NCBI GenBank assembly: GCA_032718865.1
Contig: JALUTQ010000026.1
Coordinates: 1,088,381-1,152,380 of the forward strand
Source of the DNA: Tilletia caries
Taxonomy: Eukaryota > Basidiomycota > Exobasidiomycetes > Tilletiales > Tilletiaceae
Direction: 5' to 3'
DNA: 64,000 nt
Shown one piece after another: positions 1 to 64,000 of this stretch (the stretch's first letter is position 1; each line of letters begins with the position of its first letter). The translations under genes and the position numbers were made by a program. The notes below the pieces were generated by a model, which made no database searches, was not told the origin of the DNA, and saw only the letters and a list, made by a program, of their open reading frames with translations.

Positions 1-17
1 GGGTCAATGCAAACGGA

Positions 18-545
18 GTGCATGTGGACGAGCGGAAGGTTTGGGACATCACAAAGCACCCGGAGCCCAAGGACATCAAGCAAATGCAATCCTTTCTGGG
101 CATGGTCAATTACCTTTCCGATCGCATGCCCGAGGTTGCGCTCCTAACGGCGCCGCTATCCGAGATCGCCACTCAGGGAGCTCGCTTCCTCATGACTCCC
201 ATGCGGCAGGAATCCTTCAGACAAGTCAAAGACTTGGTCTCTCGGACAGTTGCTCTTTCTCCTATCAGCTCTGCTCTGGCCAAATCGAACGATCCCTGCG
301 GACGAGTTTGGGTAGTGGCAGACGCTTCTGTCAGTGGTGTGGGTGGCTGGGTTGGTCAAGGGGAGCGCCATGACAATATGCGTCCGGCAGGCTTCTTTTC
401 CAAGAAGTACACCTCCGCTCAATCAACTGGGCTACGCCAGATCAAGAACTTCTCGCCCTGGTGGCCACTCTCAATGCGTTTCGAAGTCAGCTGCTTGACG
501 TTCCTCTCACCCTCGTCACAGACAGCAAGACAGCTTCGCGGTTGA
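18..545 (+). pseudogene. Ty3/gypsy reverse transcriptase C-terminus and RNase H, frameshifted
   Basis: This open frame carries QMQSFLGMVNYL, the post-RT connection motif of Ty3/gypsy polymerases, and ADASVSGVGGW, the first RNase H aspartate motif. The true start lies left of the window; the methionine at 18 is internal. RNase H similarity leaves this frame near 425, moves briefly to a second frame, and continues in the frame of the next ORF from about 450, where QELLALV-type residues appear. The last thirty or so codons here are therefore read out of frame. The reading stops at 545 while the neighbouring frame continues into integrase. The family assignment is firm; the lesion could be mutation or sequencing error. 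Confidence 0.8.
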
Positions 546-2308
546 GAGACAAGGCCGAGCTAAAGGGAAAGTCCTGGCGCTGGGATGACTTTCTTTCTGA
601 GTTCATTGTACAGGAGATCGTTCACGTGCCTCGGACTCGCAATCAGCTTAGCGACTATCTGTCCAAGCTTGCTCTGGAGTATCCGGAGGCATTCACCACG
701 ATCTCGGACGAAGTCTGCGACCCATGCCGCGGCGAGGACGAGGACGGTCGGCTGTCGGTGCAGGGCGATCGCATTAAGGTCGTCGAGTCCCAAGCGACTG
801 AAACGGTCGACGAGCAAACGTCTTCGGGATGGGCAATGGCGTACGCAGACGATAGCACCTTCGCCGACGTCGTGGCACATCCGGAGCGGTACACAACTCT
901 CTACCGCTGGGATGCCGAGGCCGGCATGCTCTATGCGATACGGTCTGGGGAGCCAGAGCTCCTAGTTGTGCCAAAGCAGAAGCGAAGCGAGATACTACGA
1001 CAATCACACATCGGAGTGGGTCATCAAGGAGTGCGGTACACGATCTTTTCTATCAGACGACATTACTGGTGGCCGACTCTGGTCAAAGACGTGACGGACT
1101 TCTGCGCTGAGTGCGACTCGTGCCAGCGCTCCAAGTCTTCTTCGCAAAGTGCCGCTGGGTTCATTCGGTCGTTGACAATTCCGCGTGGGGCGTGGAAACA
1201 TGTGGCTATCGACTTTGTTGGACCATTTCCGGCAGGAAAATCGAGGAACAATTTTCTGATGGTCAGCATCGATCGAGCATCAACCCAGGTCCGTCTTGCT
1301 GCATGCAAGACAAACCTGACAGGCGAGGAAGCCGCGGAACTTTACCTTCGTACGGTGTACGTCCTGCATGGGTGGCCGTTGTCGTTGGTTTCGGATCGGG
1401 ATCCACGATTTACAGGCGCTTTCTGGCAAGGCTTGATGCGTGGTACAGGAGTGGATCTCAAGATGTCCACCGCTTCTCACCCCGAAACCGATGGACAAGC
1501 GGAGGCAGCCAACAAGACAGTCGTCCAAATTCTTCGGTCTTTGCTGCTGGAGAAGCGTCTTCCTCACGCCGATTGGGAGCAGCTTCTACCGCACGTTGAG
1601 TTTGCGATGAATTCATCTCTGAATCGTTCACTTGGCATGACCCCATTTGACTACATTTATGGCGAAACTCCTGCAGCTATTCCTTCCATCGTCAAGGGTG
1701 TGCAGCCAGTCAGTGCGTCCGACTTTGCCGCTCGCGTGGAATTCCTGCGGGACTGGGCGTGGGACGGCGTGATGGCTGCTCGAACGATCCAGACTCGCGA
1801 CGCAAATCGATCGCGGCGAGACGATCCGACATACGCTGTCGGTGAACGCGTCTTTCTCTCCACCACAAACTTGCGGCTTCGAGAGGACAAGAAGCGTCCT
1901 TGGGCTGGGAAACTGCTTCCGAAATGGGTCGGGCCGTTCTTAGTGCTCAAGGAATCAAGTCCGAATTACCGTCTGGACCTGCCTACTTGGCTTCGGGTCC
2001 ATCCTACGTTTCATACTCGGCTCTTGAAGCCTTGGAAGGGCGCCGATGACGTCGACGTTGAGGTCCCCAAACACGACGCCTTCGACAGCGACCTCACTCC
2101 CGTTGCTGTTGTCGATTTTCGGGACGTTAGTCTTGGAAACGAGTCGAGGCGTGAATTTTTGGTTCAATGGCGTGGGAATGTCGACGAAACTGCGCCTGCA
2201 GATACGTGGGAGGACGCAATTAACGTTGTCGACCACTTCCCCAACCTCCCCGCCAACCTCACTCAAGGTCCACGCACACGTTCTTCCACAAAACGATCCG
2301 CCATCTAA
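461..2308 (+). CDS. Ty3/gypsy RNase H tail, integrase and chromodomain polyprotein segment
   Basis: This 615-codon frame starts in the RNase H domain (VTDSKTASRL). It continues with a zinc-binding region (HIGVGH near residue 180, CAECDSC near 215), the integrase core with D in AIDFVGPF (about 250), D in VSDRDPRF (about 312) and E in DGQAEAANK (about 347), then a GPY/F-type module (GPFLVL...HPTFHTRLLKPW, about 490-525). The last 70 residues (FLVQWRG...ADTWE) look like a chromodomain, which in chromoviruses guides integration to heterochromatin. The methionine at 461 is not a natural start; this is the distal part of a Pol polyprotein joined through a frameshift to the preceding ORF. All three catalytic acidic residues are present. 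Confidence 0.9.
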   Translation: MATLNAFRSQLLDVPLTLVTDSKTASRLRDKAELKGKSWRWDDFLSEFIVQEIVHVPRTRNQLSDYLSKLALEYPEAFTTISDEVCDPCRGEDEDGRLSVQGDRIKVVESQATETVDEQTSSGWAMAYADDSTFADVVAHPERYTTLYRWDAEAGMLYAIRSGEPELLVVPKQKRSEILRQSHIGVGHQGVRYTIFSIRRHYWWPTLVKDVTDFCAECDSCQRSKSSSQSAAGFIRSLTIPRGAWKHVAIDFVGPFPAGKSRNNFLMVSIDRASTQVRLAACKTNLTGEEAAELYLRTVYVLHGWPLSLVSDRDPRFTGAFWQGLMRGTGVDLKMSTASHPETDGQAEAANKTVVQILRSLLLEKRLPHADWEQLLPHVEFAMNSSLNRSLGMTPFDYIYGETPAAIPSIVKGVQPVSASDFAARVEFLRDWAWDGVMAARTIQTRDANRSRRDDPTYAVGERVFLSTTNLRLREDKKRPWAGKLLPKWVGPFLVLKESSPNYRLDLPTWLRVHPTFHTRLLKPWKGADDVDVEVPKHDAFDSDLTPVAVVDFRDVSLGNESRREFLVQWRGNVDETAPADTWEDAINVVDHFPNLPANLTQGPRTRSSTKRSAI

Positions 2309-2370
2309 ACATTCTCAGTTCGATCTCGCCCTCTCGTTCTTCCTCCTGGACTCGCTCTGTTGGGGGACAG

Positions 2371-2612
2371 TGTAGGGCCTGAGTCTGTCCCTTCCTTTTC
2401 TTCTATTCGTTCCCTCTTCACACTCCAACGGTGGTTCGTCGCGATCACCTCCACAATCCTCCGTGATCATTTTCTCTTCCATCCTTTTTCACTCTCTCTT
2501 CCTCTTGGACGTGTTGTACATACATCTAGCGGACCACGAGCTAGAAAAATCACAACCAAGCCCGTTACTGTCGACTCTGCCTGCTCTGAGGTTCGCGACC
2601 CTTCACCTTCGC
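2371..2612 (+). other. Putative start of 3' LTR; no gene
   Basis: The sequence begins TGTAGGGCC immediately after a purine-rich tract that could prime plus-strand synthesis. It is pyrimidine-rich and non-coding. The 5' LTR is outside the window, so the LTR length cannot be measured and its right end was not located. Confidence 0.4.
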
Positions 2613-2935
2613 ATGGTCGCGGCTCGGCAGCAGGAGGAGCTGACGCTGGAGGACAAGCTTCAAGGGCTGGAGGCGCAGCTGGCAGCTCTATCGTTTGGAG
2701 CGGACGCAGGCGCGCTGTGAAGTGATGATGATGATGATGATGATGATTGATTTTCAAGTGCGAGGTGAAAGAATTACAACGGAGACTTTCGATGCTCAAC
2801 AAAGACGAGCACGGGCGCACCGAGTCAGTACAAGACCAACTCCATTCTACCCATCAGAGGTTCCCGAGAGATGCGCAGGCGCGCGTTGTCCTAACTATGC
2901 CTGCTGGAGGACAGGAGGCTGGTGGTTGCAGTTGA
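2613..2935 (+). pseudogene. Possible coiled-coil protein fragment split by a GAT repeat
   Basis: An ATG at 2613 opens MVAARQQEELTLEDKLQGLE, continuing as leucine-heptad sequence (LEAQLAAL). A second frame continues LERTQARCEV, and beyond the GAT repeat a third stretch reads KELQRRLSMLNKDEHG. Together they look like one coiled coil interrupted by a frameshift and by the microsatellite, or by a 37-nt segment (GTGATG...TTTTCAAG) that could be an unusually small intron. I do not recognise a family. It lies between a Ty3/gypsy LTR and a LINE fragment, so it may be an old gene end hit by both. Confidence 0.3.
2723..2747 (+). repeat. (GAT)n microsatellite
   Basis: Eight tandem TGA/GAT units in a run within the putative coiled-coil fragment. 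Confidence 0.9.
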
Positions 2936-2940
2936 AGGCA

Positions 2941-3552
2941 TTAGATGCCCGAGCATACCGTGCGAAGGCGAGAGAGCCCTGCGGAGAGTCGAGTAGCCAC
3001 GGGAGGGAGATTCGACCGCTGTCGTCGTGGAGTAGGTGCTGGAGAGTGGAGGGGGCCGTAGGTCTCGTAGAGTAGGGGGTGCTCTGGAGTTTTGAGGGCT
3101 TCGCATCGGCAGTTGAGAGACGCGTCGTCGTGCTGGAATCGTTCGTGATATGGCGCAAAGTCGCCGTGCCCTGTGCGCACTGATAGCAGCAAGCCATGCA
3201 GTCGCCGCGGGAGAACCAGGTCGGGAGAAGGGCGGAGTGTCGGGGCCCGTACCCTGTATTGCGCGTAGTGTTGGTGCTCGCCCTTGATGAGGTCCCACCG
3301 CAATGACCAAACCTCGTGGAGCTGCTGCCGGTCCCAACGCTGGAAAGAGGCGAAGGTGCGCTCTTCCCACACTGCCTCATCAGGCGCGCGTCCGTCCACC
3401 GCCTTGCGCTCCGCGCCAGCTCTTGCCAGCTGGTCCGCACGCTCGTTTCCCTCAATTTCCGAGTGACCGGGGGACCCAGGCGATGGTGAGGCGGTGCCGG
3501 ACGTGCGCGCTGTGAAGTATTCCCTTTCGACTTCTTGTCGTGAACCGTGCAC
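2941..3552 (-). pseudogene. Non-LTR retrotransposon (LINE) RNase H domain and C-terminus, fragment
   Basis: The minus-strand frame contains PGHSEIEGNERADQLARAGA, the classical RNase H C-terminal signature seen in Tad1/I-like LINEs. About 80 residues later comes LLSVRTGHGDFAPYHERF followed by CRC...PEHPLL, resembling the cysteine/histidine tail that follows RNase H in such elements. A second minus frame from 3787 to 3452 supplies LTIAWV just upstream of PGHSEIEG, showing a single frameshift near 3465. The reverse transcriptase and endonuclease regions are missing, so this is a 5'-truncated dead copy. The clade (Tad1-like) is a guess from the RNase H plus C-tail arrangement. Confidence 0.7.
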
Positions 3553-3789
3553 TAATCTTGTAGCAAGGGCTCACCAGTGCACTTTGGCACGTTTGAGCTG
3601 AGTAATCACTGAAACTCTGCAGCAACCTTGGTCCGAACAGGGAACCGGAGTTGTTCGATGATGTCGAGCTCTCTCTCCACATCTTTTGCAGAGGAGCCAC
3701 AGTATGATTGAACGGCACATCTCTGGAAATCATAGGGTAGAGGATGAAGTGAGAAGTCATCCAGTAACGTTTCCTGTCGCATGCCATGA

Positions 3790-4186
3790 CTCACCGGAAC
3801 GATACTAGGCTAGAGATCGTTGTGCGTGAGGGTCATTCCGATCTGAGGAGGCGATACCTTAGTGGACTCAGAGCAGAACGAGAGGAGGGCATAGGACGTT
3901 TTGTGATGTTAATGTATGGCAGCTAGGAGATCACTTGCGCAACCACACATCACAAAGCCTCGCAGTCAGAAATTGAACTTTGAACAGAGTAGACGATAGA
4001 AGAGAGACACGGGGTGGTCCTCGAGAACGGAGCCTGGGCCGATCAGCCGAAACAATGATCAATGATCATTGCCTGTAAAGTTACGTTCGATGGAGCATCG
4101 CATCTTCCTGAGTTCCTCCATCATCACCTTCTTTCTGTCTTCTGATCGCTCGGGTTCTCTCGCTCTGCAACTGAATTCAGTCAAAG
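3790..4186. other. Non-coding; probable left terminal region of the Ngaro-like element
   Basis: No coding stretch is convincing here. The segment directly upstream of the Gag ATG should hold the left terminal repeat and promoter of the YR retrotransposon. I could not find an obvious copy of it downstream of 9321 by eye, so split direct repeats are not demonstrated. Confidence 0.3.
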
Positions 4187-6474
4187 ATGGTGCGTGGCAT
4201 ATCTGCATCTGTCGAGCCCTCTGTGACTCTCGCGCAAGACAAGCAAGCTCTCTACGAGAAGCAAGCTGAGGGCGACAAACTGGCCAACTTCATCATCGAC
4301 CAATGCGAGCCCGGTACTCTCGAAGAATTCCTCGCGCTTCGAGGCACTGGCCTCTCTGCGGAGGAAGCGATTGCTGAACTGGGACTCAACTTCGAAGATT
4401 TCGAAGAGCCTGACGTTTCGGAACCTGCTCTGGACACTGAAGACAAGCAAGCCGACACTGGTCGCACTACTCGAGCTCGATCGGCATCTGTCCCGTCCAA
4501 GAAGGTGAGCATCTTTCTGTACCCTGTTCCTGTTTCTCTTGTCCCTCTTCTCTACCAGAGGGGTTTGTTCTACCTGCCTCTCGTACAATCATGCGTTGCC
4601 ACTCGGTTACATGCGTCAAAACCTGACTGTATGCGCTTTCAATCTGTTCTTCTTCTGACACTTGTCTCTTACTCTGTTTTTCTTCCACCAGTCTGCTGGC
4701 AAGAAGAAGGCTACGCCTCAGGCACAGGTTGAGGAGTCCTCTCCCCGTGTCCAGGTTAGTCCAGTATCTGTTGACCTATCTGTTCTGTCTTGCCTTGTTA
4801 CTGATCTGTCTTCTGTCTGTTCCTTTCTGCTTGCTGCTACAGCCAACTGCCTCAACCTCTAAGACCTCGGGCATCAAGAGGATCAGGGTTGTATCGACGA
4901 GCTCTGAAGGTAACGAGCGCGGCGTCCCCAAACCTCGAGTCGAATCAGAGACTGGTGAAGCGGAATCGGTCTCGGTCACTCGCGACATCCCAGCTCCAAC
5001 TCTGGGACGACCTGCCCAACCGGTACTGTCCAAGGTTCTTGCTCGACCGACAGCTGCCACTCGCTTTTCGACGCCCCCTACGTCTGCTCTGTCTCTCGCC
5101 TCGGTTTTTCAGCTCAGCCCTCCTTCAAAGAAGGCCAGCAACGAGATCCTCAGCCGCTCCAAGAGGATTCTCTTGAAGCTGAGGCCGTCGGTTCTGACTC
5201 GATCCTCCAGCCTCCTGCGCCCACCACGGGCTCTGAGCTTGGTCTGTTTGGTCCCTCTGAGTCGACCTTCTCCTTCAATCAAGCTCCTGCTCAAGACTCG
5301 GGACCTTCACTCTCGCCCTCGATCGGTCTCGCCATTGGCTCTCCTGCTCGGTACCCAATCGGCGCAGCCCACATCTCAGGTCCTCCTGCTCCTCCGCTGC
5401 TCACTCGAAACAAGACTATTGCTGACCCTCTGGGGCATGTCGGATACAATCCCAACGGGGTAGTCGGCTCGTTCTTCAAGATGCCAGCCACATCGGTGAT
5501 CGAAAAGGTGGCGGCTCCGATATATGTCCCGCTGTGGCATTTCACAACCGAAGGCATCGCCGAGGGCTATCACCACATGTCCAACTGGACCGAAGTCGGT
5601 AAACGTCTGGCCAACGTTCTGCAGTCTGAGGTGGAACTGCCGCCGATAAAGATCCCCGACGAGTTCATGGGATTCGAAACCTTCTTCCAAGCTGCTGACT
5701 ACCAAGTCAAAGTCCTGCGCGAGATCGCCAAGGGCGAGATCGACCCTCTCAAGCAGATGATGCTGTCGGAAGAGGCGGCTATATGGACGGCCGCATACAA
5801 CGAGTGCCTCAAACGCAGACTCGCGAACAAGTCTCGACTGGGCGCTCATCATGCGCTACATCTTCTACCTCCGCTCTCAGTACTACTCGATACCGGTGGG
5901 CCCGGCTCGGATCAACCCTTCTCTGTGGCAACCGGCCATCTGGGACACGGTTCTGTCTGAGCGACAAGGCTCGCAGCTGTCCGGCTCAACTGCTTACTTC
6001 CCATCTGGACAAGTTCAGCAGCCACAGCACTTGGCCTTCCAATACCAGTCCCAGCCCTTTGCTCAGCAGCAGCAGCAACCGGTTCAGCAGCAGCAGCAAC
6101 AGCAAGCTCAGGGCCAAGGATCCTCGTCTCGTAAGAAGGCGGCCAAGCAACAGCAGCCCTTTCAGTCTGGCTCCCGAGGTGGTACCCAGGCCGCCCCGGG
6201 AGCATGTGTCATCTGCGGAAAGACCACGATCCCTCACAACTTCAAAGAGTGCAATTCTCCACCAACCGGAAAATCTGCTCCCTTTGCTTCCCGAAACGAA
6301 GCCGGTCACCTCGTTCGCATCTCGGACGGAGCAGCTCTCTGCATGCGATGGAACCGTACCTCGTGCGGCAACCAACGCTGCTTCCCACACCAGTGCAGTA
6401 TCTGCGGAGCCACTAACCACGGTGCACAACAGTGCAGTCTTGTGGGCGCGACTGTTCCCGGACAGAGCGCCTGA
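4187..6474 (+). pseudogene. Gag-like protein of the Ngaro-like element (introns, one frameshift)
   Basis: The ATG at 4187 opens MVRGISASVEPSVTLAQDK. Exon 1 ends at 4504 (AAG|GTGAGC); intron to 4691; exon 2 4692-4754; intron to 4842 (CTACAG). The third exon begins PTASTSKTSGIKRI; near 5113 a TTTTTCAG precedes a frame change to the frame running EDSLEAEAVG through MPATSVIEKVAAP. At about 5838 a one-base shift moves to MRYIFYLRSQYYS. The C-terminal third has glutamine repeats (6062-6105), a first Cys cluster (CVICGK) and a canonical CX2CX4HX4C zinc knuckle, CSICGATNHGAQQC (about 6392-6433), as in nucleic-acid-binding Gag proteins. The stop is at 6472-6474. Introns inside a retrotransposon Gag are odd; they may be simple frame lesions that resemble introns. 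Confidence 0.65.
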
Positions 6475-6495
6475 GGATCGGCCCTTCAACCCTGA

Positions 6496-8075
6496 TGCCT
6501 CGAGAAGGCTCTTAAAGAGCTCAACCTGATCCATGCTTTCCCAAATCTCGCCGGACACATGCGAGATGGATTTGGTTTCGGCATCCCACCAATCCGCAAG
6601 ACTCAAACCGCTGACAATCACTTCTCTGTTCGCCAAAATCCTGCTGCACTTGACAAAATCATGGTCAAGGAAACCTCGAAGGCTAGGTGGGCCGGGCCCT
6701 TCTCACGACTGGAGATAGAGAGCATTCTCCACAGCCCTTTCCAAACCTCGCCACTCAAGTTCCTCGTCAAACCGAATGGCGATCTGCGTCCTCTGCAAAA
6801 CTTCTCGTTCCCCTACGACGACTCGTATCCGAGCATCAATTCATACATCGACTCGAACCATTTCTTGACAGAATGGGACGGAGTACGCATCGTCCAACAA
6901 CAGATTCGGGACCTCAAGTCCCGGTACTCCTATCTCGACGCTGCCACTGCTGACGCCAAGGAGGCTTTCAGAGCCTGCCTTGCGCGATTTGACCAACTTC
7001 CGGGAACGGTCATCAAGTTTGGTCCAGACCAGTTTATCTGGACCTATTCATGGGCTTCGGCCTTGCATCTGCGACCGGAGTTTGGGGAACGGTTGCGGAC
7101 GCACTGAAGGCAATCCTGAAAGTCAGGTTGTCAGGAAAACTAGAGCTGTCCAAGTGGGTGGACGACTTCTTCTTGTTCCGTCTTGACCCAACCTTGTCCA
7201 TCGATCAAGTCATGGAGGCGGTTCAAGACATTCGGTTCCCTTGGAACCCGGAGAAGACAACGGACTTTTCGAAGCTGCCTCGGTACATCGGCTGGGATTG
7301 GGACTTAGACAATCTCAGGATGATCCTGCCTCGAAACAACAAGGACAAGTACGTCGACAAAGCGAAGGGCTTCCAAGAATCGACTCCCCGATCGCTGAAG
7401 GAAGTAGAGGAGCTGGTCGGTTCGCTGCTGCATGTCTCAATCGTTGCGAGAGACCTCTGCCCCTACCTTGCTGAACTGTTCAAGATGTCGGCTCTCTTCG
7501 ATCCCTCGCTGCCCCTCAAGAAACACTACGTTCCGGTCCAAGTTCGGCATGACATGGCGCAGTGGATAACGGCTCTGTCTGCCACTCCCTTCGTCCGGTC
7601 CTTCAAGGTGTCGGAGAATCAGTTCGGAGATGTGGTCTATGTAGACGCATCGACTGAATGGGGGATCGGAATCGTTGTAGGTGAACGATGGGCTGCTTGG
7701 AAGTGGTTGCCCGGTTGGGATGCTGAGAACCGAGGCATCAACTGGGGAGAAGCGGTAGCTCTGGAGCTGGGTCTGCGTGCGGCTGTGGCGTACGGCGCGG
7801 CTAAGAAGGTCGTCACCTTCTGGTCTGACAACCAGGGTGTCATCGGCTCGTACAAGAAGGGATTCTCTCATTCGGCACACATCAACTCGGTGCTGAAGAG
7901 AGTAGTCCAGCTCGAGATGGAGCACAGGCTCCACGTCAAGATCGACTATGTCGAATCGGCTCTGAACCCTGCCGACGCTCCCTCTCGCGGAGAAGTTCTG
8001 CCCGGTCCTCAACTGAAGGTCCCGGACATCCCCCCATCAATCTCTGTCTTTCTCGATGAGGTACGGGTCAATTGA
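6496..8075 (+). pseudogene. Reverse transcriptase-RNase H of the Ngaro-like element, one frameshift
   Basis: The first half (open from 6496, first Met at 6559) contains KFLVKPNGDLRPLQNF and LDAATADAKEAFRACL, the RT fingers and motif A. A one-base shift near 7045 moves to the frame from 7050, which contains KWVDDFFLF (the YxDD-box equivalent, with W for Y) and a DASTEWGIG RNase H motif near residue 196, then FWSDNQGVIG near 258 and NPADAPSRG near the end. This RT/RNase H type is shared by DIRS and Ngaro elements. The frame ends at 8075 and overlaps the recombinase ORF by 20 nt in a different frame, an arrangement typical of these elements. Confidence 0.8.
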
Positions 8076-9321
8076 CTACGTTCTCAAAGAGAACCGGCGG
8101 TTCAATGCCAACAAGAAGCTCGAGTTCAGCGCCTTCGGGGTGAGGCAAGATCTGGATTCCTCGTTTCCGTCGGCATTCCCGCCTCCCAAAGGCATCACAG
8201 CCTTTCCAGATTCGGAAGAAGCTTTACGACAAGATCTGTTTCCGAATGTCGCAACTCACGAACGTCTGCTCTCTTGGAGGCCGGGCCTAACAGCGGCCGC
8301 TCCTCTCACTCTCGCATCTGGCAAACTCTTCCCTGCATCGGTCGTACACAATCAAGTTCGGTCTGCTCTCCACGCCTCCCTAGAGCCTTCAACTCGAGCG
8401 AACTACGGTTCTGCAATCGGCGTCTTTCTCAAGTTCTGTTTCTCAGCTGATCTTCTCGTTCAAGACATCTTTCCGATCACACAAGGCCTCCTCCTCGCGT
8501 TCGTCTCGTCGGCATACGGCTCCAAGTCAGACAGGACGGTCCGGAATCATCTGTCGGCCCTCAAGGCTTGGCATGAGATGTGGGCGTTGCCCTGGACAAG
8601 GTATGGCCTTGTTGATCGGGCCCTTCAAGGGGTAGCAAAATGCGCCCCGGGCAAAGCTGCTCTCCGACCTCCAATTCAAGTCGTGGACCTTTCTGCTGTT
8701 CAACTCTTCCTCCAACCTTCGACCAACCCGCTACATGCGGCTGTCTGGACTTGCTCCCTCTGTGCTTTCTGGGCAGTTTGCCGACTTGGCGAACTCACGG
8801 TTCCTTCTCCTCTCCTCGTCAACCCGGCAAGACACGTTTGTCGGTCACACGTTGGTCAATCTCGTTCTGTCGGTCAAGATCTTGCGGCTCTACAGATTGA
8901 TCTACCCTGGACCAAGACCACCGGCACGGATGGCATGGCAAAGATCATTTCCTCCCGAGACGACGAACTTGATCCCCTTCACGCTCTGCAGTGGCATCTT
9001 CACCTCAACTCTTCAACCACTGCCGATCTCGACTCAACGCCACTCTTCTCGTACAAGGTTTCTGCTGGTTCTGGCTTCCGTCTCGTTCCCCTCACCAAAG
9101 GCAAGATGCTGGAGGTGTTCTCTGACGCACTCCTCAGAGCTCGACGACCAACCTTTTCTGGGCACTCCTTCCGGATTGGAGGTGCGACACACTACTGGCA
9201 TCAAGGAGCCACGGTCGATCAGATCAAGCTTTTGGGTGGTTGGGCGTCGGACTCCTTTCGGGTATACCTGCGTGATCCCATTGCTGGCATTGCTCCATTG
9301 CAGCAACAGTTAGGGGGATAG
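8056..9321 (+). CDS. Tyrosine recombinase (YR) of the Ngaro-like element
   Basis: A 421-codon intact ORF. The C-terminal half shows the tyrosine recombinase catalytic set: R243 in AVCRLGELT, H370 and R373 in SGHSFRIGG, W396 in LLGGW, and Y404 in SFRVYLRD. The N-terminal half (STRANYGSAIGVFLKFC, residues 112-128) matches the core-binding domain that opens such enzymes. It would integrate the circular cDNA by strand exchange without target duplication. It overlaps the RT-RNase H ORF end by 20 nt. All catalytic residues are present, so the recombinase itself could be functional even though upstream frames are broken. Confidence 0.85.
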   Translation: MRYGSIDYVLKENRRFNANKKLEFSAFGVRQDLDSSFPSAFPPPKGITAFPDSEEALRQDLFPNVATHERLLSWRPGLTAAAPLTLASGKLFPASVVHNQVRSALHASLEPSTRANYGSAIGVFLKFCFSADLLVQDIFPITQGLLLAFVSSAYGSKSDRTVRNHLSALKAWHEMWALPWTRYGLVDRALQGVAKCAPGKAALRPPIQVVDLSAVQLFLQPSTNPLHAAVWTCSLCAFWAVCRLGELTVPSPLLVNPARHVCRSHVGQSRSVGQDLAALQIDLPWTKTTGTDGMAKIISSRDDELDPLHALQWHLHLNSSTTADLDSTPLFSYKVSAGSGFRLVPLTKGKMLEVFSDALLRARRPTFSGHSFRIGGATHYWHQGATVDQIKLLGGWASDSFRVYLRDPIAGIAPLQQQLGG

Positions 9322-9504
9322 CGGTCGTCCATTCTGGTTTCTTTGCTGCTCTTCTTCCTGCTTCCTGTTACCATCGTCAGCATTTCTCTGTTCTCTTGTC
9401 ATCATCGTCAGCATCACTCTGTTCTCTTTTGTTCTCAATCCTGTTCTGCATTCTGTCCTGTTACGATGAATCAATGTCTGTTGCAGTGCTTGCCAGGATA
9501 TTAT

Positions 9505-9745
9505 GACCGGGAGGAGTCCTACAGGTCATATGACCTAAATAGGAGTCATAAAGTCATAAGTCATATAACGATAATAGGAGTGGCCAGGGAGGTCATGTCA
9601 TATGACCAGATCCCGGGCGAGCCAGTCATAATATGACATTATGACCAAGATTATGACCGGTTTCCTGTCATATTTTGAATGGTCCTATTAAGATTCCTAT
9701 TGTCATAATAAGACTCCTAAATATGACCCAATTATGACTTGAGCT
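9505..9745. repeat. AT-rich cluster of GGTCATATGACC-type palindromes (left)
   Basis: A 240-bp AT-rich island in GC-rich surroundings. It is built from short motifs in both orientations: GGTCATATGACC (9524-9535), TAGGAGTCAT, GTCATATGACC and ATTATGACC. The same motifs recur in opposite orientation at 13844-13961 beyond the hAT transposase. I read them as left and right subterminal repeats of one DNA transposon, the sites where hAT transposases bind. Confidence 0.6.
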
Positions 9746-9886
9746 CTAATTTTTGACCTGGCGCGGGCGTTGAGTGGCGGCGTTTTCAGTATAAAATTAA
9801 GCATTTTGACACCTTCCGTGTCTCCCGCATCCCCCTGCCTCTCCTCCCGATACAGGAAAAACGCTCCGAAGCTCGGGATCTCTAAG

Positions 9887-11638
9887 ATGGCTCCCAACAT
9901 GTCGCGTAGCAAGCGGCGCACGCCTTCTTCTCTTCCCTACGTCTTACCCAGAAACATCACTCGCGCCCGCGCCTCCAGCAGCATCTCTCGCGCACGCGCC
10001 TCCAACAACTGCCCCTTGCTCTCACGACGCGTTCATGGTCGCGACATTGGGACTGGTGAGTGATTGCAGATTGTGCGCCAGGCACATATCAGGCCTTCCG
10101 AAGCTACTATCTGACAGTTGTCAGCTTCTTTTGCTTTTCATCATCCTCAGGCTCAGAAGGTCGTGCCCTGCAAGTATTCCACAGCTCAAGCCAGGCTCCT
10201 GATCGTCGCCATGCGCCTGTTCAGCGTGCGCCTCATACTGCTGGTGAGTGAACTTCGTCGCGCTCCCATTTGCACCCAGATCCCAGAACTATCCTTTAAC
10301 GGTCAAGTTTCCCTCTTCAGAACCAGCACTCTCGTCTGCCAACCTCCTCGAAGGGCGTACTCTCATCTCCAGCCCGACGTCGATCGGTGACCTGAGCTCT
10401 GGTCACTCTCTGGATCCGGCCATCCTCGTTACGCCTCCTTCAGGTCAGTCTGGTATCGTTTCGTGGCGCGTCTCAAAGATTAACTTACCACGTCCTTACT
10501 CCTTGAACTTCGTCTTCACAGCTGACATCTCCTTCAGCAATGGGTCAAGTCGGCCTGCCCAGTTGTCGCTGTCGCCCTTTCGTCCCAGCGAAGCCTCGTC
10601 TCCTTCAGCACCACCTCCTTCGCCAACACGTCCGGATGCCGTCAAGACCGAACCCGAATCCACATCGGACTCCGCTTGGATCGCCCCGGCTACATGGCGA
10701 CCTCCAGGGCGCTACGTGCGCGTCCGCCACGCTCCGCCACGCTCCGCTGATGTCTCGTGGCGGCAATGTCGAGCTTGCTCGAGTTGTGGACGTCCTTCTC
10801 GGCGGCACGGTGTGCGCGCGTAAGCGCATTCGGTTCCTCAACGAGCCACCGCGCCCTCTGCTCTTCGAGGTCGAGGCCCTGACGCGTCTGCAGGGCCACA
10901 AAGGCATCACCCAGCTCCTCGATGTGTGCTTTACAACACACAAGGTCGACATCATCATGCCACTCTACTGGGGTACGCTGCAAGATCTTTTCGACCAGGC
11001 AAACGGCCGCGAACTGGAGACGAGTCTGGCGAAGAACTTGACGCTGCAGCTTCTGGTCGCGGTCTCTTTCATCCACCGCAAGGAGGTCATTCATCTCGAC
11101 ATCAAGCCCGCCAACCTCATGCTGACTCGAGACTTTACGATCAAGGTCGGTGACTTCGGCATCTCTGCGCTCGCCGGACAGAATTAAGACGCGTGCACGT
11201 ACGGCACCCTCGAATATACATGCCTCCTCGGATCCATCAAGCCCACGTTTCAAGTGGACGTCTGGTCGACGGGCTGCGTAATCGCGCATCTCTTTCTTGG
11301 CCGACCCCTCTTCACCAACTTGTACGATGCGGCCAGCTCCGTGGAAGACATACTACAGTTCACCGGTCATGCAGGAGGGCCCGTATTTGCACGAGCTCGG
11401 TTTTTCGCCGTCTGCGTTCGACTTAACCATGGACTGGAGGCCGTTCGAATCTCAGGCATCGGCTATTCTTCAGGACGTGGACGGGGACGCGGCAGACATC
11501 ATCGAGAAGATGCTTTGTCTTCAACCAAATCGTCGCCCTCACCTGGCGAATTTTTTCCCTCACAGTCTCTTCACCACCGACCCTCGTCCAAACCGGATCA
11601 ATCCCATGCTCCCTCGCAGTAACGCGTCAATTCGATGA
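9887..11638 (+). pseudogene. CDK-like serine/threonine protein kinase, broken copy 1
   Basis: A TATA-like TATAAAA (about 9791) precedes ATG 9887. Short GT-AG introns (10056-10150, about 10233-10319, and one before about 10520) join Ser/Pro-rich exons to a kinase domain. Visible are the putative ATP-binding lysine (CARKRI), HLDIKPANLM (HRD with L for R), VGDFGIS, GTLEYT and VDVWSTGCVIAHLFLGRPLF. Lesions: a 10-bp duplication (CGCCACGCTC) near 10,727 shifting the frame; TAA at 11185-11187 between DFG and the activation-loop end; a 9-bp in-frame deletion removing the A-P-E codons near 11,220; and an extra T near 11,403. Only the TAA is shared with the other two copies. No glycine-rich loop of normal form was seen. 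Confidence 0.7.
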
Positions 11639-11866
11639 GACCACCGACGAGGGGTAGTGCTCCGATATGTTTCCTTCAAGTCTCCAGCCTCCATCTTATC
11701 AAGGAATCAAGTGACCTTTCCATCTTCAACATGCTCTCGTGCTCATCCTCCGCTACGCTATCCAGAAGTTCTTTGAGATCATGATACAATCTAAAAGCTA
11801 TTGGAAAGATTGACTGCTTGCTAGCAGACGTCTCGTTCGAATGGACAGCACTGAATCCGAGCTCTC
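11639..11866. other. Short spacer between convergent kinase and hAT relics
   Basis: No coding sequence or recognisable signal beyond the two 3' ends that meet here. Confidence 0.4.
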
Positions 11867-13575
11867 TCAAAGGTCCGGTAGCTTGTTTATCGTCTCCGCA
11901 ATCTGCTTGACCTCGGCAGGAAGCCCAGAGAGCTCGTCCGCGCCGTGGATGAGCCAGTGTTTGGTCGAGACCAGTTTAGAGAGCGCCTTCGAAGACAGGC
12001 TTTGGCGCTTGCTGGTGCTGAAGAGCGCTGCCTGCGAGAAGACCCGTTCGACGGAAGATGAACTTCCTGGGATACCAAGAATCACTCGAGCAATCTTTGC
12101 AATATTGGGGAAGACGTTCTCGTTGTCGCGCCACCATTTGTACGGTGTTTCGTCGGAGTCTCGCCAAGGACAGTTCTTGATGTTGAGATACCGTGCCACC
12201 TCATCGGAATCGGTGTCCGTCTTCTTGCGTCTTTCTTCCGCAAGCTGTTGCTGTCGAAGTCGTTTAGCTTCTTGTAGCATCGTCGTTGAGGTTCCCGCTC
12301 CGTTTGAAGTGGAAGCCGTGGAAGCCAGCTGATTGTTTCCTTGACCCTGCCCTAGCCATTCGCTCATGATGTCCCGCAGCGCCTTCTCAGCTTCCTTTCC
12401 ATACGTTGGGTAGGCCAATTCGAAGAGCTCCATACGATTGGCGGGATCCAGCAACGCTGCGACGAGCGTGTATCGATTGTGGAGCGCAAGGGTGCGATAC
12501 TTCAAGAGCTTTGAGCTCATGGCCGCCAAGAAGGACTTCAGCGATTCCGTCGTCTCCTTTCCGAGATCTGCCGTGTCCAGTTCGGCGACGGTGGCCTTGA
12601 TCTTGTCACGGAGACTGGCGTGGTGATCGAGGACCATGTATAGCGTTCCACGAGCCTTCTCGAGCTCCTTGGTTGCCTCTGATGCCAGCTCCAGGATCGG
12701 CATCAGAAACTCCAACATTGTCCATTCCGATTTGGTGAGCAGGTAGGAGCCCAGCTTGTCGCTCTTCTTTCCGATGTTGGCGCGACAGTGGGAGTCAATC
12801 GCCTCGCGAATCTTGAGCGCCACCCTGATCATCCGGAAGTGGGAGTTCCAGCGTGTAGCATTTGGCTTCGGGGGAAAGGGCGCTTTGGCCAGCTTGGGCC
12901 TCCTGTGATACTCCTTGGCCATGGTGGTGCGAAAGTCGTCCCTCCTTCCACTGCCTCTATGGATAGACGTCGTGAACGCCTCCAGCTTGGTGACGGCGTT
13001 GACCTTGGTCTTGGAGATCCGCGTCTTGGAGGGCCCATCTACCTCTGGGCCGCCGCCGTCGTCGGAGAGCAGCTCACCTGCCTCTGGACCCATGTCCTCT
13101 TCGCCCGAGGATTCATAATCGACAGAGCTGAGACCGATGCCTTCACTTGAGCAGCCGACTTGCGATCCAGCGTGACTTGTCCACGTCCCTTCGGTTGGAG
13201 TTTGTCGAGCTCGGGAGCGTACTCCAGCACGTCCATCATCCTGTGGTTGGTACCGGTGGAATCGCTGGTAACGGATCCAGCCCACTTGTCACCGAGGTCG
13301 TTGGCTAGTAGAGTCCTCGCCAAGTGCCCGCTGAAAGTGGCTCCCGTGTGCTTCTCCTTCAGGACATCGAAGGACAGTAGCGTCTCGCTGAACTCCCAGT
13401 ATCGATCGACGTATGTTGCCAGCATGGCTACGAAAGAATACTGGAAGCCCTTGGTCGTCCATGCGTCGTGCTGTACGGAAAAGAGTGTGTCGATACCTTG
13501 CAGCCGTTTCTTCATGTCCGACTCCAGATTGCCGTGGAAGACGGCAAGGTCGCGTCGGATGGTGGCGCCGGACAT
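11867..13575 (-). pseudogene. hAT-family transposase relic, copy 1
   Basis: Two overlapping minus frames form one protein. Frame 13575-13039 holds LFSVQHDAWTTKGFQYSFVA and SVTSDSTGTNHRMMDVL, the hAT catalytic-core aspartate regions. Frame 13285-11867 (472 codons) holds KPNATRWNSHFRMI and the C-terminal dimerisation region, WWRDNENVFPNIAKIAR followed by SSSSVERVFSQAALFST (Dimer_Tnp_hAT). The switch lies around 13,140-13,285. The usual HxRCxAHxLNL block between the two is missing, and no N-terminal BED zinc finger is found upstream of 13575, so this copy is truncated and frameshifted. It differs from copies 2 and 3 by shared substitutions (N/S and V/A near the RW motif; S/L and Y/D in the N-terminal frame). 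Confidence 0.8.
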
Positions 13576-13843
13576 GAGCAGGTTCCGATTTCCAATACAT
13601 CGAATGATGCATCATGTCTGTGTGGACTCGTTTGAGTCTGGCCGGTCAAGTGGTTCACCAAACCCTGAACAAAGACCTTGTTACAGAAAGGTCATCGCTG
13701 CCCGCCATCCCTCCAAACTCATGACCGCAGGGAGTAGAAGCAAAGCGCAGAGGCGCAGCAACGATGACCAACAAGAACGATCCAAGGGAGTGAGAACAGC
13801 GTAATGCCAACTCTGAATGTCAACAGACCAGTGCTTTTTCAAA

Positions 13844-13961
13844 GGTCATATGACCTCTATTTTGAGGCCTGGTCATATGACATGACTCCTATTTGAGTTT
13901 CGCTCCGGACCCTGGTCATATGACATGACTCCTATTATAGGTCATATCGGGTCATATTCAC
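13844..13961. repeat. GGTCATATGACC-type palindromes (right), copy 1
   Basis: Contains GGTCATATGACC (13844-13855) and two copies of GGTCATATGACATGACTCC (from 13871 and from 13914), then AGGTCATATCGGGTCATATT. It mirrors the cluster at 9505-9745. Confidence 0.65.
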
Positions 13962-14143
13962 CAAATCGCCTGGAAAACGCTATTTTAGGCTCGAAATCCT
14001 CCCTTGTCGGCCTGTGCAAGTCCTTCAGAGCTATCAAAGTCCATTCAAACGAGAAAAATTTCGTCAAAAAGGCCTTGCGGCGTCATCGACGGTGCTTCGG
14101 AGGTTGAGCAGTGATTATGGGTTGATCTTCCCGGTGCGGCGAT

Positions 14144-14190
14144 TATATAAGCACGTCTTTGACGCGTCGCAACGCGCCTGACGCGTCGAT
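14144..14190 (+). promoter_or_regulatory. TATA box and paired GACGCGTC motifs upstream of the 465-aa gene
   Basis: TATATAA at 14144-14150 is followed by GACGCGTC at 14161-14168 and 14180-14187. ACGCGT is the MluI cell-cycle-box core bound by MBF-type factors in ascomycete yeasts; its use here is inferred. The same arrangement is present in unit 2. Confidence 0.4.
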
Positions 14191-14451
14191 TAGCAGCGTG
14201 ACCTTTGGAACCGACGTGTTTTCACCTCATCTTCCACTCTTCAACTTCATCTGACATCTCCTCAGACCTCCGCCGCACTCATCTAATCCGTCGCCTTCAA
14301 GACGCACACGACGCCCACTCCCTGTCTGGCAATCTCCCTACGCGCATCGCGCCAGCAGCTACCTGTGTCCGTGAGTAGCTACTCGAAGCTGTTACCCTGG
14401 CCAACCTGTTACTGACTCAGTTACTCTCTTCCTTCACAGCAGCAGAACCAG

Positions 14452-15849
14452 ATGCAATTTGCAGTCACCCACCTTCCTCGCTTCGTCGTCATGACCGAGT
14501 CCGTAAGCGCCATGAACCAGGAAGCCGTGCGCGCGGCCATGCAGGCGGAGTTGGATGGCGTTGACGCCATCGCTCGATTCCGGTTTGACGACGACTTCAA
14601 CATCTACTCTTTCGGTCAAACAATCGACGCCATTCCCAATGCATCGCCGGGGCTGACGGCTTCTCTACGCAAGGTTGCATACGCATTCGATGAGCCGGAC
14701 ACCCACGCCGAGGCTTTTCAATCCACCCCATCGCTCTCGTTCCCACAGTCTCAAGAACGGTACAAGGCACTTCAGGAGCGGCTCAACTACGACGAGTACC
14801 TACAGTTTACATCGAGCCAGTCACAGCAGATGGGTACGCCAGCACAATCCCAGTCGCAGTCGACAACACAAGCTGCGTCGACGCCATCTGCTTTCCGCGC
14901 TCCTCCCTGCGCTCAACCTTCTAAGCTACAGATCCCAAATCGCGAACCTGAAGCACCCAATCCCAGACGATCTCCTCGCGGCGTCACCCAGTCTCGTCGT
15001 CTCTCGGGATACGCTGTTGGAGAAGAGTCAGAGGAGCGTAGTCGCGGCACCCATCGTTCACCAGTACCAGGCTCGTCCTCGAAGCCCCAAGGCCAAACAG
15101 GTTCCGCGTCGTCCACCAAGACGCTCTCACTGTCGAGCAGCGACTCTGAGGCGGCGCAAAGCGAGAAAGAAGACTTCGACTCAGGCCGCCCTCGGCCTCG
15201 CCCACGACGCGCTCGTCCGGCCTCCAAGAGGTCCGACTTTGTCGTTCCGGACAGCGACTCTGAGGAATGGGATGTGCCTGTTACCGGATCCAAGCGAACC
15301 TCGGGTCCAGTCCATGAAGATGCTCGCGAGCCAGTTTCCAAGAAGGCCGACAGCGGCTCTTCCAAGAACACGTCCCGACAGCCTCCTGTCCCGCCTACAC
15401 GTCAAGAACGCGAGCAGCATGCCGCTGCGGCCAAGATGAACGCCCCTTCGAAGAGGACACGCACTGAGTCCGCTCAATCGGGTGTAGTCACCATCGAGGA
15501 CGACGATGATGACGACACACCCCGCGCTGGGAGAGTGTTCAACGGGAAGAACGCTCACAAGCGCTTCATGGAGAACGACATCGCCATCTCCACTGCCGCC
15601 AAGAACAGCATTCTCGGCGCTGTGCAAGACTCGGATGCCTACGATGGCTACAAATACCTCAGCAGCGAATGGACGGACGGTACGAAGACGTGCGTGAAGG
15701 AAAAGTGGTGTACGTGTAGCGATCTAGCACGAGTAGAGATTCGAGGCACACCATGTAATGCGAGGAAACAGAATAATGAAGGCGACTCGCAATTCGCAAG
15801 AAGTTTGGAACTTGGGCAAGATGCGGGGAGCCGAAAAACGAGCAAATGA
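14452..15849 (+). CDS. Unknown 465-aa protein, Ser/Asp-rich, copy 1
   Basis: An intact frame from ATG 14452; a likelier start is the downstream MTESVSAMNQ (14491). A 5' untranslated intron runs 14371-14439 (GTGAGT...TTCACAG). The first 130 residues are ordered and acidic (AIARFRFDDDFNIYSFGQ). Residues about 130-345 are Ser/Pro/Arg-rich, with acidic SDSEE-type clusters and basic patches. A run of six Asp (near 350) precedes a compact tail (NAHKRFMENDIAISTAAKNS). The last about 40 codons have poor coding character, so a missed intron near 15,710 is possible. No family recognised; the composition suggests a nuclear, chromatin- or DNA-associated protein. It sits just outside the right end of hAT element 1, and the unit-2 copy has the same full-length frame. 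Confidence 0.55.
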   Translation: MQFAVTHLPRFVVMTESVSAMNQEAVRAAMQAELDGVDAIARFRFDDDFNIYSFGQTIDAIPNASPGLTASLRKVAYAFDEPDTHAEAFQSTPSLSFPQSQERYKALQERLNYDEYLQFTSSQSQQMGTPAQSQSQSTTQAASTPSAFRAPPCAQPSKLQIPNREPEAPNPRRSPRGVTQSRRLSGYAVGEESEERSRGTHRSPVPGSSSKPQGQTGSASSTKTLSLSSSDSEAAQSEKEDFDSGRPRPRPRRARPASKRSDFVVPDSDSEEWDVPVTGSKRTSGPVHEDAREPVSKKADSGSSKNTSRQPPVPPTRQEREQHAAAAKMNAPSKRTRTESAQSGVVTIEDDDDDDTPRAGRVFNGKNAHKRFMENDIAISTAAKNSILGAVQDSDAYDGYKYLSSEWTDGTKTCVKEKWCTCSDLARVEIRGTPCNARKQNNEGDSQFARSLELGQDAGSRKTSK

Positions 15850-16396
15850 GAGTCAAGAACGTTCAAGCCGGTACAGATCGCGTATCGCGCGACTCCTCAT
15901 CCTTCGAGAGAAAAGGAAGGAATAGTCTCTCTGGCTTCGCTATTGCAGGGCACTCTCCTCAGCTTGAACAAATGAGCAGCCTCACGAACTCGAGCCCTAC
16001 ACAGTGGAGAAATTCAGCCGGAGCCATGCGCCCAATCCGTAGAAGAGCTTGAGGATACAGCGTACACCTCGAAGCATCGCTGCCATTGATTGCGCCGTGC
16101 CAGGGTTTTTCCGCCTCGTCTTTCTTTACCTCACACTTGGTTGCCGCGGTGCCGGTTGCCGCTGAAAGCAGTTTTTGGTTCACGACTTAATTTTCGACGT
16201 CGACCTTTTTCGAGTGTCCATGGATGATGGACGTCATTCGTAACCTCTCGGAAAAAATAGTTCTGGGACAGCGTTGGTGGCAAGCGGAATAATTGAGGGA
16301 AGATGTAGCGAAGGAGAGGAACAGCAAGGAAGTGGACATGATGGAGCAGTAATGTGCGCGTGTCCGTGTTGGTGCTGCATGAATTTCTTGAAGGGC
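15850..16396. other. Non-coding interval between convergent genes
   Basis: Only the 3' ends of the 465-aa gene and of the minus-strand gene meet here. Small ORFs are present but have no support. Confidence 0.4.
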
Positions 16397-17299
16397 TCAG
16401 CATGATTTTCTGAAAGTGCTCAGAAAACAGGGGGCGTAGCTGCGATAGGCATCCGGAAGCATCCTGAGCGACGGCTCCATCACTCCGGGGAAGCGATTGT
16501 CGTGGAAGTTCTTTGTCGCTTCGTAAAATGCGCGATGGTCGGTCTGTAACTGCTTGATGGCGCTCGCTATCGGTTCGGCCACCCCGAGTTTCTGTGAGAG
16601 GAGAAGACACATCTAACTTCAGCGTTGTGTATATTGTCTCCAATCTTCAACAGACATGATTGAGACTCGCCTTGAACGCTCCAGCTGCATACGAAAGTGC
16701 TTTGGTGGCCTTGTCCATATGTCCATCAGGCTGATAGGTCCAGTAAAGATTCCAGTACACACTACACTTGGTACAGATCGTCACCCTTCGCGACAGCGCG
16801 CGCAGAGCTCTTCGCGCTAGAATCGCCGTGGATCAGGGGAGGAGAGATAAACGCTAGCTTCCGTCAGCTTTGTTGGAGGGATAAGGTTAAGGAAGTATGA
16901 CTCACTGGACCAGAGCAGTCGAGGCGGAATGGAGGATGTCGAGAACACGATGGTAGCCTTCGTCCGTATCGAATTTTTGAAAGGGCGAACTTAATGGCCG
17001 CCCCCATGCATCAGAGCAGTGTGTGCAGGATAACCTTGGTAAATCCACGACTTTGATTTTCCGCTCATGATTTTCTCTCCAAGGCAATGCCCTTCACATC
17101 AACTTCGAATGTTCTCAAACTTGGCAAGGATGCTCAATAAGGTGTGCTCCATACGCGTGTAAAATTTGGGCACCGGTTTATATGTGCCTTGTGGAGAACT
17201 CAAGGGGGCGGCCTCGGAGCCTTTTCCCGCCCTAGGGCGGCCATTAAGTTCGCCCTTTTTTTGAAAAAGCGACTGCCGAGTACAAGTTTCAGAACTCAT
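16397..17299 (-). pseudogene. Unknown multi-exon gene disrupted by a MITE, copy 1
   Basis: On the minus strand ATG 17299 opens MSSETCTRQSLFQ. The frame meets the MITE at 17255 and resumes beyond it at 16982 as KFDTDEGYHRVLDILHSAST up to a GTGAGT donor at 16905. Further exon candidates are AKSSARAVAKGDDLYQ (about 16,800), PDGHMDKATKALSYAAGAFK (about 16,700), and a last exon KLGVAEPIASAIKQLQTDHR...FLSTFRKSC ending at 16397 after a CTCACAG acceptor. Removing the MITE and one target-site copy restores continuity across the first exon, so the insertion hit a working gene. The protein looks helical; I do not recognise the family. Confidence 0.5.
16983..17255. mobile_element. 273-bp MITE with hAT2-type terminal inverted repeats, copy 1
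   Basis: Left end GGGCGAACTTAATGGCCGCC; the right end is its reverse complement (GGCGGCCATTAAGTTCGCCC). The left flank TTTTTGAAA (16974-16982) recurs on the right with two extra T; in unit 2 the two flanks are identical, giving a 9-bp target duplication. The repeats resemble those of the autonomous-looking element at 17952-21795. No coding capacity. It lies within the first exon of the minus-strand gene. Confidence 0.8.
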
Positions 17300-17942
17300 T
17301 CCCGACGTCTGCCGTCGCGCGAGGTAGATCCAGAAGGTCGGCCGCTGTGAACGCGATCAGAGATGAAAGAAGGATCGCGGCGAACGGAGTCGGACCATAT
17401 CGATAAGACTGTGGGGCAAGGAAGAGACAGTGTGGGAGATGGAGAGCTAAACAGGGAAGGGCTAGTTAGAGCTTGAACTTGGTAGGGAGGGAGAGGCTTG
17501 GAGACGGATGAGCGATGAGCTTTCTCCGTTCTTATAGGGCCACCTTCGTGCGTCGGTTACGGAAGCATGAACGTCCCGTCGGCTGCGCCCAGGCACGGAG
17601 ACGGCAGAACGGAGACGAGCAAGCTCATTACGGGTTCCGGAGCTCGAGACGACAGCCGTCGGTGAACTCATTTCGTGAGCAGAGTTCTCACCTCCTCTCT
17701 TTTCAGAGAGCGACTCCTGCTCGACTACCACTCGTTCTCCTTGAGTTCGCACACTGCTCTACTACATAATCCACGAGCGTGTGCGAACGCTTCGCAGTTT
17801 CCCTCCGTTCTTGCTAACGCTCCCGTTTTCGTTCTCCACCCTTCCACACCCTCTATTCCCTCGCATCGCTTTTTCCTGCTATGAGTAGGTTTTGAGGCGC
17901 GATGCTACCTCATTCTTTGGCGCCGGCTCCGTATTGTACGCA
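17300..17942. other. Upstream region of the MITE-hit gene; no supported gene
   Basis: Small ORFs exist on both strands (17462-17884) but show no domain or codon signal. The stretch left of the ATG at 17299 should hold the promoter of the minus-strand gene. Confidence 0.3.
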
Positions 17943-18370
17943 TTTAATCTAGGACTTTTCTAATGGCCGCCCCGGGGCGGGTACGCATGGAGAATGTTCT
18001 TAAGCCCGCCCCCCACCTTTCAACGCGCCTCAGGTTTCCGCCCCCCCCCCCATGATCATTACGTAAGTCTCAATTATGTAATCTTATCTCACGCCTCGCA
18101 TATCGACACGTTGGAGTGTAGTTGGTGATCGGTGATCACGCTATGAAGACCGGGAGGGGGGCGGTTTTGGGTTCGGAAAGCAGCGGTGCTAGGAGGGGCG
18201 GGCTCAATTGGAGCAGTGACTGCTCGCAAGCCTTGCCAAGTGGCTTGCACTCAAGCCCCTACTTTCCTCATCGGCCTCAAGCGGGCTTGTCAAGTGCTTG
18301 GGTCTTTTCCCGGGTAAATGATTATGTAATATATATAGCTGTAATTTCTGGTTTGGTCCGAAAAAGAAAA

Positions 18371-18449
18371 GGCCGAGTCCGGTGGCTCAGTGGTACTCCA
18401 CACGTCAAAGTCGCGGGTTCGAGTCACACGTGTGCCATATAATTTTTTT
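18371..18449 (+). other. tRNA-like A box/B box sequence with poly-T, copy 1
   Basis: TGGCTCAGTGG (A-box-like) is followed 27 nt later by GGGTTCGAGTC (B-box-like), GTGCCA and a run of T. A proper acceptor or T stem does not form, while CACACGT and ACGTGTG make a 7-bp stem around the B box. It may be a degenerate tRNA or SINE piece inside the transposon's 5' region, possibly an internal Pol III promoter. Confidence 0.35.
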
Positions 18450-18863
18450 ATATATATTTTATAGTGAGGATGAGGAGCACAGCTTGGGCACAGCTCAGTG
18501 CGACTGTACTCGTATGTATGCTCAGGCCAGGTCAGAGCCTGAAGCCTCTGGTTTGTCTACGGGTCCTTCCTTCGGGCTGTTAGTGGCCGCAGCGCGTTCC
18601 AGGTTTACAGGCTTCGGGCGAGTACTGATAAAAGAACGGGGGGTTGTGAGGCATTAGGCTGCCCACCCTAATGCTGTAACTGCGCTCCATGCTCTACGAT
18701 TGTCCTAGACATTCAGCCAGCATGAGCCAACCCTGTAAACAGTACACCTGAGTCGATGACAGCATATAGGCCTGTACACCTCTTCCCTCATAGCCATGCC
18801 CTATGCATATGGCCTCTTTATGGCCCATGAGGCATAGGTAAATTCCAAAATGATTATCATTGG

Positions 18864-18930
18864 TATAAACGCGCTGACGCGACTTCTCGTTGACGCGACT
18901 ACGCTGACCGCGTTCGCGTTGCGTAGTCAC
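18864..18930 (+). promoter_or_regulatory. TATA box and ACGCG cluster upstream of hAT2 transposase
   Basis: TATAAA at 18864-18869 is followed by several ACGCG cores (CTGACGCGACTT, TTGACGCGACT, TCACGCGTTC) within 70 bp. This is the same word class as in the promoter of the 465-aa gene. Confidence 0.35.
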
Positions 18931-19075
18931 GCGTTCTACCAAACCTCAGCAGCAACGACTCTTGACTCTTCCATCGACCGTCTCTCACCTTCCAACCACC
19001 ACCAACGCTTACCGGCTTCCTCTACAGACTACAGTTCACTCTCACCTTTCCATTACCTTCCAATCTTCATAGATC

Positions 19076-21597
19076 ATGCCAACAACAAAGATTCCCGAAT
19101 GGAACCACTTCATCCGACTCGATGCCGATGTAGGTGGACTACATGCCATGTACAACAAAGTCTATCGCAAGGCTTGGTGCAAGTACGAGGTTAAGACTGT
19201 CATGGAGGAAAAGAACGTCTCCAAGATGGAAGGTGAGCTCACAGTCTACGCCTTGTAGGCCTATAGGCCCGCAGCCAAGCGACAATCTCTGACGCGTTCT
19301 TTCCCTTTCATCTCTGTTCTGCCTTCCTAGCAATAGGTCAGGTCGCAGCCGTATCAGGCGAACGCTTCAAGCTTCAAAGCCACCTGAAGAACTGCTCCTC
19401 TGCGCGTGCACACACGGCAGATCTATCTGATTGCGGCTTGCCAAACTACGGCGACACCATCAAGCAGTCGTCCTCTGCTGGTGGCTCTCTCTCCGTTCAG
19501 ACCGTTCTCACCTTGGTCCGCAACCAGCACGGTCTTACCAAACAGGAGCAGCGAGAGTTCGATGTCGACATGGCTCATGCGGCCTTTGCGAGCGGAATCC
19601 CTGGCGAGGCCTTCAACTCTCCCGCCCTCCGAGAACTCTTCTCCAAGTGGTTCAAAGTTCAGATCGCCAAGGCCAGTGTGGTACGTGGTCGCCTGCTCAA
19701 TGAAGCCGTAGCCAAGGCTCGATCGAATCTGCATGATGCCGCACAAGGCAAGGAGGCTACTCTCTGCGCGGATACATGGAACAGTCCCAAGGGCGACCAC
19801 CTGATGGGGAGCATTCTCTGCTTGGATGGCAAGGTCTTTCCTCTCGATGTCGTTGACACAACCGAAGAACGACATACAGGCGCAGCCTTCCTCAAGCACC
19901 TGAAGCTCGGACTGGAAAACGGAGAAGGACCACGTTTCGAAGCAAAGATTACGACGGTCTGCACGGATGAAGGACCGGATTGCGCCAATGCTCGTCGTAT
20001 GCTGCTCATCGAAAGCCCCAACATCGTCTCGATCCACTGTTTCGCGCACCAGGTCAATCTACTGGTATCGGATGCCCTCAAAGCATCCTCAGCGCTTAAG
20101 AGCACCTACAACACGATGGTTCCGGTCGTCGACTGGTTCAAGAAGCATCTTGTCGCCAAGGGGATACTTCGAAAGTACAGAAGCAGCATTGGGCTTGATC
20201 CGCTGGTCCTGATTCGACCGGGCACGACTCGCTGGACGTCTGCGTTCTCAACAGCAGCTAGGCTTGCAAGACTTCGCGACAGCCTCGAAGGTGCTGCTAT
20301 CGCAAAGCGACAAGAGCTCGAGCTGGCTGCAGGCAAGCGTCCGGACGCAATGGCAAAGGCTCGTCAGGTACTCGGACATGTGCGGAGTCCATCGTTCTGG
20401 GACGGCCTTGACGATCTGATCGCGGCACTTGAACCTCTTGCAATTGCTGCACAGATAGCACAAACGGATCTTTGTCGCCTCGATCAAGCTCTACTCACAA
20501 TGGGCAAGCTCTACACTCATTACGCCGCTATCGGAGACGACATGGAACGCAGCACAGACCTTCAGGACGCATGCCTGAGTCTATGCAGGGCATTGAGCAA
20601 GCGATGGATGGCCTGCGATCAACCCGTGTGGCTTTGTGCTCTGGTCCTCAACCCATTCTTCGGCAGGAACTTGAAGGCCATCAGCTTGGAAGCAATGGGT
20701 CTCAATCATGCTGCGTTTCAAAACCAGATCTTGCTTCCAACCTTTGTACGACTCTTCACGGATGCCGGATCGACTCCTACGGACGACGAGACAGCAAAGC
20801 TTCGAGCGGACTTCATGTCGTACAGTACAGCATCAGGTCACTTCACCGATTCGTTCTTCAGCATTAAGGAGAAGCTGGAGGCAAAAGAACATAGTCCAGT
20901 TGTGCTGTGGGAGGAATGGGGAGCTGCGGGCTGGAACAGTCGGCCTATTGCACGACTTGCGCTACGAATCTTGCGGATGATTCCGAGCTCCGCGGGTTGC
21001 GAACGTCTTTTCTCCTCGTTCTTGGACATCTCCGACCGTAGGCGCAATCGTATCAACCCAGACAAGGTGGCAGCTATCGCAACGATCAAGATGGTAGACC
21101 GTCAGAAACGATTAGCAGAAGGAGAACTCAGTGGCCGACCAGCTCGGAAAGTGGCTAAGCTGAAGGTACACGGCGATGCGGCTCTGTACAGTCGATACAA
21201 CCTCGACCAGGAGAATCGACAAGAGCAAGAGCGTCGTCAAGTGCAGGATGGTCCCCTCACCCTTGAGGATGAGATCTTTGAGGCAGCTTCAAACCCAGAA
21301 GCTTGGGAACAAATTACCAGGGACTGGTTGGAGAACATGGGCAGACCCGACTTCTCTGACGATCAACAAGGCAACGAGGGTCAAGCGGAGACATCAGCAC
21401 CAAAGAAGTATCAATTGTGCGAAGTATTCAAGATGGAAGGTTCGCTACAGCTCGACGCGCTACAAGAACCTGCGGCACCTTGGACCACTGGTAGAGAGTA
21501 TATGCTTGACGATGTTGATGCAGAAGGTGAAGATGACGAAGAGGTGGTGGACCTCACCTCTGAGGACGAACAGGAACAGGATGAACTTGAACGATGA
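19076..21597 (+). CDS. hAT-family transposase, 807 codons, one intron, copy 1 intact
   Basis: ATG 19076 opens MPTTKIPEWNHFIRLDAD. Exon 1 ends at 19232; the intron 19233-19330 (GTGAGC...CCTAG) joins in phase to ...AIGQVAAVSGERFKLQSHLK, a BED-like N-terminus (AWCKYE...HLKNC) in which the second zinc cysteine is E. The core has CADTWNSPKGDHLMG (about residue 199), VCTDEGPDC, CFAHQVNLL (about 289) and TTRWTSAF. The C-terminal dimerisation segment is SSAGCERLFSSFLDISDRRR (about 600-645), followed by an acidic tail (DVDAEGEDDEEVVDL). The frame is uninterrupted to 21597. It is the likely source of activity for the related MITE. Confidence 0.88.
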
Positions 21598-22002
21598 GAA
21601 GTCGTATCTTCTTAAATCTAATCTCCATCTATATCTTTTCACTGGTATTTGGTGTCTCAAGCCCCTCGCAAGCGTAGCCCGCTGGGCCGCAAGCTTGACA
21701 AAGCCTGGCAAGCGCTTAAAGGCTTGTCAAGCCCCAAGCCGCTTGAGCAGTCACTGAATTGGAGGGCCGCCCCGGGGCGGCCATTAGAAACGCCCTTTAA
21801 TCTATTGCTAGTAACCCGCGCCTATGGGTGGAAGATGAGAAATGCGTACCCCGCTTGACTTACGGCTAACACTCTCGCTTCCCATCGTCTCATTCCCTCT
21901 CAGAAAAGGTGACATGCCAAGTGTGGCCGGGGCGTTGGCGTCGCCGCGTTCGCATCTCCCCAAGGGCCTCGAAAACTTCCGTTTTTTTCTTCTCTTTCTT
22001 CT

Positions 22003-22064
22003 TGGGCAGATACGTGGCGTGATGCGCCTAACGAGAGAGCGCGAGAGCGCCACGTATCTGCCCA
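22003..22064. repeat. Perfect 17-bp inverted repeat (hairpin), arm B
   Basis: TGGGCAGATACGTGGCG and its exact reverse complement are separated by 28 nt. It could form a cruciform or be a minute palindromic element; it is present in all four B/B' copies. Confidence 0.75.
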
Positions 22065-22395
22065 GCTCGGTGAGTTATGCATGTCTCTCTGGCCCACTCA
22101 GCATTCTCTGGCCACTAAGACTTCTGCTCTTCCCTCTTGACGACCAGCAGCCCATCCCATCCGGCGAGAAAGAGCCTGGAGTGAGGCAGGAACTGGGAAA
22201 CGAGATGAAGAGGTGACGCGGTGACGAGCAGCGAAAGGGCACGTGGCTCAATTTGTCCTCATTTCATCATTTGATGACGACCAGGGCGTCAGCTTCACGA
22301 CAGAGCTGGTTACATTAACGTCTGCCCACCCATTCTCATTTGGTTACTGATGACAAGTCTCCGGCTTCAACCCCTTCTCACTTCCAGCAGATCAG

Positions 22396-22403
22396 CATAA
22401 AAA
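22396..22403 (+). promoter_or_regulatory. TATA-like box of the secreted-protein gene
   Basis: CATAAAAA about 115 bp upstream of the ATG at 22516, with no ATG before it in the leader. Confidence 0.45.
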
Positions 22404-22515
22404 GGGGCTCAAGAACTGACCCACTTGCTGATGTTTTTCCCCCCAGAGACTCCACTCCCATCCTCACCACACGTCTTTTTGCGATACGCCAGACAACACT
22501 CATCTTCAAGTCACA

Positions 22516-23024
22516 ATGCGCTTCACGTCCCTGCTCGCAATCACCACCCTGCTCGCTGCAGCCATGGTAGCTGCTCGCCTACGCAGGCCCTCTGTGAGTA
22601 AGCCCACACTGCTATAGGTGCTATCTGCGGAATGTGTGCTCAACGTCTCCTACACGAATCCACAGAATGATTTCATCAAAGGCGTGGAAAATGACTGTAG
22701 TGCCAAGACCAACGAAGCATGCCCTGCGATAGGTTACAGCAACGCGCGCTACCGGGCCCGCGAGACCATCTGGAACGCATGCATGTACGCCCAATGGGTT
22801 GCTTACTCCGATCACGAAGGCGTGAGTGCTTCCTTCCTAAGTCCATTGCGAACATCATATGTCACTGACCGTGCGGATCTTTCCAGTGCCCGCATCGTGA
22901 CGCAGACTGTGCGTGCTACAATGGCTGCGTCGTGCTCTCGTCTGGATTGCACGCCAATCCTGGCGGCATTTGCGCAAAGTCCTGCCGCAAGGAGAACTAC
23001 ACCGCACTACCCTGTACCGACTAG
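22516..23024 (+). CDS. Small cysteine-rich secreted protein, 123 aa, three exons (unit 1, arm B)
   Basis: Exon 1 22516-22593 encodes a signal peptide (MRFTSLLAITTLLAAAMVAA); intron 22594-22665; exon 2 22666-22821 (NDFIKGVENDCSAKTNEACP...); intron 22822-22886; exon 3 22887-23024 (CPHRDADCACYNGCVVLSSG...ICAKSCRKENYTALPCTD). Both introns are GT-AG, phase 0. After the signal peptide there are ten cysteines, seven in exon 3, suggesting disulfide bonding outside the cell. No known domain recognised; size and cysteine content are those of effector-like or defence-type small secreted proteins, a label only. The homopolymer AAAA in exon 2 keeps the frame here but is AAAAA in the inverted copies. Confidence 0.7.
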
Positions 23025-23496
23025 TGATCGTGAGGTGAGCGTCTTTGAGCAGTCTACGCAACGATTCTCGCGGCCCTCGCTGACAGATCATCGATGATGA
23101 CACGCTATGCTTCACCCCAGACTGCCTCCGACACTGTCAAGCACCCGGTGCTCACGAGTTCAAGCCAAAAGCCCATCGTCACGAGGACGGCGATTGCTGT
23201 GCTGCGTCAAGCTCGTCCAGCGACCATAGACTCATCACTCAGGGAATCGTGCAGATTCAGCTGGCACATCAAGTCGTCATTCAGCCCCTCTTCCATCCAT
23301 TTCTTCATCACAACCCGCTTCGATATGACCTCTTAGGTTATTTCCAAGGCTTTCATGCCTTCCGAAATTCAGAGTCCTTGGTCATACTTGATCTGCCGGA
23401 AAGAAAGAGCCAATAGCGTCGAATTGTGCGAACGGATATGAGATTCATGGTGGGGTAGGTGAACACACACCTTAGGTCCACAACCTGATACTCTCT
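23025..23496 (+). other. Possible second cysteine-containing exon downstream of the secreted protein
   Basis: After a CTGACAG acceptor (about 23,088) the frame reads DDTLCFTPDCLRHCQAPGAH and then DGDCCAASSSSSDHRL. The cysteines suggest either a fourth exon used by alternative splicing or the remains of a related gene. The preceding exon ends in a stop before the nearest good donor (GAGGTGAGC at 23,033), so I do not join them. Confidence 0.25.
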
Positions 23497-25300
23497 CCAC
23501 ATCGTCAAACGTCCAGCTCTGCCGGGCGCACTGCATGTTGCAACCCTTGTATGCTTCGCCTTCTCCTTTCCCCCGAGGATCACGTTCGAACACTGAGACA
23601 GGTCTAATCGAGGGAGAAACCACCTATGGATTACATCGAACATAATCAAGGGACGGGCGGACAAGCCGAGCTAGGAATTCAGGATGCTGTTGCGGTCCTG
23701 CTGTCGACTTGACCCCGTCGATCAGCGTATCATACTCACATAACGCAAGCACACCTGCCACATATTGCAACCTTGATCCTTTGGGGTAGACATCTGGATG
23801 ATCAGCCGGCAAGAGGATGTGTGGAGCTCTCGTCTATCGAGCCTGGCGCTATAGCAGATATGTGAGAACGACCTTGGTGCAGTACATAGGTTCTGAAGCA
23901 AATACCAATGAGCTCCAAAGTTAGCGCAACAAACAAACAGATCATGTACCAACGTTTACAGCGACGATGCGTCAACGGAACGTTTTCTATTTGGAACGGT
24001 ATGAGAAGAGAAGTCAGCTGGAAAAGTTGTAGACGTCAGACATCAGCCGGCACGACAGGATCCGCAGGCAGAAGTAGTTTCGGAAAGGAAGGTACGATTG
24101 CCTGGGTGCTCCTGATATTCTTTGTCCTAGGTCGGGAGGAAGTGGAAAGAGAAGGCCACGGGTCGTGCTTCGGGCGTAACGCAACCTCCGCGTACGACCT
24201 CGTCGACGTGATCGTCAAGGTCCGATGGGATCTCAAATCGCTCCTTCGTCCGAGAAACGCGAACTGCGAGGGTCCCGAGGGGACACTCCGGACATAGGTG
24301 CGCATCCAGGTCTCATTCTCCAGTTTCCCTCCTCGCACGGAAGGCCCTAGAGAGTAGAGAGTAGAAGGGGGAAAAGGAGATACAGAAGGAAACGAAGACG
24401 GAACACGGGAAAAGGGAGACTCGTCAGTCTGAGCAGCCTAAAACGGTCGCGGCCGTAGATGTACTTGGCACTGGTGCAGAGCTGGAAGGCAGACTTAGCA
24501 GTGCCGGGCGATGGGACGCCCTTGTACTTGGTCTTCAATTATGAGGCGGATCCTCGTCGTCCGAGTGATCCGGGACGATAGATGCGACGTGAGCGCATGA
24601 GCGCTGTTGTCTAGGTGGCGGGTGACGTGAGTACCGACAATCGTTCGAACGTTGCAGCCGTTCGAGTTGGGGGTGCCATTCTGACGGGGCTCGAGAAGAA
24701 TGGCGATAGAGTAGAAGATGAGGATGGAAAGGGTAGCAAAGGCGATGTTGATGCGTACATTTCAGATGATACACGATGCATGATGCATGATGTATGATGG
24801 GCGAGAGTGCCGAAGATAGCTGCGGGTTAGAAGTAAGACAGAAAAGAGTGGCAAGAGGCCAAAGCGAAGCGAGTGACTAGTGAGATAGTGAGAGATGAAG
24901 ATGAGGAGAGCAGTCAGCTGGCGAAATCACCTGGACGCCCCGACGCCCTGTCTTCATCTTCAACTCAGATTGATATACATGTGGCTCTATTAAATTATCC
25001 TCCTTTCCTTCTGGCATCAGCGCCGCAGCACGTACTTCATTACTTCATTCATGAATGCGGTTGACGCCCAACCACGAACAATACTCAATCAGTACCATGC
25101 CAAGGATGTAGTGCTGGCCATCCTCCTCAGTATCGGGGCTAAAGCTGCCGGCTTCGGGGCGTAGTCCATACAGTCCGTGTTCCAAAGAACGTTCTTTCAT
25201 AGGCCGTCCGACTTCCTCATCGCCCTACTTTCAAGCTGCCTTGTACCGAGCCAGGAAGGCTGATCGAAGGAAGCAGCATCGAGTTCAGAGACGCAAGTGA
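23497..25300 (-). other. Gene-poor spacer with weak minus-strand coding remnants, unit 1
   Basis: Minus-strand stretches with some coding look are PDVYPKGSRLQYVAGVLALC (about 23,800-23,740), CPECPLGTLAVRVSRTKERF (about 24,295), a hydrophobic INIAFATLSILIFYSIAILL segment (about 24,750-24,690) that could be one membrane span, and TAKSAFQLCTSAKYIYGRDR (about 24,500). They may be exons of one or more decayed genes. No family is recognised and no continuous model was built. Confidence 0.25.
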
Positions 25301-25320
25301 GAACTTGGGACAGCTGAAGG

Positions 25321-25328
25321 TATAAATA
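25321..25328 (+). promoter_or_regulatory. TATA box upstream of the signal-peptide ORF
   Basis: TATAAATA lies 125 bp upstream of the ATG at 25453, in a pyrimidine-rich leader without upstream ATG. Confidence 0.55.
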
Positions 25329-25452
25329 CAGCTCAGCTGCCCGCTCTGATCCAATCCTTTCTCTCTCGTCGTCAACAGATACAAACCTCAATACTTTCTA
25401 CAGATCGCGCCTTCTTTACCACACCTCAACCAACGTTCTCACCCGAGCCAGA

Positions 25453-25578
25453 ATGTTCTACCCTCGCGCCTTCTTTCTCTTGCCTCACCTTCTGCTCCTG
25501 ATCGCCACTGCCGTCAACTCTGCACCTGTTTCGGAGACGAACTGCCCTTCTTGTCCGAGTCCGCTTCTCTCGCGTAAT
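25453..25578 (+). pseudogene. First exon of a secreted protein, 3' part apparently lost (unit 1)
   Basis: ATG 25453 begins MFYPRAFFLLPHLLLLIATA, a clear signal peptide, then APVSETNCPSCPSPLLSRN up to a GTAAGT donor at 25579. With the TATA box this looks like the start of a real gene. The only downstream acceptor in the right place (CCCAG at 25679) leads to 33 codons that are antisense to the last exon of the ATP-grasp gene. I infer that the original downstream exons were lost when the ATP-grasp block was joined here. An alternative is a genuine 75-aa secreted peptide overlapping its neighbour. Confidence 0.4.
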
Positions 25579-25603
25579 GTAAGTGCGCCGCTCATACATC
25601 CTA

Positions 25604-27501
25604 TCAGGCGCGTTCACTCGGTCTTGGAGAGCTCAGAAGATCGTTCCAATCCGATGTCAGGACGCTGACCAAATCCCAGTTACATTCGAAGATTCGCGCC
25701 GTGCTGACGTTGATCCGGGAGAAAGGCTTGCGACGAAAGAAAGACTGGCGCAACAGCAGCGCGGGCCACTGGACGTGGTAGAACGCGAAGTAAACGAGTG
25801 GGTCTGTGGCCGATCATGCACCGTCCTGTCCACATACCTCGAGGTCGAAGGCGGCTTGCTGACTGTGATGCTCCGCTTTGCATCTGTACACGCATCCTTC
25901 CACGCCGAGCTTTTTGGCGGAAAGACCTGCTGACGGGCCGTAGACGCGTTTGACCAGCGAGGCAGGGAGGAGATGAAACAGGTACCGTCCGACGAGATCG
26001 TGACCCAGCCAGCTGATGCTCGTCAATGTCGAAGAAGGCGTGACCATCGCCGAGCTCTTTCCTGCCAGCGCCAAGCCAAATGCGGACTGATCTTGCAGGA
26101 GACAGACGGCGGTGTGCACGCGAGGATTACATTCAATCACCACAAGCCGATCCAGTGCGGGCTGATGGATGAAGTCCATCGAGAACTGGCCAGTGAGCCG
26201 GGCGTTTGCCCAACGGGGATTCTTGCGCAGACGGCGTAAGAACTCTTGCGTCCATTGCAGCGCCTGCTGACCTATCGGCGTTTCCGTGGCATTGTGGTAT
26301 GTCATGAGCATGTCATTCTGTCAAGTTTCAGATATCATTGAATGTGAGAGTCGGTCGGGCGGATCAAAAATCAGCTGCCGGACGCACAAGCACTCGATCT
26401 CCCCCATTACTCACACTCGGAGAGCACACAAACGCGACCAGCTCGCCATCCCACACCGTCACATGAGAGCACCACTCGCTCGCACCAGGCCCGCCAATAA
26501 ACTCCTGAGCAGGAAATGGCGTCGCGTTTGAGATGCGAAACGCCAGTCTCCGCCGAACGCGCTCTTCCGTCTGCTCCCAGTCGACGTCGTTCGTCCGCGC
26601 ATCGTGAAGGGGGTAGGTCGTCATATCTGCGCGTCCGACGTCGTCGAGCACAGTGGCCGCTTTGAGCAGAACACCACCTTTCGATACTTCTTGTTGGCGC
26701 AGATAGTTGAGTGCTTCTTCTGGACTGCGGACGATCCGCGACTGGGGTGCTTCGAGACCCAAGTCATGGACAAGGTCTATAAATCGGTCCTATCAAGGAA
26801 GAAAAAAAAGTGTGAACAAAGCATCGCGTGAAACGGCTTCAAACACAGCACGTTGCTTTACACACACCTTTTCATGCAACGTCTCTGCGAGATGCGTGTC
26901 TTGAATCAGGGTATTGATCCCTCCTCCCAGTCGCTCACGCATCAGCTGTGCCGCGCGAGCATCTTGGACCGTCGTCCCAGCGCCGCTGCATGGGACGAAT
27001 AGAGTGATGCGTTCCTCGGGCGCGATTTTACAAGAGCATCGACGTAGTCCTGCCCGCCACCCGACGGTACCAGCCGAAAGCGCGAGACGGCGTTGGAGAA
27101 GCGGGTCGCGCACAATTCACTGTAGGCATCAAATGATCTGTCAGTCCCCGCCCATGTTTCCAATAGCGTCACAAGATATTGAAAATGACTCACCCCCATC
27201 CGCGCTCTTCAACGAAGACGACGCGGTACCTTTGACGCGCTAGCGCGCGGACCACGTAGAGTGACTTTTGCATGCGACCGCCATTGACGAGCGCGACACG
27301 TCCTTGCTCCCGATCCTTTAGGGGATTTGAGGACTCGCCATCCGTGAACGCGTTCTCCGGTCCGAGATAAACTCCGCTTTGTTTCTGTGAACGCGAGAGA
27401 AGCGAGCGCAGTACTTGGATCGCCGTCACTGGCACGAGCGCAAAAGAGAGAAAGGCGAGGAGCAGGCAAGCGACCGGGCCGTGTCGCTGATCATTCGCCA
27501 T
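25604..27501 (-). pseudogene. MysC-like ATP-grasp ligase (mycosporine type), five exons, frameshifted copy 1
   Basis: Exon 1 27501-27194 starts MANDQRHGPVACLLLAFLSF, a possible N-terminal membrane anchor, and has NGGRMQKSLYVVRALARQRY. Exon 2 27119-26868 has RFSNAVSRFRLVPSGGGQDY. Exon 3 26789-26415 has RFIDLVHDLGLEAPQ and PAQEFIGGPGASEWCSHVTV. Exon 4 26317 to about 25890 has LTGQFSMDFIHQPALDRLVV and IECNPRVHT, the ATP-grasp metal-binding motif. Exon 5 25803-25604 has DPLVYFAFYHVQWPALLLR. Order and motifs match MysC, which joins an amino acid to 4-deoxygadusol in mycosporine synthesis. This copy lacks one T in exon 2 (near 27,030) and has one extra T near 25,912; unit 2 is correct at both but broken in exon 1. 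The 3' intron placement is uncertain. Confidence 0.7.
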
Positions 27502-27899
27502 GTCTGGAAAGGAAAGAGTCGACCTGACGGTTGTCACAGGTCAGGAAGCGGGCTACTAAAAGGGGAGAAAGTGAGCAGGACGCGCGTGTTGGAGGTCGTT
27601 GCGAGGAAAGGTCGGGACAAGTTCCCACTCCTGATGCTTCCACAAGCCTTTACTTTGCATCATTCCCTCCCCGCGACCCCCCCGCTGCGAAGGATTCGGC
27701 CACAACAATACACAGAGTCATCGGTGCGTTTATACGATGCCTTTTTACATATCGAACCAGCGAAGGGGTTGAGTTGCGACGAGCCGAGAGAGATTTCTTT
27801 GGAATTCTAAGGATCTAGGGGCTAGGGGCTAGGGGGGAGGGAAAATAAATCTCTAGGGATGGGGACTGGGAAAAATCCACACAAAGGAAATGTCTTCTG
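27502..27899. other. Spacer between ATP-grasp and DDGS-like genes
   Basis: Holds the ATP-grasp 5' flank and a GGGGCTA-type short repeat (CTAGGGGCTAGGGGCTAGG near 27,810). No gene seen. Confidence 0.4.
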
Positions 27900-28816
27900 T
27901 TCTATGCGCCAACGCGATTCGCGACGGCTTGCTTTGTCGTTGGCGATGCTGACAGCTTGTAGCTTGTCGGTCGGCGATGGGTACTCGCCCTTGGCGATCT
28001 TGTTGGCGAGAATCTTGGCCGGGTCAGCACAGAGGTCATCGGCATCGGCAAACGCGTCTTGTCCGTGGCCGGGGTACTCAGGGAAGCGCTTCTTGACATA
28101 TGACTTCAGCTCGGCCAGGGTAGCCTCGAGCTCCTTCTCAGACTGTGAGAGAAGGGGAAAAAACCAGAGAGAATCCTCTCAACGCGTCCAACTCATCAAG
28201 GAACACTCACAGTGTCGTTGGCAACGACGCAATTTACGTAGCCTTTGGGGCCAGGGAGGACAAAGCGCTGAAGACCGTCACGCGTCTTCTTGATAGCCTC
28301 GACACTGCGATGGAGCAGCTCGTTGTCTTGTCAAAGGCCCCGTGGTCGATGGTGAGACCGATGCCGTTGGCAAGGGTGAACCACTCGTCGCGTTACTGGT
28401 CGGTGATGAGACCGCGGGCGTGACTGAGCACAACAGTGTAGGACATGTCGACGGTGATAGCGTGGCCGTGTCGGAGCGGGGGGAAGGGAGCGAGCTCGAG
28501 GGTGGGAGAGATGCCGTGACCGTTGGCAATGACGCGGTCCAGGCCGATTTCGCGGAGGTTTCCGCACTCCAGCTCGAGCATGCGCCAGATGGAGCATCGG
28601 CATACCTCGTCAGCGACGTTCTTGAGCTCTGGGCTGCCGTTCTCCTTGCGGCCGTAGCCGGACTCGACGAGCTGGTGGGGGCCGTACTTGACGGGAAGGT
28701 CCCAGGTGCGCTTTTCGGAGCAGTGGCTGATCTTCATGATTTCGACGGTACCGTTGCGTACTTGGCCGATGGGAAGAGTCTTGAGGAAGTCGGCGATGAG
28801 GCTGGGCCGATTCTAG
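27900..28816 (-). pseudogene. DDGS-like (demethyl-4-deoxygadusol synthase) pseudogene, 5' half missing, unit 1
   Basis: A minus-strand relative of dehydroquinate-synthase-like sugar phosphate cyclases. It reads DFLKTLPIGQVRNGTVEIMK, then SIWRMLELECGNLREIGLDR, NGHGISPTLELAPFPPLRHG (metal-binding histidines) and TRDGLQRFVLPGPKG. An intron 28143-28210 precedes a C-terminal exon (KELEATLAELKSYVKKRFPE). The catalytic N-terminal half is absent: homology stops near 28,816, 70 bp from inverted arm B'. TAA at 28393-28395 interrupts GLITDQ-RDEW, and a 5-bp insertion near 28,335 shifts the frame; both lesions are also in unit 2. In mycosporine pathways DDGS makes the ring that MysC-type ligases use, so its place beside the ATP-grasp gene is meaningful. 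Confidence 0.7.
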
Positions 28817-28884
28817 GGACTGTATGTTGGTGGGCTCGACTTCGTTGCGAGAAGGCCCAAGTATAAGTACCCAACGAAGCATGC

Positions 28885-30557
28885 AGAGAGTATCAGGTTG
28901 TGGACCCAGGTGTGTGTTTACCTACCCCACCATGAATCTCATATCCGTTCGCACAATTCGACGCTATTGGCTCTTTCTTTCCGGCAGATCAAGTATGACC
29001 AAGGACTCTGAATTTCGGAAGGCATGAAAGCCTTGGAAATAACCTAAGAGGTCATATCGAAGCGGGTTGTGATGAAGAAATGGATGGAAGAGGGGCTGAA
29101 TGACGACTTGATGTGCCAGCTGAATCTGCACGATTCCCTGAGTGATGAGTCTATGGTCGCTGGACGAGCTTGACGCAGCACAGCAATCGCCGTCCTCGTG
29201 ACGATGGGCTTTTTGGCTTGAACTCGTGAGCACCGGGTGCTTGACAGTGTCGGAGGCAGTCTGGGGTGAAGCATAGCGTGTCATCATCGATGATCTGTCA
29301 GCGAGGGCCGCGAGAATCGTTGCGTAGACTGCTCAAAGACGCTCACCTCACGATCACTAGTCGGTACAGGGTAGTGCGGTGTAGTTCTCCTTGCGGCAGG
29401 ACTTTGCGCAAATGCCGCCAGGATTGGCGTGCAATCCAGACGAGAGCACGACGCAGCCATTGTAGCACGCACAGTCTGCGTCACGATGCGGGCACTGGAA
29501 AGATCCGCACGGTCAGTGACATATGATGTTCGCAATGGACTTAGGAAGGAAGCACTCACGCCTTCGTGATCGGAGTAAGCAACCCATTGGGCGTACATGC
29601 ATGCGTTCCAGATGGTCTCGCGGGCCCGGTAGCGCGCGTTGCTGTAACCTATCGCAGGGCATGCTTCGTTGGTCTTGGCACTACAGTCATTTTTCCACGC
29701 CTTTGATGAAATCATTCTGTGGATTCGTGTAGGAGACGTTGAGCACACATTCCGCAGATAGCACCTATAGCAGTGTGGGCTTACTCACAGAGGGCCTGCG
29801 TAGGCGAGCAGCTACCATGGCTGCAGCGAGCAGGGTGGTGATTGCGAGCAGGGACGTGAAGCGCATTGTGACTTGAAGATGAGTGTTGTCTGGCGTATCG
29901 CAAAAAGACGTGTGGTGAGGATGGGAGTGGAGTCTCTGGGGGGAAAACATCAGCAAGTGGGTCAGTTCTTGAGCCCCTTTTATGCTGATCTGCTGGAAGT
30001 GAGAAGGGGTTGAAGCCGGAGACTTGTCATCAGTAACCAAATGAGAATGGGTGGGCAGACGTTAATGTAACCAGCTCTGTCGTGAAGCTGACGCCCTGGT
30101 CGTCATCAAATGATGAAATGAGGACAAATTGAGCCACGTGCCCTTTCGCTGCTCGTCACCGCGTCACCTCTTCATCTCGTTTCCCAGTTCCTGCCTCACT
30201 CCAGGCTCTTTCTCGCCGGATGGGATGGGCTGCTGGTCGTCAAGAGGGAAGAGCAGAAGTCTTAGTGGCCAGAGAATGCTGAGTGGGCCAGAGAGACATG
30301 CATAACTCACCGAGCTGGGCAGATACGTGGCGCTCTCGCGCTCTCTCGTTAGGCGCATCACGCCACGTATCTGCCCAAGAAGAAAGAGAAGAAAAAACGG
30401 AAGTTTTTCGAGGCCCTTGGGGAGATGCGAACGCGGCGACGCCAACGCCCCGGCCACACTTGGCATGTCACCTTTTCTGAGAGGGAATGAGACGATGGGA
30501 AGCGAGAGTGTTAGCCGTAAGTCAAGCGGGGTACGCATTTCTCATCTTCCACCCATA
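28885..30557 (-). repeat. Inverted repeat arm B', unit 1
   Basis: Reverse complement of 21823-23496. Its left edge cuts the DDGS-like gene and its right edge is fused to the kinase of unit 2. Confidence 0.92.
29357..29866 (-). pseudogene. Cysteine-rich secreted protein, frameshifted inverted copy (unit 1, arm B')
   Basis: Exons 29866-29789, about 29716-29560 and 29494-29357 mirror the arm-B gene. Exon 2 has five instead of four A in the AAAATGAC run, shifting the frame after GVE(N). The same extra base is found in unit 2's B' copy, so it predates the tandem duplication. Confidence 0.7.
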
Positions 30558-31489
30558 CAGGGCGCTACGTGCGCGTCCGCCACGCTCCGCTGATGTCTCG
30601 TGGCGGCAATGTCGAGCTTGCTCGAGTTGTGGACGTCCTTCTCGGCGGCACGGTGTGCGCGCGTAAGCGCATTCGGTTCCTCAACGAGCCACCGCGCCCT
30701 CTGCTCTTCGAGGTCGAGGCCCTGACGCGTCTGCAGGGCCACAAAGGCATCACCCAGCTCCTCGATGTGTGCTTTACAACACACAAGGTCGACATCATCA
30801 TGCCACTCTACTGGGGTACGCTGCAAGATCTTTTCGACCAGGCAAACGGCCGCGAACTGGAGACGAGTCTGGCGAAGAACTTGACGCTGCAGCTTCTGGT
30901 CGCGGTCTCTTTCATCCACCGCAAGGAGGTCATTCATCTCGACATCAAGCCCGCCAACCTCATGCTGACTCGAGACTTTACGATCAAGGTCGGTGACTTC
31001 GGCATCTCTGCGCTCGCCGGACAGAATTAAGACGCGTGCACGTACGGCACCCTCGAATATACGGCTCCGGAATGCCTCCTCGGATCCATCAAGCCCACGT
31101 TTCAAGTGGACGTCTGGTCGACGGGCTGCGTAATCGCGCATCTCTTTCTTGGCCGACCCCTCTTCACCAACTTGTACGATGCGGCCAGCTCCGTGGAAGA
31201 CATACTACAGTTCACCGGTCATGCAGGAGGGCCCGTATTTGCACGAGCTCGGTTTTCGCCGTCTGCGTTCGACTTAACCATGGACTGGAGGCCGTTCGAA
31301 TCTCAGGCATCGGCTATTCTTCAGGACGTGGACGGGGACGCGGCAGACATCATCGAGAAGATGCTTTGTCTTCAACCAAATCGTCGCCCTCACCTGGCGA
31401 ATTTTTTCCCTCACAGTCTCTTCACCACCGACCCTCGTCCAAACCGGATCAATCCCATGCTCCCTCGCAGTAACGCGTCAATTCGATGA
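30558..31489 (+). pseudogene. CDK-like protein kinase, 5'-truncated copy 2
   Basis: The kinase domain is fused at its start (GRYVRVRHAPLMSRGG) to inverted arm B'. It lacks the Ser/Pro-rich N-terminal exons and any native promoter. The frame is open until TAA ending at 31030, just after VGDFGISALAGQN; beyond it the frame continues intact with GTLEYTAPE and VDVWSTGCVIAHLFLGRPLF to a stop at 31489. Unlike copy 1 it keeps APE and lacks the 10-bp duplication. A single nonsense codon is therefore the only lesion in the surviving domain. It would need a fused or cryptic promoter to be expressed. Confidence 0.75.
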
Positions 31490-31718
31490 GACCACCGACG
31501 AGGGGTAGTGCTCCGATATGTTTCCTTCAAGTCTCCAGCCTCCATCTTATCAAGGAATCAAGTGACCTTTCCATCTTCAACATGCTCTCGTGCTCATCCT
31601 CCGCTACGCTATCCAGAAGTTCTTTGAGATCATGATACAATCTAAAAAGCTATTGGAAAGATTGATTGCTTGCTAGCAGACGTCTCGTTCGAATGGACAG
31701 CACTGAATCCGAGCTCTC

Positions 31719-33427
31719 TCAAAGGTCCGGTAGCTTGTTTATCGTCTCCGCAATCTGCTTGACCTCGGCAGGAAGCCCAGAGAGCTCGTCCGCGCCGTGG
31801 ATGAGCCAGTGTTTGGTCGAGACCAGTTTAGAGAGCGCCTTCGAAGACAGGCTTTGGCGCTTGCTGGTGCTGAAGAGCGCTGCCTGCGAGAAGACCCGTT
31901 CGACGGAAGATGAACTTCCTGGGATACCAAGAATCACTCGAGCAATCTTTGCAATATTGGGGAAGACGTTCTCGTTGTCGCGCCACCATTTGTACGGTGT
32001 TTCGTCGGAGTCTCGCCAAGGACAGTTCTTGATGTTGAGATACCGTGCCACCTCATCGGAATCGGTGTCCGTCTTCTTGCGTCTTTCTTCCGCAAGCTGT
32101 TGCTGTCGAAGTCGTTTAGCTTCTTGTAGCATCGTCGTTGAGGTTCCCGCTCCGTTTGAAGTGGAAGCCGTGGAAGCCAGCTGATTGTTTCCTTGACCCT
32201 GCCCTAGCCATTCGCTCATGATGTCCCGCAGCGCCTTCTCAGCTTCCTTTCCATACGTTGGGTAGGCCAATTCGAAGAGCTCCATACGATTGGCGGGATC
32301 CAGCAACGCTGCGACGAGCGTGTATCGATTGTGGAGCGCAAGGGTGCGATACTTCAAGAGCTTTGAGCTCATGGCCGCCAAGAAGGACTTCAGCGATTCC
32401 GTCGTCTCCTTTCCGAGATCTGCCGTGTCCAGTTCGGCGACGGTGGCCTTGATCTTGTCACGGAGACTGGCGTGGTGATCGAGGACCATGTATAGCGTTC
32501 CACGAGCCTTCTCGAGCTCCTTGGTTGCCTCTGATGCCAGCTCCAGGATCGGCATCAGAAACTCCAACATTGTCCATTCCGATTTGGTGAGCAGGTAGGA
32601 GCCCAGCTTGTCGCTCTTCTTTCCGATGTTGGCGCGACAGTGGGAGTCAATCGCCTCGCGAATCTTGAGCGCCGCCCTGATCATCCGGAAGTGGGAGCTC
32701 CAGCGTGTAGCATTTGGCTTCGGGGGAAAGGGCGCTTTGGCCAGCTTGGGCCTCCTGTGATACTCCTTGGCCATGGTGGTGCGAAAGTCGTCCCTCCTTC
32801 CACTGCCTCTATGGATAGACGTCGTGAACGCCTCCAGCTTGGTGACGGCGTTGACCTTGGTCTTGGAGATCCGCGTCTTGGAGGGCCCATCTACCTCTGG
32901 GCCGCCGCCGTCGTCGGAGAGCAGCTCACCTGCCTCTGGACCCATGTCCTCTTCGCCCGAGGATTCATAATCGACAGAGCTGAGACCGATGCCTTCACTT
33001 GAGCAGCCGACTTGCGATCCAGCGTGACTTGTCCACGTCCCTTCGGTTGGAGTTTGTCGAGCTCGGGAGCGTACTCCAGCACGTCCATCATCCTGTGGTT
33101 GGTACCGGTGGAATCGCTGGTAACGGATCCAGCCCACTTGTCACCGAGGTCGTTGGCTAGTAGAGTCCTCGCCAAGTGCCCGCTGAAAGTGGCTCCCGTG
33201 TGCTTCTCCTTCAGGACATCGAAGGACAGTAGCGTCTCGCTGAACTCCCAGTCTCGATCGACGTATGTTGCCAGCATGGCTACGAAAGAATACTGGAAGC
33301 CCTTGGTCGTCCATGCGTCGTGCTGTACGGAAAAGAGTGTGTCGATACCTTGCAGCCGTTTCTTCATGTCCAACTCCAGATTGCCGTGGAAGACGGCAAG
33401 GTCGCGTCGGATGGTGGCGCCGGACAT
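31719..33427 (-). pseudogene. hAT-family transposase relic, copy 2
   Basis: Same two-frame arrangement as copy 1 (33427-32891 and 33137-31719). Carries TRWSSHFRMIRAALK where copy 1 has N and V, and NLELDMKK / YVDRDWEF in the N-terminal frame, shared with copy 3. The C-terminal dimerisation region is complete. The missing His/Cys block and missing BED finger mark it as inactive. Confidence 0.8.
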
Positions 33428-33694
33428 GAGCAGGTTCCGATTTCCAATACATCGAATGATGCATCATGTCTGTGTGGACTCGTTTGAGTCTGGCCGGTCA
33501 AGTGGTTCACCAAACCCTGATCAAAGACCTTGTTACAGAAAGGTCATCGCTGCCCGCCATCCCTCCAAACTCATGACCGCAGGGAGTAGAAGCAAAGCGC
33601 AGAGGCGCAGCAACGATGACCAACAAGAACGATCCAAGGGAGTGAGAACAGCGTAATGCCAACTCTGAATGTCAACAGACCAGTGCTTTTCAAA

Positions 33695-33810
33695 GGTCAT
33701 ATGACCTCTATTTTGAGGCCTGGTCATATGACATGACTCCTATTTGAGTTTCGCTCCGGACCCTGGTCATATGACATGACTCCTATTATAGGTCATATCG
33801 GGTCATATTC
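33695..33810. repeat. GGTCATATGACC-type palindromes (right), copy 2
   Basis: Same words and order as 13844-13961. Confidence 0.65.
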
Positions 33811-34302
33811 ACCAAATCGCCTGGAAAACGCTATTTTAGGCTCGAAATCCTCCCTTGTCGGCCTGTGCAAGTCCTTCAGAGCTATCAAAGTCCATTCAAA
33901 CGAGAAAAATTTCGTCAAAAAGGCCTTGCGGCGTCATCGACGGTGCTTCGGAGGTTGAGCAGTGATTATGGGTTGATCTTCCCGGTGCGGCGATTATATA
34001 AGCACGTCTTTGACGCGTCGCAACGCGCCTGACGCGTCGATTAGCAGCGTGACCTTTGGAACCGACGTGTTTTCACCTCATCTTCCACTCTTCAACTTCA
34101 TCTGACATCTCCTCAGACCTCCGCCGCACTCATCTAATCCGTCGCCTTCAAGACGCACACGACGCCCACTCCCTGTCTGGCAATCTCCCTACGCGCATCG
34201 CGCCAGCAGCTACCTGTGTCCGTGAGTAGCTACTCGAAGCTGTTACCCTGGCCAACCTGTTACTGACTCAGTTACTCTCTTCCTTCACAGCAGCAGAACC
34301 AG

Positions 34303-35700
34303 ATGCAATTTGCAGTCACCCACCTTCCTCGCTTCGTCGTCATGACCGAGTCCGTAAGCGCCATGAACCAGGAAGCCGTGCGCGCGGCCATGCAGGCGGA
34401 GTTGGATGGCGTTGACGCCATCGCTCGATTCCGGTTTGACGACGACTTCAACATCTACTCTTTCGGTCAAACAATCGACGCCATTCCCAATGCATCGCCG
34501 GGGCTGACGGCTTCTCTACGCAAGGTTGCATACGCATTCGATGAGCCGGACACCCACGCCGAGGCTTTTCAATCCACCCCATCGCTCTCGTTCCCACAGT
34601 CTCAAGAACGGTACAAGGCACTTCAGGAGCGGCTCAACTACGACGAGTACCTACAGTTTACATCGAGCCAGTCACAGCAGATGGGTACGCCAGCACAATC
34701 CCAGTCGCAGTCGACAACACAAGCTGCGTCGACGCCATCTGCTTTCCGCGCTCCTCCCTGCGCTCAACCTTCTAAGCTACAGATCCCAAATCGCGAACCT
34801 GAAGCACCCAATCCCAGACGATCTCCTCGCGGCGTCACCCAGTCTCGTCGTCTCTCGGGATACGCTGTTGGAGAAGAGTCAGAGGAGCGTAGTCGCGGCA
34901 CCCATCGTTCACCAGTACCAGGCTCGTCCTCGAAGCCCCAAGGCCAAACAGGTTCCGCGTCGTCCACCAAGACGCTCTCACTGTCGAGCAGCGACTCTGA
35001 GGCGGCGCAAAGCGAGAAAGAAGACTTCGACTCAGGCCGCCCTCGGCCTCGCCCACGACGCGCTCGTCCGGCCTCCAAGAGGTCCGACTTTGTCGTTCCG
35101 GACAGCGACTCTGAGGAATGGGATGTGCCTGTTACCGGATCCAAGCGAACCTCGGGTCCAGTCCATGAAGATGCTCGCGAGCCAGTTTCCAAGAAGGCCG
35201 ACAGCGGCTCTTCCAAGAACACGTCCCGACAGCCTCCTGTCCCGCCTACACGTCAAGAACGCGAGCAGCATGCCGCTGCGGCCAAGATGAACGCCCCTTC
35301 GAAGAGGACACGCACTGAGTCCGCTCAATCGGGTGTAGTCACCATCGAGGACGACGATGATGACGACACACCCCGCGCTGGGAGAGTGTTCAACGGGAAG
35401 AACGCTCACAAGCGCTTCATGGAGAACGACATCGCCATCTCCACTGCCGCCAAGAACAGCATTCTCGGCGCTGTGCAAGACTCGGATGCCTACGATGGCT
35501 ACAAATACCTCAGCAGCGAATGGACGGACGGTACGAAGACGTGCGTGAAGGAAAAGTGGTGTACGTGTAGCGATCTAGCACGAGTAGAGATTCGAGGCAC
35601 ACCATGTAATGCGAGGAAACAGAATAATGAAGGCGACTCGCAATTCGCAAGAAGTTTGGAACTTGGGCAAGATGCGGGGAGCCGAAAAACGAGCAAATGA
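34303..35700 (+). CDS. Unknown 465-aa protein, Ser/Asp-rich, copy 2
   Basis: Same 465-codon frame as copy 1 with no difference noticed in the translation. The upstream TATA box, paired GACGCGTC motifs and leader intron are also conserved. Retention of a full frame while the neighbouring kinase, DDGS and hAT1 copies decay suggests it was functional until recently or still is. Family unknown. Confidence 0.55.
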   Translation: MQFAVTHLPRFVVMTESVSAMNQEAVRAAMQAELDGVDAIARFRFDDDFNIYSFGQTIDAIPNASPGLTASLRKVAYAFDEPDTHAEAFQSTPSLSFPQSQERYKALQERLNYDEYLQFTSSQSQQMGTPAQSQSQSTTQAASTPSAFRAPPCAQPSKLQIPNREPEAPNPRRSPRGVTQSRRLSGYAVGEESEERSRGTHRSPVPGSSSKPQGQTGSASSTKTLSLSSSDSEAAQSEKEDFDSGRPRPRPRRARPASKRSDFVVPDSDSEEWDVPVTGSKRTSGPVHEDAREPVSKKADSGSSKNTSRQPPVPPTRQEREQHAAAAKMNAPSKRTRTESAQSGVVTIEDDDDDDTPRAGRVFNGKNAHKRFMENDIAISTAAKNSILGAVQDSDAYDGYKYLSSEWTDGTKTCVKEKWCTCSDLARVEIRGTPCNARKQNNEGDSQFARSLELGQDAGSRKTSK

Positions 35701-36246
35701 GAGTCAAGAACGTTCAAGCCGGTACAGATCGCGTATCGCGCGACTCCTCATCCTTCGAGAGAAAAGGAAGGAATAGTCTCTCTGGCTTCGCTATTGCAGG
35801 GCACTCTCCTCAGCTTGAACAAATGAGCAGCCTCACGAACTCGAGCCCTACACAGTGGAGAAATTCAGCCGGAGCCATGCGCCCAATCCGTAGAAGAGCT
35901 TGAGGATACAGCGTACACCTCGAAGCATCGCTGCCATTGATTGCGCCGTGCCAGGGTTTTCCGCCTCGTCTTTCTTTACCTCACACTTGGTTGCCGCGGT
36001 GCCGGTTGCCGCTGAAAGCAGTTTTTGGTTCACGACTTAATTTTCGACGTCGACCTTTTTCGAGTGTCCATGGATGATGGACGTCATTCGTAACCTCTCG
36101 GAAAAAATAGTTCTGGGACAGCGTTGGTGGCAAGCGGAATAATTGAGGGAAGATGTAGCGAAGGAGAGGAACAGCAAGGAAGTGGACATGATGGAGCAGT
36201 AATGTGCGCGTGTCCGTGTTGGTGCTGCATGACTTTCTTGAAGGGC

Positions 36247-37151
36247 TCAGCATGATTTTCTGAAAGTGCTCAGAAAACAGGGGGCGTAGCTGCGATAGGC
36301 ATCCGGAAGCATCCTGAGCGACGGCTCCATCACTCCGGGGAAGCGATTGTCGTGGAAGTTCTTTGTCGCTTCGTAAAATGCGCGATGGTCGGTCTGTAAC
36401 TGCTTGATGGCGCTCGCTATCGGTTCGGCCACCCCGAGTTTCTGTGAGAGGAGAAGACACATCTAACTTCAGCGTTGTGTATATTGTCTCCAATCTTCAA
36501 CAGACATGATTGAGACTCGCCTTGAACGCTCCAGCTGCATACGAAAGTGCTTTGATGGCCTTGTCCATATGTCCATCAGGCTGATAGGTCCAGTAAAGAT
36601 TCCAGTACACACTACACTTGGTACAGATCGTCACCCTTCGCGACAGCGCGCGCAGAGCTCTTCGCGCTAGAATCGCCGTGGATCAGGGGAGGAGAGATAA
36701 ACGCTAGCTTCCGTCAGCTTTGTTGGAGGGATAAGGTTAAGGAAGTATGACTCACTGGACCAGAGCAGTCGAGGCGGAATGGAGGATGTCGAGAACACGA
36801 TGGTAGCCTTCGTCCGTATCGAATTTTTGAAAGGGCGAACTTAATGGCCGCCCCCATGCATCAGAGCAGTGTGTGCAGGATAACCTTGGTAAATCCACGA
36901 CTTTGATTTTTTTTCCGCTCATGATTTTCTCTCCAAGGCAATGCCCTTCACATCAACTTCGAATGTTCTCAAACTTGGCAAGGATGCTCAATAAGGTGTG
37001 CTCCATACGCGTGTAAAATTTGGGCACCGGTTTATATGTGCCTTGTGGAGAACTCAAGGGGGGCGGCCTCGGAGCCTTTTCCCGCCCTAGGGCGGCCATT
37101 AAGTTCGCCCTTTTTGAAAAGCGACTGCCGAGTACAAGTTTCAGAACTCAT
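36247..37151 (-). pseudogene. Unknown multi-exon gene disrupted by a MITE, copy 2
   Basis: ATG 37151, the MITE at 36833-37110, and the same exon candidates down to KLGVAEPIASAIKQLQTDHR and the stop at 36247. The insertion site is identical, so the MITE was present before duplication. Confidence 0.5.
36833..37110. mobile_element. 278-bp MITE, copy 2
   Basis: GGGCGAACTTAATGGCCGCC and its inverse at the ends, flanked by identical TTTTTGAAA (36824-36832 and 37111-37119). This is the clearest view of the 9-bp duplication. Confidence 0.85.
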
Positions 37152-38224
37152 TCCCGACGTCTGCCGTCGCGCGAGGTAGATCCAGAAGGTCGGCCGCTGT
37201 GAACGCGATCAGAGATGAAAGAAGGATCGCGGCGAACGGAGTCGGACCATATCGATAAGACTGTGGGGCAAGGAAGAGACAGTGTGGGAGATGGAGAGCT
37301 AAATAGGGAAGGGCTAGTTAGAGCTTGAACTTGGTAGGGAGGGAGAGGCTTGGAGACGGATGAGCGATGAGCTTTCTCCGTTCTTATAGGGCCACCTTCG
37401 TGCGTCGGTTACGGAAGCATGAACGTCCCGTCGGCTGCGCCCAGGCACGGAGACGGCAGAACGGAGACGAGCAAGCTCATTACGGGTTCCGGAGCTCGAG
37501 ACGACAGCCGTCGGTGAACTCATTTCGTGAGCAGAGTTCTCACCTCCTCTCTTTTCAGAGAGCGACTCCTGCTCGACTACCACTCGTTCTCCTTGAGTTC
37601 GCACACTGCTCTACTACATAATCCACGAGCGTGTGCGAACGCTTCGCAGTTTCCCTCCGTTCTTGCTAACGCTCCCGTTTTCGTTCTCCACCCTTCCACA
37701 CCCTCTATTCCCTCGCATCGCTTTTTCCTGCTATGAGTAGGTTTTTGAGGCGCGATGCTACCTCATTCTTTGGCGCCGGCTCCGTATTGTACGCATTTAA
37801 TCTAGGACCTTTTCTAATGGCCGCCCCGGGGCGGGTACGCATGGAGAATGTTCTTAAGCCCGCCCCCCACCTTTCAACGCGCCTCAGGTTTCCGCCCCCC
37901 CCCCCATGATCATTACGTAAGTCTCAATTATGTAATCTTATCTCACGCCTCGCATATCGACACGTTGGAGTGTAGTTGGTGATCGGTGATCACGCTATGA
38001 AGACCGGGAGGGGGGCGGTTTTGGGTTCGGAAAGCAGCGGTGCTAGGAGGGGCGGGCTCAATTGGAGCAGTGACTGCTCGCAAGCCTTGCCAAGTGGCTT
38101 GCACTCAAGCCCCTACTTTCCTCATCGGCCTCAAGCGGGCTTGTCAAGTGCTTGGGCCTTTTCCCGGGTAAATGATTATTTAATATATATAGCTGTAATT
38201 TCTGGTTTGGTCCGAAAAAGAAAA

Positions 38225-38303
38225 GGCCGAGTCCGGTGGCTCAGTGGTACTCCACACGTCAAAGTCGCGGGTTCGAGTCACACGTGTGCCATATAATTTT
38301 TTT
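38225..38303 (+). other. tRNA-like A box/B box sequence, copy 2
   Basis: Same as 18371-18449. Confidence 0.35.
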
Positions 38304-38931
38304 ATATATATTTTTATAGTGAGGATGAGGAGCACAGCTTGGGCACAGCTCAGTGCGACTGTACTCGTATGTATGCTCAGGCCAGGTCAGAGCCTGAAGC
38401 CTCTGGTTTGTCTACGGGTCCTTCCTTCGGGCTGTTAGTGGCCGCAGCGCGTTCCAGGTTTACAGGCTTCGGGCGAGTACTGATAAAAGAACGGGGGGGT
38501 TGTGAGGCATTAGGCTGCCCACCCTAATGCTGTAACTGCGCTCCATGCTCTACGATTGTCCTAGACATTCAGCCAGCATGAGCCAACCCTGTAAACAGTA
38601 CACCTGAGTCGATGACAGCATATAGGCCTGTACACCTCTTCCCTCATAGCCATGCCCTATGCATATGGCCTCTTTATGGCCCATGAGGCATAGGTAAATT
38701 CCAAAATGATTATCATTGGTATAAACGCGCTGACGCGACTTCTCGTTGACGCGACTACGCTGACCGCGTTCGCGTTGCGTAGTCACGCGTTCTACCAAAC
38801 CTCAGCAGCAACGACTCTTGACTCTTCCATCGACCGTCTCTCACCTTCCAACCACCACCAACGCTTACCGGCTTCCTCTACAGACTACAGTTCACTCTCA
38901 CCTTTCCATTACCTTCCAATCTTCATAGATC

Positions 38932-41454
38932 ATGCCAACAACAAAGATTCCCGAATGGAACCACTTCATCCGACTCGATGCCGATGTAGGTGGACTACAT
39001 GCCATGTACAACAAAGTCTATCGCAAGGCTTGGTGCAAGTACGAGGTTAAGACTGTCATGGAGGAAAAGAACGTCTCCAAGATGGAAGGTGAGCTCACAG
39101 TCTACGCCTTGTAGGCCTATAGGCCCGCAGCCAAGCGACAATCTCTGACGCGTTCTTTCCCTTTCATCTCTGTTCTGCCTTCCTAGCAATAGGTCAGGTC
39201 GCAGCCGTATCAGGCGAACGCTTCAAGCTTCAAAGCCACCTGAAGAACTGCTCCTCTGCGCGTGCACACACGGCAGATCTATCTGATTGCGGCTTGCCAA
39301 ACTACGGCGACACCATCAAGCAGTCGTCCTCTGCTGGTGGCTCTCTCTCCGTTCAGACCGTTCTCACCTTGGTCCGCAACCAGCACGGTCTTACCAAACA
39401 GGAGCAGCGAGAGTTCGATGTCGACATGGCTCATGCGGCCTTTGCGAGCGGAATCCCTGGCGAGGCCTTCAACTCTCCCGCCCTCCGAGAACTCTTCTCC
39501 AAGTGGTTCAAAGTTCAGATCGCCAAGGCCAGTGTGGTACGTGGTCGCCTGCTCAATGAAGCCGTAGCCAAGGCTCGATCGAATCTGCATGATGCCGCAC
39601 AAGGCAAGGAGGCTACTCTCTGCGCGGATACATGGAACAGTCCCAAGGGCGACCACCTGATGGGGAGCATTCTCTGCTTGGATGGCAAGGTCTTTCCTCT
39701 CGATGTCGTTGACACAACCGAAGAACGACATACAGGCGCAGCCTTCCTCAAGCACCTGAAGCTCGGACTGGAAAACGGAGAAGGACCACGTTTCGAAGCA
39801 AAGATTACGACGGTCTGCACGGATGAAGGACCGGATTGCGCCAATGCTCGTCGTATGCTGCTCATCGAAAGCCCCAACATCGTCTCGATCCACTGTTTCG
39901 CGCACCAGGTCAATCTACTGGTATCGGATGCCCTCAAAGCATCCTCAGCGCTTAAGAGCACCTACAACACGATGGTTCCGGTCGTCGACTGGTTCAAGAA
40001 GCATCTTGTCGCCAAGGGGATACTTCGAAAGTACAGAAGCAGCATTGGGCTTGATCCGCTGGTCCTGATTCGACCGGGCACGACTCGCTGGACGTCTGCG
40101 TTCTCAACAGCAGCTAGGCTTGCAAGACTTCGCGACAGCCTCGAAGGTGCTGCTATCGCAAAGCGACAAGAGCTCGAGCTGGCTGCAGGCAAGCGTCCGG
40201 ACGCAATGGCAAAGGCTCGTCAGGTACTCGGACATGTGCGGAGTCCATCGTTCTGGGACGGCCTTGACGATCTGATCGCGGCACTTGAACCTCTTGCAAT
40301 TGCTGCACAGATAGCACAAACGGATCTTTGTCGCCTCGATCAAGCTCTACTCACAATGGGCAAGCTCTACACTCATTACGCCGCTATCGGAGACGACATG
40401 GAACGCAGCACAGACCTTCAGGACGCATGCCTGAGTCTATGCAGGGCATTGAGCAAGCGATGGATGGCCTGCGATCAACCCGTGTGGCTTTGTGCTCTGG
40501 TCCTCAACCCATTCTTCGGCAGGAACTTGAAGGCCATCAGCTTGGAAGCAATGGGTCTCAATCATGCTGCGTTTCAAAACCAGATCTTGCTTCCAACCTT
40601 TGTACGACTCTTCACGGATGCCGGATCGACTCCTACGGACGACGAGACAGCAAAGCTTCGAGCGGACTTCATGTCGTACAGTACAGCATCAGGTCACTTC
40701 ACCGATTCGTTCTTCAGCATTAAGGAGAAGCTGGAGGCAAAAAGAACATAGTCCAGTTGTGCTGTGGGAGGAATGGGGAGCTGCGGGCTGGAACAGTCGG
40801 CCTATTGCACGACTTGCGCTACGAATCTTGCGGATGATTCCGAGCTCCGCGGGTTGCGAACGTCTTTTCTCCTCGTTCTTGGACATCTCCGACCGTAGGC
40901 GCAATCGTATCAACCCAGACAAGGTGGCAGCTATCGCAACGATCAAGATGGTAGACCGTCAGAAACGATTAGCAGAAGGAGAACTCAGTGGCCGACCAGC
41001 TCGGAAAGTGGCTAAGCTGAAGGTACACGGCGATGCGGCTCTGTACAGTCGATACAACCTCGACCAGGAGAATCGACAAGAGCAAGAGCGTCGTCAAGTG
41101 CAGGATGGTCCCCTCACCCTTGAGGATGAGATCTTTGAGGCAGCTTCAAACCCAGAAGCTTGGGAACAAATTACCAGGGACTGGTTGGAGAACATGGGCA
41201 GACCCGACTTCTCTGACGATCAACAAGGCAACGAGGGTCAAGCGGAGACATCAGCACCAAAGAAGTATCAATTGTGCGAAGTATTCAAGATGGAAGGTTC
41301 GCTACAGCTCGACGCGCTACAAGAACCTGCGGCACCTTGGACCACTGGTAGAGAGTATATGCTTGACGATGTTGATGCAGAAGGTGAAGATGACGAAGAG
41401 GTGGTGGACCTCACCTCTGAGGACGAACAGGAACAGGATGAACTTGAACGATGA
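38932..41454 (+). pseudogene. hAT-family transposase 2, frameshifted copy 2
   Basis: Exon 1 38932-39088, intron 39089-39186, exon 2 from 39187. An extra A in the run after CTGGAGGC (near 40,740) stops the frame at 40751, cutting off the dimerisation domain; that domain continues in the next frame to 41454. Otherwise it matches copy 1. A one-base homopolymer change may be a sequencing error, in which case this copy is intact too. Confidence 0.8.
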
Positions 41455-41679
41455 GAAGTCGTATCTTCTTAAATCTAATCTCCATCTATATCTTTTCACT
41501 GGTATTTGGTGTCTCAAGCCCCTCGCAAGCGTAGCCCGCTGGGCCGCAAGCTTGACAAAGCCTGGCAAGCGCTTAAAGGCTTGTCAAGCCCCAAGCCGCT
41601 TGAGCAGTCACTGAATTGGAGGGCCGCCCCGGGGCGGCCATTAGAAACGCCCTTTAATCTATTGCTAGTAACCCGCGCC

Positions 41680-43351
41680 TATGGGTGGAAGATGAGAAAT
41701 GCGTACCCCGCTTGACTTACGGCTAACACTCTCGCTTCCCATCGTCTCATTCCCTCTCAGAAAAGGTGACATGCCAAGTGTGGCCGGGGCGTTGGCGTCG
41801 CCGCGTTCGCATCTCCCCAAGGGCCTCGAAAACTTCCGTTTTTCTTCTCTTTCTTCTTGGGCAGATACGTGGCGTGATGCGCCTAACGAGAGAGCGCGAG
41901 AGCGCCACGTATCTGCCCAGCTCGGTGAGTTATGCATGTCTCTCTGGCCCACTCAGCATTCTCTGGCCACTAAGACTTCTGCTCTTCCCTCTTGACGACC
42001 AGCAGCCCATCCCATCCGGCGAGAAAGAGCCTGGAGTGAGGCAGGAACTGGGAAACGAGATGAAGAGGTGACGCGGTGACGAGCAGCGAAAGGGCACGTG
42101 GCTCAATTTGTCCTCATTTCATCATTTGATGACGACCAGGGCGTCAGCTTCACGACAGAGCTGGTTACATTAACGTCTGCCCACCCATTCTCATTTGGTT
42201 ACTGATGACAAGTCTCCGGCTTCAACCCCTTCTCACTTCCAGCAGATCAGCATAAAAAGGGGCTCAAGAACTGACCCACTTGCTGATGTTTTTCCCCCCA
42301 GAGACTCCACTCCCATCCTCACCACACGTCTTTTTGCGATACGCCAGACAACACTCATCTTCAAGTCACAATGCGCTTCACGTCCCTGCTCGCAATCACC
42401 ACCCTGCTCGCTGCAGCCATGGTAGCTGCTCGCCTACGCAGGCCCTCTGTGAGTAAGCCCACACTGCTATAGGTGCTATCTGCGGAATGTGTGCTCAACG
42501 TCTCCTACACGAATCCACAGAATGATTTCATCAAAGGCGTGGAAAATGACTGTAGTGCCAAGACCAACGAAGCATGCCCTGCGATAGGTTACAGCAACGC
42601 GCGCTACCGGGCCCGCGAGACCATCTGGAACGCATGCATGTACGCCCAATGGGTTGCTTACTCCGATCACGAAGGCGTGAGTGCTTCCTTCCTAAGTCCA
42701 TTGCGAACATCATATGTCACTGACCGTGCGGATCTTTCCAGTGCCCGCACCGTGACGCAGACTGTGCGTGCTACAATGGCTGCGTCGTGCTCTCGTCTGG
42801 ATTGCACGCCAATCCTGGCGGCATTTGCGCAAAGTCCTGCCGCAAGGAGAACTACACCGCACTACCCTGTACCGACTAGTGATCGTGAGGTGAGCGTCTT
42901 TGAGCAGTCTACGCAACGATTCTCGCGGCCCTCGCTGACAGATCATCGATGATGACACGCTATGCTTCACCCCAGACTGCCTCCGACACTGTCAAGCACC
43001 CGGTGCTCACGAGTTCAAGCCAAAAGCCCATCGTCACGAGGACGGCGATTGCTGTGCTGCGTCAAGCTCGTCCAGCGACCATAGACTCATCACTCAGGGA
43101 ATCGTGCAGATTCAGCTGGCACATCAAGTCGTCATTCAGCCCCTCTTCCATCCATTTCTTCATCACAACCCGCTTCGATATGACCTCTTAGGTTATTTCC
43201 AAGGCTTTCATGCCTTCCGAAATTCAGAGTCCTTGGTCATACTTGATCTGCCGGAAAGAAAGAGCCAATAGCGTCGAATTGTGCGAACGGATATGAGATT
43301 CATGGTGGGGTAGGTGAACACACACCTTAGGTCCACAACCTGATACTCTCT
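41680..43351 (+). repeat. Inverted repeat arm B, unit 2
   Basis: Same as 21823-23496, with small homopolymer differences. Confidence 0.92.
42371..42879 (+). CDS. Small cysteine-rich secreted protein, 123 aa (unit 2, arm B)
   Basis: Exons 42371-42448, 42521-42676 and 42742-42879. The encoded protein is the same as in unit 1; the only change noticed is a silent CAT to CAC in exon 3. Signal peptide, ten further cysteines and both phase-0 introns are preserved. Confidence 0.7.
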
Positions 43352-45150
43352 CCACATCGTCAAACGTCCAGCTCTGCCGGGCGCACTGCATGTTGCAACC
43401 CTTGTATGCTTCGCCTTCTCCTTTCCCCCCGAGGATCACGTTCGAACACTGAGACAGGTCTAATCGAGGGAGAAACCACCTATGGATTACATCGAACATA
43501 ATCAAGGGACGGGCGGACAAACCGAGCTAGGAATTCAGGATGCTGTTGCGGTCCTGCTGTCGACTTGACCCCGTCGATCAGCGTATCATACTCACATAAC
43601 GCAAGCACACCTGCCACATATTGCAACCTTGATCCTTTGGGGTAGACATCTGGATGATCAGCCGGCAAGAGGATGTGTGGAGCTCTCGTCTATCGAGCCT
43701 GGCGCTATAGCAGATATGTGAGAACGACCTTGGTGCAGTACATAGGTTCTGAAGCAAATACCAATGAGCTCCAAAGTTAGCGCAACAAACAAACAGATCA
43801 TGTACCAACGTTTACAGCGACGATGCGTCAACGGAACGTTTTCTATTTGGAACGGTATGAGAAGAGAAGTCAGCTGGAAAAGTTGTAGACGTCAGACATC
43901 AGCCGGCACGACAGGATCCGCAGGCAGAAGTAGTTTCGGAAAGGAAGGTACGATTGCCTGGGTGCTCCTGATATTCTTTGTCCTAGGTCGGGAGGAAGTG
44001 GAAAGAGAAGGCCACGGGTCGTGCTTCGGGCGTAACGCAACCTCCGCGTACGACCTCGTCGACGTGATCGTCAAGGTCCGATGGGATCTCAAATCGCTCC
44101 TTCGTCCGAGAAACGCGAACTGCGAGGGTCCCGAGGGGACACTCCGGACATAGGTGCGCATCCAGGTCTCATTCTCCAGTTTCCCTCCTCGCACGGAAGG
44201 CCCTAGAGAGTAGAGAGTAGAAGGGGGAAAAGGAGATACAGAAGGAAACGAAGACGGAACACGGGAAAAGGGAGACTCGTCAGTCTGAGCAGCCTAAAAC
44301 GGTCGCGGCCGTAGATGTACTTGGCACTGGTGCAGAGCTGGAAGGCAAACTTAGCAGTGCCGGGCGATGGGACGCCCTTGTACTTGGTCTTCAATTATGA
44401 GGCGGATCCTCGTCGTCCGAGTGATCCGGGACGATAGATGCGACGTGAGCGCATGAGCGCTGTTGTCTAGGTGGCGGGTGACGTGAGTACCGACAATCGT
44501 TCGAACGTTGCAGCCGTTCGAGTTGGGGGTGCCATTCTGACGGGGCTCGAGAAGAATGGCGATAGAGTAGAAGATGAGGATGGAAAGGGTAGCAAAGGCG
44601 ATGTTGATGCGTACATTTCAGATGATACACGATGCATGATGCATGATGTATGATGGGCGAGAGTGCCGAAGATAGCTGCGGGTTAGAAGTAAGACAGAAA
44701 AGAGTGGCAAGAGGCCAAAGCGAAGCGAGTGACTAGTGAGATAGTGAGAGATGAAGATGAGGAGAGCAGTCAGCTGGCGAAATCACCCGGACGCCCCGAC
44801 GCCCTGTCTTCATCTTCAACTCAGATTGATATACATGTGGCTCTATTAAATTATCCTCCTTTCCTTCTGGCATCAGCGCCGCAGCACGTACTTCATTACT
44901 TCATTCATGAATGCGGTTGACGCCCAACCACGAACAATACTCAATCAGTACCATGCCAAGGATGTAGTGCTGGCCATCCTCCTCAGTATCGGGGCTAAAG
45001 CTGCCGGCTTCGGGGCGTAGTCCATACAGTCCGTGTTCCAAAGAACGTTCTTTCATAGGCCGTCCGACTTCCTCATCGCCCTACTTTCAAGCTGCCTTGT
45101 ACCGAGCCAGGAAGGCTGATCGAAGGAAGCAGCATCGAGTTCAGAGACGC
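43352..45150 (-). other. Gene-poor spacer with weak minus-strand coding remnants, unit 2
   Basis: Same content as 23497-25300. Confidence 0.25.
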
Positions 45151-45308
45151 AAGTGAGAACTTGGGACAGCTGAAGGTATAAATACAGCTCAGCTGCCCGC
45201 TCTGATCCAATCCTTTCTCTCTCGTCGTCAACAGATACAAACCTCAATACTTTCTACAGATCGCGCCTTCTTTACCACACCTCAACCAACGTTCTCACCC
45301 GAACCAGA

Positions 45309-45434
45309 ATGTTCTACCCTCGCGCCTTCTTTCTCTTGCCTCACCTTCTGCTCCTGATCGCCACTGCCGTCAACTCTGCACCTGTTTCGGAGACGAACTG
45401 CCCTTCTTGTCCGAGTCCGCTTCTCTCGCGTAAT
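45309..45434 (+). pseudogene. First exon of a secreted protein, 3' part apparently lost (unit 2)
   Basis: Same signal-peptide exon, TATA box and GTAAGT donor as in unit 1, again running into the antisense of the ATP-grasp last exon. Confidence 0.4.
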
Positions 45435-45459
45435 GTAAGTGCGCCGCTCATACATCCTA

Positions 45460-47352
45460 TCAGGCGCGTTCACTCGGTCTTGGAGAGCTCAGAAGATCGT
45501 TCCAATCCGATGTCAGGACGCTGACCAAATCCCAGTTACATTCGAAGATTCGCGCCGTGCTGACGTTGATCCGGGAGAAAGGCTTGCGACGAAAGAAAGA
45601 CTGGCGCAACAGCAGCGCGGGCCACTGGACGTGGTAGAACGCGAAGTAAACGAGTGGGTCTGTGGCCGATCATGCACCGTCCTGTCCACATACCTCGAGG
45701 TCGAAGGCGGCTTGCTGACTGTGATGCTCCGCTTTGCATCTGTACACGCATCCTTCCACGCCGAGCTTTTGGCGGAAAGACCTGCTGACGGGCCGTAGAC
45801 GCGTTTGACCAGCGAGGCAGGGAGGAGATGAAACAGGTACCGTCCGACGAGATCGTGACCCAGCCAGCTGATGCTCGTCAATGTCGAAGAAGGCGTGACC
45901 ATCGCCGAGCTCTTTCCTGCCAGCGCCAAGCCAAATGCGGACTGATCTTGCAGGAGACAGACGGCGGTGTGCACGCGAGGATTACATTCAATCACCACAA
46001 GCCGATCCAGTGCGGGCTGATGGATGAAGTCCATCGAGAACTGGCCAGTGAGCCGGGCGTTTGCCCAACGGGGATTCTTGCGCAGACGGCGTAAGAACTC
46101 TTGCGTCCATTGCAGCGCCTGCTGACCTATCGGCGTTTCCGTGGCATTGTGGTATGTCATGAGCATGTCATTCTGTCAAGTTTCAGATATCATTGAATGT
46201 GAGAGTCGGTCGGGCGGATCAAAATCAGCTGCCGGACGCACAAGCACTCGATCTCCCCCATTACTCACACTCGGAGAGCACACAAACGCGACCAGCTCGC
46301 CATCCCACACCGTCACATGAGAGCACCACTCGCTCGCACCAGGCCCGCCAATAAACTCCTGAGCAGGAAATGGCGTCGCGTTTGAGATGCGAAACGCCAG
46401 TCTCCGCCGAACGCGCTCTTCCGTCTGCTCCCAGTCGACGTCGTTCGTCCGCGCATCGTGAAGGGGGTAGGTCGTCATATCTGCGCGTCCGACGTCGTCG
46501 AGCACAGTGGCCGCTTTGAGCAGAACACCACCTTTCGATACTTCTTGTTGGCGCAGATAGTTGAGTGCTTCTTCTGGACTGCGGACGATCCGCGACTGGG
46601 GTGCTTCGAGACCCAAGTCATGGACAAGGTCTATAAATCGGTCCTATCAAGGAAGAAAAAGTGTGAACAAAGCATCGCGTGAAACGGCTTCAAACACAGC
46701 ACGTTGCTTTACACACACCTTTTCATGCAACGTCTCTGCGAGATGCGTGTCTTGAATCAGGGTATTGATCCCTCCTCCCAGTCGCTCACGCATCAGCTGT
46801 GCCGCGCGAGCATCTTGGACCGTCGTCCCAGCGCCGCTGCATGGGACGAATAGAGTGATGCGTTCCTCGGGCGCGATTTTTACAAGAGCATCGACGTAGT
46901 CCTGCCCGCCACCCGACGGTACCAGCCGAAAGCGCGAGACGGCGTTGGAGAAGCGGGTCGCGCACAATTCACTGTAGGCATCAAATGATCTGTCAGTCCC
47001 CGCCCATGTTTCCAATAGCGTCACAAGATATTGAAAATGACTCACCCCCATCCGCGCTCTTCAACGAAGACGACGCGGTACCTTTGACGCGCTAGCGCGC
47101 GGACCACGTAGAGTGACTTTTGCATGCGACCGCCATTGACGAGCGCGACACGTCCTTGCTCCCGATCCTTTAGGGGATTTGAGGACTCGCCATCCGTGAA
47201 CGCGTTCTCCGGTCCGAGATAAACTCCGCTTTGTTTCTGTGAACGCGAGAGAAGCGAGCGCAGTACTTGGATCGCCGTCACTGGCACGAGCGCAAAAAGA
47301 GAAAGGCGAGGAGCAGGCAAGCGACCGGGCCGTGTCGCTGATCATTCGCCAT
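45460..47352 (-). pseudogene. MysC-like ATP-grasp ligase, five exons, frameshifted copy 2
   Basis: Same exon layout as unit 1. Exon 2 is in frame (YVDALVKIAPEERITLFVPC) and exon 4 is in frame through GLSAKSSAWKDA, correcting both lesions of copy 1. In exon 1, however, the run near 47,295 is one base shorter (AAAAAGAGAAAGG against AAAAGAGAGAAAGG), so the N-terminal anchor is out of frame with FALVPVTAIQVL. Exon 3 with the substrate region and exon 4 with IECNPRVHT are unchanged. Between the two units every exon exists once in an intact form. Confidence 0.7.
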
Positions 47353-47756
47353 GTCTGGAAAGGAAAGAGTCGACCTGACGGTTGTCACAGGTCAGGAAGC
47401 GGGCTACTAAAAGGGGAGAAAGTGAGCAGGACGCGCGTGTTGGAGGTCGTTGCGAGGAAAGGTCGGGACAAGTTCCCACTCCTGATGCTTCCACAAGCCT
47501 TTACTTTGCATCATTCCCTCCCGCGACCCCCCCGCTGCGAAGGATTCGGCCACAACAATACACAGAGTCATCGGTGCGTTTATACGATGCCTTTTTACAT
47601 ATCGAACCAGCGAAGGGGTTGAGTTGCGACGAGCCGAGAGAGATTTCTTTGGAATTCTAAGGATCTAGGGGCTAGGGGCTAGGGGGGAGGGGGGAGGGAA
47701 AATAAATCTCTAGGGATGGGGACTGGGAAAAATCCACACAAAAGAAATGTCTTCTG

Positions 47757-48673
47757 TTCTATGCGCCAACGCGATTCGCGACGGCTTGCTTTGTCGTTGG
47801 CGATGCTGACAGCTTGTAGCTTGTCGGTCGGCGATGGGTACTCGCCCTTGGCGATCTTGTTGGCGAGAATCTTGGCCGGGTCAGCACAGAGGTCATCGGC
47901 ATCGGCAAACGCGTCTTGTCCGTGGCCGGGGTACTCAGGGAAGCGCTTCTTGACATATGACTTCAGCTCGGCCAGGGTAGCCTCGAGCTCCTTCTCAGAC
48001 TGTGAGAGAAGGGGAAAAAACCAGAGAGAATCCTCTCAACGCGTCCAACTCATCAAGGAACACTCACAGTGTCGTTGGCAACGACGCAATTTACGTAGCC
48101 TTTGGGGCCAGGGAGGACAAAGCGCTGAAGACCGTCACGCGTCTTCTTGATAGCCTCGACACTGCGATGGAGCAGCTCGTTGTCTTGTCAAAGGCCCCGT
48201 GGTCGATGGTGAGACCGATGCCGTTGGCAAGGGTGAACCACTCGTCGCGTTACTGGTCGGTGATGAGACCGCGGGCGTGACTGAGCACAACAGTGTAGGA
48301 CATGTCGACGGTGATAGCGTGGCCGTGTCGGAGCGGGGGGAAGGGAGCGAGCTCGAGGGTGGGAGAGATGCCGTGACCGTTGGCAATGACGCGGTCCAGG
48401 CCGATTTCGCGGAGGTTTCCGCACTCCAGCTCGAGCATGCGCCAGATGGAGCATCGGCATACCTCGTCAGCGACGTTCTTGAGCTCTGGGCTGCCGTTCT
48501 CCTTGCGGCCGTAGCCGGACTCGACGAGCTGGTGGGGGCCGTACTTGACGGGAAGGTCCCAGGTGCGCTTTTCGGAGCAGTGGCTGATCTTCATGATTTC
48601 GACGGTACCGTTGCGTACTTGGCCGATGGGAAGAGTCTTGAGGAAGTCGGCGATGAGGCTGGGCCGATTCTAG
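47757..48673 (-). pseudogene. DDGS-like pseudogene, 5' half missing, unit 2
   Basis: Carries the same TAA (48250-48252), the same 5-bp insertion and the same truncation at arm B' as unit 1, with an intron at 48000-48067. The shared lesions are older than the duplication. Confidence 0.7.
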
Positions 48674-48741
48674 GGACTGTATGTTGGTGGGCTCGACTTC
48701 GTTGCGAGAAGGCCCAAGTATAAGTACCCAACGAAGCATGC

Positions 48742-50417
48742 AGAGAGTATCAGGTTGTGGACCCAGGTGTGTGTTCACCTACCCCACCATGAATCTCATA
48801 TCCGTTCGCACAATTCGACGCTATTGGCTCTTTCTTTCCGGCAGATCAAGTATGACCAAGGACTCTGAATTTCGGAAGGCATGAAAGCCTTGGAAATAAC
48901 CTAAGAGGTCATATCGAAGCGGGTTGTGATGAAGAAATGGATGGAAGAGGGGCTGAATGACGACTTGATGTGCCAGCTGAATCTGCACGATTCCCTGAGT
49001 GATGAGTCTATGGTCGCTGGACGAGCTTGACGCAGCACAGCAATCGCCGTCCTCGTGACGATGGGCTTTTTGGCTTGAACTCGTGAGCACCGGGTGCTTG
49101 ACAGTGTCGGAGGCAGTCTGGGGTGAAGCATAGCGTGTCATCATCGATGATCTGTCAGCGAGGGCCGCGAGAATCGTTGCGTAGACTGCTCAAAGACGCT
49201 CACCTCACGATCACTAGTCGGTACAGGGTAGTGCGGTGTAGTTCTCCTTGCGGCAGGACTTTGCGCAAATGCCGCCAGGATTGGCGTGCAATCCAGACGA
49301 GAGCACGACGCAGCCATTGTAGCACGCACAGTCTGCGTCACGGTGCGGGCACTGGAAAGATCCGCACGGTCAGTGACATATGATGTTCGCAATGGACTTA
49401 GGAAGGAAGCACTCACGCCTTCGTGATCGGAGTAAGCAACCCATTGGGCGTACATGCATGCGTTCCAGATGGTCTCGCGGGCCCGGTAGCGCGCGTTGCT
49501 GTAACCTATCGCAGGGCATGCTTCGTTGGTCTTGGCACTACAGTCATTTTTCCACGCCTTTGATGAAATCATTCTGTGGATTCGTGTAGGAGACGTTGAG
49601 CACACATTCCGCAGATAGCACCTATAGCAGTGTGGGCTTACTCACAGAGGGCCTGCGTAGGCGAGCAGCTACCATGGCTGCAGCGAGCAGGGTGGTGATT
49701 GCGAGCAGGGACGTGAAGCGCATTGTGACTTGAAGATGAGTGTTGTCTGGCGTATCGCAAAAAAAAGACGTGTGGTGAGGATGGGAGTGGAGTCTCTGGG
49801 GGGAAAAACATCAGCAAGTGGGTCAGTTCTTGAGCCCCTTTTATGCTGATCTGCTGGAAGTGAGAAGGGGTTGAAGCCGGAGACTTGTCATCAGTAACCA
49901 AATGAGAATGGGTGGGCAGACGTTAATGTAACCAGCTCTGTCGTGAAGCTGACGCCCTGGTCGTCATCAAATGATGAAATGAGGACAAATTGAGCCACGT
50001 GCCCTTTCGCTGCTCGTCACCGCGTCACCTCTTCATCTCGTTTCCCAGTTCCTGCCTCACTCCAGGCTCTTTCTCGCCGGATGGGATGGGCTGCTGGTCG
50101 TCAAGAGGGAAGAGCAGAAGTCTTAGTGGCCAGAGAATGCTGAGTGGGCCAGAGAGACATGCATAACTCACCGAGCTGGGCAGATACGTGGCGCTCTCGC
50201 GCTCTCTCGTTAGGCGCATCACGCCACGTATCTGCCCAAGAAGAAAGAGAAGAAAAACGGAAGTTTTTCGAGGCCCTTGGGGAGATGCGAACGCGGCGAC
50301 GCCAACGCCCCGGCCACACTTGGCATGTCACCTTTTCTGAGAGGGAATGAGACGATGGGAAGCGAGAGTGTTAGCCGTAAGTCAAGCGGGGTACGCATTT
50401 CTCATCTTCCACCCATA
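48742..50417 (-). repeat. Inverted repeat arm B', unit 2
   Basis: Reverse complement of 41680-43351; fused at its right edge to the kinase of unit 3. Confidence 0.92.
49214..49723 (-). pseudogene. Cysteine-rich secreted protein, frameshifted inverted copy (unit 2, arm B')
   Basis: Same extra A in exon 2 as the unit-1 B' copy. Confidence 0.7.
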
Positions 50418-51349
50418 CAGGGCGCTACGTGCGCGTCCGCCACGCTCCGCTGATGTCTCGTGGCGGCAATGTCGAGCTTGCTCGAGTTGTGGACGTCCTT
50501 CTCGGCGGCACGGTGTGCGCGCGTAAGCGCATTCGGTTCCTCAACGAGCCACCGCGCCCTCTGCTCTTCGAGGTCGAGGCCCTGACGCGTCTGCAGGGCC
50601 ACAAAGGCATCACCCAGCTCCTCGATGTGTGCTTTACAACACACAAGGTCGACATCATCATGCCACTCTACTGGGGTACGCTGCAAGATCTTTTCGACCA
50701 GGCAAACGGCCGCGAACTGGAGACGAGTCTGGCGAAGAACTTGACGCTGCAGCTTCTGGTCGCGGTCTCTTTCATCCACCGCAAGGAGGTCATTCATCTC
50801 GACATCAAGCCCGCCAACCTCATGCTGACTCGAGACTTTACGATCAAGGTCGGTGACTTCGGCATCTCTGCGCTCGCCGGACAGAATTAAGACGCGTGCA
50901 CGTACGGCACCCTCGAATATACGGCTCCGGAATGCCTCCTCGGATCCATCAAGCCCACGTTTCAAGTGGACGTCTGGTCGACGGGCTGCGTAATCGCGCA
51001 TCTCTTTCTTGGCCGACCCCTCTTCACCAACTTGTACGATGCGGCCAGCTCCGTGGAAGACATACTACAGTTCACCGGTCATGCAGGAGGGCCCGTATTT
51101 GCACGAGCTCGGTTTTCGCCGTCTGCGTTCGACTTAACCATGGACTGGAGGCCGTTCGAATCTCAGGCATCGGCTATTCTTCAGGACGTGGACGGGGACG
51201 CGGCAGACATCATCGAGAAGATGCTTTGTCTTCAACCAAATCGTCGCCCTCACCTGGCGAATTTTTTCCCTCACAGTCTCTTCACCACCGACCCTCGTCC
51301 AAACCGGATCAATCCCATGCTCCCTCGCAGTAACGCGTCAATTCGATGA
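50418..51349 (+). pseudogene. CDK-like protein kinase, 5'-truncated copy 3
   Basis: Same as copy 2: fused to arm B' at GRYVRVRHAP, TAA ending at 50890, APE retained, frame open afterwards to 51349. Confidence 0.75.
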
Positions 51350-51577
51350 GACCACCGACGAGGGGTAGTGCTCCGATATGTTTCCTTCAAGTCTCCAGCC
51401 TCCATCTTATCAAGGAATCAAGTGACCTTTCCATCTTCAACATGCTCTCGTGCTCATCCTCCGCTACGCTATCCAGAAGTTCTTTGAGATCATGATACAA
51501 TCTAAAAGCTATTGGAAAGATTGATTGCTTGCTAGCAGACGTCTCGTTCGAATGGACAGCACTGAATCCGAGCTCTC

Positions 51578-53286
51578 TCAAAGGTCCGGTAGCTTGTTTA
51601 TCGTCTCCGCAATCTGCTTGACCTCGGCAGGAAGCCCAGAGAGCTCGTCCGCGCCGTGGATGAGCCAGTGTTTGGTCGAGACCAGTTTAGAGAGCGCCTT
51701 CGAAGACAGGCTTTGGCGCTTGCTGGTGCTGAAGAGCGCTGCCTGCGAGAAGACCCGTTCGACGGAAGATGAACTTCCTGGGATACCAAGAATCACTCGA
51801 GCAATCTTTGCAATATTGGGGAAGACGTTCTCGTTGTCGCGCCACCATTTGTACGGTGTTTCGTCGGAGTCTCGCCAAGGACAGTTCTTGATGTTGAGAT
51901 ACCGTGCCACCTCATCGGAATCGGTGTCCGTCTTCTTGCGTCTTTCTTCCGCAAGCTGTTGCTGTCGAAGTCGTTTAGCTTCTTGTAGCATCGTCGTTGA
52001 GGTTCCCGCTCCGTTTGAAGTGGAAGCCGTGGAAGCCAGCTGATTGTTTCCTTGACCCTGCCCTAGCCATTCGCTCATGATGTCCCGCAGCGCCTTCTCA
52101 GCTTCCTTTCCATACGTTGGGTAGGCCAATTCGAAGAGCTCCATACGATTGGCGGGATCCAGCAACGCTGCGACGAGCGTGTATCGATTGTGGAGCGCAA
52201 GGGTGCGATACTTCAAGAGCTTTGAGCTCATGGCCGCCAAGAAGGACTTCAGCGATTCCGTCGTCTCCTTTCCGAGATCTGCCGTGTCCAGTTCGGCGAC
52301 GGTGGCCTTGATCTTGTCACGGAGACTGGCGTGGTGATCGAGGACCATGTATAGCGTTCCACGAGCCTTCTCGAGCTCCTTGGTTGCCTCTGATGCCAGC
52401 TCCAGGATCGGCATCAGAAACTCCAACATTGTCCATTCCGATTTGGTGAGCAGGTAGGAGCCCAGCTTGTCGCTCTTCTTTCCGATGTTGGCGCGACAGT
52501 GGGAGTCAATCGCCTCGCGAATCTTGAGCGCCGCCCTGATCATCCGGAAGTGGGAGCTCCAGCGTGTAGCATTTGGCTTCGGGGGAAAGGGCGCTTTGGC
52601 CAGCTTGGGCCTCCTGTGATACTCCTTGGCCATGGTGGTGCGAAAGTCGTCCCTCCTTCCACTGCCTCTATGGATAGACGTCGTGAACGCCTCCAGCTTG
52701 GTGACGGCGTTGACCTTGGTCTTGGAGATCCGCGTCTTGGAGGGCCCATCTACCTCTGGGCCGCCGCCGTCGTCGGAGAGCAGCTCACCTGCCTCTGGAC
52801 CCATGTCCTCTTCGCCCGAGGATTCATAATCGACAGAGCTGAGACCGATGCCTTCACTTGAGCAGCCGACTTGCGATCCAGCGTGACTTGTCCACGTCCC
52901 TTCGGTTGGAGTTTGTCGAGCTCGGGAGCGTACTCCAGCACGTCCATCATCCTGTGGTTGGTACCGGTGGAATCGCTGGTAACGGATCCAGCCCACTTGT
53001 CACCGAGGTCGTTGGCTAGTAGAGTCCTCGCCAAGTGCCCGCTGAAAGTGGCTCCCGTGTGCTTCTCCTTCAGGACATCGAAGGACAGTAGCGTCTCGCT
53101 GAACTCCCAGTCTCGATCGACGTATGTTGCCAGCATGGCTACGAAAGAATACTGGAAGCCCTTGGTCGTCCATGCGTCGTGCTGTACGGAAAAGAGTGTG
53201 TCGATACCTTGCAGCCGTTTCTTCATGTCCAACTCCAGATTGCCGTGGAAGACGGCAAGGTCGCGTCGGATGGTGGCGCCGGACAT
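51578..53286 (-). pseudogene. hAT-family transposase relic, copy 3
   Basis: Same as copy 2, including the S/A and L/D substitutions. Its upstream flank ends 131 bp further on at the telomere repeat, so the right subterminal palindromes are lost. Confidence 0.8.
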
Positions 53287-53417
53287 GAGCAGGTTCCGAT
53301 TTCCAATACATCGAATGATGCATCATGTCTGTGTGGACTCGTTTGAGTCTGGCCGGTCAAGTGGTTCACCAAACCCTGATCAAAGACCTTGTTACAGAAA
53401 GGTCATCGCTGCCCGCC

Positions 53418-53473
53418 TTAGGGTTAGGGTTAGGGTTAGGGTTAGGGTTAGGGGTTAGGGGTTAGGGTTAGGG
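53418..53473 (+). repeat. Telomeric (TTAGGG)n tract 1
   Basis: Nine units, two of them TTAGGGG, begin directly after GCTGCCCGCC of unit 3. The G-rich strand reads rightward, the orientation of a right chromosome end. Confidence 0.97.
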
Positions 53474-54504
53474 TTAAAGTAAGAAGTGAAGTGACAACTT
53501 GAGGGAGACTTGAAGAGGAGTCGAGGATGGCGAGTAAGACGTGGCTACAGGTGCGCTTACTGTTTCGTCCTCAAACTGGACTCTTCAGGCGTCGTCTTTA
53601 TACCTTTTTGGATCCCCTACGGGGACTTCTCTGATTTCTGTTGGGCATCCCTGTCAAGGTGCGCTTTCTACGGGGTTCTACGATGTTCCGAAGACGCATC
53701 GCGCCCCAGAAAACTAAGTGAACTTGTCCCAACAGAAGAAAGAAGGGTAACTAATTTGGGGGAGTCCCTCAAATTTCGATGTGGCGTTGTGGCTTTGGGG
53801 TGGTGCCCCAAATTAAGTGCCCTCGGCCTTTGGATCGAAGTACCCTTTTTCTCAGAATGATCCGTATGACCTTTCATCTCAGTGTCAGCCGATGGGTCCT
53901 AGCTCCCTTTTCAGGGGGGGTTCTCATTCGAGTACTGACGTGGCAGTGCTGGGTCTTAATCAGGAGACCGACGGATAGCCGATTACCACAGCCAAATTTG
54001 GGGGGGTGTGGGGACCTCAACCAAATTGGGGGGGTCCTTCGGAGCTAAGTCGGTGATCTGTCATAAGTCTCAGGTAGCCGAGATGTGGGGATATAGGTCT
54101 CAGAGAGGTTTGTTTCTTCTTTTTTGTCTTTCTGTCTATGTCGATGGTCCCATATAGGATGGCGTCATCGTTCATTCTCCATTTGTAACTCTAAGTCATA
54201 AATGGATTCACAGAAAGTACAAATCAGATTGTGTATGGCTTTCTAGTTACTAACCGGTGATCGCTCTTAGAACTGTCTTTGTACTAGACTAGTTAATCGA
54301 GACGATACTTCTCTATGTATAAGGTGCTGGAACCTTATACTAGCCATCGGTGTTCTACTTTTTGAAAATGTCAATTTTTTTGGCATTACTAGGCCTAAGC
54401 CGTTCCCTAAATAGGATATACCCGTCTGACCGACCCACTAAGGGGACTGCGGGAAAATAATGCCAAAAAAATCGTCGAAAAAAATCGGCGAAAAAAAATT
54501 GACG

Positions 54505-54585
54505 ACCATACGCGGATTCGAACAAGGGACTTGGAGTGATACAGGAATCAAACTTCCTACCACTGGTCCATAGTCCCCGCCGAAT
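54505..54585 (-). other. tRNA-like sequence in the P1 3' region
   Basis: Minus strand: GGGGACTATGGACCAGTGG (A-box-like TGGACCAGTGG) and, 50 nt on, TTGTTCGAATCC (B-box-like). The stems do not pair as in a working tRNA. Homologous copies lie near 57,335-57,410 and 61,575-61,655. Confidence 0.4.
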
Positions 54586-54664
54586 TTGTTAAACTACTTA
54601 CCCTCAAGCACTCATATACTACATTCCTACTAAGTTTATAGTATCCATATGGTACTTTCTTAAG

Positions 54665-56254
54665 TTAAGAGTTAACAATGTTATCCTTAAACCTTTCTAT
54701 GGTCTCTTTGTTCTTACGGTTGAATAAGTCTCCTAGAGCGGGAGGTTTACTTTGGCTATGTATGACTCTAGTGTTAGTTGGAAGAAATTCTAGACTTTCC
54801 CAAGTCGTTAGAATAGCATCCCATACTGTCTTCATGTTAGTACCTTCCCATAAGGGATTATATGTACTCTTAAAGATGAGAGTTTCAACCTTGTCTTTCT
54901 CAGTTGGAGTACACTCTGTCTTCCCTGTTAAGGTGAATGCACGAGTGTTCTGATAATCGACCGTTAGGAAGACTTTGTTGAGGAACCCGTGAGGGTAACC
55001 TCGTGCACGCAGTCTAAGATAGAACTTTTTTTCCGTATCTCTAAGAAGCTGTTCAATTCTGAGCAGTTCCTTACATGTCGTAGCAGTTCAGCTTTTTATC
55101 CATGCTTTCTTAACATGTAGTGGATGATACGAGGACCATGGTATATACTGGTATGCATTCATGGGCTTTTTGATATGTTTTTTTGTTAGGAGTTGAATGT
55201 TGTCTTTAACTTTAGCAGTTACGACTTCAACATCTAAGAAGGTCATTGAGCTTTTTTTGAAACATTCCAGGTGAACTTAAAGTTACTATGCTCGCTTTCA
55301 AAGTTATCGATGAAGTTTTTGTGGAGAGTCTTTGTTGCCTCTGACTACCACAAAGATGTCATCAAGATACCTGCCATAGTACTTTATGTTCTGTCCCTGT
55401 CCCGAGTTAGTCTGAGATGTCCCAGTATACTCGGCTTCTGCCATAACCAAGTTGGCATACATGGGAGCACACGAGGTGCCCATGGCTGTGCCTTTAACTT
55501 GTAGGTAGTACTTTCCCATAAAGGTAAAGTAGTTATTACGAAGAATCTTTTTCTAGTAATTTTTAGTACTAGAGTTATGGTCTCTATAGGCAGAGAGGAG
55601 CGTTTAAGTATATTTGCCATGCATTCTAGACCCCAGTCTGTAGGGATGCTAGGGTACATTGCTTCAACGTCTCCTGAAATCAGCCAGATGTCCTCTTCAG
55701 GGTCTGGAGATCCAATGGAAGTATATCTCATTGGCAGGGTTTGTAAGAAGGTAGTCGTGTCCTTAAGGATCCAAGGGTAGTCCTTGACTATGACCTTAAG
55801 TTTTTTTCTGCAACCCAGATTGATGCATTCGTATAGAATGTATTAAAGCTAGGCACTATAGGTCTTCCTAGGACAGGACTCTTATGTACTTTAGGAAGTA
55901 ACTTAAAGTAAGGAAGGGATGATTCTACATCGGATCTCACAAGTAGCCACTTACGTTCCTGAAGGGTCAAGGACCCTCCAAGTTTGTAAATGGTTTCCTT
56001 GATCCATCTTCTGTCATCTAACCAATCTGGTTCTTCCACTTCCTTGTAAACTGCCTTGTCGGTCAGTTGTCTTAAGGCTTCTTTATAGTACCACTCGACC
56101 GGTACGATTGCCATACCCATATTCTTATCTGTAGGTAGAATTAGTAAGGACTCTTCTCTTAAGAAGATGTCCAGGGTCTTTATGGCATGTATCGGTGGGT
56201 TAGGCCGAGTGAGTTTCTTACTCATTAAAGATTCTAAGATGGCATAGCCTTTGC
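54665..56254 (-). pseudogene. Penelope-type reverse transcriptase, P1, 5'-truncated and frameshifted
   Basis: Reading from 56254 leftward: LPTDKNMGMAIVPVEWYYKE, FKLLPKVHKSPVLGRPIVPS, WLISGDVEAMYPSIPTDWGL (motif A), VKGTAMGTSCAPMYANLVMA (motif B), YYGRYLDDIFVVV (catalytic YLDD, about 55,360), then thumb motifs AYQYIPWSSYHPLHVKKAWI and RARGYPHGFLNKVF. The C-terminus is PPALGDLFNRKNKE with the stop at 54665-54667. The GTAMGTSCAP...YLDDIF combination is typical of Penelope RTs, which are related to telomerase RT. Several single-base shifts in homopolymers break the frame. The N-terminus is missing because the copy is truncated at tract 2. Confidence 0.88.
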
Positions 56255-56328
56255 TTAGGGTTAGGGTTAGGGGGTTAGGGTTAGGGTTAGGGTTAGGGTT
56301 AGGGTTAGGGTTAGGGTTAGGGTTAGAG
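56255..56328 (+). repeat. Telomeric (TTAGGG)n tract 2
   Basis: Twelve units, one expanded to TTAGGGGG, between the truncated 5' end of P1 and the 3' end of P2, in the same orientation as tract 1. Confidence 0.97.
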
Positions 56329-59300
56329 TAGAAGTGAAGTGACAACTTGAGGGAGACTTGAAGAGGAGTCGAGGATGGCGAGAGAGACGTGGCTACAGGT
56401 GCGCTTACTGTTTCGTCCTCAAAACTGGACTCTTCGACGTCGTCTTTATACCTTTTGGATCCCCTACGGGGACTTCTCTGATTTCTGTTGGGCATCCCTG
56501 TCAAGGTGCGCTTTCTACGGGGTTCTGATGTTCCGAAGACGCATCGCGCCCCAGAAAACTAAGTGAACTTGTCCCAACAGAAGAAAGAAGGGTAACTAAT
56601 TTGGGGGAGTCCCTCAAATTTCGATGTGGCGTTGTGGCTTTGGGGTGGTGCCCCAAATTAAGTGCCCTCGGCCTTTGGATCGAAGTACCCTTTTTCTCAG
56701 AATGATCCGTATGACCTTTCATCTCAGTGTCAGCCGATGGGTCTAGCTCCCTTTTTCAGTTCTCATTCGAGTACTGACGTGGCAGTGCTGGGTCTTAATC
56801 AGGAGACCGACGGATAGCCGATTACCACAGCCAAATTTGGGGGTGTGGACCTCAACCAAATTGGGGTCCTTCGGAGCTAAGTCGGTGATCTGTCATAAGT
56901 CTCAGGTAGCCAAGATGTGGGGATATAGGTCTCAGAGAGGTTTGTTTTCTTCTGTCTTTCTGTCTATGTCGATGGTCCCATATAGGATGGCGTCATCGTT
57001 CATTCTCCATTTGTAACTCTAAGTCATAAATGGATTCGCAGAAAGTACAAATCAGATTGTGTATAGCTTTCTAGTTACTAACCGGTGATCGCTCTTAGAA
57101 CTGTCTTTGTACTAGACTAGTTAATCGAGACGATACTTCTCTATGTATAAGGTGCTGGAACCTTACTAGCCATCGGTGTTCTACTTTTCGAAAATGTCAA
57201 TTTTTGGCATTACTAGGCCTAAGCCGTTCCCCTAAATAGGATATACCCGTCTGACCGACCCACTAAGGGGACTGCGGGAAAATAATGCCAAAAATCGTCG
57301 AAAAATCGGCGAAAAATTGACGACTACTTGCCGACGCAGGATTCGAACGAGGGACTCGAGTGATACAGGGAATCAAACTTCCTACCACTGGTCCATAGTC
57401 CCCGCCGAATTTGTTAAACTACTTACCCTCAAGCACTCATGTATGCTACATTCCTACTGAGTTTATAGTATCCATATGGTACTTTCTTAAGTTATGAGTT
57501 AACAATGTGTCCTTAAACCTTTCTATGGTCTCTTTGTTCTTACGGTTGAATAAGCGTCTCCTAGAGCGGGAGGTTTTACTTTAGCGCTGTATGACTCTGG
57601 TGTTAGTTTGGAAAGGAAATTCTGAGACTTTCCCAAGTCGTTGGAATAGCATCCATACTGTCTTCATGTTAGTACCTTCCCATAAGGGATTATATGCTCT
57701 TAAAGATGAGAGTTTCAACCTTGTCTTTCTCAGTTGGAGTACGCACCTCTGTCTTCCCTGTTAAGGTGAATGCACGAGTGTTCACGATAATCGACCGTTA
57801 AGGAAGACTTTGTTGAGGAACCCGTGAGGGTAACCTCGTGCACGCAGTCTAAGATAGAACTTTTTCCGTATCTCTAGAAGCTGCTTCAATTGCTGAGCAG
57901 TTCCTTACGTGTCGTAGCAGTTCAGCTTTTATCCATGCTTTCTGCCATGGCAGTGGATGATACGAGGGACCATGGTATATACTGGTTGCGTTCGTGGGCT
58001 TTTGATATGTCTTTTGTTAGGAGGTTGGATGTTGTCTTTAACTTTAGCAGTTACGACTTCAACATCTACGAAGGTCATTGAGCTGAAACATTCCAGGTAG
58101 AACTTAAAAGTTACTATGCTCGCTTTCAAAGTTATCGATGAAGTTTTGTGGAGAGTCTTTGTGTGCCTCCTTGTCTACCACAAAGATGTCATCAAGATGC
58201 CTGCCATAGTACTTTATGTTTCTGTCCCTGTCGAGTTAGTCTGGGGTGTCCCAGTATACTCGGCTTCTGCCACTCAACCAAGTTGGCATACATGCAGGAG
58301 CACACGAGGTGCCCATGGCTGTGCCTTTAACTTGTAGGTAGTACTTTCCCATAAAGAAGGTAAAGTAGTTATTACAGAAGAATCTTTTCTAGTAATTTTA
58401 GTACTAGGAGTTATGGTCTCTATAGGCAGAGAGGAGCGTTTAAAAGTGTATTTGCCATGCATTCTAGACCCCAGTCTGTGGGATGCTAGGAGTACATTGC
58501 TGCAACGTCATCTGACAGTCAGCTCAGATGTCACTCTTCAGGGTCTGGAGATCCAATGGAAGTATATCTCGTGGCAGGGTTTGCTAAGAAGGTAGTCGTG
58601 TCCTCAGGATCCAAAGGGTAGTCCTTGGCTATGACCTTAAGTTTTTCTGCAGCCAGATTGATGCATTCAAAGCATAGAATTGTATTAAAGCGGAGGCACT
58701 ATAGTCTTTCCTAGGACAGGACTCTTATGTACTTTGGGAAGTAACTTAAAGTAAGGAAGGGATGATTCTACATCGGATCTCACAAGTAGCCACTTACGTT
58801 CACAGAGAGGTCAAAGGACCCTCCGGAGTTTGTAAATGGTTTCCTTGGTCGTCTTCTGTCATCTAACCAATCTGGTTCTTCCACTTCCTTGTAAACTGCC
58901 TTGTCGGTCGGTTGTGCTCATGCTTCTTTATAGTACCACTCGACCGGTACGATTGCCTTTGCCCATATTCTTATCTGTATGGGTAGAATTAGTAAAGGAC
59001 TCTATCTTCTCTTAAGAAGATGTCCAGGGTCTTTATGGCATGTATCGGTGGAGGTTAGGCTCGAGTGAGTTTCTTACTCATTAAAGATTCTAAGATGGCA
59101 TAGCCTTTGCTAATTCCTTTTTCAAATTTAGCATTGCCCTTGGGTGCTTCGTGCGTGTAGCCACAATATGGAATTTAGGGTTAAATTGCTGCTTGTATTG
59201 ATTCTTTTGACAGTGGCTCCATTTCCATCTTGAGTCTTCGAACGAAGTCATATGAATTCTTCCAAAGTTCTTCCTTTAGTTAGAAATTGAATGAATTTCA

Positions 59301-60540
59301 TGTGTAAGAGATAATTCTCTGTACAGGGTGTGGGACCGGTGTCTTCGAAAGGTTATGGACTTGATCGTTGAAGGATCTTGAGTCGATATATTCCAGTGAG
59401 GAATGTCTTGCGAGGAACAGCGTTCGTTCTGAAAGGAGGCAGTAAAGAATTCCACTGGGTAAGTACTTATCTTTTGCTATCAAAGTTAGAAGGTACTGAC
59501 CAGTTGCCCTTAGGGACTTTGGACTTGTTCTGCCCGCCTTAGACTTGGCCTTGGTCTTTTGAACCTTTAGGCTTTTGTTGTCTGGCTTCTTCCCTTTGTG
59601 GACACTCGATTTTGCTTTGCCTTTTCCCTTGCCTTTGAATGGCTGAGCGCGGTGCTGGCTCTCGAAGTGCCTTTGGCAGCGAGCGGCTCCTTGACCAGTT
59701 CACCCAACTGCTTGTTGCAGCGATTTACCTCTTGGAGTGCAAGCTGAGCTTCATAGGCTTTCTGTTGCTTAGGTTCTTTAAATTCTTTTTCCTTAAGTGA
59801 TGACTTGTTAGCCGCTTGAAGGTAAAGTTTATCGAGGGTCTTTTAGCAAAGGTTGTACTTGAGGACCTCCACTTGCACCTCTGACGAGGGGAATGTCTGA
59901 TCCAGCATGATCCTTTCGAGGCACCTCAGCTCTGGCTTCCAGTGCACTACGATGAGGTTTGGGGAGGAGGGCCTGGGTAATCGCCCTCAATGACCAGCTG
60001 ATGGAAGCTTTTACCGTCTTCCTAGCCCGTCGATCAGAATGTTGAGGAGTGAACCTCGAAGCAGTTCTTCCTTCTTCTCAGCCATCCTTTCCTGAAGAGT
60101 TTGGAAAGCATCTGGGTTTGACTCCATGAGCTTTCGCTTACTAATCTGGAGAGGAGGAGAGTGCACTGTGCCTTTAGTGGCAGGAGGGAAGTGGTCTGGG
60201 CCTGGGGCCTTTGCACGTTCCAACGCGGCCAAGTTTTCCCTGGCCTTGAAGTATTTTGAATACACGGAGGACGCTCTTGCGAGGTGCTCTCTCGTGATAT
60301 TCTCAAGGTCGGGCGAGGCTCAGCTTAGCTGAAGCGGGTCCCGGGGATACTGCTTGTCGGATACCTTGATGGTAGTCCTGACCGCCTGAGCCACCGCATG
60401 GAGGTCCTTCGACGTCCCGCGGCCGTGCCGAGATTGGTCACGTAGAGCTTGCGCTCGGGCGTGAGAGGATGTGAAAGGGAGAGGAGAGAGAGGAGTAGGA
60501 GAAGGGGGAACTACAACGTGCCTCATCAGCGTAAAGGTGT
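56329..60540 (-). mobile_element. Penelope-like element P2, longest copy
   Basis: Starts on tract 2 with the same 3' end as P1 and runs 4.2 kb, including a 5' coding region absent from P1. It ends where P3's 3' end begins, near 60,541. Confidence 0.85.
57492..60526 (-). pseudogene. Penelope-type RT with N-terminal extension, P2, many frameshifts
   Basis: The probable start is the ATG at 60526 (MRHVVVPPSPTPLSPLPFTS). Next come ARENLAALERAKAPGPDHFP and PDAFQTLQERMAEKKEELLR (about 60,240-60,060), a Lys-rich segment (about 59,650-59,530), and then RT motifs as in P1, ending at the stop 57492-57494. The frame is broken many times, by single-base and by 2-4 base insertions relative to P1. The N-terminal 600-700 codons have no recognised domain beyond the basic region. 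The full protein would be near 1,000 residues, longer than canonical Penelope RTs. Confidence 0.7.
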
Positions 60541-63500
60541 TGTCGAGGTGGAGTGGGGTGAAAGTAAGAAGTGAAGTGACAACGGCGAGGAGACTTGAAG
60601 AGGAGTCGAGGATGGCGAGTAAGACGTGGCTACAGGTGCGCTTGCTTTCGTTTCGTCCTCAAACTGGACTCTTCGAGGCGTCGTCTTTATACCTTTTGGA
60701 TCCCCTACGGGGAGCTTCTCTGATTTCTGTTGGGCATCCCTGTCAAGGTGCGCTTTCTGCGAGGGTTTCTACTGATGTTCCGAAGACGCATCGCGCCCGC
60801 AGGAAAACTAAGTGAACTTGTCCCAACAGAGAAGAAAGAAGGGGTAACTAATTTGGGGGAGTCCCTCAAATTTCGATGTGGCAGTTGTGGCTTTGGCAGT
60901 GCCCCCAAATTAAGTGCCCTCGGCGCTGGATCGAAGTACCCCTTTTTCTCAGAATGATCCGTGTGACCTTTCATCTCGGTGTCAGCCGATGGGTCCTAGC
61001 TCCCTCCAGGGGGTTCTCATTCGAGTACTGACGTGGCAGTGCTGGGTCTTAATCAGGAGACCGACGGATGGCCGAATTCGCCACAGCCAAATTTGTGTGT
61101 GGGGACCTCAACCAAATTGGGGTCCTTTCAGCTAAGTCGGTGATCTGTCATAAGTCTCAGGTAGCCGAGATGTGGGGATACGGGTCTCAAGAGAGGTTTG
61201 TTTCAGCTCTGTCTTTCTGTCTATGTCGATGGTCCCATATAGGATGGCGTCATCGTTCATTCTCCATTTGTAACTCTAAGTCATAAATGGATTCACAGAA
61301 AGTACAAATCGACTGTGTATGGCTTTCTAGTTACTAACCGGTGGTCGCTCTTAGAGCTGTCTTTTGTACTAGACTAGTTAATCGAGACGATACTTCTCTA
61401 TGTATAAGGTGCTGGAACGCTTATGCTAGCCATCGCTGATTGTTCTACTTTTTGAAAATGTCAATTTTTGGCATTGCTAGGCCTAAGCCGTTCCCTAAAT
61501 AGGATATACCCGTCTGAGGCGACCCACTAAAGGAGACTGCGGGGAAAATAATGCCATCGTCGATCGGCGAAAAATTGACGACCATCACGCGGATTCGAAC
61601 AAGGGACTTCTGGAGTGATGCAGGAATCAAAACTTCCTACCACTGGTCCATGGTCGCCGAATTTGTTAAAACTACTTACCCTCAAGCACTCGCCATACTA
61701 CATCCTACTAAGTTTATGGTATCCATATGGTACTTTCTTAAGTTAAGAGTTAACAATGTTATCCTTAAACCTTTCTCTGGTCTCTTTGTTCTTACGGTTG
61801 AATAAGTCCTCCTAGAGGCAGGAGAGTTTTACTTTGGCTATGTGTGACTCTAGTGTTGAGTTGGAAGAAATTCTGGGCCTTTTCAAGTCGATTAGAATAG
61901 CATCATACTGTCTTCTGCCATGTTAGTACCTTTCCCATGAGGGATTATATGTACTCTTAAAGATGAGAGTTTCAACCTTGTCTTTCTCAGTTGGAGTACA
62001 CTCTGTCTTCCCTGTTAAGGTGATGCACTGAGTGTTCTGAGAAGCAGTCGACCGTGGGGAAGACTTTGTTGAGGAACCCGTCGAGGGTAACCTCGTGCGC
62101 ATGATCTAAGATAGAACTTTTCCGTATCTCCCAGAAGCTGTTCAATTCTGAGCGGTTCCTTACATGTCGTAGCAGTTCAGCTTTTATCCATGCTTTCTTA
62201 ACATGTAAGTGGGATGATACGAGGACCATGAGCCATATACTGGTATGCATTCGTGGGCTTTTGATATGTCTTTTTGTTAAGGAGTTGAATGTTGTCTTTA
62301 ACTTTAGCAGTTACGACTTCAACATCTCGAAGGTCATTGAGCTTTTGAAACATTCCAGGTGAACTTGAGAGTTACTAACCTGCTCGCTTTCAAAGTTATC
62401 GATGAAGTTTTGTGGAGAGTCTTTGTTGCCTCTGACTACCACCAGAAAGTGTCATCAAGATACCTGCCATAGTACTATGTTCTGTCCCTGTCCCAAGGAG
62501 ATTAGTCTGAGATGTCCCAGTATATACTCGGCTTCTGCCATAACCAGGTTGGCATACATGGGAGCACTACGAGGTGCCATGGCTGTGCCTTTAACTTGTC
62601 GTAATACTTTCCCATAAAGGTAAAGTAGTTATTACGAAGAATCTTTTCTAGTAATTTTAGTACTAGAGTTATGGTCTCTCTAGGCAGAAGAGGGGCGTTT
62701 AAGTGTATTTGCCATGCATTCTAGACCCCAGTCTGTAGGGATGCTAGGGTACATTGCTTCAACGTACTCCTGAAATCAACCAGATGTCCTCTTCAGGGTC
62801 TGGAGATCCAGTGGAAGTATATCTCATTGGCAGGGTTTGTAAGAAGGTAGTCGTGTCCTTACAGGATCCAAGGGTAGTCCTTGGCTATGACCCTTAAGTT
62901 TTTCTGCAACAGATTGATGCATTCGTATAGAATGTATTAAAGCCTAGGCACTATATGGGTCTTCCTAAGGACAGGACTGCTTATGTACTTTGGGAAGTAA
63001 CTTAAAGTAAGGAAGGGATGATTCTACCATCGGATCTCACAAGTAGCCACTTACGTTCCTGAAGGGTCAAAGGACCCTCCCAAAGTTTGTGCATCGTTTC
63101 CTTGATCCATCTTCTGTCCATCTAACCAATCTGGTTCTTCCTGCTTTCCCTTGTAAACTGCCTTGGCGGTCAGTTGTCTTAAAGACTTCTTTATAGTACC
63201 ACTCGGCCGGTGCGTGCCATACCCATATTCTTATCTGTAGGTAGAATTAGTAAGGACTCTTCTCTTGAAAGTCGTCGAGGTCTTTACATGGCATGTATCG
63301 GTGGGTTAGGCCGAGTGAGTTTCTTACTCATTAAAGATTCTAGATGGCATAGCCTTTGCTAATTCCTTTTTCAAATTTAGCATTGCCCTTAGAGTGCTTC
63401 CGTGTTAGATACAATATGGAATTTAGGGTTAAATTCTTTCTTGTATTGATTCTTACGGTGATGCTCATTTCCATCTTAGTCTTCGAACTGAAGTCCCCAT

Positions 63501-64000
63501 ATGAATTCTTCCAAAGTTCTTCCTTTGGGTTAGGAGTGGGAATGAAATTTCATATTGCTTGAGAGATAATTCTCTGTACAGGGTGTGGGACCGAGGTGTC
63601 TTCGAAGGTTATGGACTTGATCGTTGAAGGATCTTGAGTCGATATATTCCAGTGAGGAATGTCTTGCGAGGAACAGCGTGTCGTTCTGAAAGGAGAGCAG
63701 TAAAGAAATTCCACTGGGTAAGTACTTATCTTTGCTATATCAAAGTTAGAAGGTACTGACCAGTTGCCCTTAGGGACTTTGGACTTGTTCTGCCGGGAGG
63801 CCTTAGACTTAGCCTTGGTCTTTTGAGCCTTTAGCTTTTTGTTGTCTGGCTTCTTCCCTTTGTGGGCCTCGATTTTGCTTGCACCTTTTCCCTTGCCTTT
63901 GAATGGCTGGGCCGGTGCTTTGCTTTTCAGAAGTGCCTTTAGCGAGCGACTCACTTGACCAGTTCACCAACTGCTTGTTGCAGCGATTTACCTTTTTCTT
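60541..64000 (-). mobile_element. Penelope-like element P3, runs off the window
   Basis: Third copy, with its 3' end AAAGTAAGAAGTGAAGTGAC at about 60,565. It joins P2 directly, with no TTAGGG between. It covers the 3' region, the RT and part of the N-terminal extension before the window ends. Confidence 0.85.
61743..64000 (-). pseudogene. Penelope-type RT, P3, partial and frameshifted
   Basis: The stop aligns with P1 and P2 (61743-61745). The thumb HVKKAWIKAELLRHVRNRSE is readable at about 62,200 and the Lys-rich N-terminal part is open from 63954 to 63550 (KGKGKGASKIEAHKGKKPDN...). The RT core between them is interrupted by numerous small indels, more than in P1. The 5' end is beyond the window. 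Confidence 0.7.

What the first reader, a model, noticed from the sequence alone, without database searches (positions are those of the whole stretch)
53418..64000. Telomere-attached array of endonuclease-lacking Penelope-like elements
Three Penelope-type RT elements lie head to tail with coding strand minus; the first two begin at their 3' ends directly on (TTAGGG)n. This is the geometry expected if the telomeric G-strand 3'-OH primes reverse transcription: the plus strand carries TTAGGG followed by cDNA. The ORF ends soon after the thumb, with no GIY-YIG endonuclease. Seen: motifs, orientation, junctions. Known: Athena/Coprina elements at telomeres of rotifers and basidiomycetes. Inferred: these are members, with a long, mostly undescribed basic N-terminal extension (about 58.7-60.5 kb).
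Basis: partly seen in the sequence, partly recalled or inferred. Interest (0 to 1): 0.88.

Follow-up and report, generated by a model that had tools for sequence, protein, structure and literature searches.

The report
Telomere-attached Penelope retroelement arrays
This chromosome end of the wheat bunt fungus Tilletia caries is built of head-to-tail copies of a retroelement without a DNA-cutting enzyme, which probably copies itself straight onto telomere ends; such elements are known, but the junctions here follow a clean rule that hints at how they are copied.

Summary
From 53,418 the window carries (TTAGGG)n and three head-to-tail Penelope-like elements (PLEs), coding strand minus. Copies 1 and 2 start on telomere repeats; copy 3 abuts copy 2 directly.

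The genome is very probably Tilletia caries TC1_MSG: its largest contig has the published length. A 3'-end probe hits it 80 times; all 31 hits on contigs of known length lie within 22.8 kb of an end, in the expected orientation. No GIY-YIG motif follows the RT here or in 186 relatives. Telomerase is present.

New detail: 48 of 80 copies start TTAGGGT(T/G)|AAAGTAAG. Of 26 full-length spacings, 25 end in a direct copy-to-copy junction containing TAGGGT and one in telomere repeats; of 27 shorter spacings, none is direct. No intact 5' end was found capped by telomere repeats. A hammerhead-like motif lies near the 3' end (below Rfam's cut-off).

Best reading: reverse transcription primed by the telomere overhang, perhaps on a multi-unit RNA; recombination may have spread arrays. 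A new member of a known kind; membership of Coprina proper was not testable.

The parts
50418..53417 (+). Partial third unit of a 19.85-kb direct repeat of chromosomal DNA, cut off where the telomere tract begins
   Evidence: 99.1-99.7% identity to the earlier units, which continue with other sequence after the same point
53418..53475 (+). First (TTAGGG)n tract, the seed of the array
53476..56254 (-). Element copy 1, 5' truncated, followed distally by TTAGGG
53536..53598 (-). Hammerhead-like motif of copy 1; predicted cut between 53546 and 53545, about 70 nt from the element's 3' end
   Evidence: descriptor match 1 in the window, 0 in 60 resampled windows; Rfam score below cut-off in a homologous copy
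54668..56225 (-). RT coding region of copy 1, frame broken
   Evidence: tblastn with the open frame of another copy
56255..56324 (+). Second (TTAGGG)n tract, capping truncated copy 1 and seeding copy 2
56325..60553 (-). Element copy 2, complete
57500..59081 (-). RT coding region of copy 2, frame broken
   Evidence: tblastn
59135..60454 (-). Lysine-rich N-terminal extension of copy 2
   Evidence: tblastn with open pieces from other copies; no Pfam family
60554..60560 (+). Direct junction of copies 2 and 3; elsewhere TAGGGTG, here TGGGGTG
60561..64000 (-). Element copy 3, cut by the window end

Best explanation
This is an endonuclease-deficient, telomere-attached Penelope-like retroelement family of Tilletia caries. 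Its protein (basic N-terminal extension, telomerase-like RT, helical C-terminus, no endonuclease found) uses the 3' end of the telomeric G strand as primer. The overhang ...TTAGGGT(T) pairs with an ACCCUA in the element RNA (...CUUACUUUCACCCUA...), so that synthesis begins in one register. The enzyme copies towards the RNA 5' end. If it stops early, the truncated cDNA is capped by telomerase with TTAGGG, and a later copy can be added on that cap. If it completes a unit, it nearly always continues into another unit, most simply because the template RNA spans more than one unit (a read-through transcript of an array, or a circle). Shown: position, orientation, register, the pattern of truncation and caps, no endonuclease found, presence of a telomerase gene. 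Inferred: priming by the overhang, capping by telomerase, the multi-unit template. Arrays have probably also been exchanged between ends by recombination.
For: Probe: 80 hits, 47 minus and 33 plus, 0 in the backwards control; minus hits all at coordinates up to 22,749; 31 of 31 on contigs of known length within 22.8 kb of an end and correctly oriented. 48 of 80 copies match TTAGGGTTAGGGT(T/G)AAAGTAAG with at most 2 mismatches, 36 T and 12 G; three more read in the same register (window copy 2; C23 and C34). The innermost copy of 26 of 26 ends starts on telomere repeats. Full-length spacing followed by a direct junction 25 of 26; shorter spacing followed by a direct junction 0 of 27. No intact 5' end capped by TTAGGGTTAGGG in an exact-pattern search. 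Very short truncated copies next to telomere repeats. The RT model has telomerases as its first PDB matches. Telomerase RNA-binding domain once, inside C30. The 516-aa RT frame is open without stops in 3 places. The mechanism of such elements as stated in PMC3846280 (passage).
Against: No RNA, read or protein data. The register count is partly selected by the search pattern; 4 of the 80 junctions remain unread. Contig lengths of C21-C40 could not be read, so for 24 plus hits the distance to the end is unknown. One of 26 full-length spacings (C27, 4282) is followed by telomere repeats. No copy ends exactly at the predicted hammerhead cut, and two short copies end 6 and 11 nt beyond it, so those templates were not cut there. 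Copies on different ends are as alike as neighbours, and truncated lengths recur (3672-3741 on four ends, 2174 and 2207 on two), which fits spread by recombination.
Confidence: 0.75

Rival explanations
1. Recombination builds the arrays. One or a few copies were attached to telomeres by reverse transcription long ago; since then break-induced replication and unequal exchange between chromosome ends, starting in TTAGGG tracts or in the elements, have copied arrays from end to end, as with yeast Y' elements. Breaks inside an element followed by telomerase give the truncated, capped copies.
For: Copies on different ends are as alike as neighbours: C6L_2 and C7L_1 differ by 3 substitutions in 4202, C6L_1 and C6L_2 by 9 in 4209. 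Truncated lengths recur on different ends. It explains the near absence of complete copies with a telomere cap, because a break seldom falls on a unit boundary.
Against: Two junction letters (36 T, 12 G) point to more than one attachment; many distinct truncated lengths, from 84 to 3849 in spacing; three RT frames stay open in full, which favours recent activity without proving it.
Confidence: 0.4
2. Self-priming: unit-length linear RNA is copied; the finished cDNA ends in a telomere mimic (..GGAGTAGGGT) that anneals to the ACCCUA of the next RNA and primes it, so complete copies chain without telomerase.
For: The direct junction contains TAGGGT in the same register as the telomere-attached copies.
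Against: It would have to be efficient enough to leave almost no complete copy with a telomere cap (25 of 26 direct; 0 exact capped ends).
Confidence: 0.25
3. Assembly artefact: the repeats sit at contig ends only because the assembly broke in them.
For: Long-read assembly; several arrays run into the first or last bases of a contig; window copies 2 and 3 are 5-6% off the others.
Against: All hits have one orientation relative to the end; TTAGGG is joined to the innermost copy of 26 of 26 ends; on C1, C4 (both ends) and C9 telomere repeats lie between the outermost copy and the contig tip.
Confidence: 0.03

Closest known systems
Coprina and other fungal endonuclease-deficient PLEs (Gladyshev and Arkhipova 2007, not held; second-hand in PMC3846280, PMC4522978 and PMC6515669, passages seen)
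   Same: RT without GIY-YIG, largely confined to chromosome ends, telomere repeats added to truncated 5' ends; 3' end on telomere repeats pointing away from the telomere
   Different: Here complete units also join directly without a telomere tract, with a counted rule for when they do. Sequence relation to Coprina itself untested
Athena and Terminons of bdelloid rotifers (PMC6431247, passages seen)
   Same: Endonuclease-deficient, 5' truncated by telomere repeats, head-to-tail arrays, hammerhead followed by a C-rich stretch complementary to the overhang
   Different: Terminons reach 40 kb with accessory genes and have the complementary stretch immediately after the ribozyme; here a 4.2-kb element with the stretch about 70 nt past the predicted cut, at the unit junction
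Poseidon of Anolis (PAc), an endonuclease-bearing PLE (PMC11167929, main text part 1 of 2 and passages seen)
   Same: Tandem genomic units; RT starts inside the RNA near the junction of terminal repeat and ORF
   Different: Has GIY-YIG and cuts its own target; not telomeric
Telomere-localised PLE of Mycosphaerella graminicola and PLEs at telomere-lacking ends of Agaricus bisporus (PMC4522978, PMC7473861, passages seen)
   Same: Fungal PLEs at chromosome ends; in M. graminicola one orientation per end with telomeric 3' ends
   Different: Transition-riddled elements in M. graminicola; no junction rule in the passages seen

Membership tests
Penelope-like elements | RT related to telomerase, with PLE-type motifs | tested here: met
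   RVT_1 E 1.5e-9; conserved motifs among 9 aligned relatives (that they are PLE signatures is recalled); first PDB fold matches are telomerases, TM 0.40-0.51, with Prp8 close behind; the sequence profile finds bacterial RTs, not telomerase
Penelope-like elements | Hammerhead motif in the terminal region | tested here: inconclusive
   Descriptor match in window copy 1 only, 0 in 60 resampled windows, 10 matches on the coding strand of six contig-start loci and 0 on the other strand; Rfam 13.7 bits against a cut-off of 34, nothing at E<=1 for the whole region; activity not tested
Endonuclease-deficient PLEs | No GIY-YIG endonuclease after the RT | tested here: met
   No Pfam match other than RVT_1 at E<=1; 0 of 120 and 0 of 66 relatives with a GIY-YIG-like pattern (pattern recalled, no positive control); no PF01541 in the listed relatives
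Endonuclease-deficient PLEs | Copies at chromosome ends, 3' end on telomere repeats | tested here: met
   reserve: lengths of contigs C21-C40 unread
Endonuclease-deficient PLEs | Telomere repeats added to truncated 5' ends | tested here: met
   Of 27 shorter spacings 21 are followed by a telomere junction, 6 unmatched; of these 6, three were read as telomeric, three are unread
Coprina proper | RT groups with Coprina of Coprinopsis and Phanerochaete (recalled) | not testable with these tools
   No sequence named Coprina among the listed hits. Tree: sister to P0002 and unnamed relatives, in a 28-row group that also holds Puccinia, Microbotryum, Rhodotorula, Cryptomeria and Closterium, apart from the 18-row group with the ascomycetes; midpoint root
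Terminons | Giant size with accessory ORFs | tested here: not met
   Unit about 4.2 kb; 26 of 54 neighbour spacings lie between 4150 and 4300

The most novel reading that the evidence does not exclude
The element is copied onto telomeres by internal initiation on a circular or head-to-tail multimeric RNA. The telomere overhang anneals to the ACCCUA that lies at the unit junction just before the ORF, and RT runs round or along the template for one or many units. That yields seamless arrays, and telomerase caps the end only where RT falls off. The hammerhead would serve to make the circles.
Probability: 0.25. Interest if true: 0.72.

Novelty: new member of a known kind. Interest (0 to 1): 0.48.

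Why it matters
Endonuclease-deficient PLEs are close living relatives of telomerase that carry their own template gene, and how they choose their start and build arrays is little known. This assembly holds at least 80 copies on 26 contig ends in a fungus that also has telomerase. The junction rule (complete units run on, truncated ones get capped) makes a specific template model testable with existing reads. It also suggests why the published repeat table of this genome (43 Penelope elements, 4,706 bp; PMC10684912, passage) misses most of this sequence.

Tried and rejected
Rfam on 53300-64000 at E<=1 gave nothing; only short stretches brought up Hammerhead_1, below threshold, among chance matches to other families. 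ARAGORN found no tRNA. That short copies start at the hammerhead cut was tested twice and not met. Whether window copies 2 and 3 are badly assembled or diverged stays open: of the outermost copies held, C5L_0t is also 4-5% or more off, but C6L_0t and C7L_0t are not. A structure search by sequence found bacterial RTs only. Searches for print on this case: Tilletia with Penelope, 1 paper; Tilletia with telomer, 20 papers, of which one was searched for Penelope and held none; Penelope with subtelomer and basidiomycete, 5; Penelope with telomer, circular RNA and head-to-tail, 2; Penelope with chromosome ends, fungal genome and telomeric repeats, 4. Most subscription papers are not held, so none of this shows absence from print.

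Not from any call: the hammerhead and GIY-YIG patterns used in scripts, the PLE motif names, the Y' comparison, and the control-list status of Tilletia indica are recalled.
Full report
WHAT IS THERE. From 53,418 the window holds (TTAGGG)n (TRF 53418-53476 and 56255-56326; 15 matches to TTAGGGTTAGGG, 0 in shuffles) and three copies of one element, coding on minus. Copy 1 (about 53476-56254) is 5' truncated and followed by telomere repeats; copy 2 (about 56325-60553) is complete; copy 3 (60561 to the window end) abuts copy 2 without a telomere tract. To the left lies a 19.85-kb direct repeat whose third unit stops at 53417, where units 1 and 2 continue with other sequence: this end looks like a break inside a tandem repeat that was healed with TTAGGG.

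WHICH GENOME. The window is C21:1088381-1152380 of a 38.1-Mb, 40-contig assembly. A PI4-kinase frame from the C1 end matches Tilletia indica at 91% and T. horrida at 82-86%. C7 is 2,689,501 bases long, exactly the largest contig reported for T. caries TC1_MSG, a Flye nanopore assembly polished with POLCA (PMC10684912, passages seen). That paper reports 46 contigs and 38.18 Mb against 40 and 38.10 here, so the held copy may be a filtered version. It lists 43 Penelope elements and 4,706 bp, and its main text has no word beginning with 'telomer'.

WHERE THE COPIES ARE. The 21-base 3'-end probe has 80 matches, 47 minus and 33 plus, 0 in the backwards control. All 47 minus hits lie at coordinates up to 22,749. 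On C1-C20, whose lengths are known, 31 of 31 hits lie within 22.8 kb of an end with no orientation exception; in all, 26 contig ends are occupied. For 24 plus hits on C21-C40 the contig length could not be read. The RT protein has 99 matches (83 of 147 candidates scored, so a lower bound); read by eye, all fall on the same ends. At least two ends have telomere repeats and no probe hit (C1 right, C7 right).

JUNCTIONS. Telomere-attached copies begin TTAGGGT(T/G)|AAAGTAAGAAGTGAAG: 48 matches, 36 T and 12 G. Direct copy-to-copy junctions read GAGGTGGAGTAGGGTGAAAGTAAG: 26 matches with at most 3 mismatches, of which 25 belong to the 80. Seven of 80 matched neither pattern; of these, window copy 2 and the copies at C23:1324 and C34:12489 read in the telomere register, and four stay unread. 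The register count is conditioned by the pattern, but at most these four could differ. Neighbouring copies give 54 spacings. Of 26 spacings of 4150-4300, 25 are followed by a direct junction and one (C27, 4282) by a telomere junction; of 27 shorter ones, 0 by a direct and 21 by a telomere junction, 6 unmatched; one spacing of 8062 is unmatched. The innermost copy of all 26 ends sits on telomere repeats. An exact search for intact 5' ends capped within 14 bases by TTAGGGTTAGGG found 0; it would miss variant 5' ends. Very short copies exist next to telomere repeats.

PROTEIN. L045:5728-7278 holds an open 516-aa frame with RVT_1 (E 1.5e-9) and no other Pfam family; the frame is open over its full length in 3 places of the genome. 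Upstream, overlapping open pieces in different copies (L044:1466-2482, L043:5947-6732, L044:2740-3651) carry a lysine-rich extension without Pfam match above cut-off, and a 64% relative, P0002, carries it in one frame with the RT, so a single ORF is likely. Of 120 nearest relatives 0 have a GIY-YIG-like pattern after the RT and one (P0005) a C-terminal extension over 100 aa; of 66 more, 0 and one (P0199). Many relatives are fragments, and the pattern had no positive control. In a 46-row tree, rows chosen by me and midpoint-rooted, the family joins P0002 and unnamed relatives, in a group with Puccinia, Microbotryum and Rhodotorula but also Cryptomeria and Closterium, apart from the ascomycete group. 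The AlphaFold model (9-row alignment, mean pLDDT 78) finds telomerases first in the PDB at modest TM-scores, with spliceosomal Prp8 close behind. A sequence profile finds bacterial RTs, not telomerase.

RIBOZYME. On the coding strand, about 70 nt before the 3' end, lies a sequence that fits a type I hammerhead with a 3-bp helix III. In the window it matches a descriptor only in copy 1, and 0 times in 60 resampled windows; I wrote the descriptor after seeing the motif. The proposed structure is -12.4 against a minimum of -13.6 kcal/mol. Rfam scores it 13.7 bits, below its cut-off of 34. PLE hammerheads are said usually to lack helix III (PMC7761336, PMC6155905, passages). Copies ending at the predicted cut were sought and not found.

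MECHANISM. Priming at exposed chromosome termini by endonuclease-deficient PLEs, with telomere repeats added to truncated 5' ends, is the published reading (PMC3846280, passage). In Terminons a hammerhead followed by a stretch complementary to the overhang is described (PMC6431247, passages). An endonuclease-bearing PLE studied in vitro starts RT inside its RNA near the junction of terminal repeat and ORF (PMC11167929, main text part 1). Here the ACCCTA complementary to the overhang lies at the unit junction, and the first ATG follows 32 nt after the start of its CACCC; complete units nearly always run into a further unit. The simplest account is internal initiation on an RNA of more than one unit: linear unit-length templates should leave complete copies capped by telomerase, and at most one (the 4282 spacing) was seen. 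Recombination between ends is a serious rival for how arrays grew, because copies on different ends are as alike as neighbours and truncated lengths recur; self-priming by the TAGGGT at the end of a finished cDNA is a second. The stated confidences of these overlap, since attachment by RT and later recombination can both be true.

VERDICT.

Noticed in passing
10705-53417: A 19.85-kb direct repeat (two units and a partial third, 99.65% alike), each full unit with 1.68-kb inverted arms about 99% alike (for example 21823-23499 and 28882-30557); holds hAT transposase genes and a kinase fragment.
   Followed up: partly
461-2305 and 7050-9318: A frame with integrase H2C2 and Tf2-1 SH3 domains and, further on, two adjoining long frames without Pfam match that look DIRS-like by eye.
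   Followed up: no
L047:1252-4905: C9 left end: a 1218-aa frame with Helicase_C and a weak DEAD match next to the telomere-attached copy, reminiscent of fungal telomere-linked helicases (compare PMC4522978, passage).
   Followed up: no
56325-64000 and L043:1-1122: Window copies 2 and 3 and the outermost copy of C5 left are about 4-8% off other copies, while the outermost copies of C6 and C7 left are not: poor consensus or real divergence.
   Followed up: partly
L056 (C18): Contig start with 30% GC; the contig has five GIY-YIG matches, probably mitochondrial with homing endonucleases.
   Followed up: no
L037, L039, L043, L045; C7, C27, C30, C36: Truncated copies cluster about 460-520 nt from the 3' end (blast starts 3713, 3717, 3756, 3769 of about 4231), and spacings of 3672-3741 occur on four ends: perhaps RT pause sites or shared blocks.
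   Followed up: no
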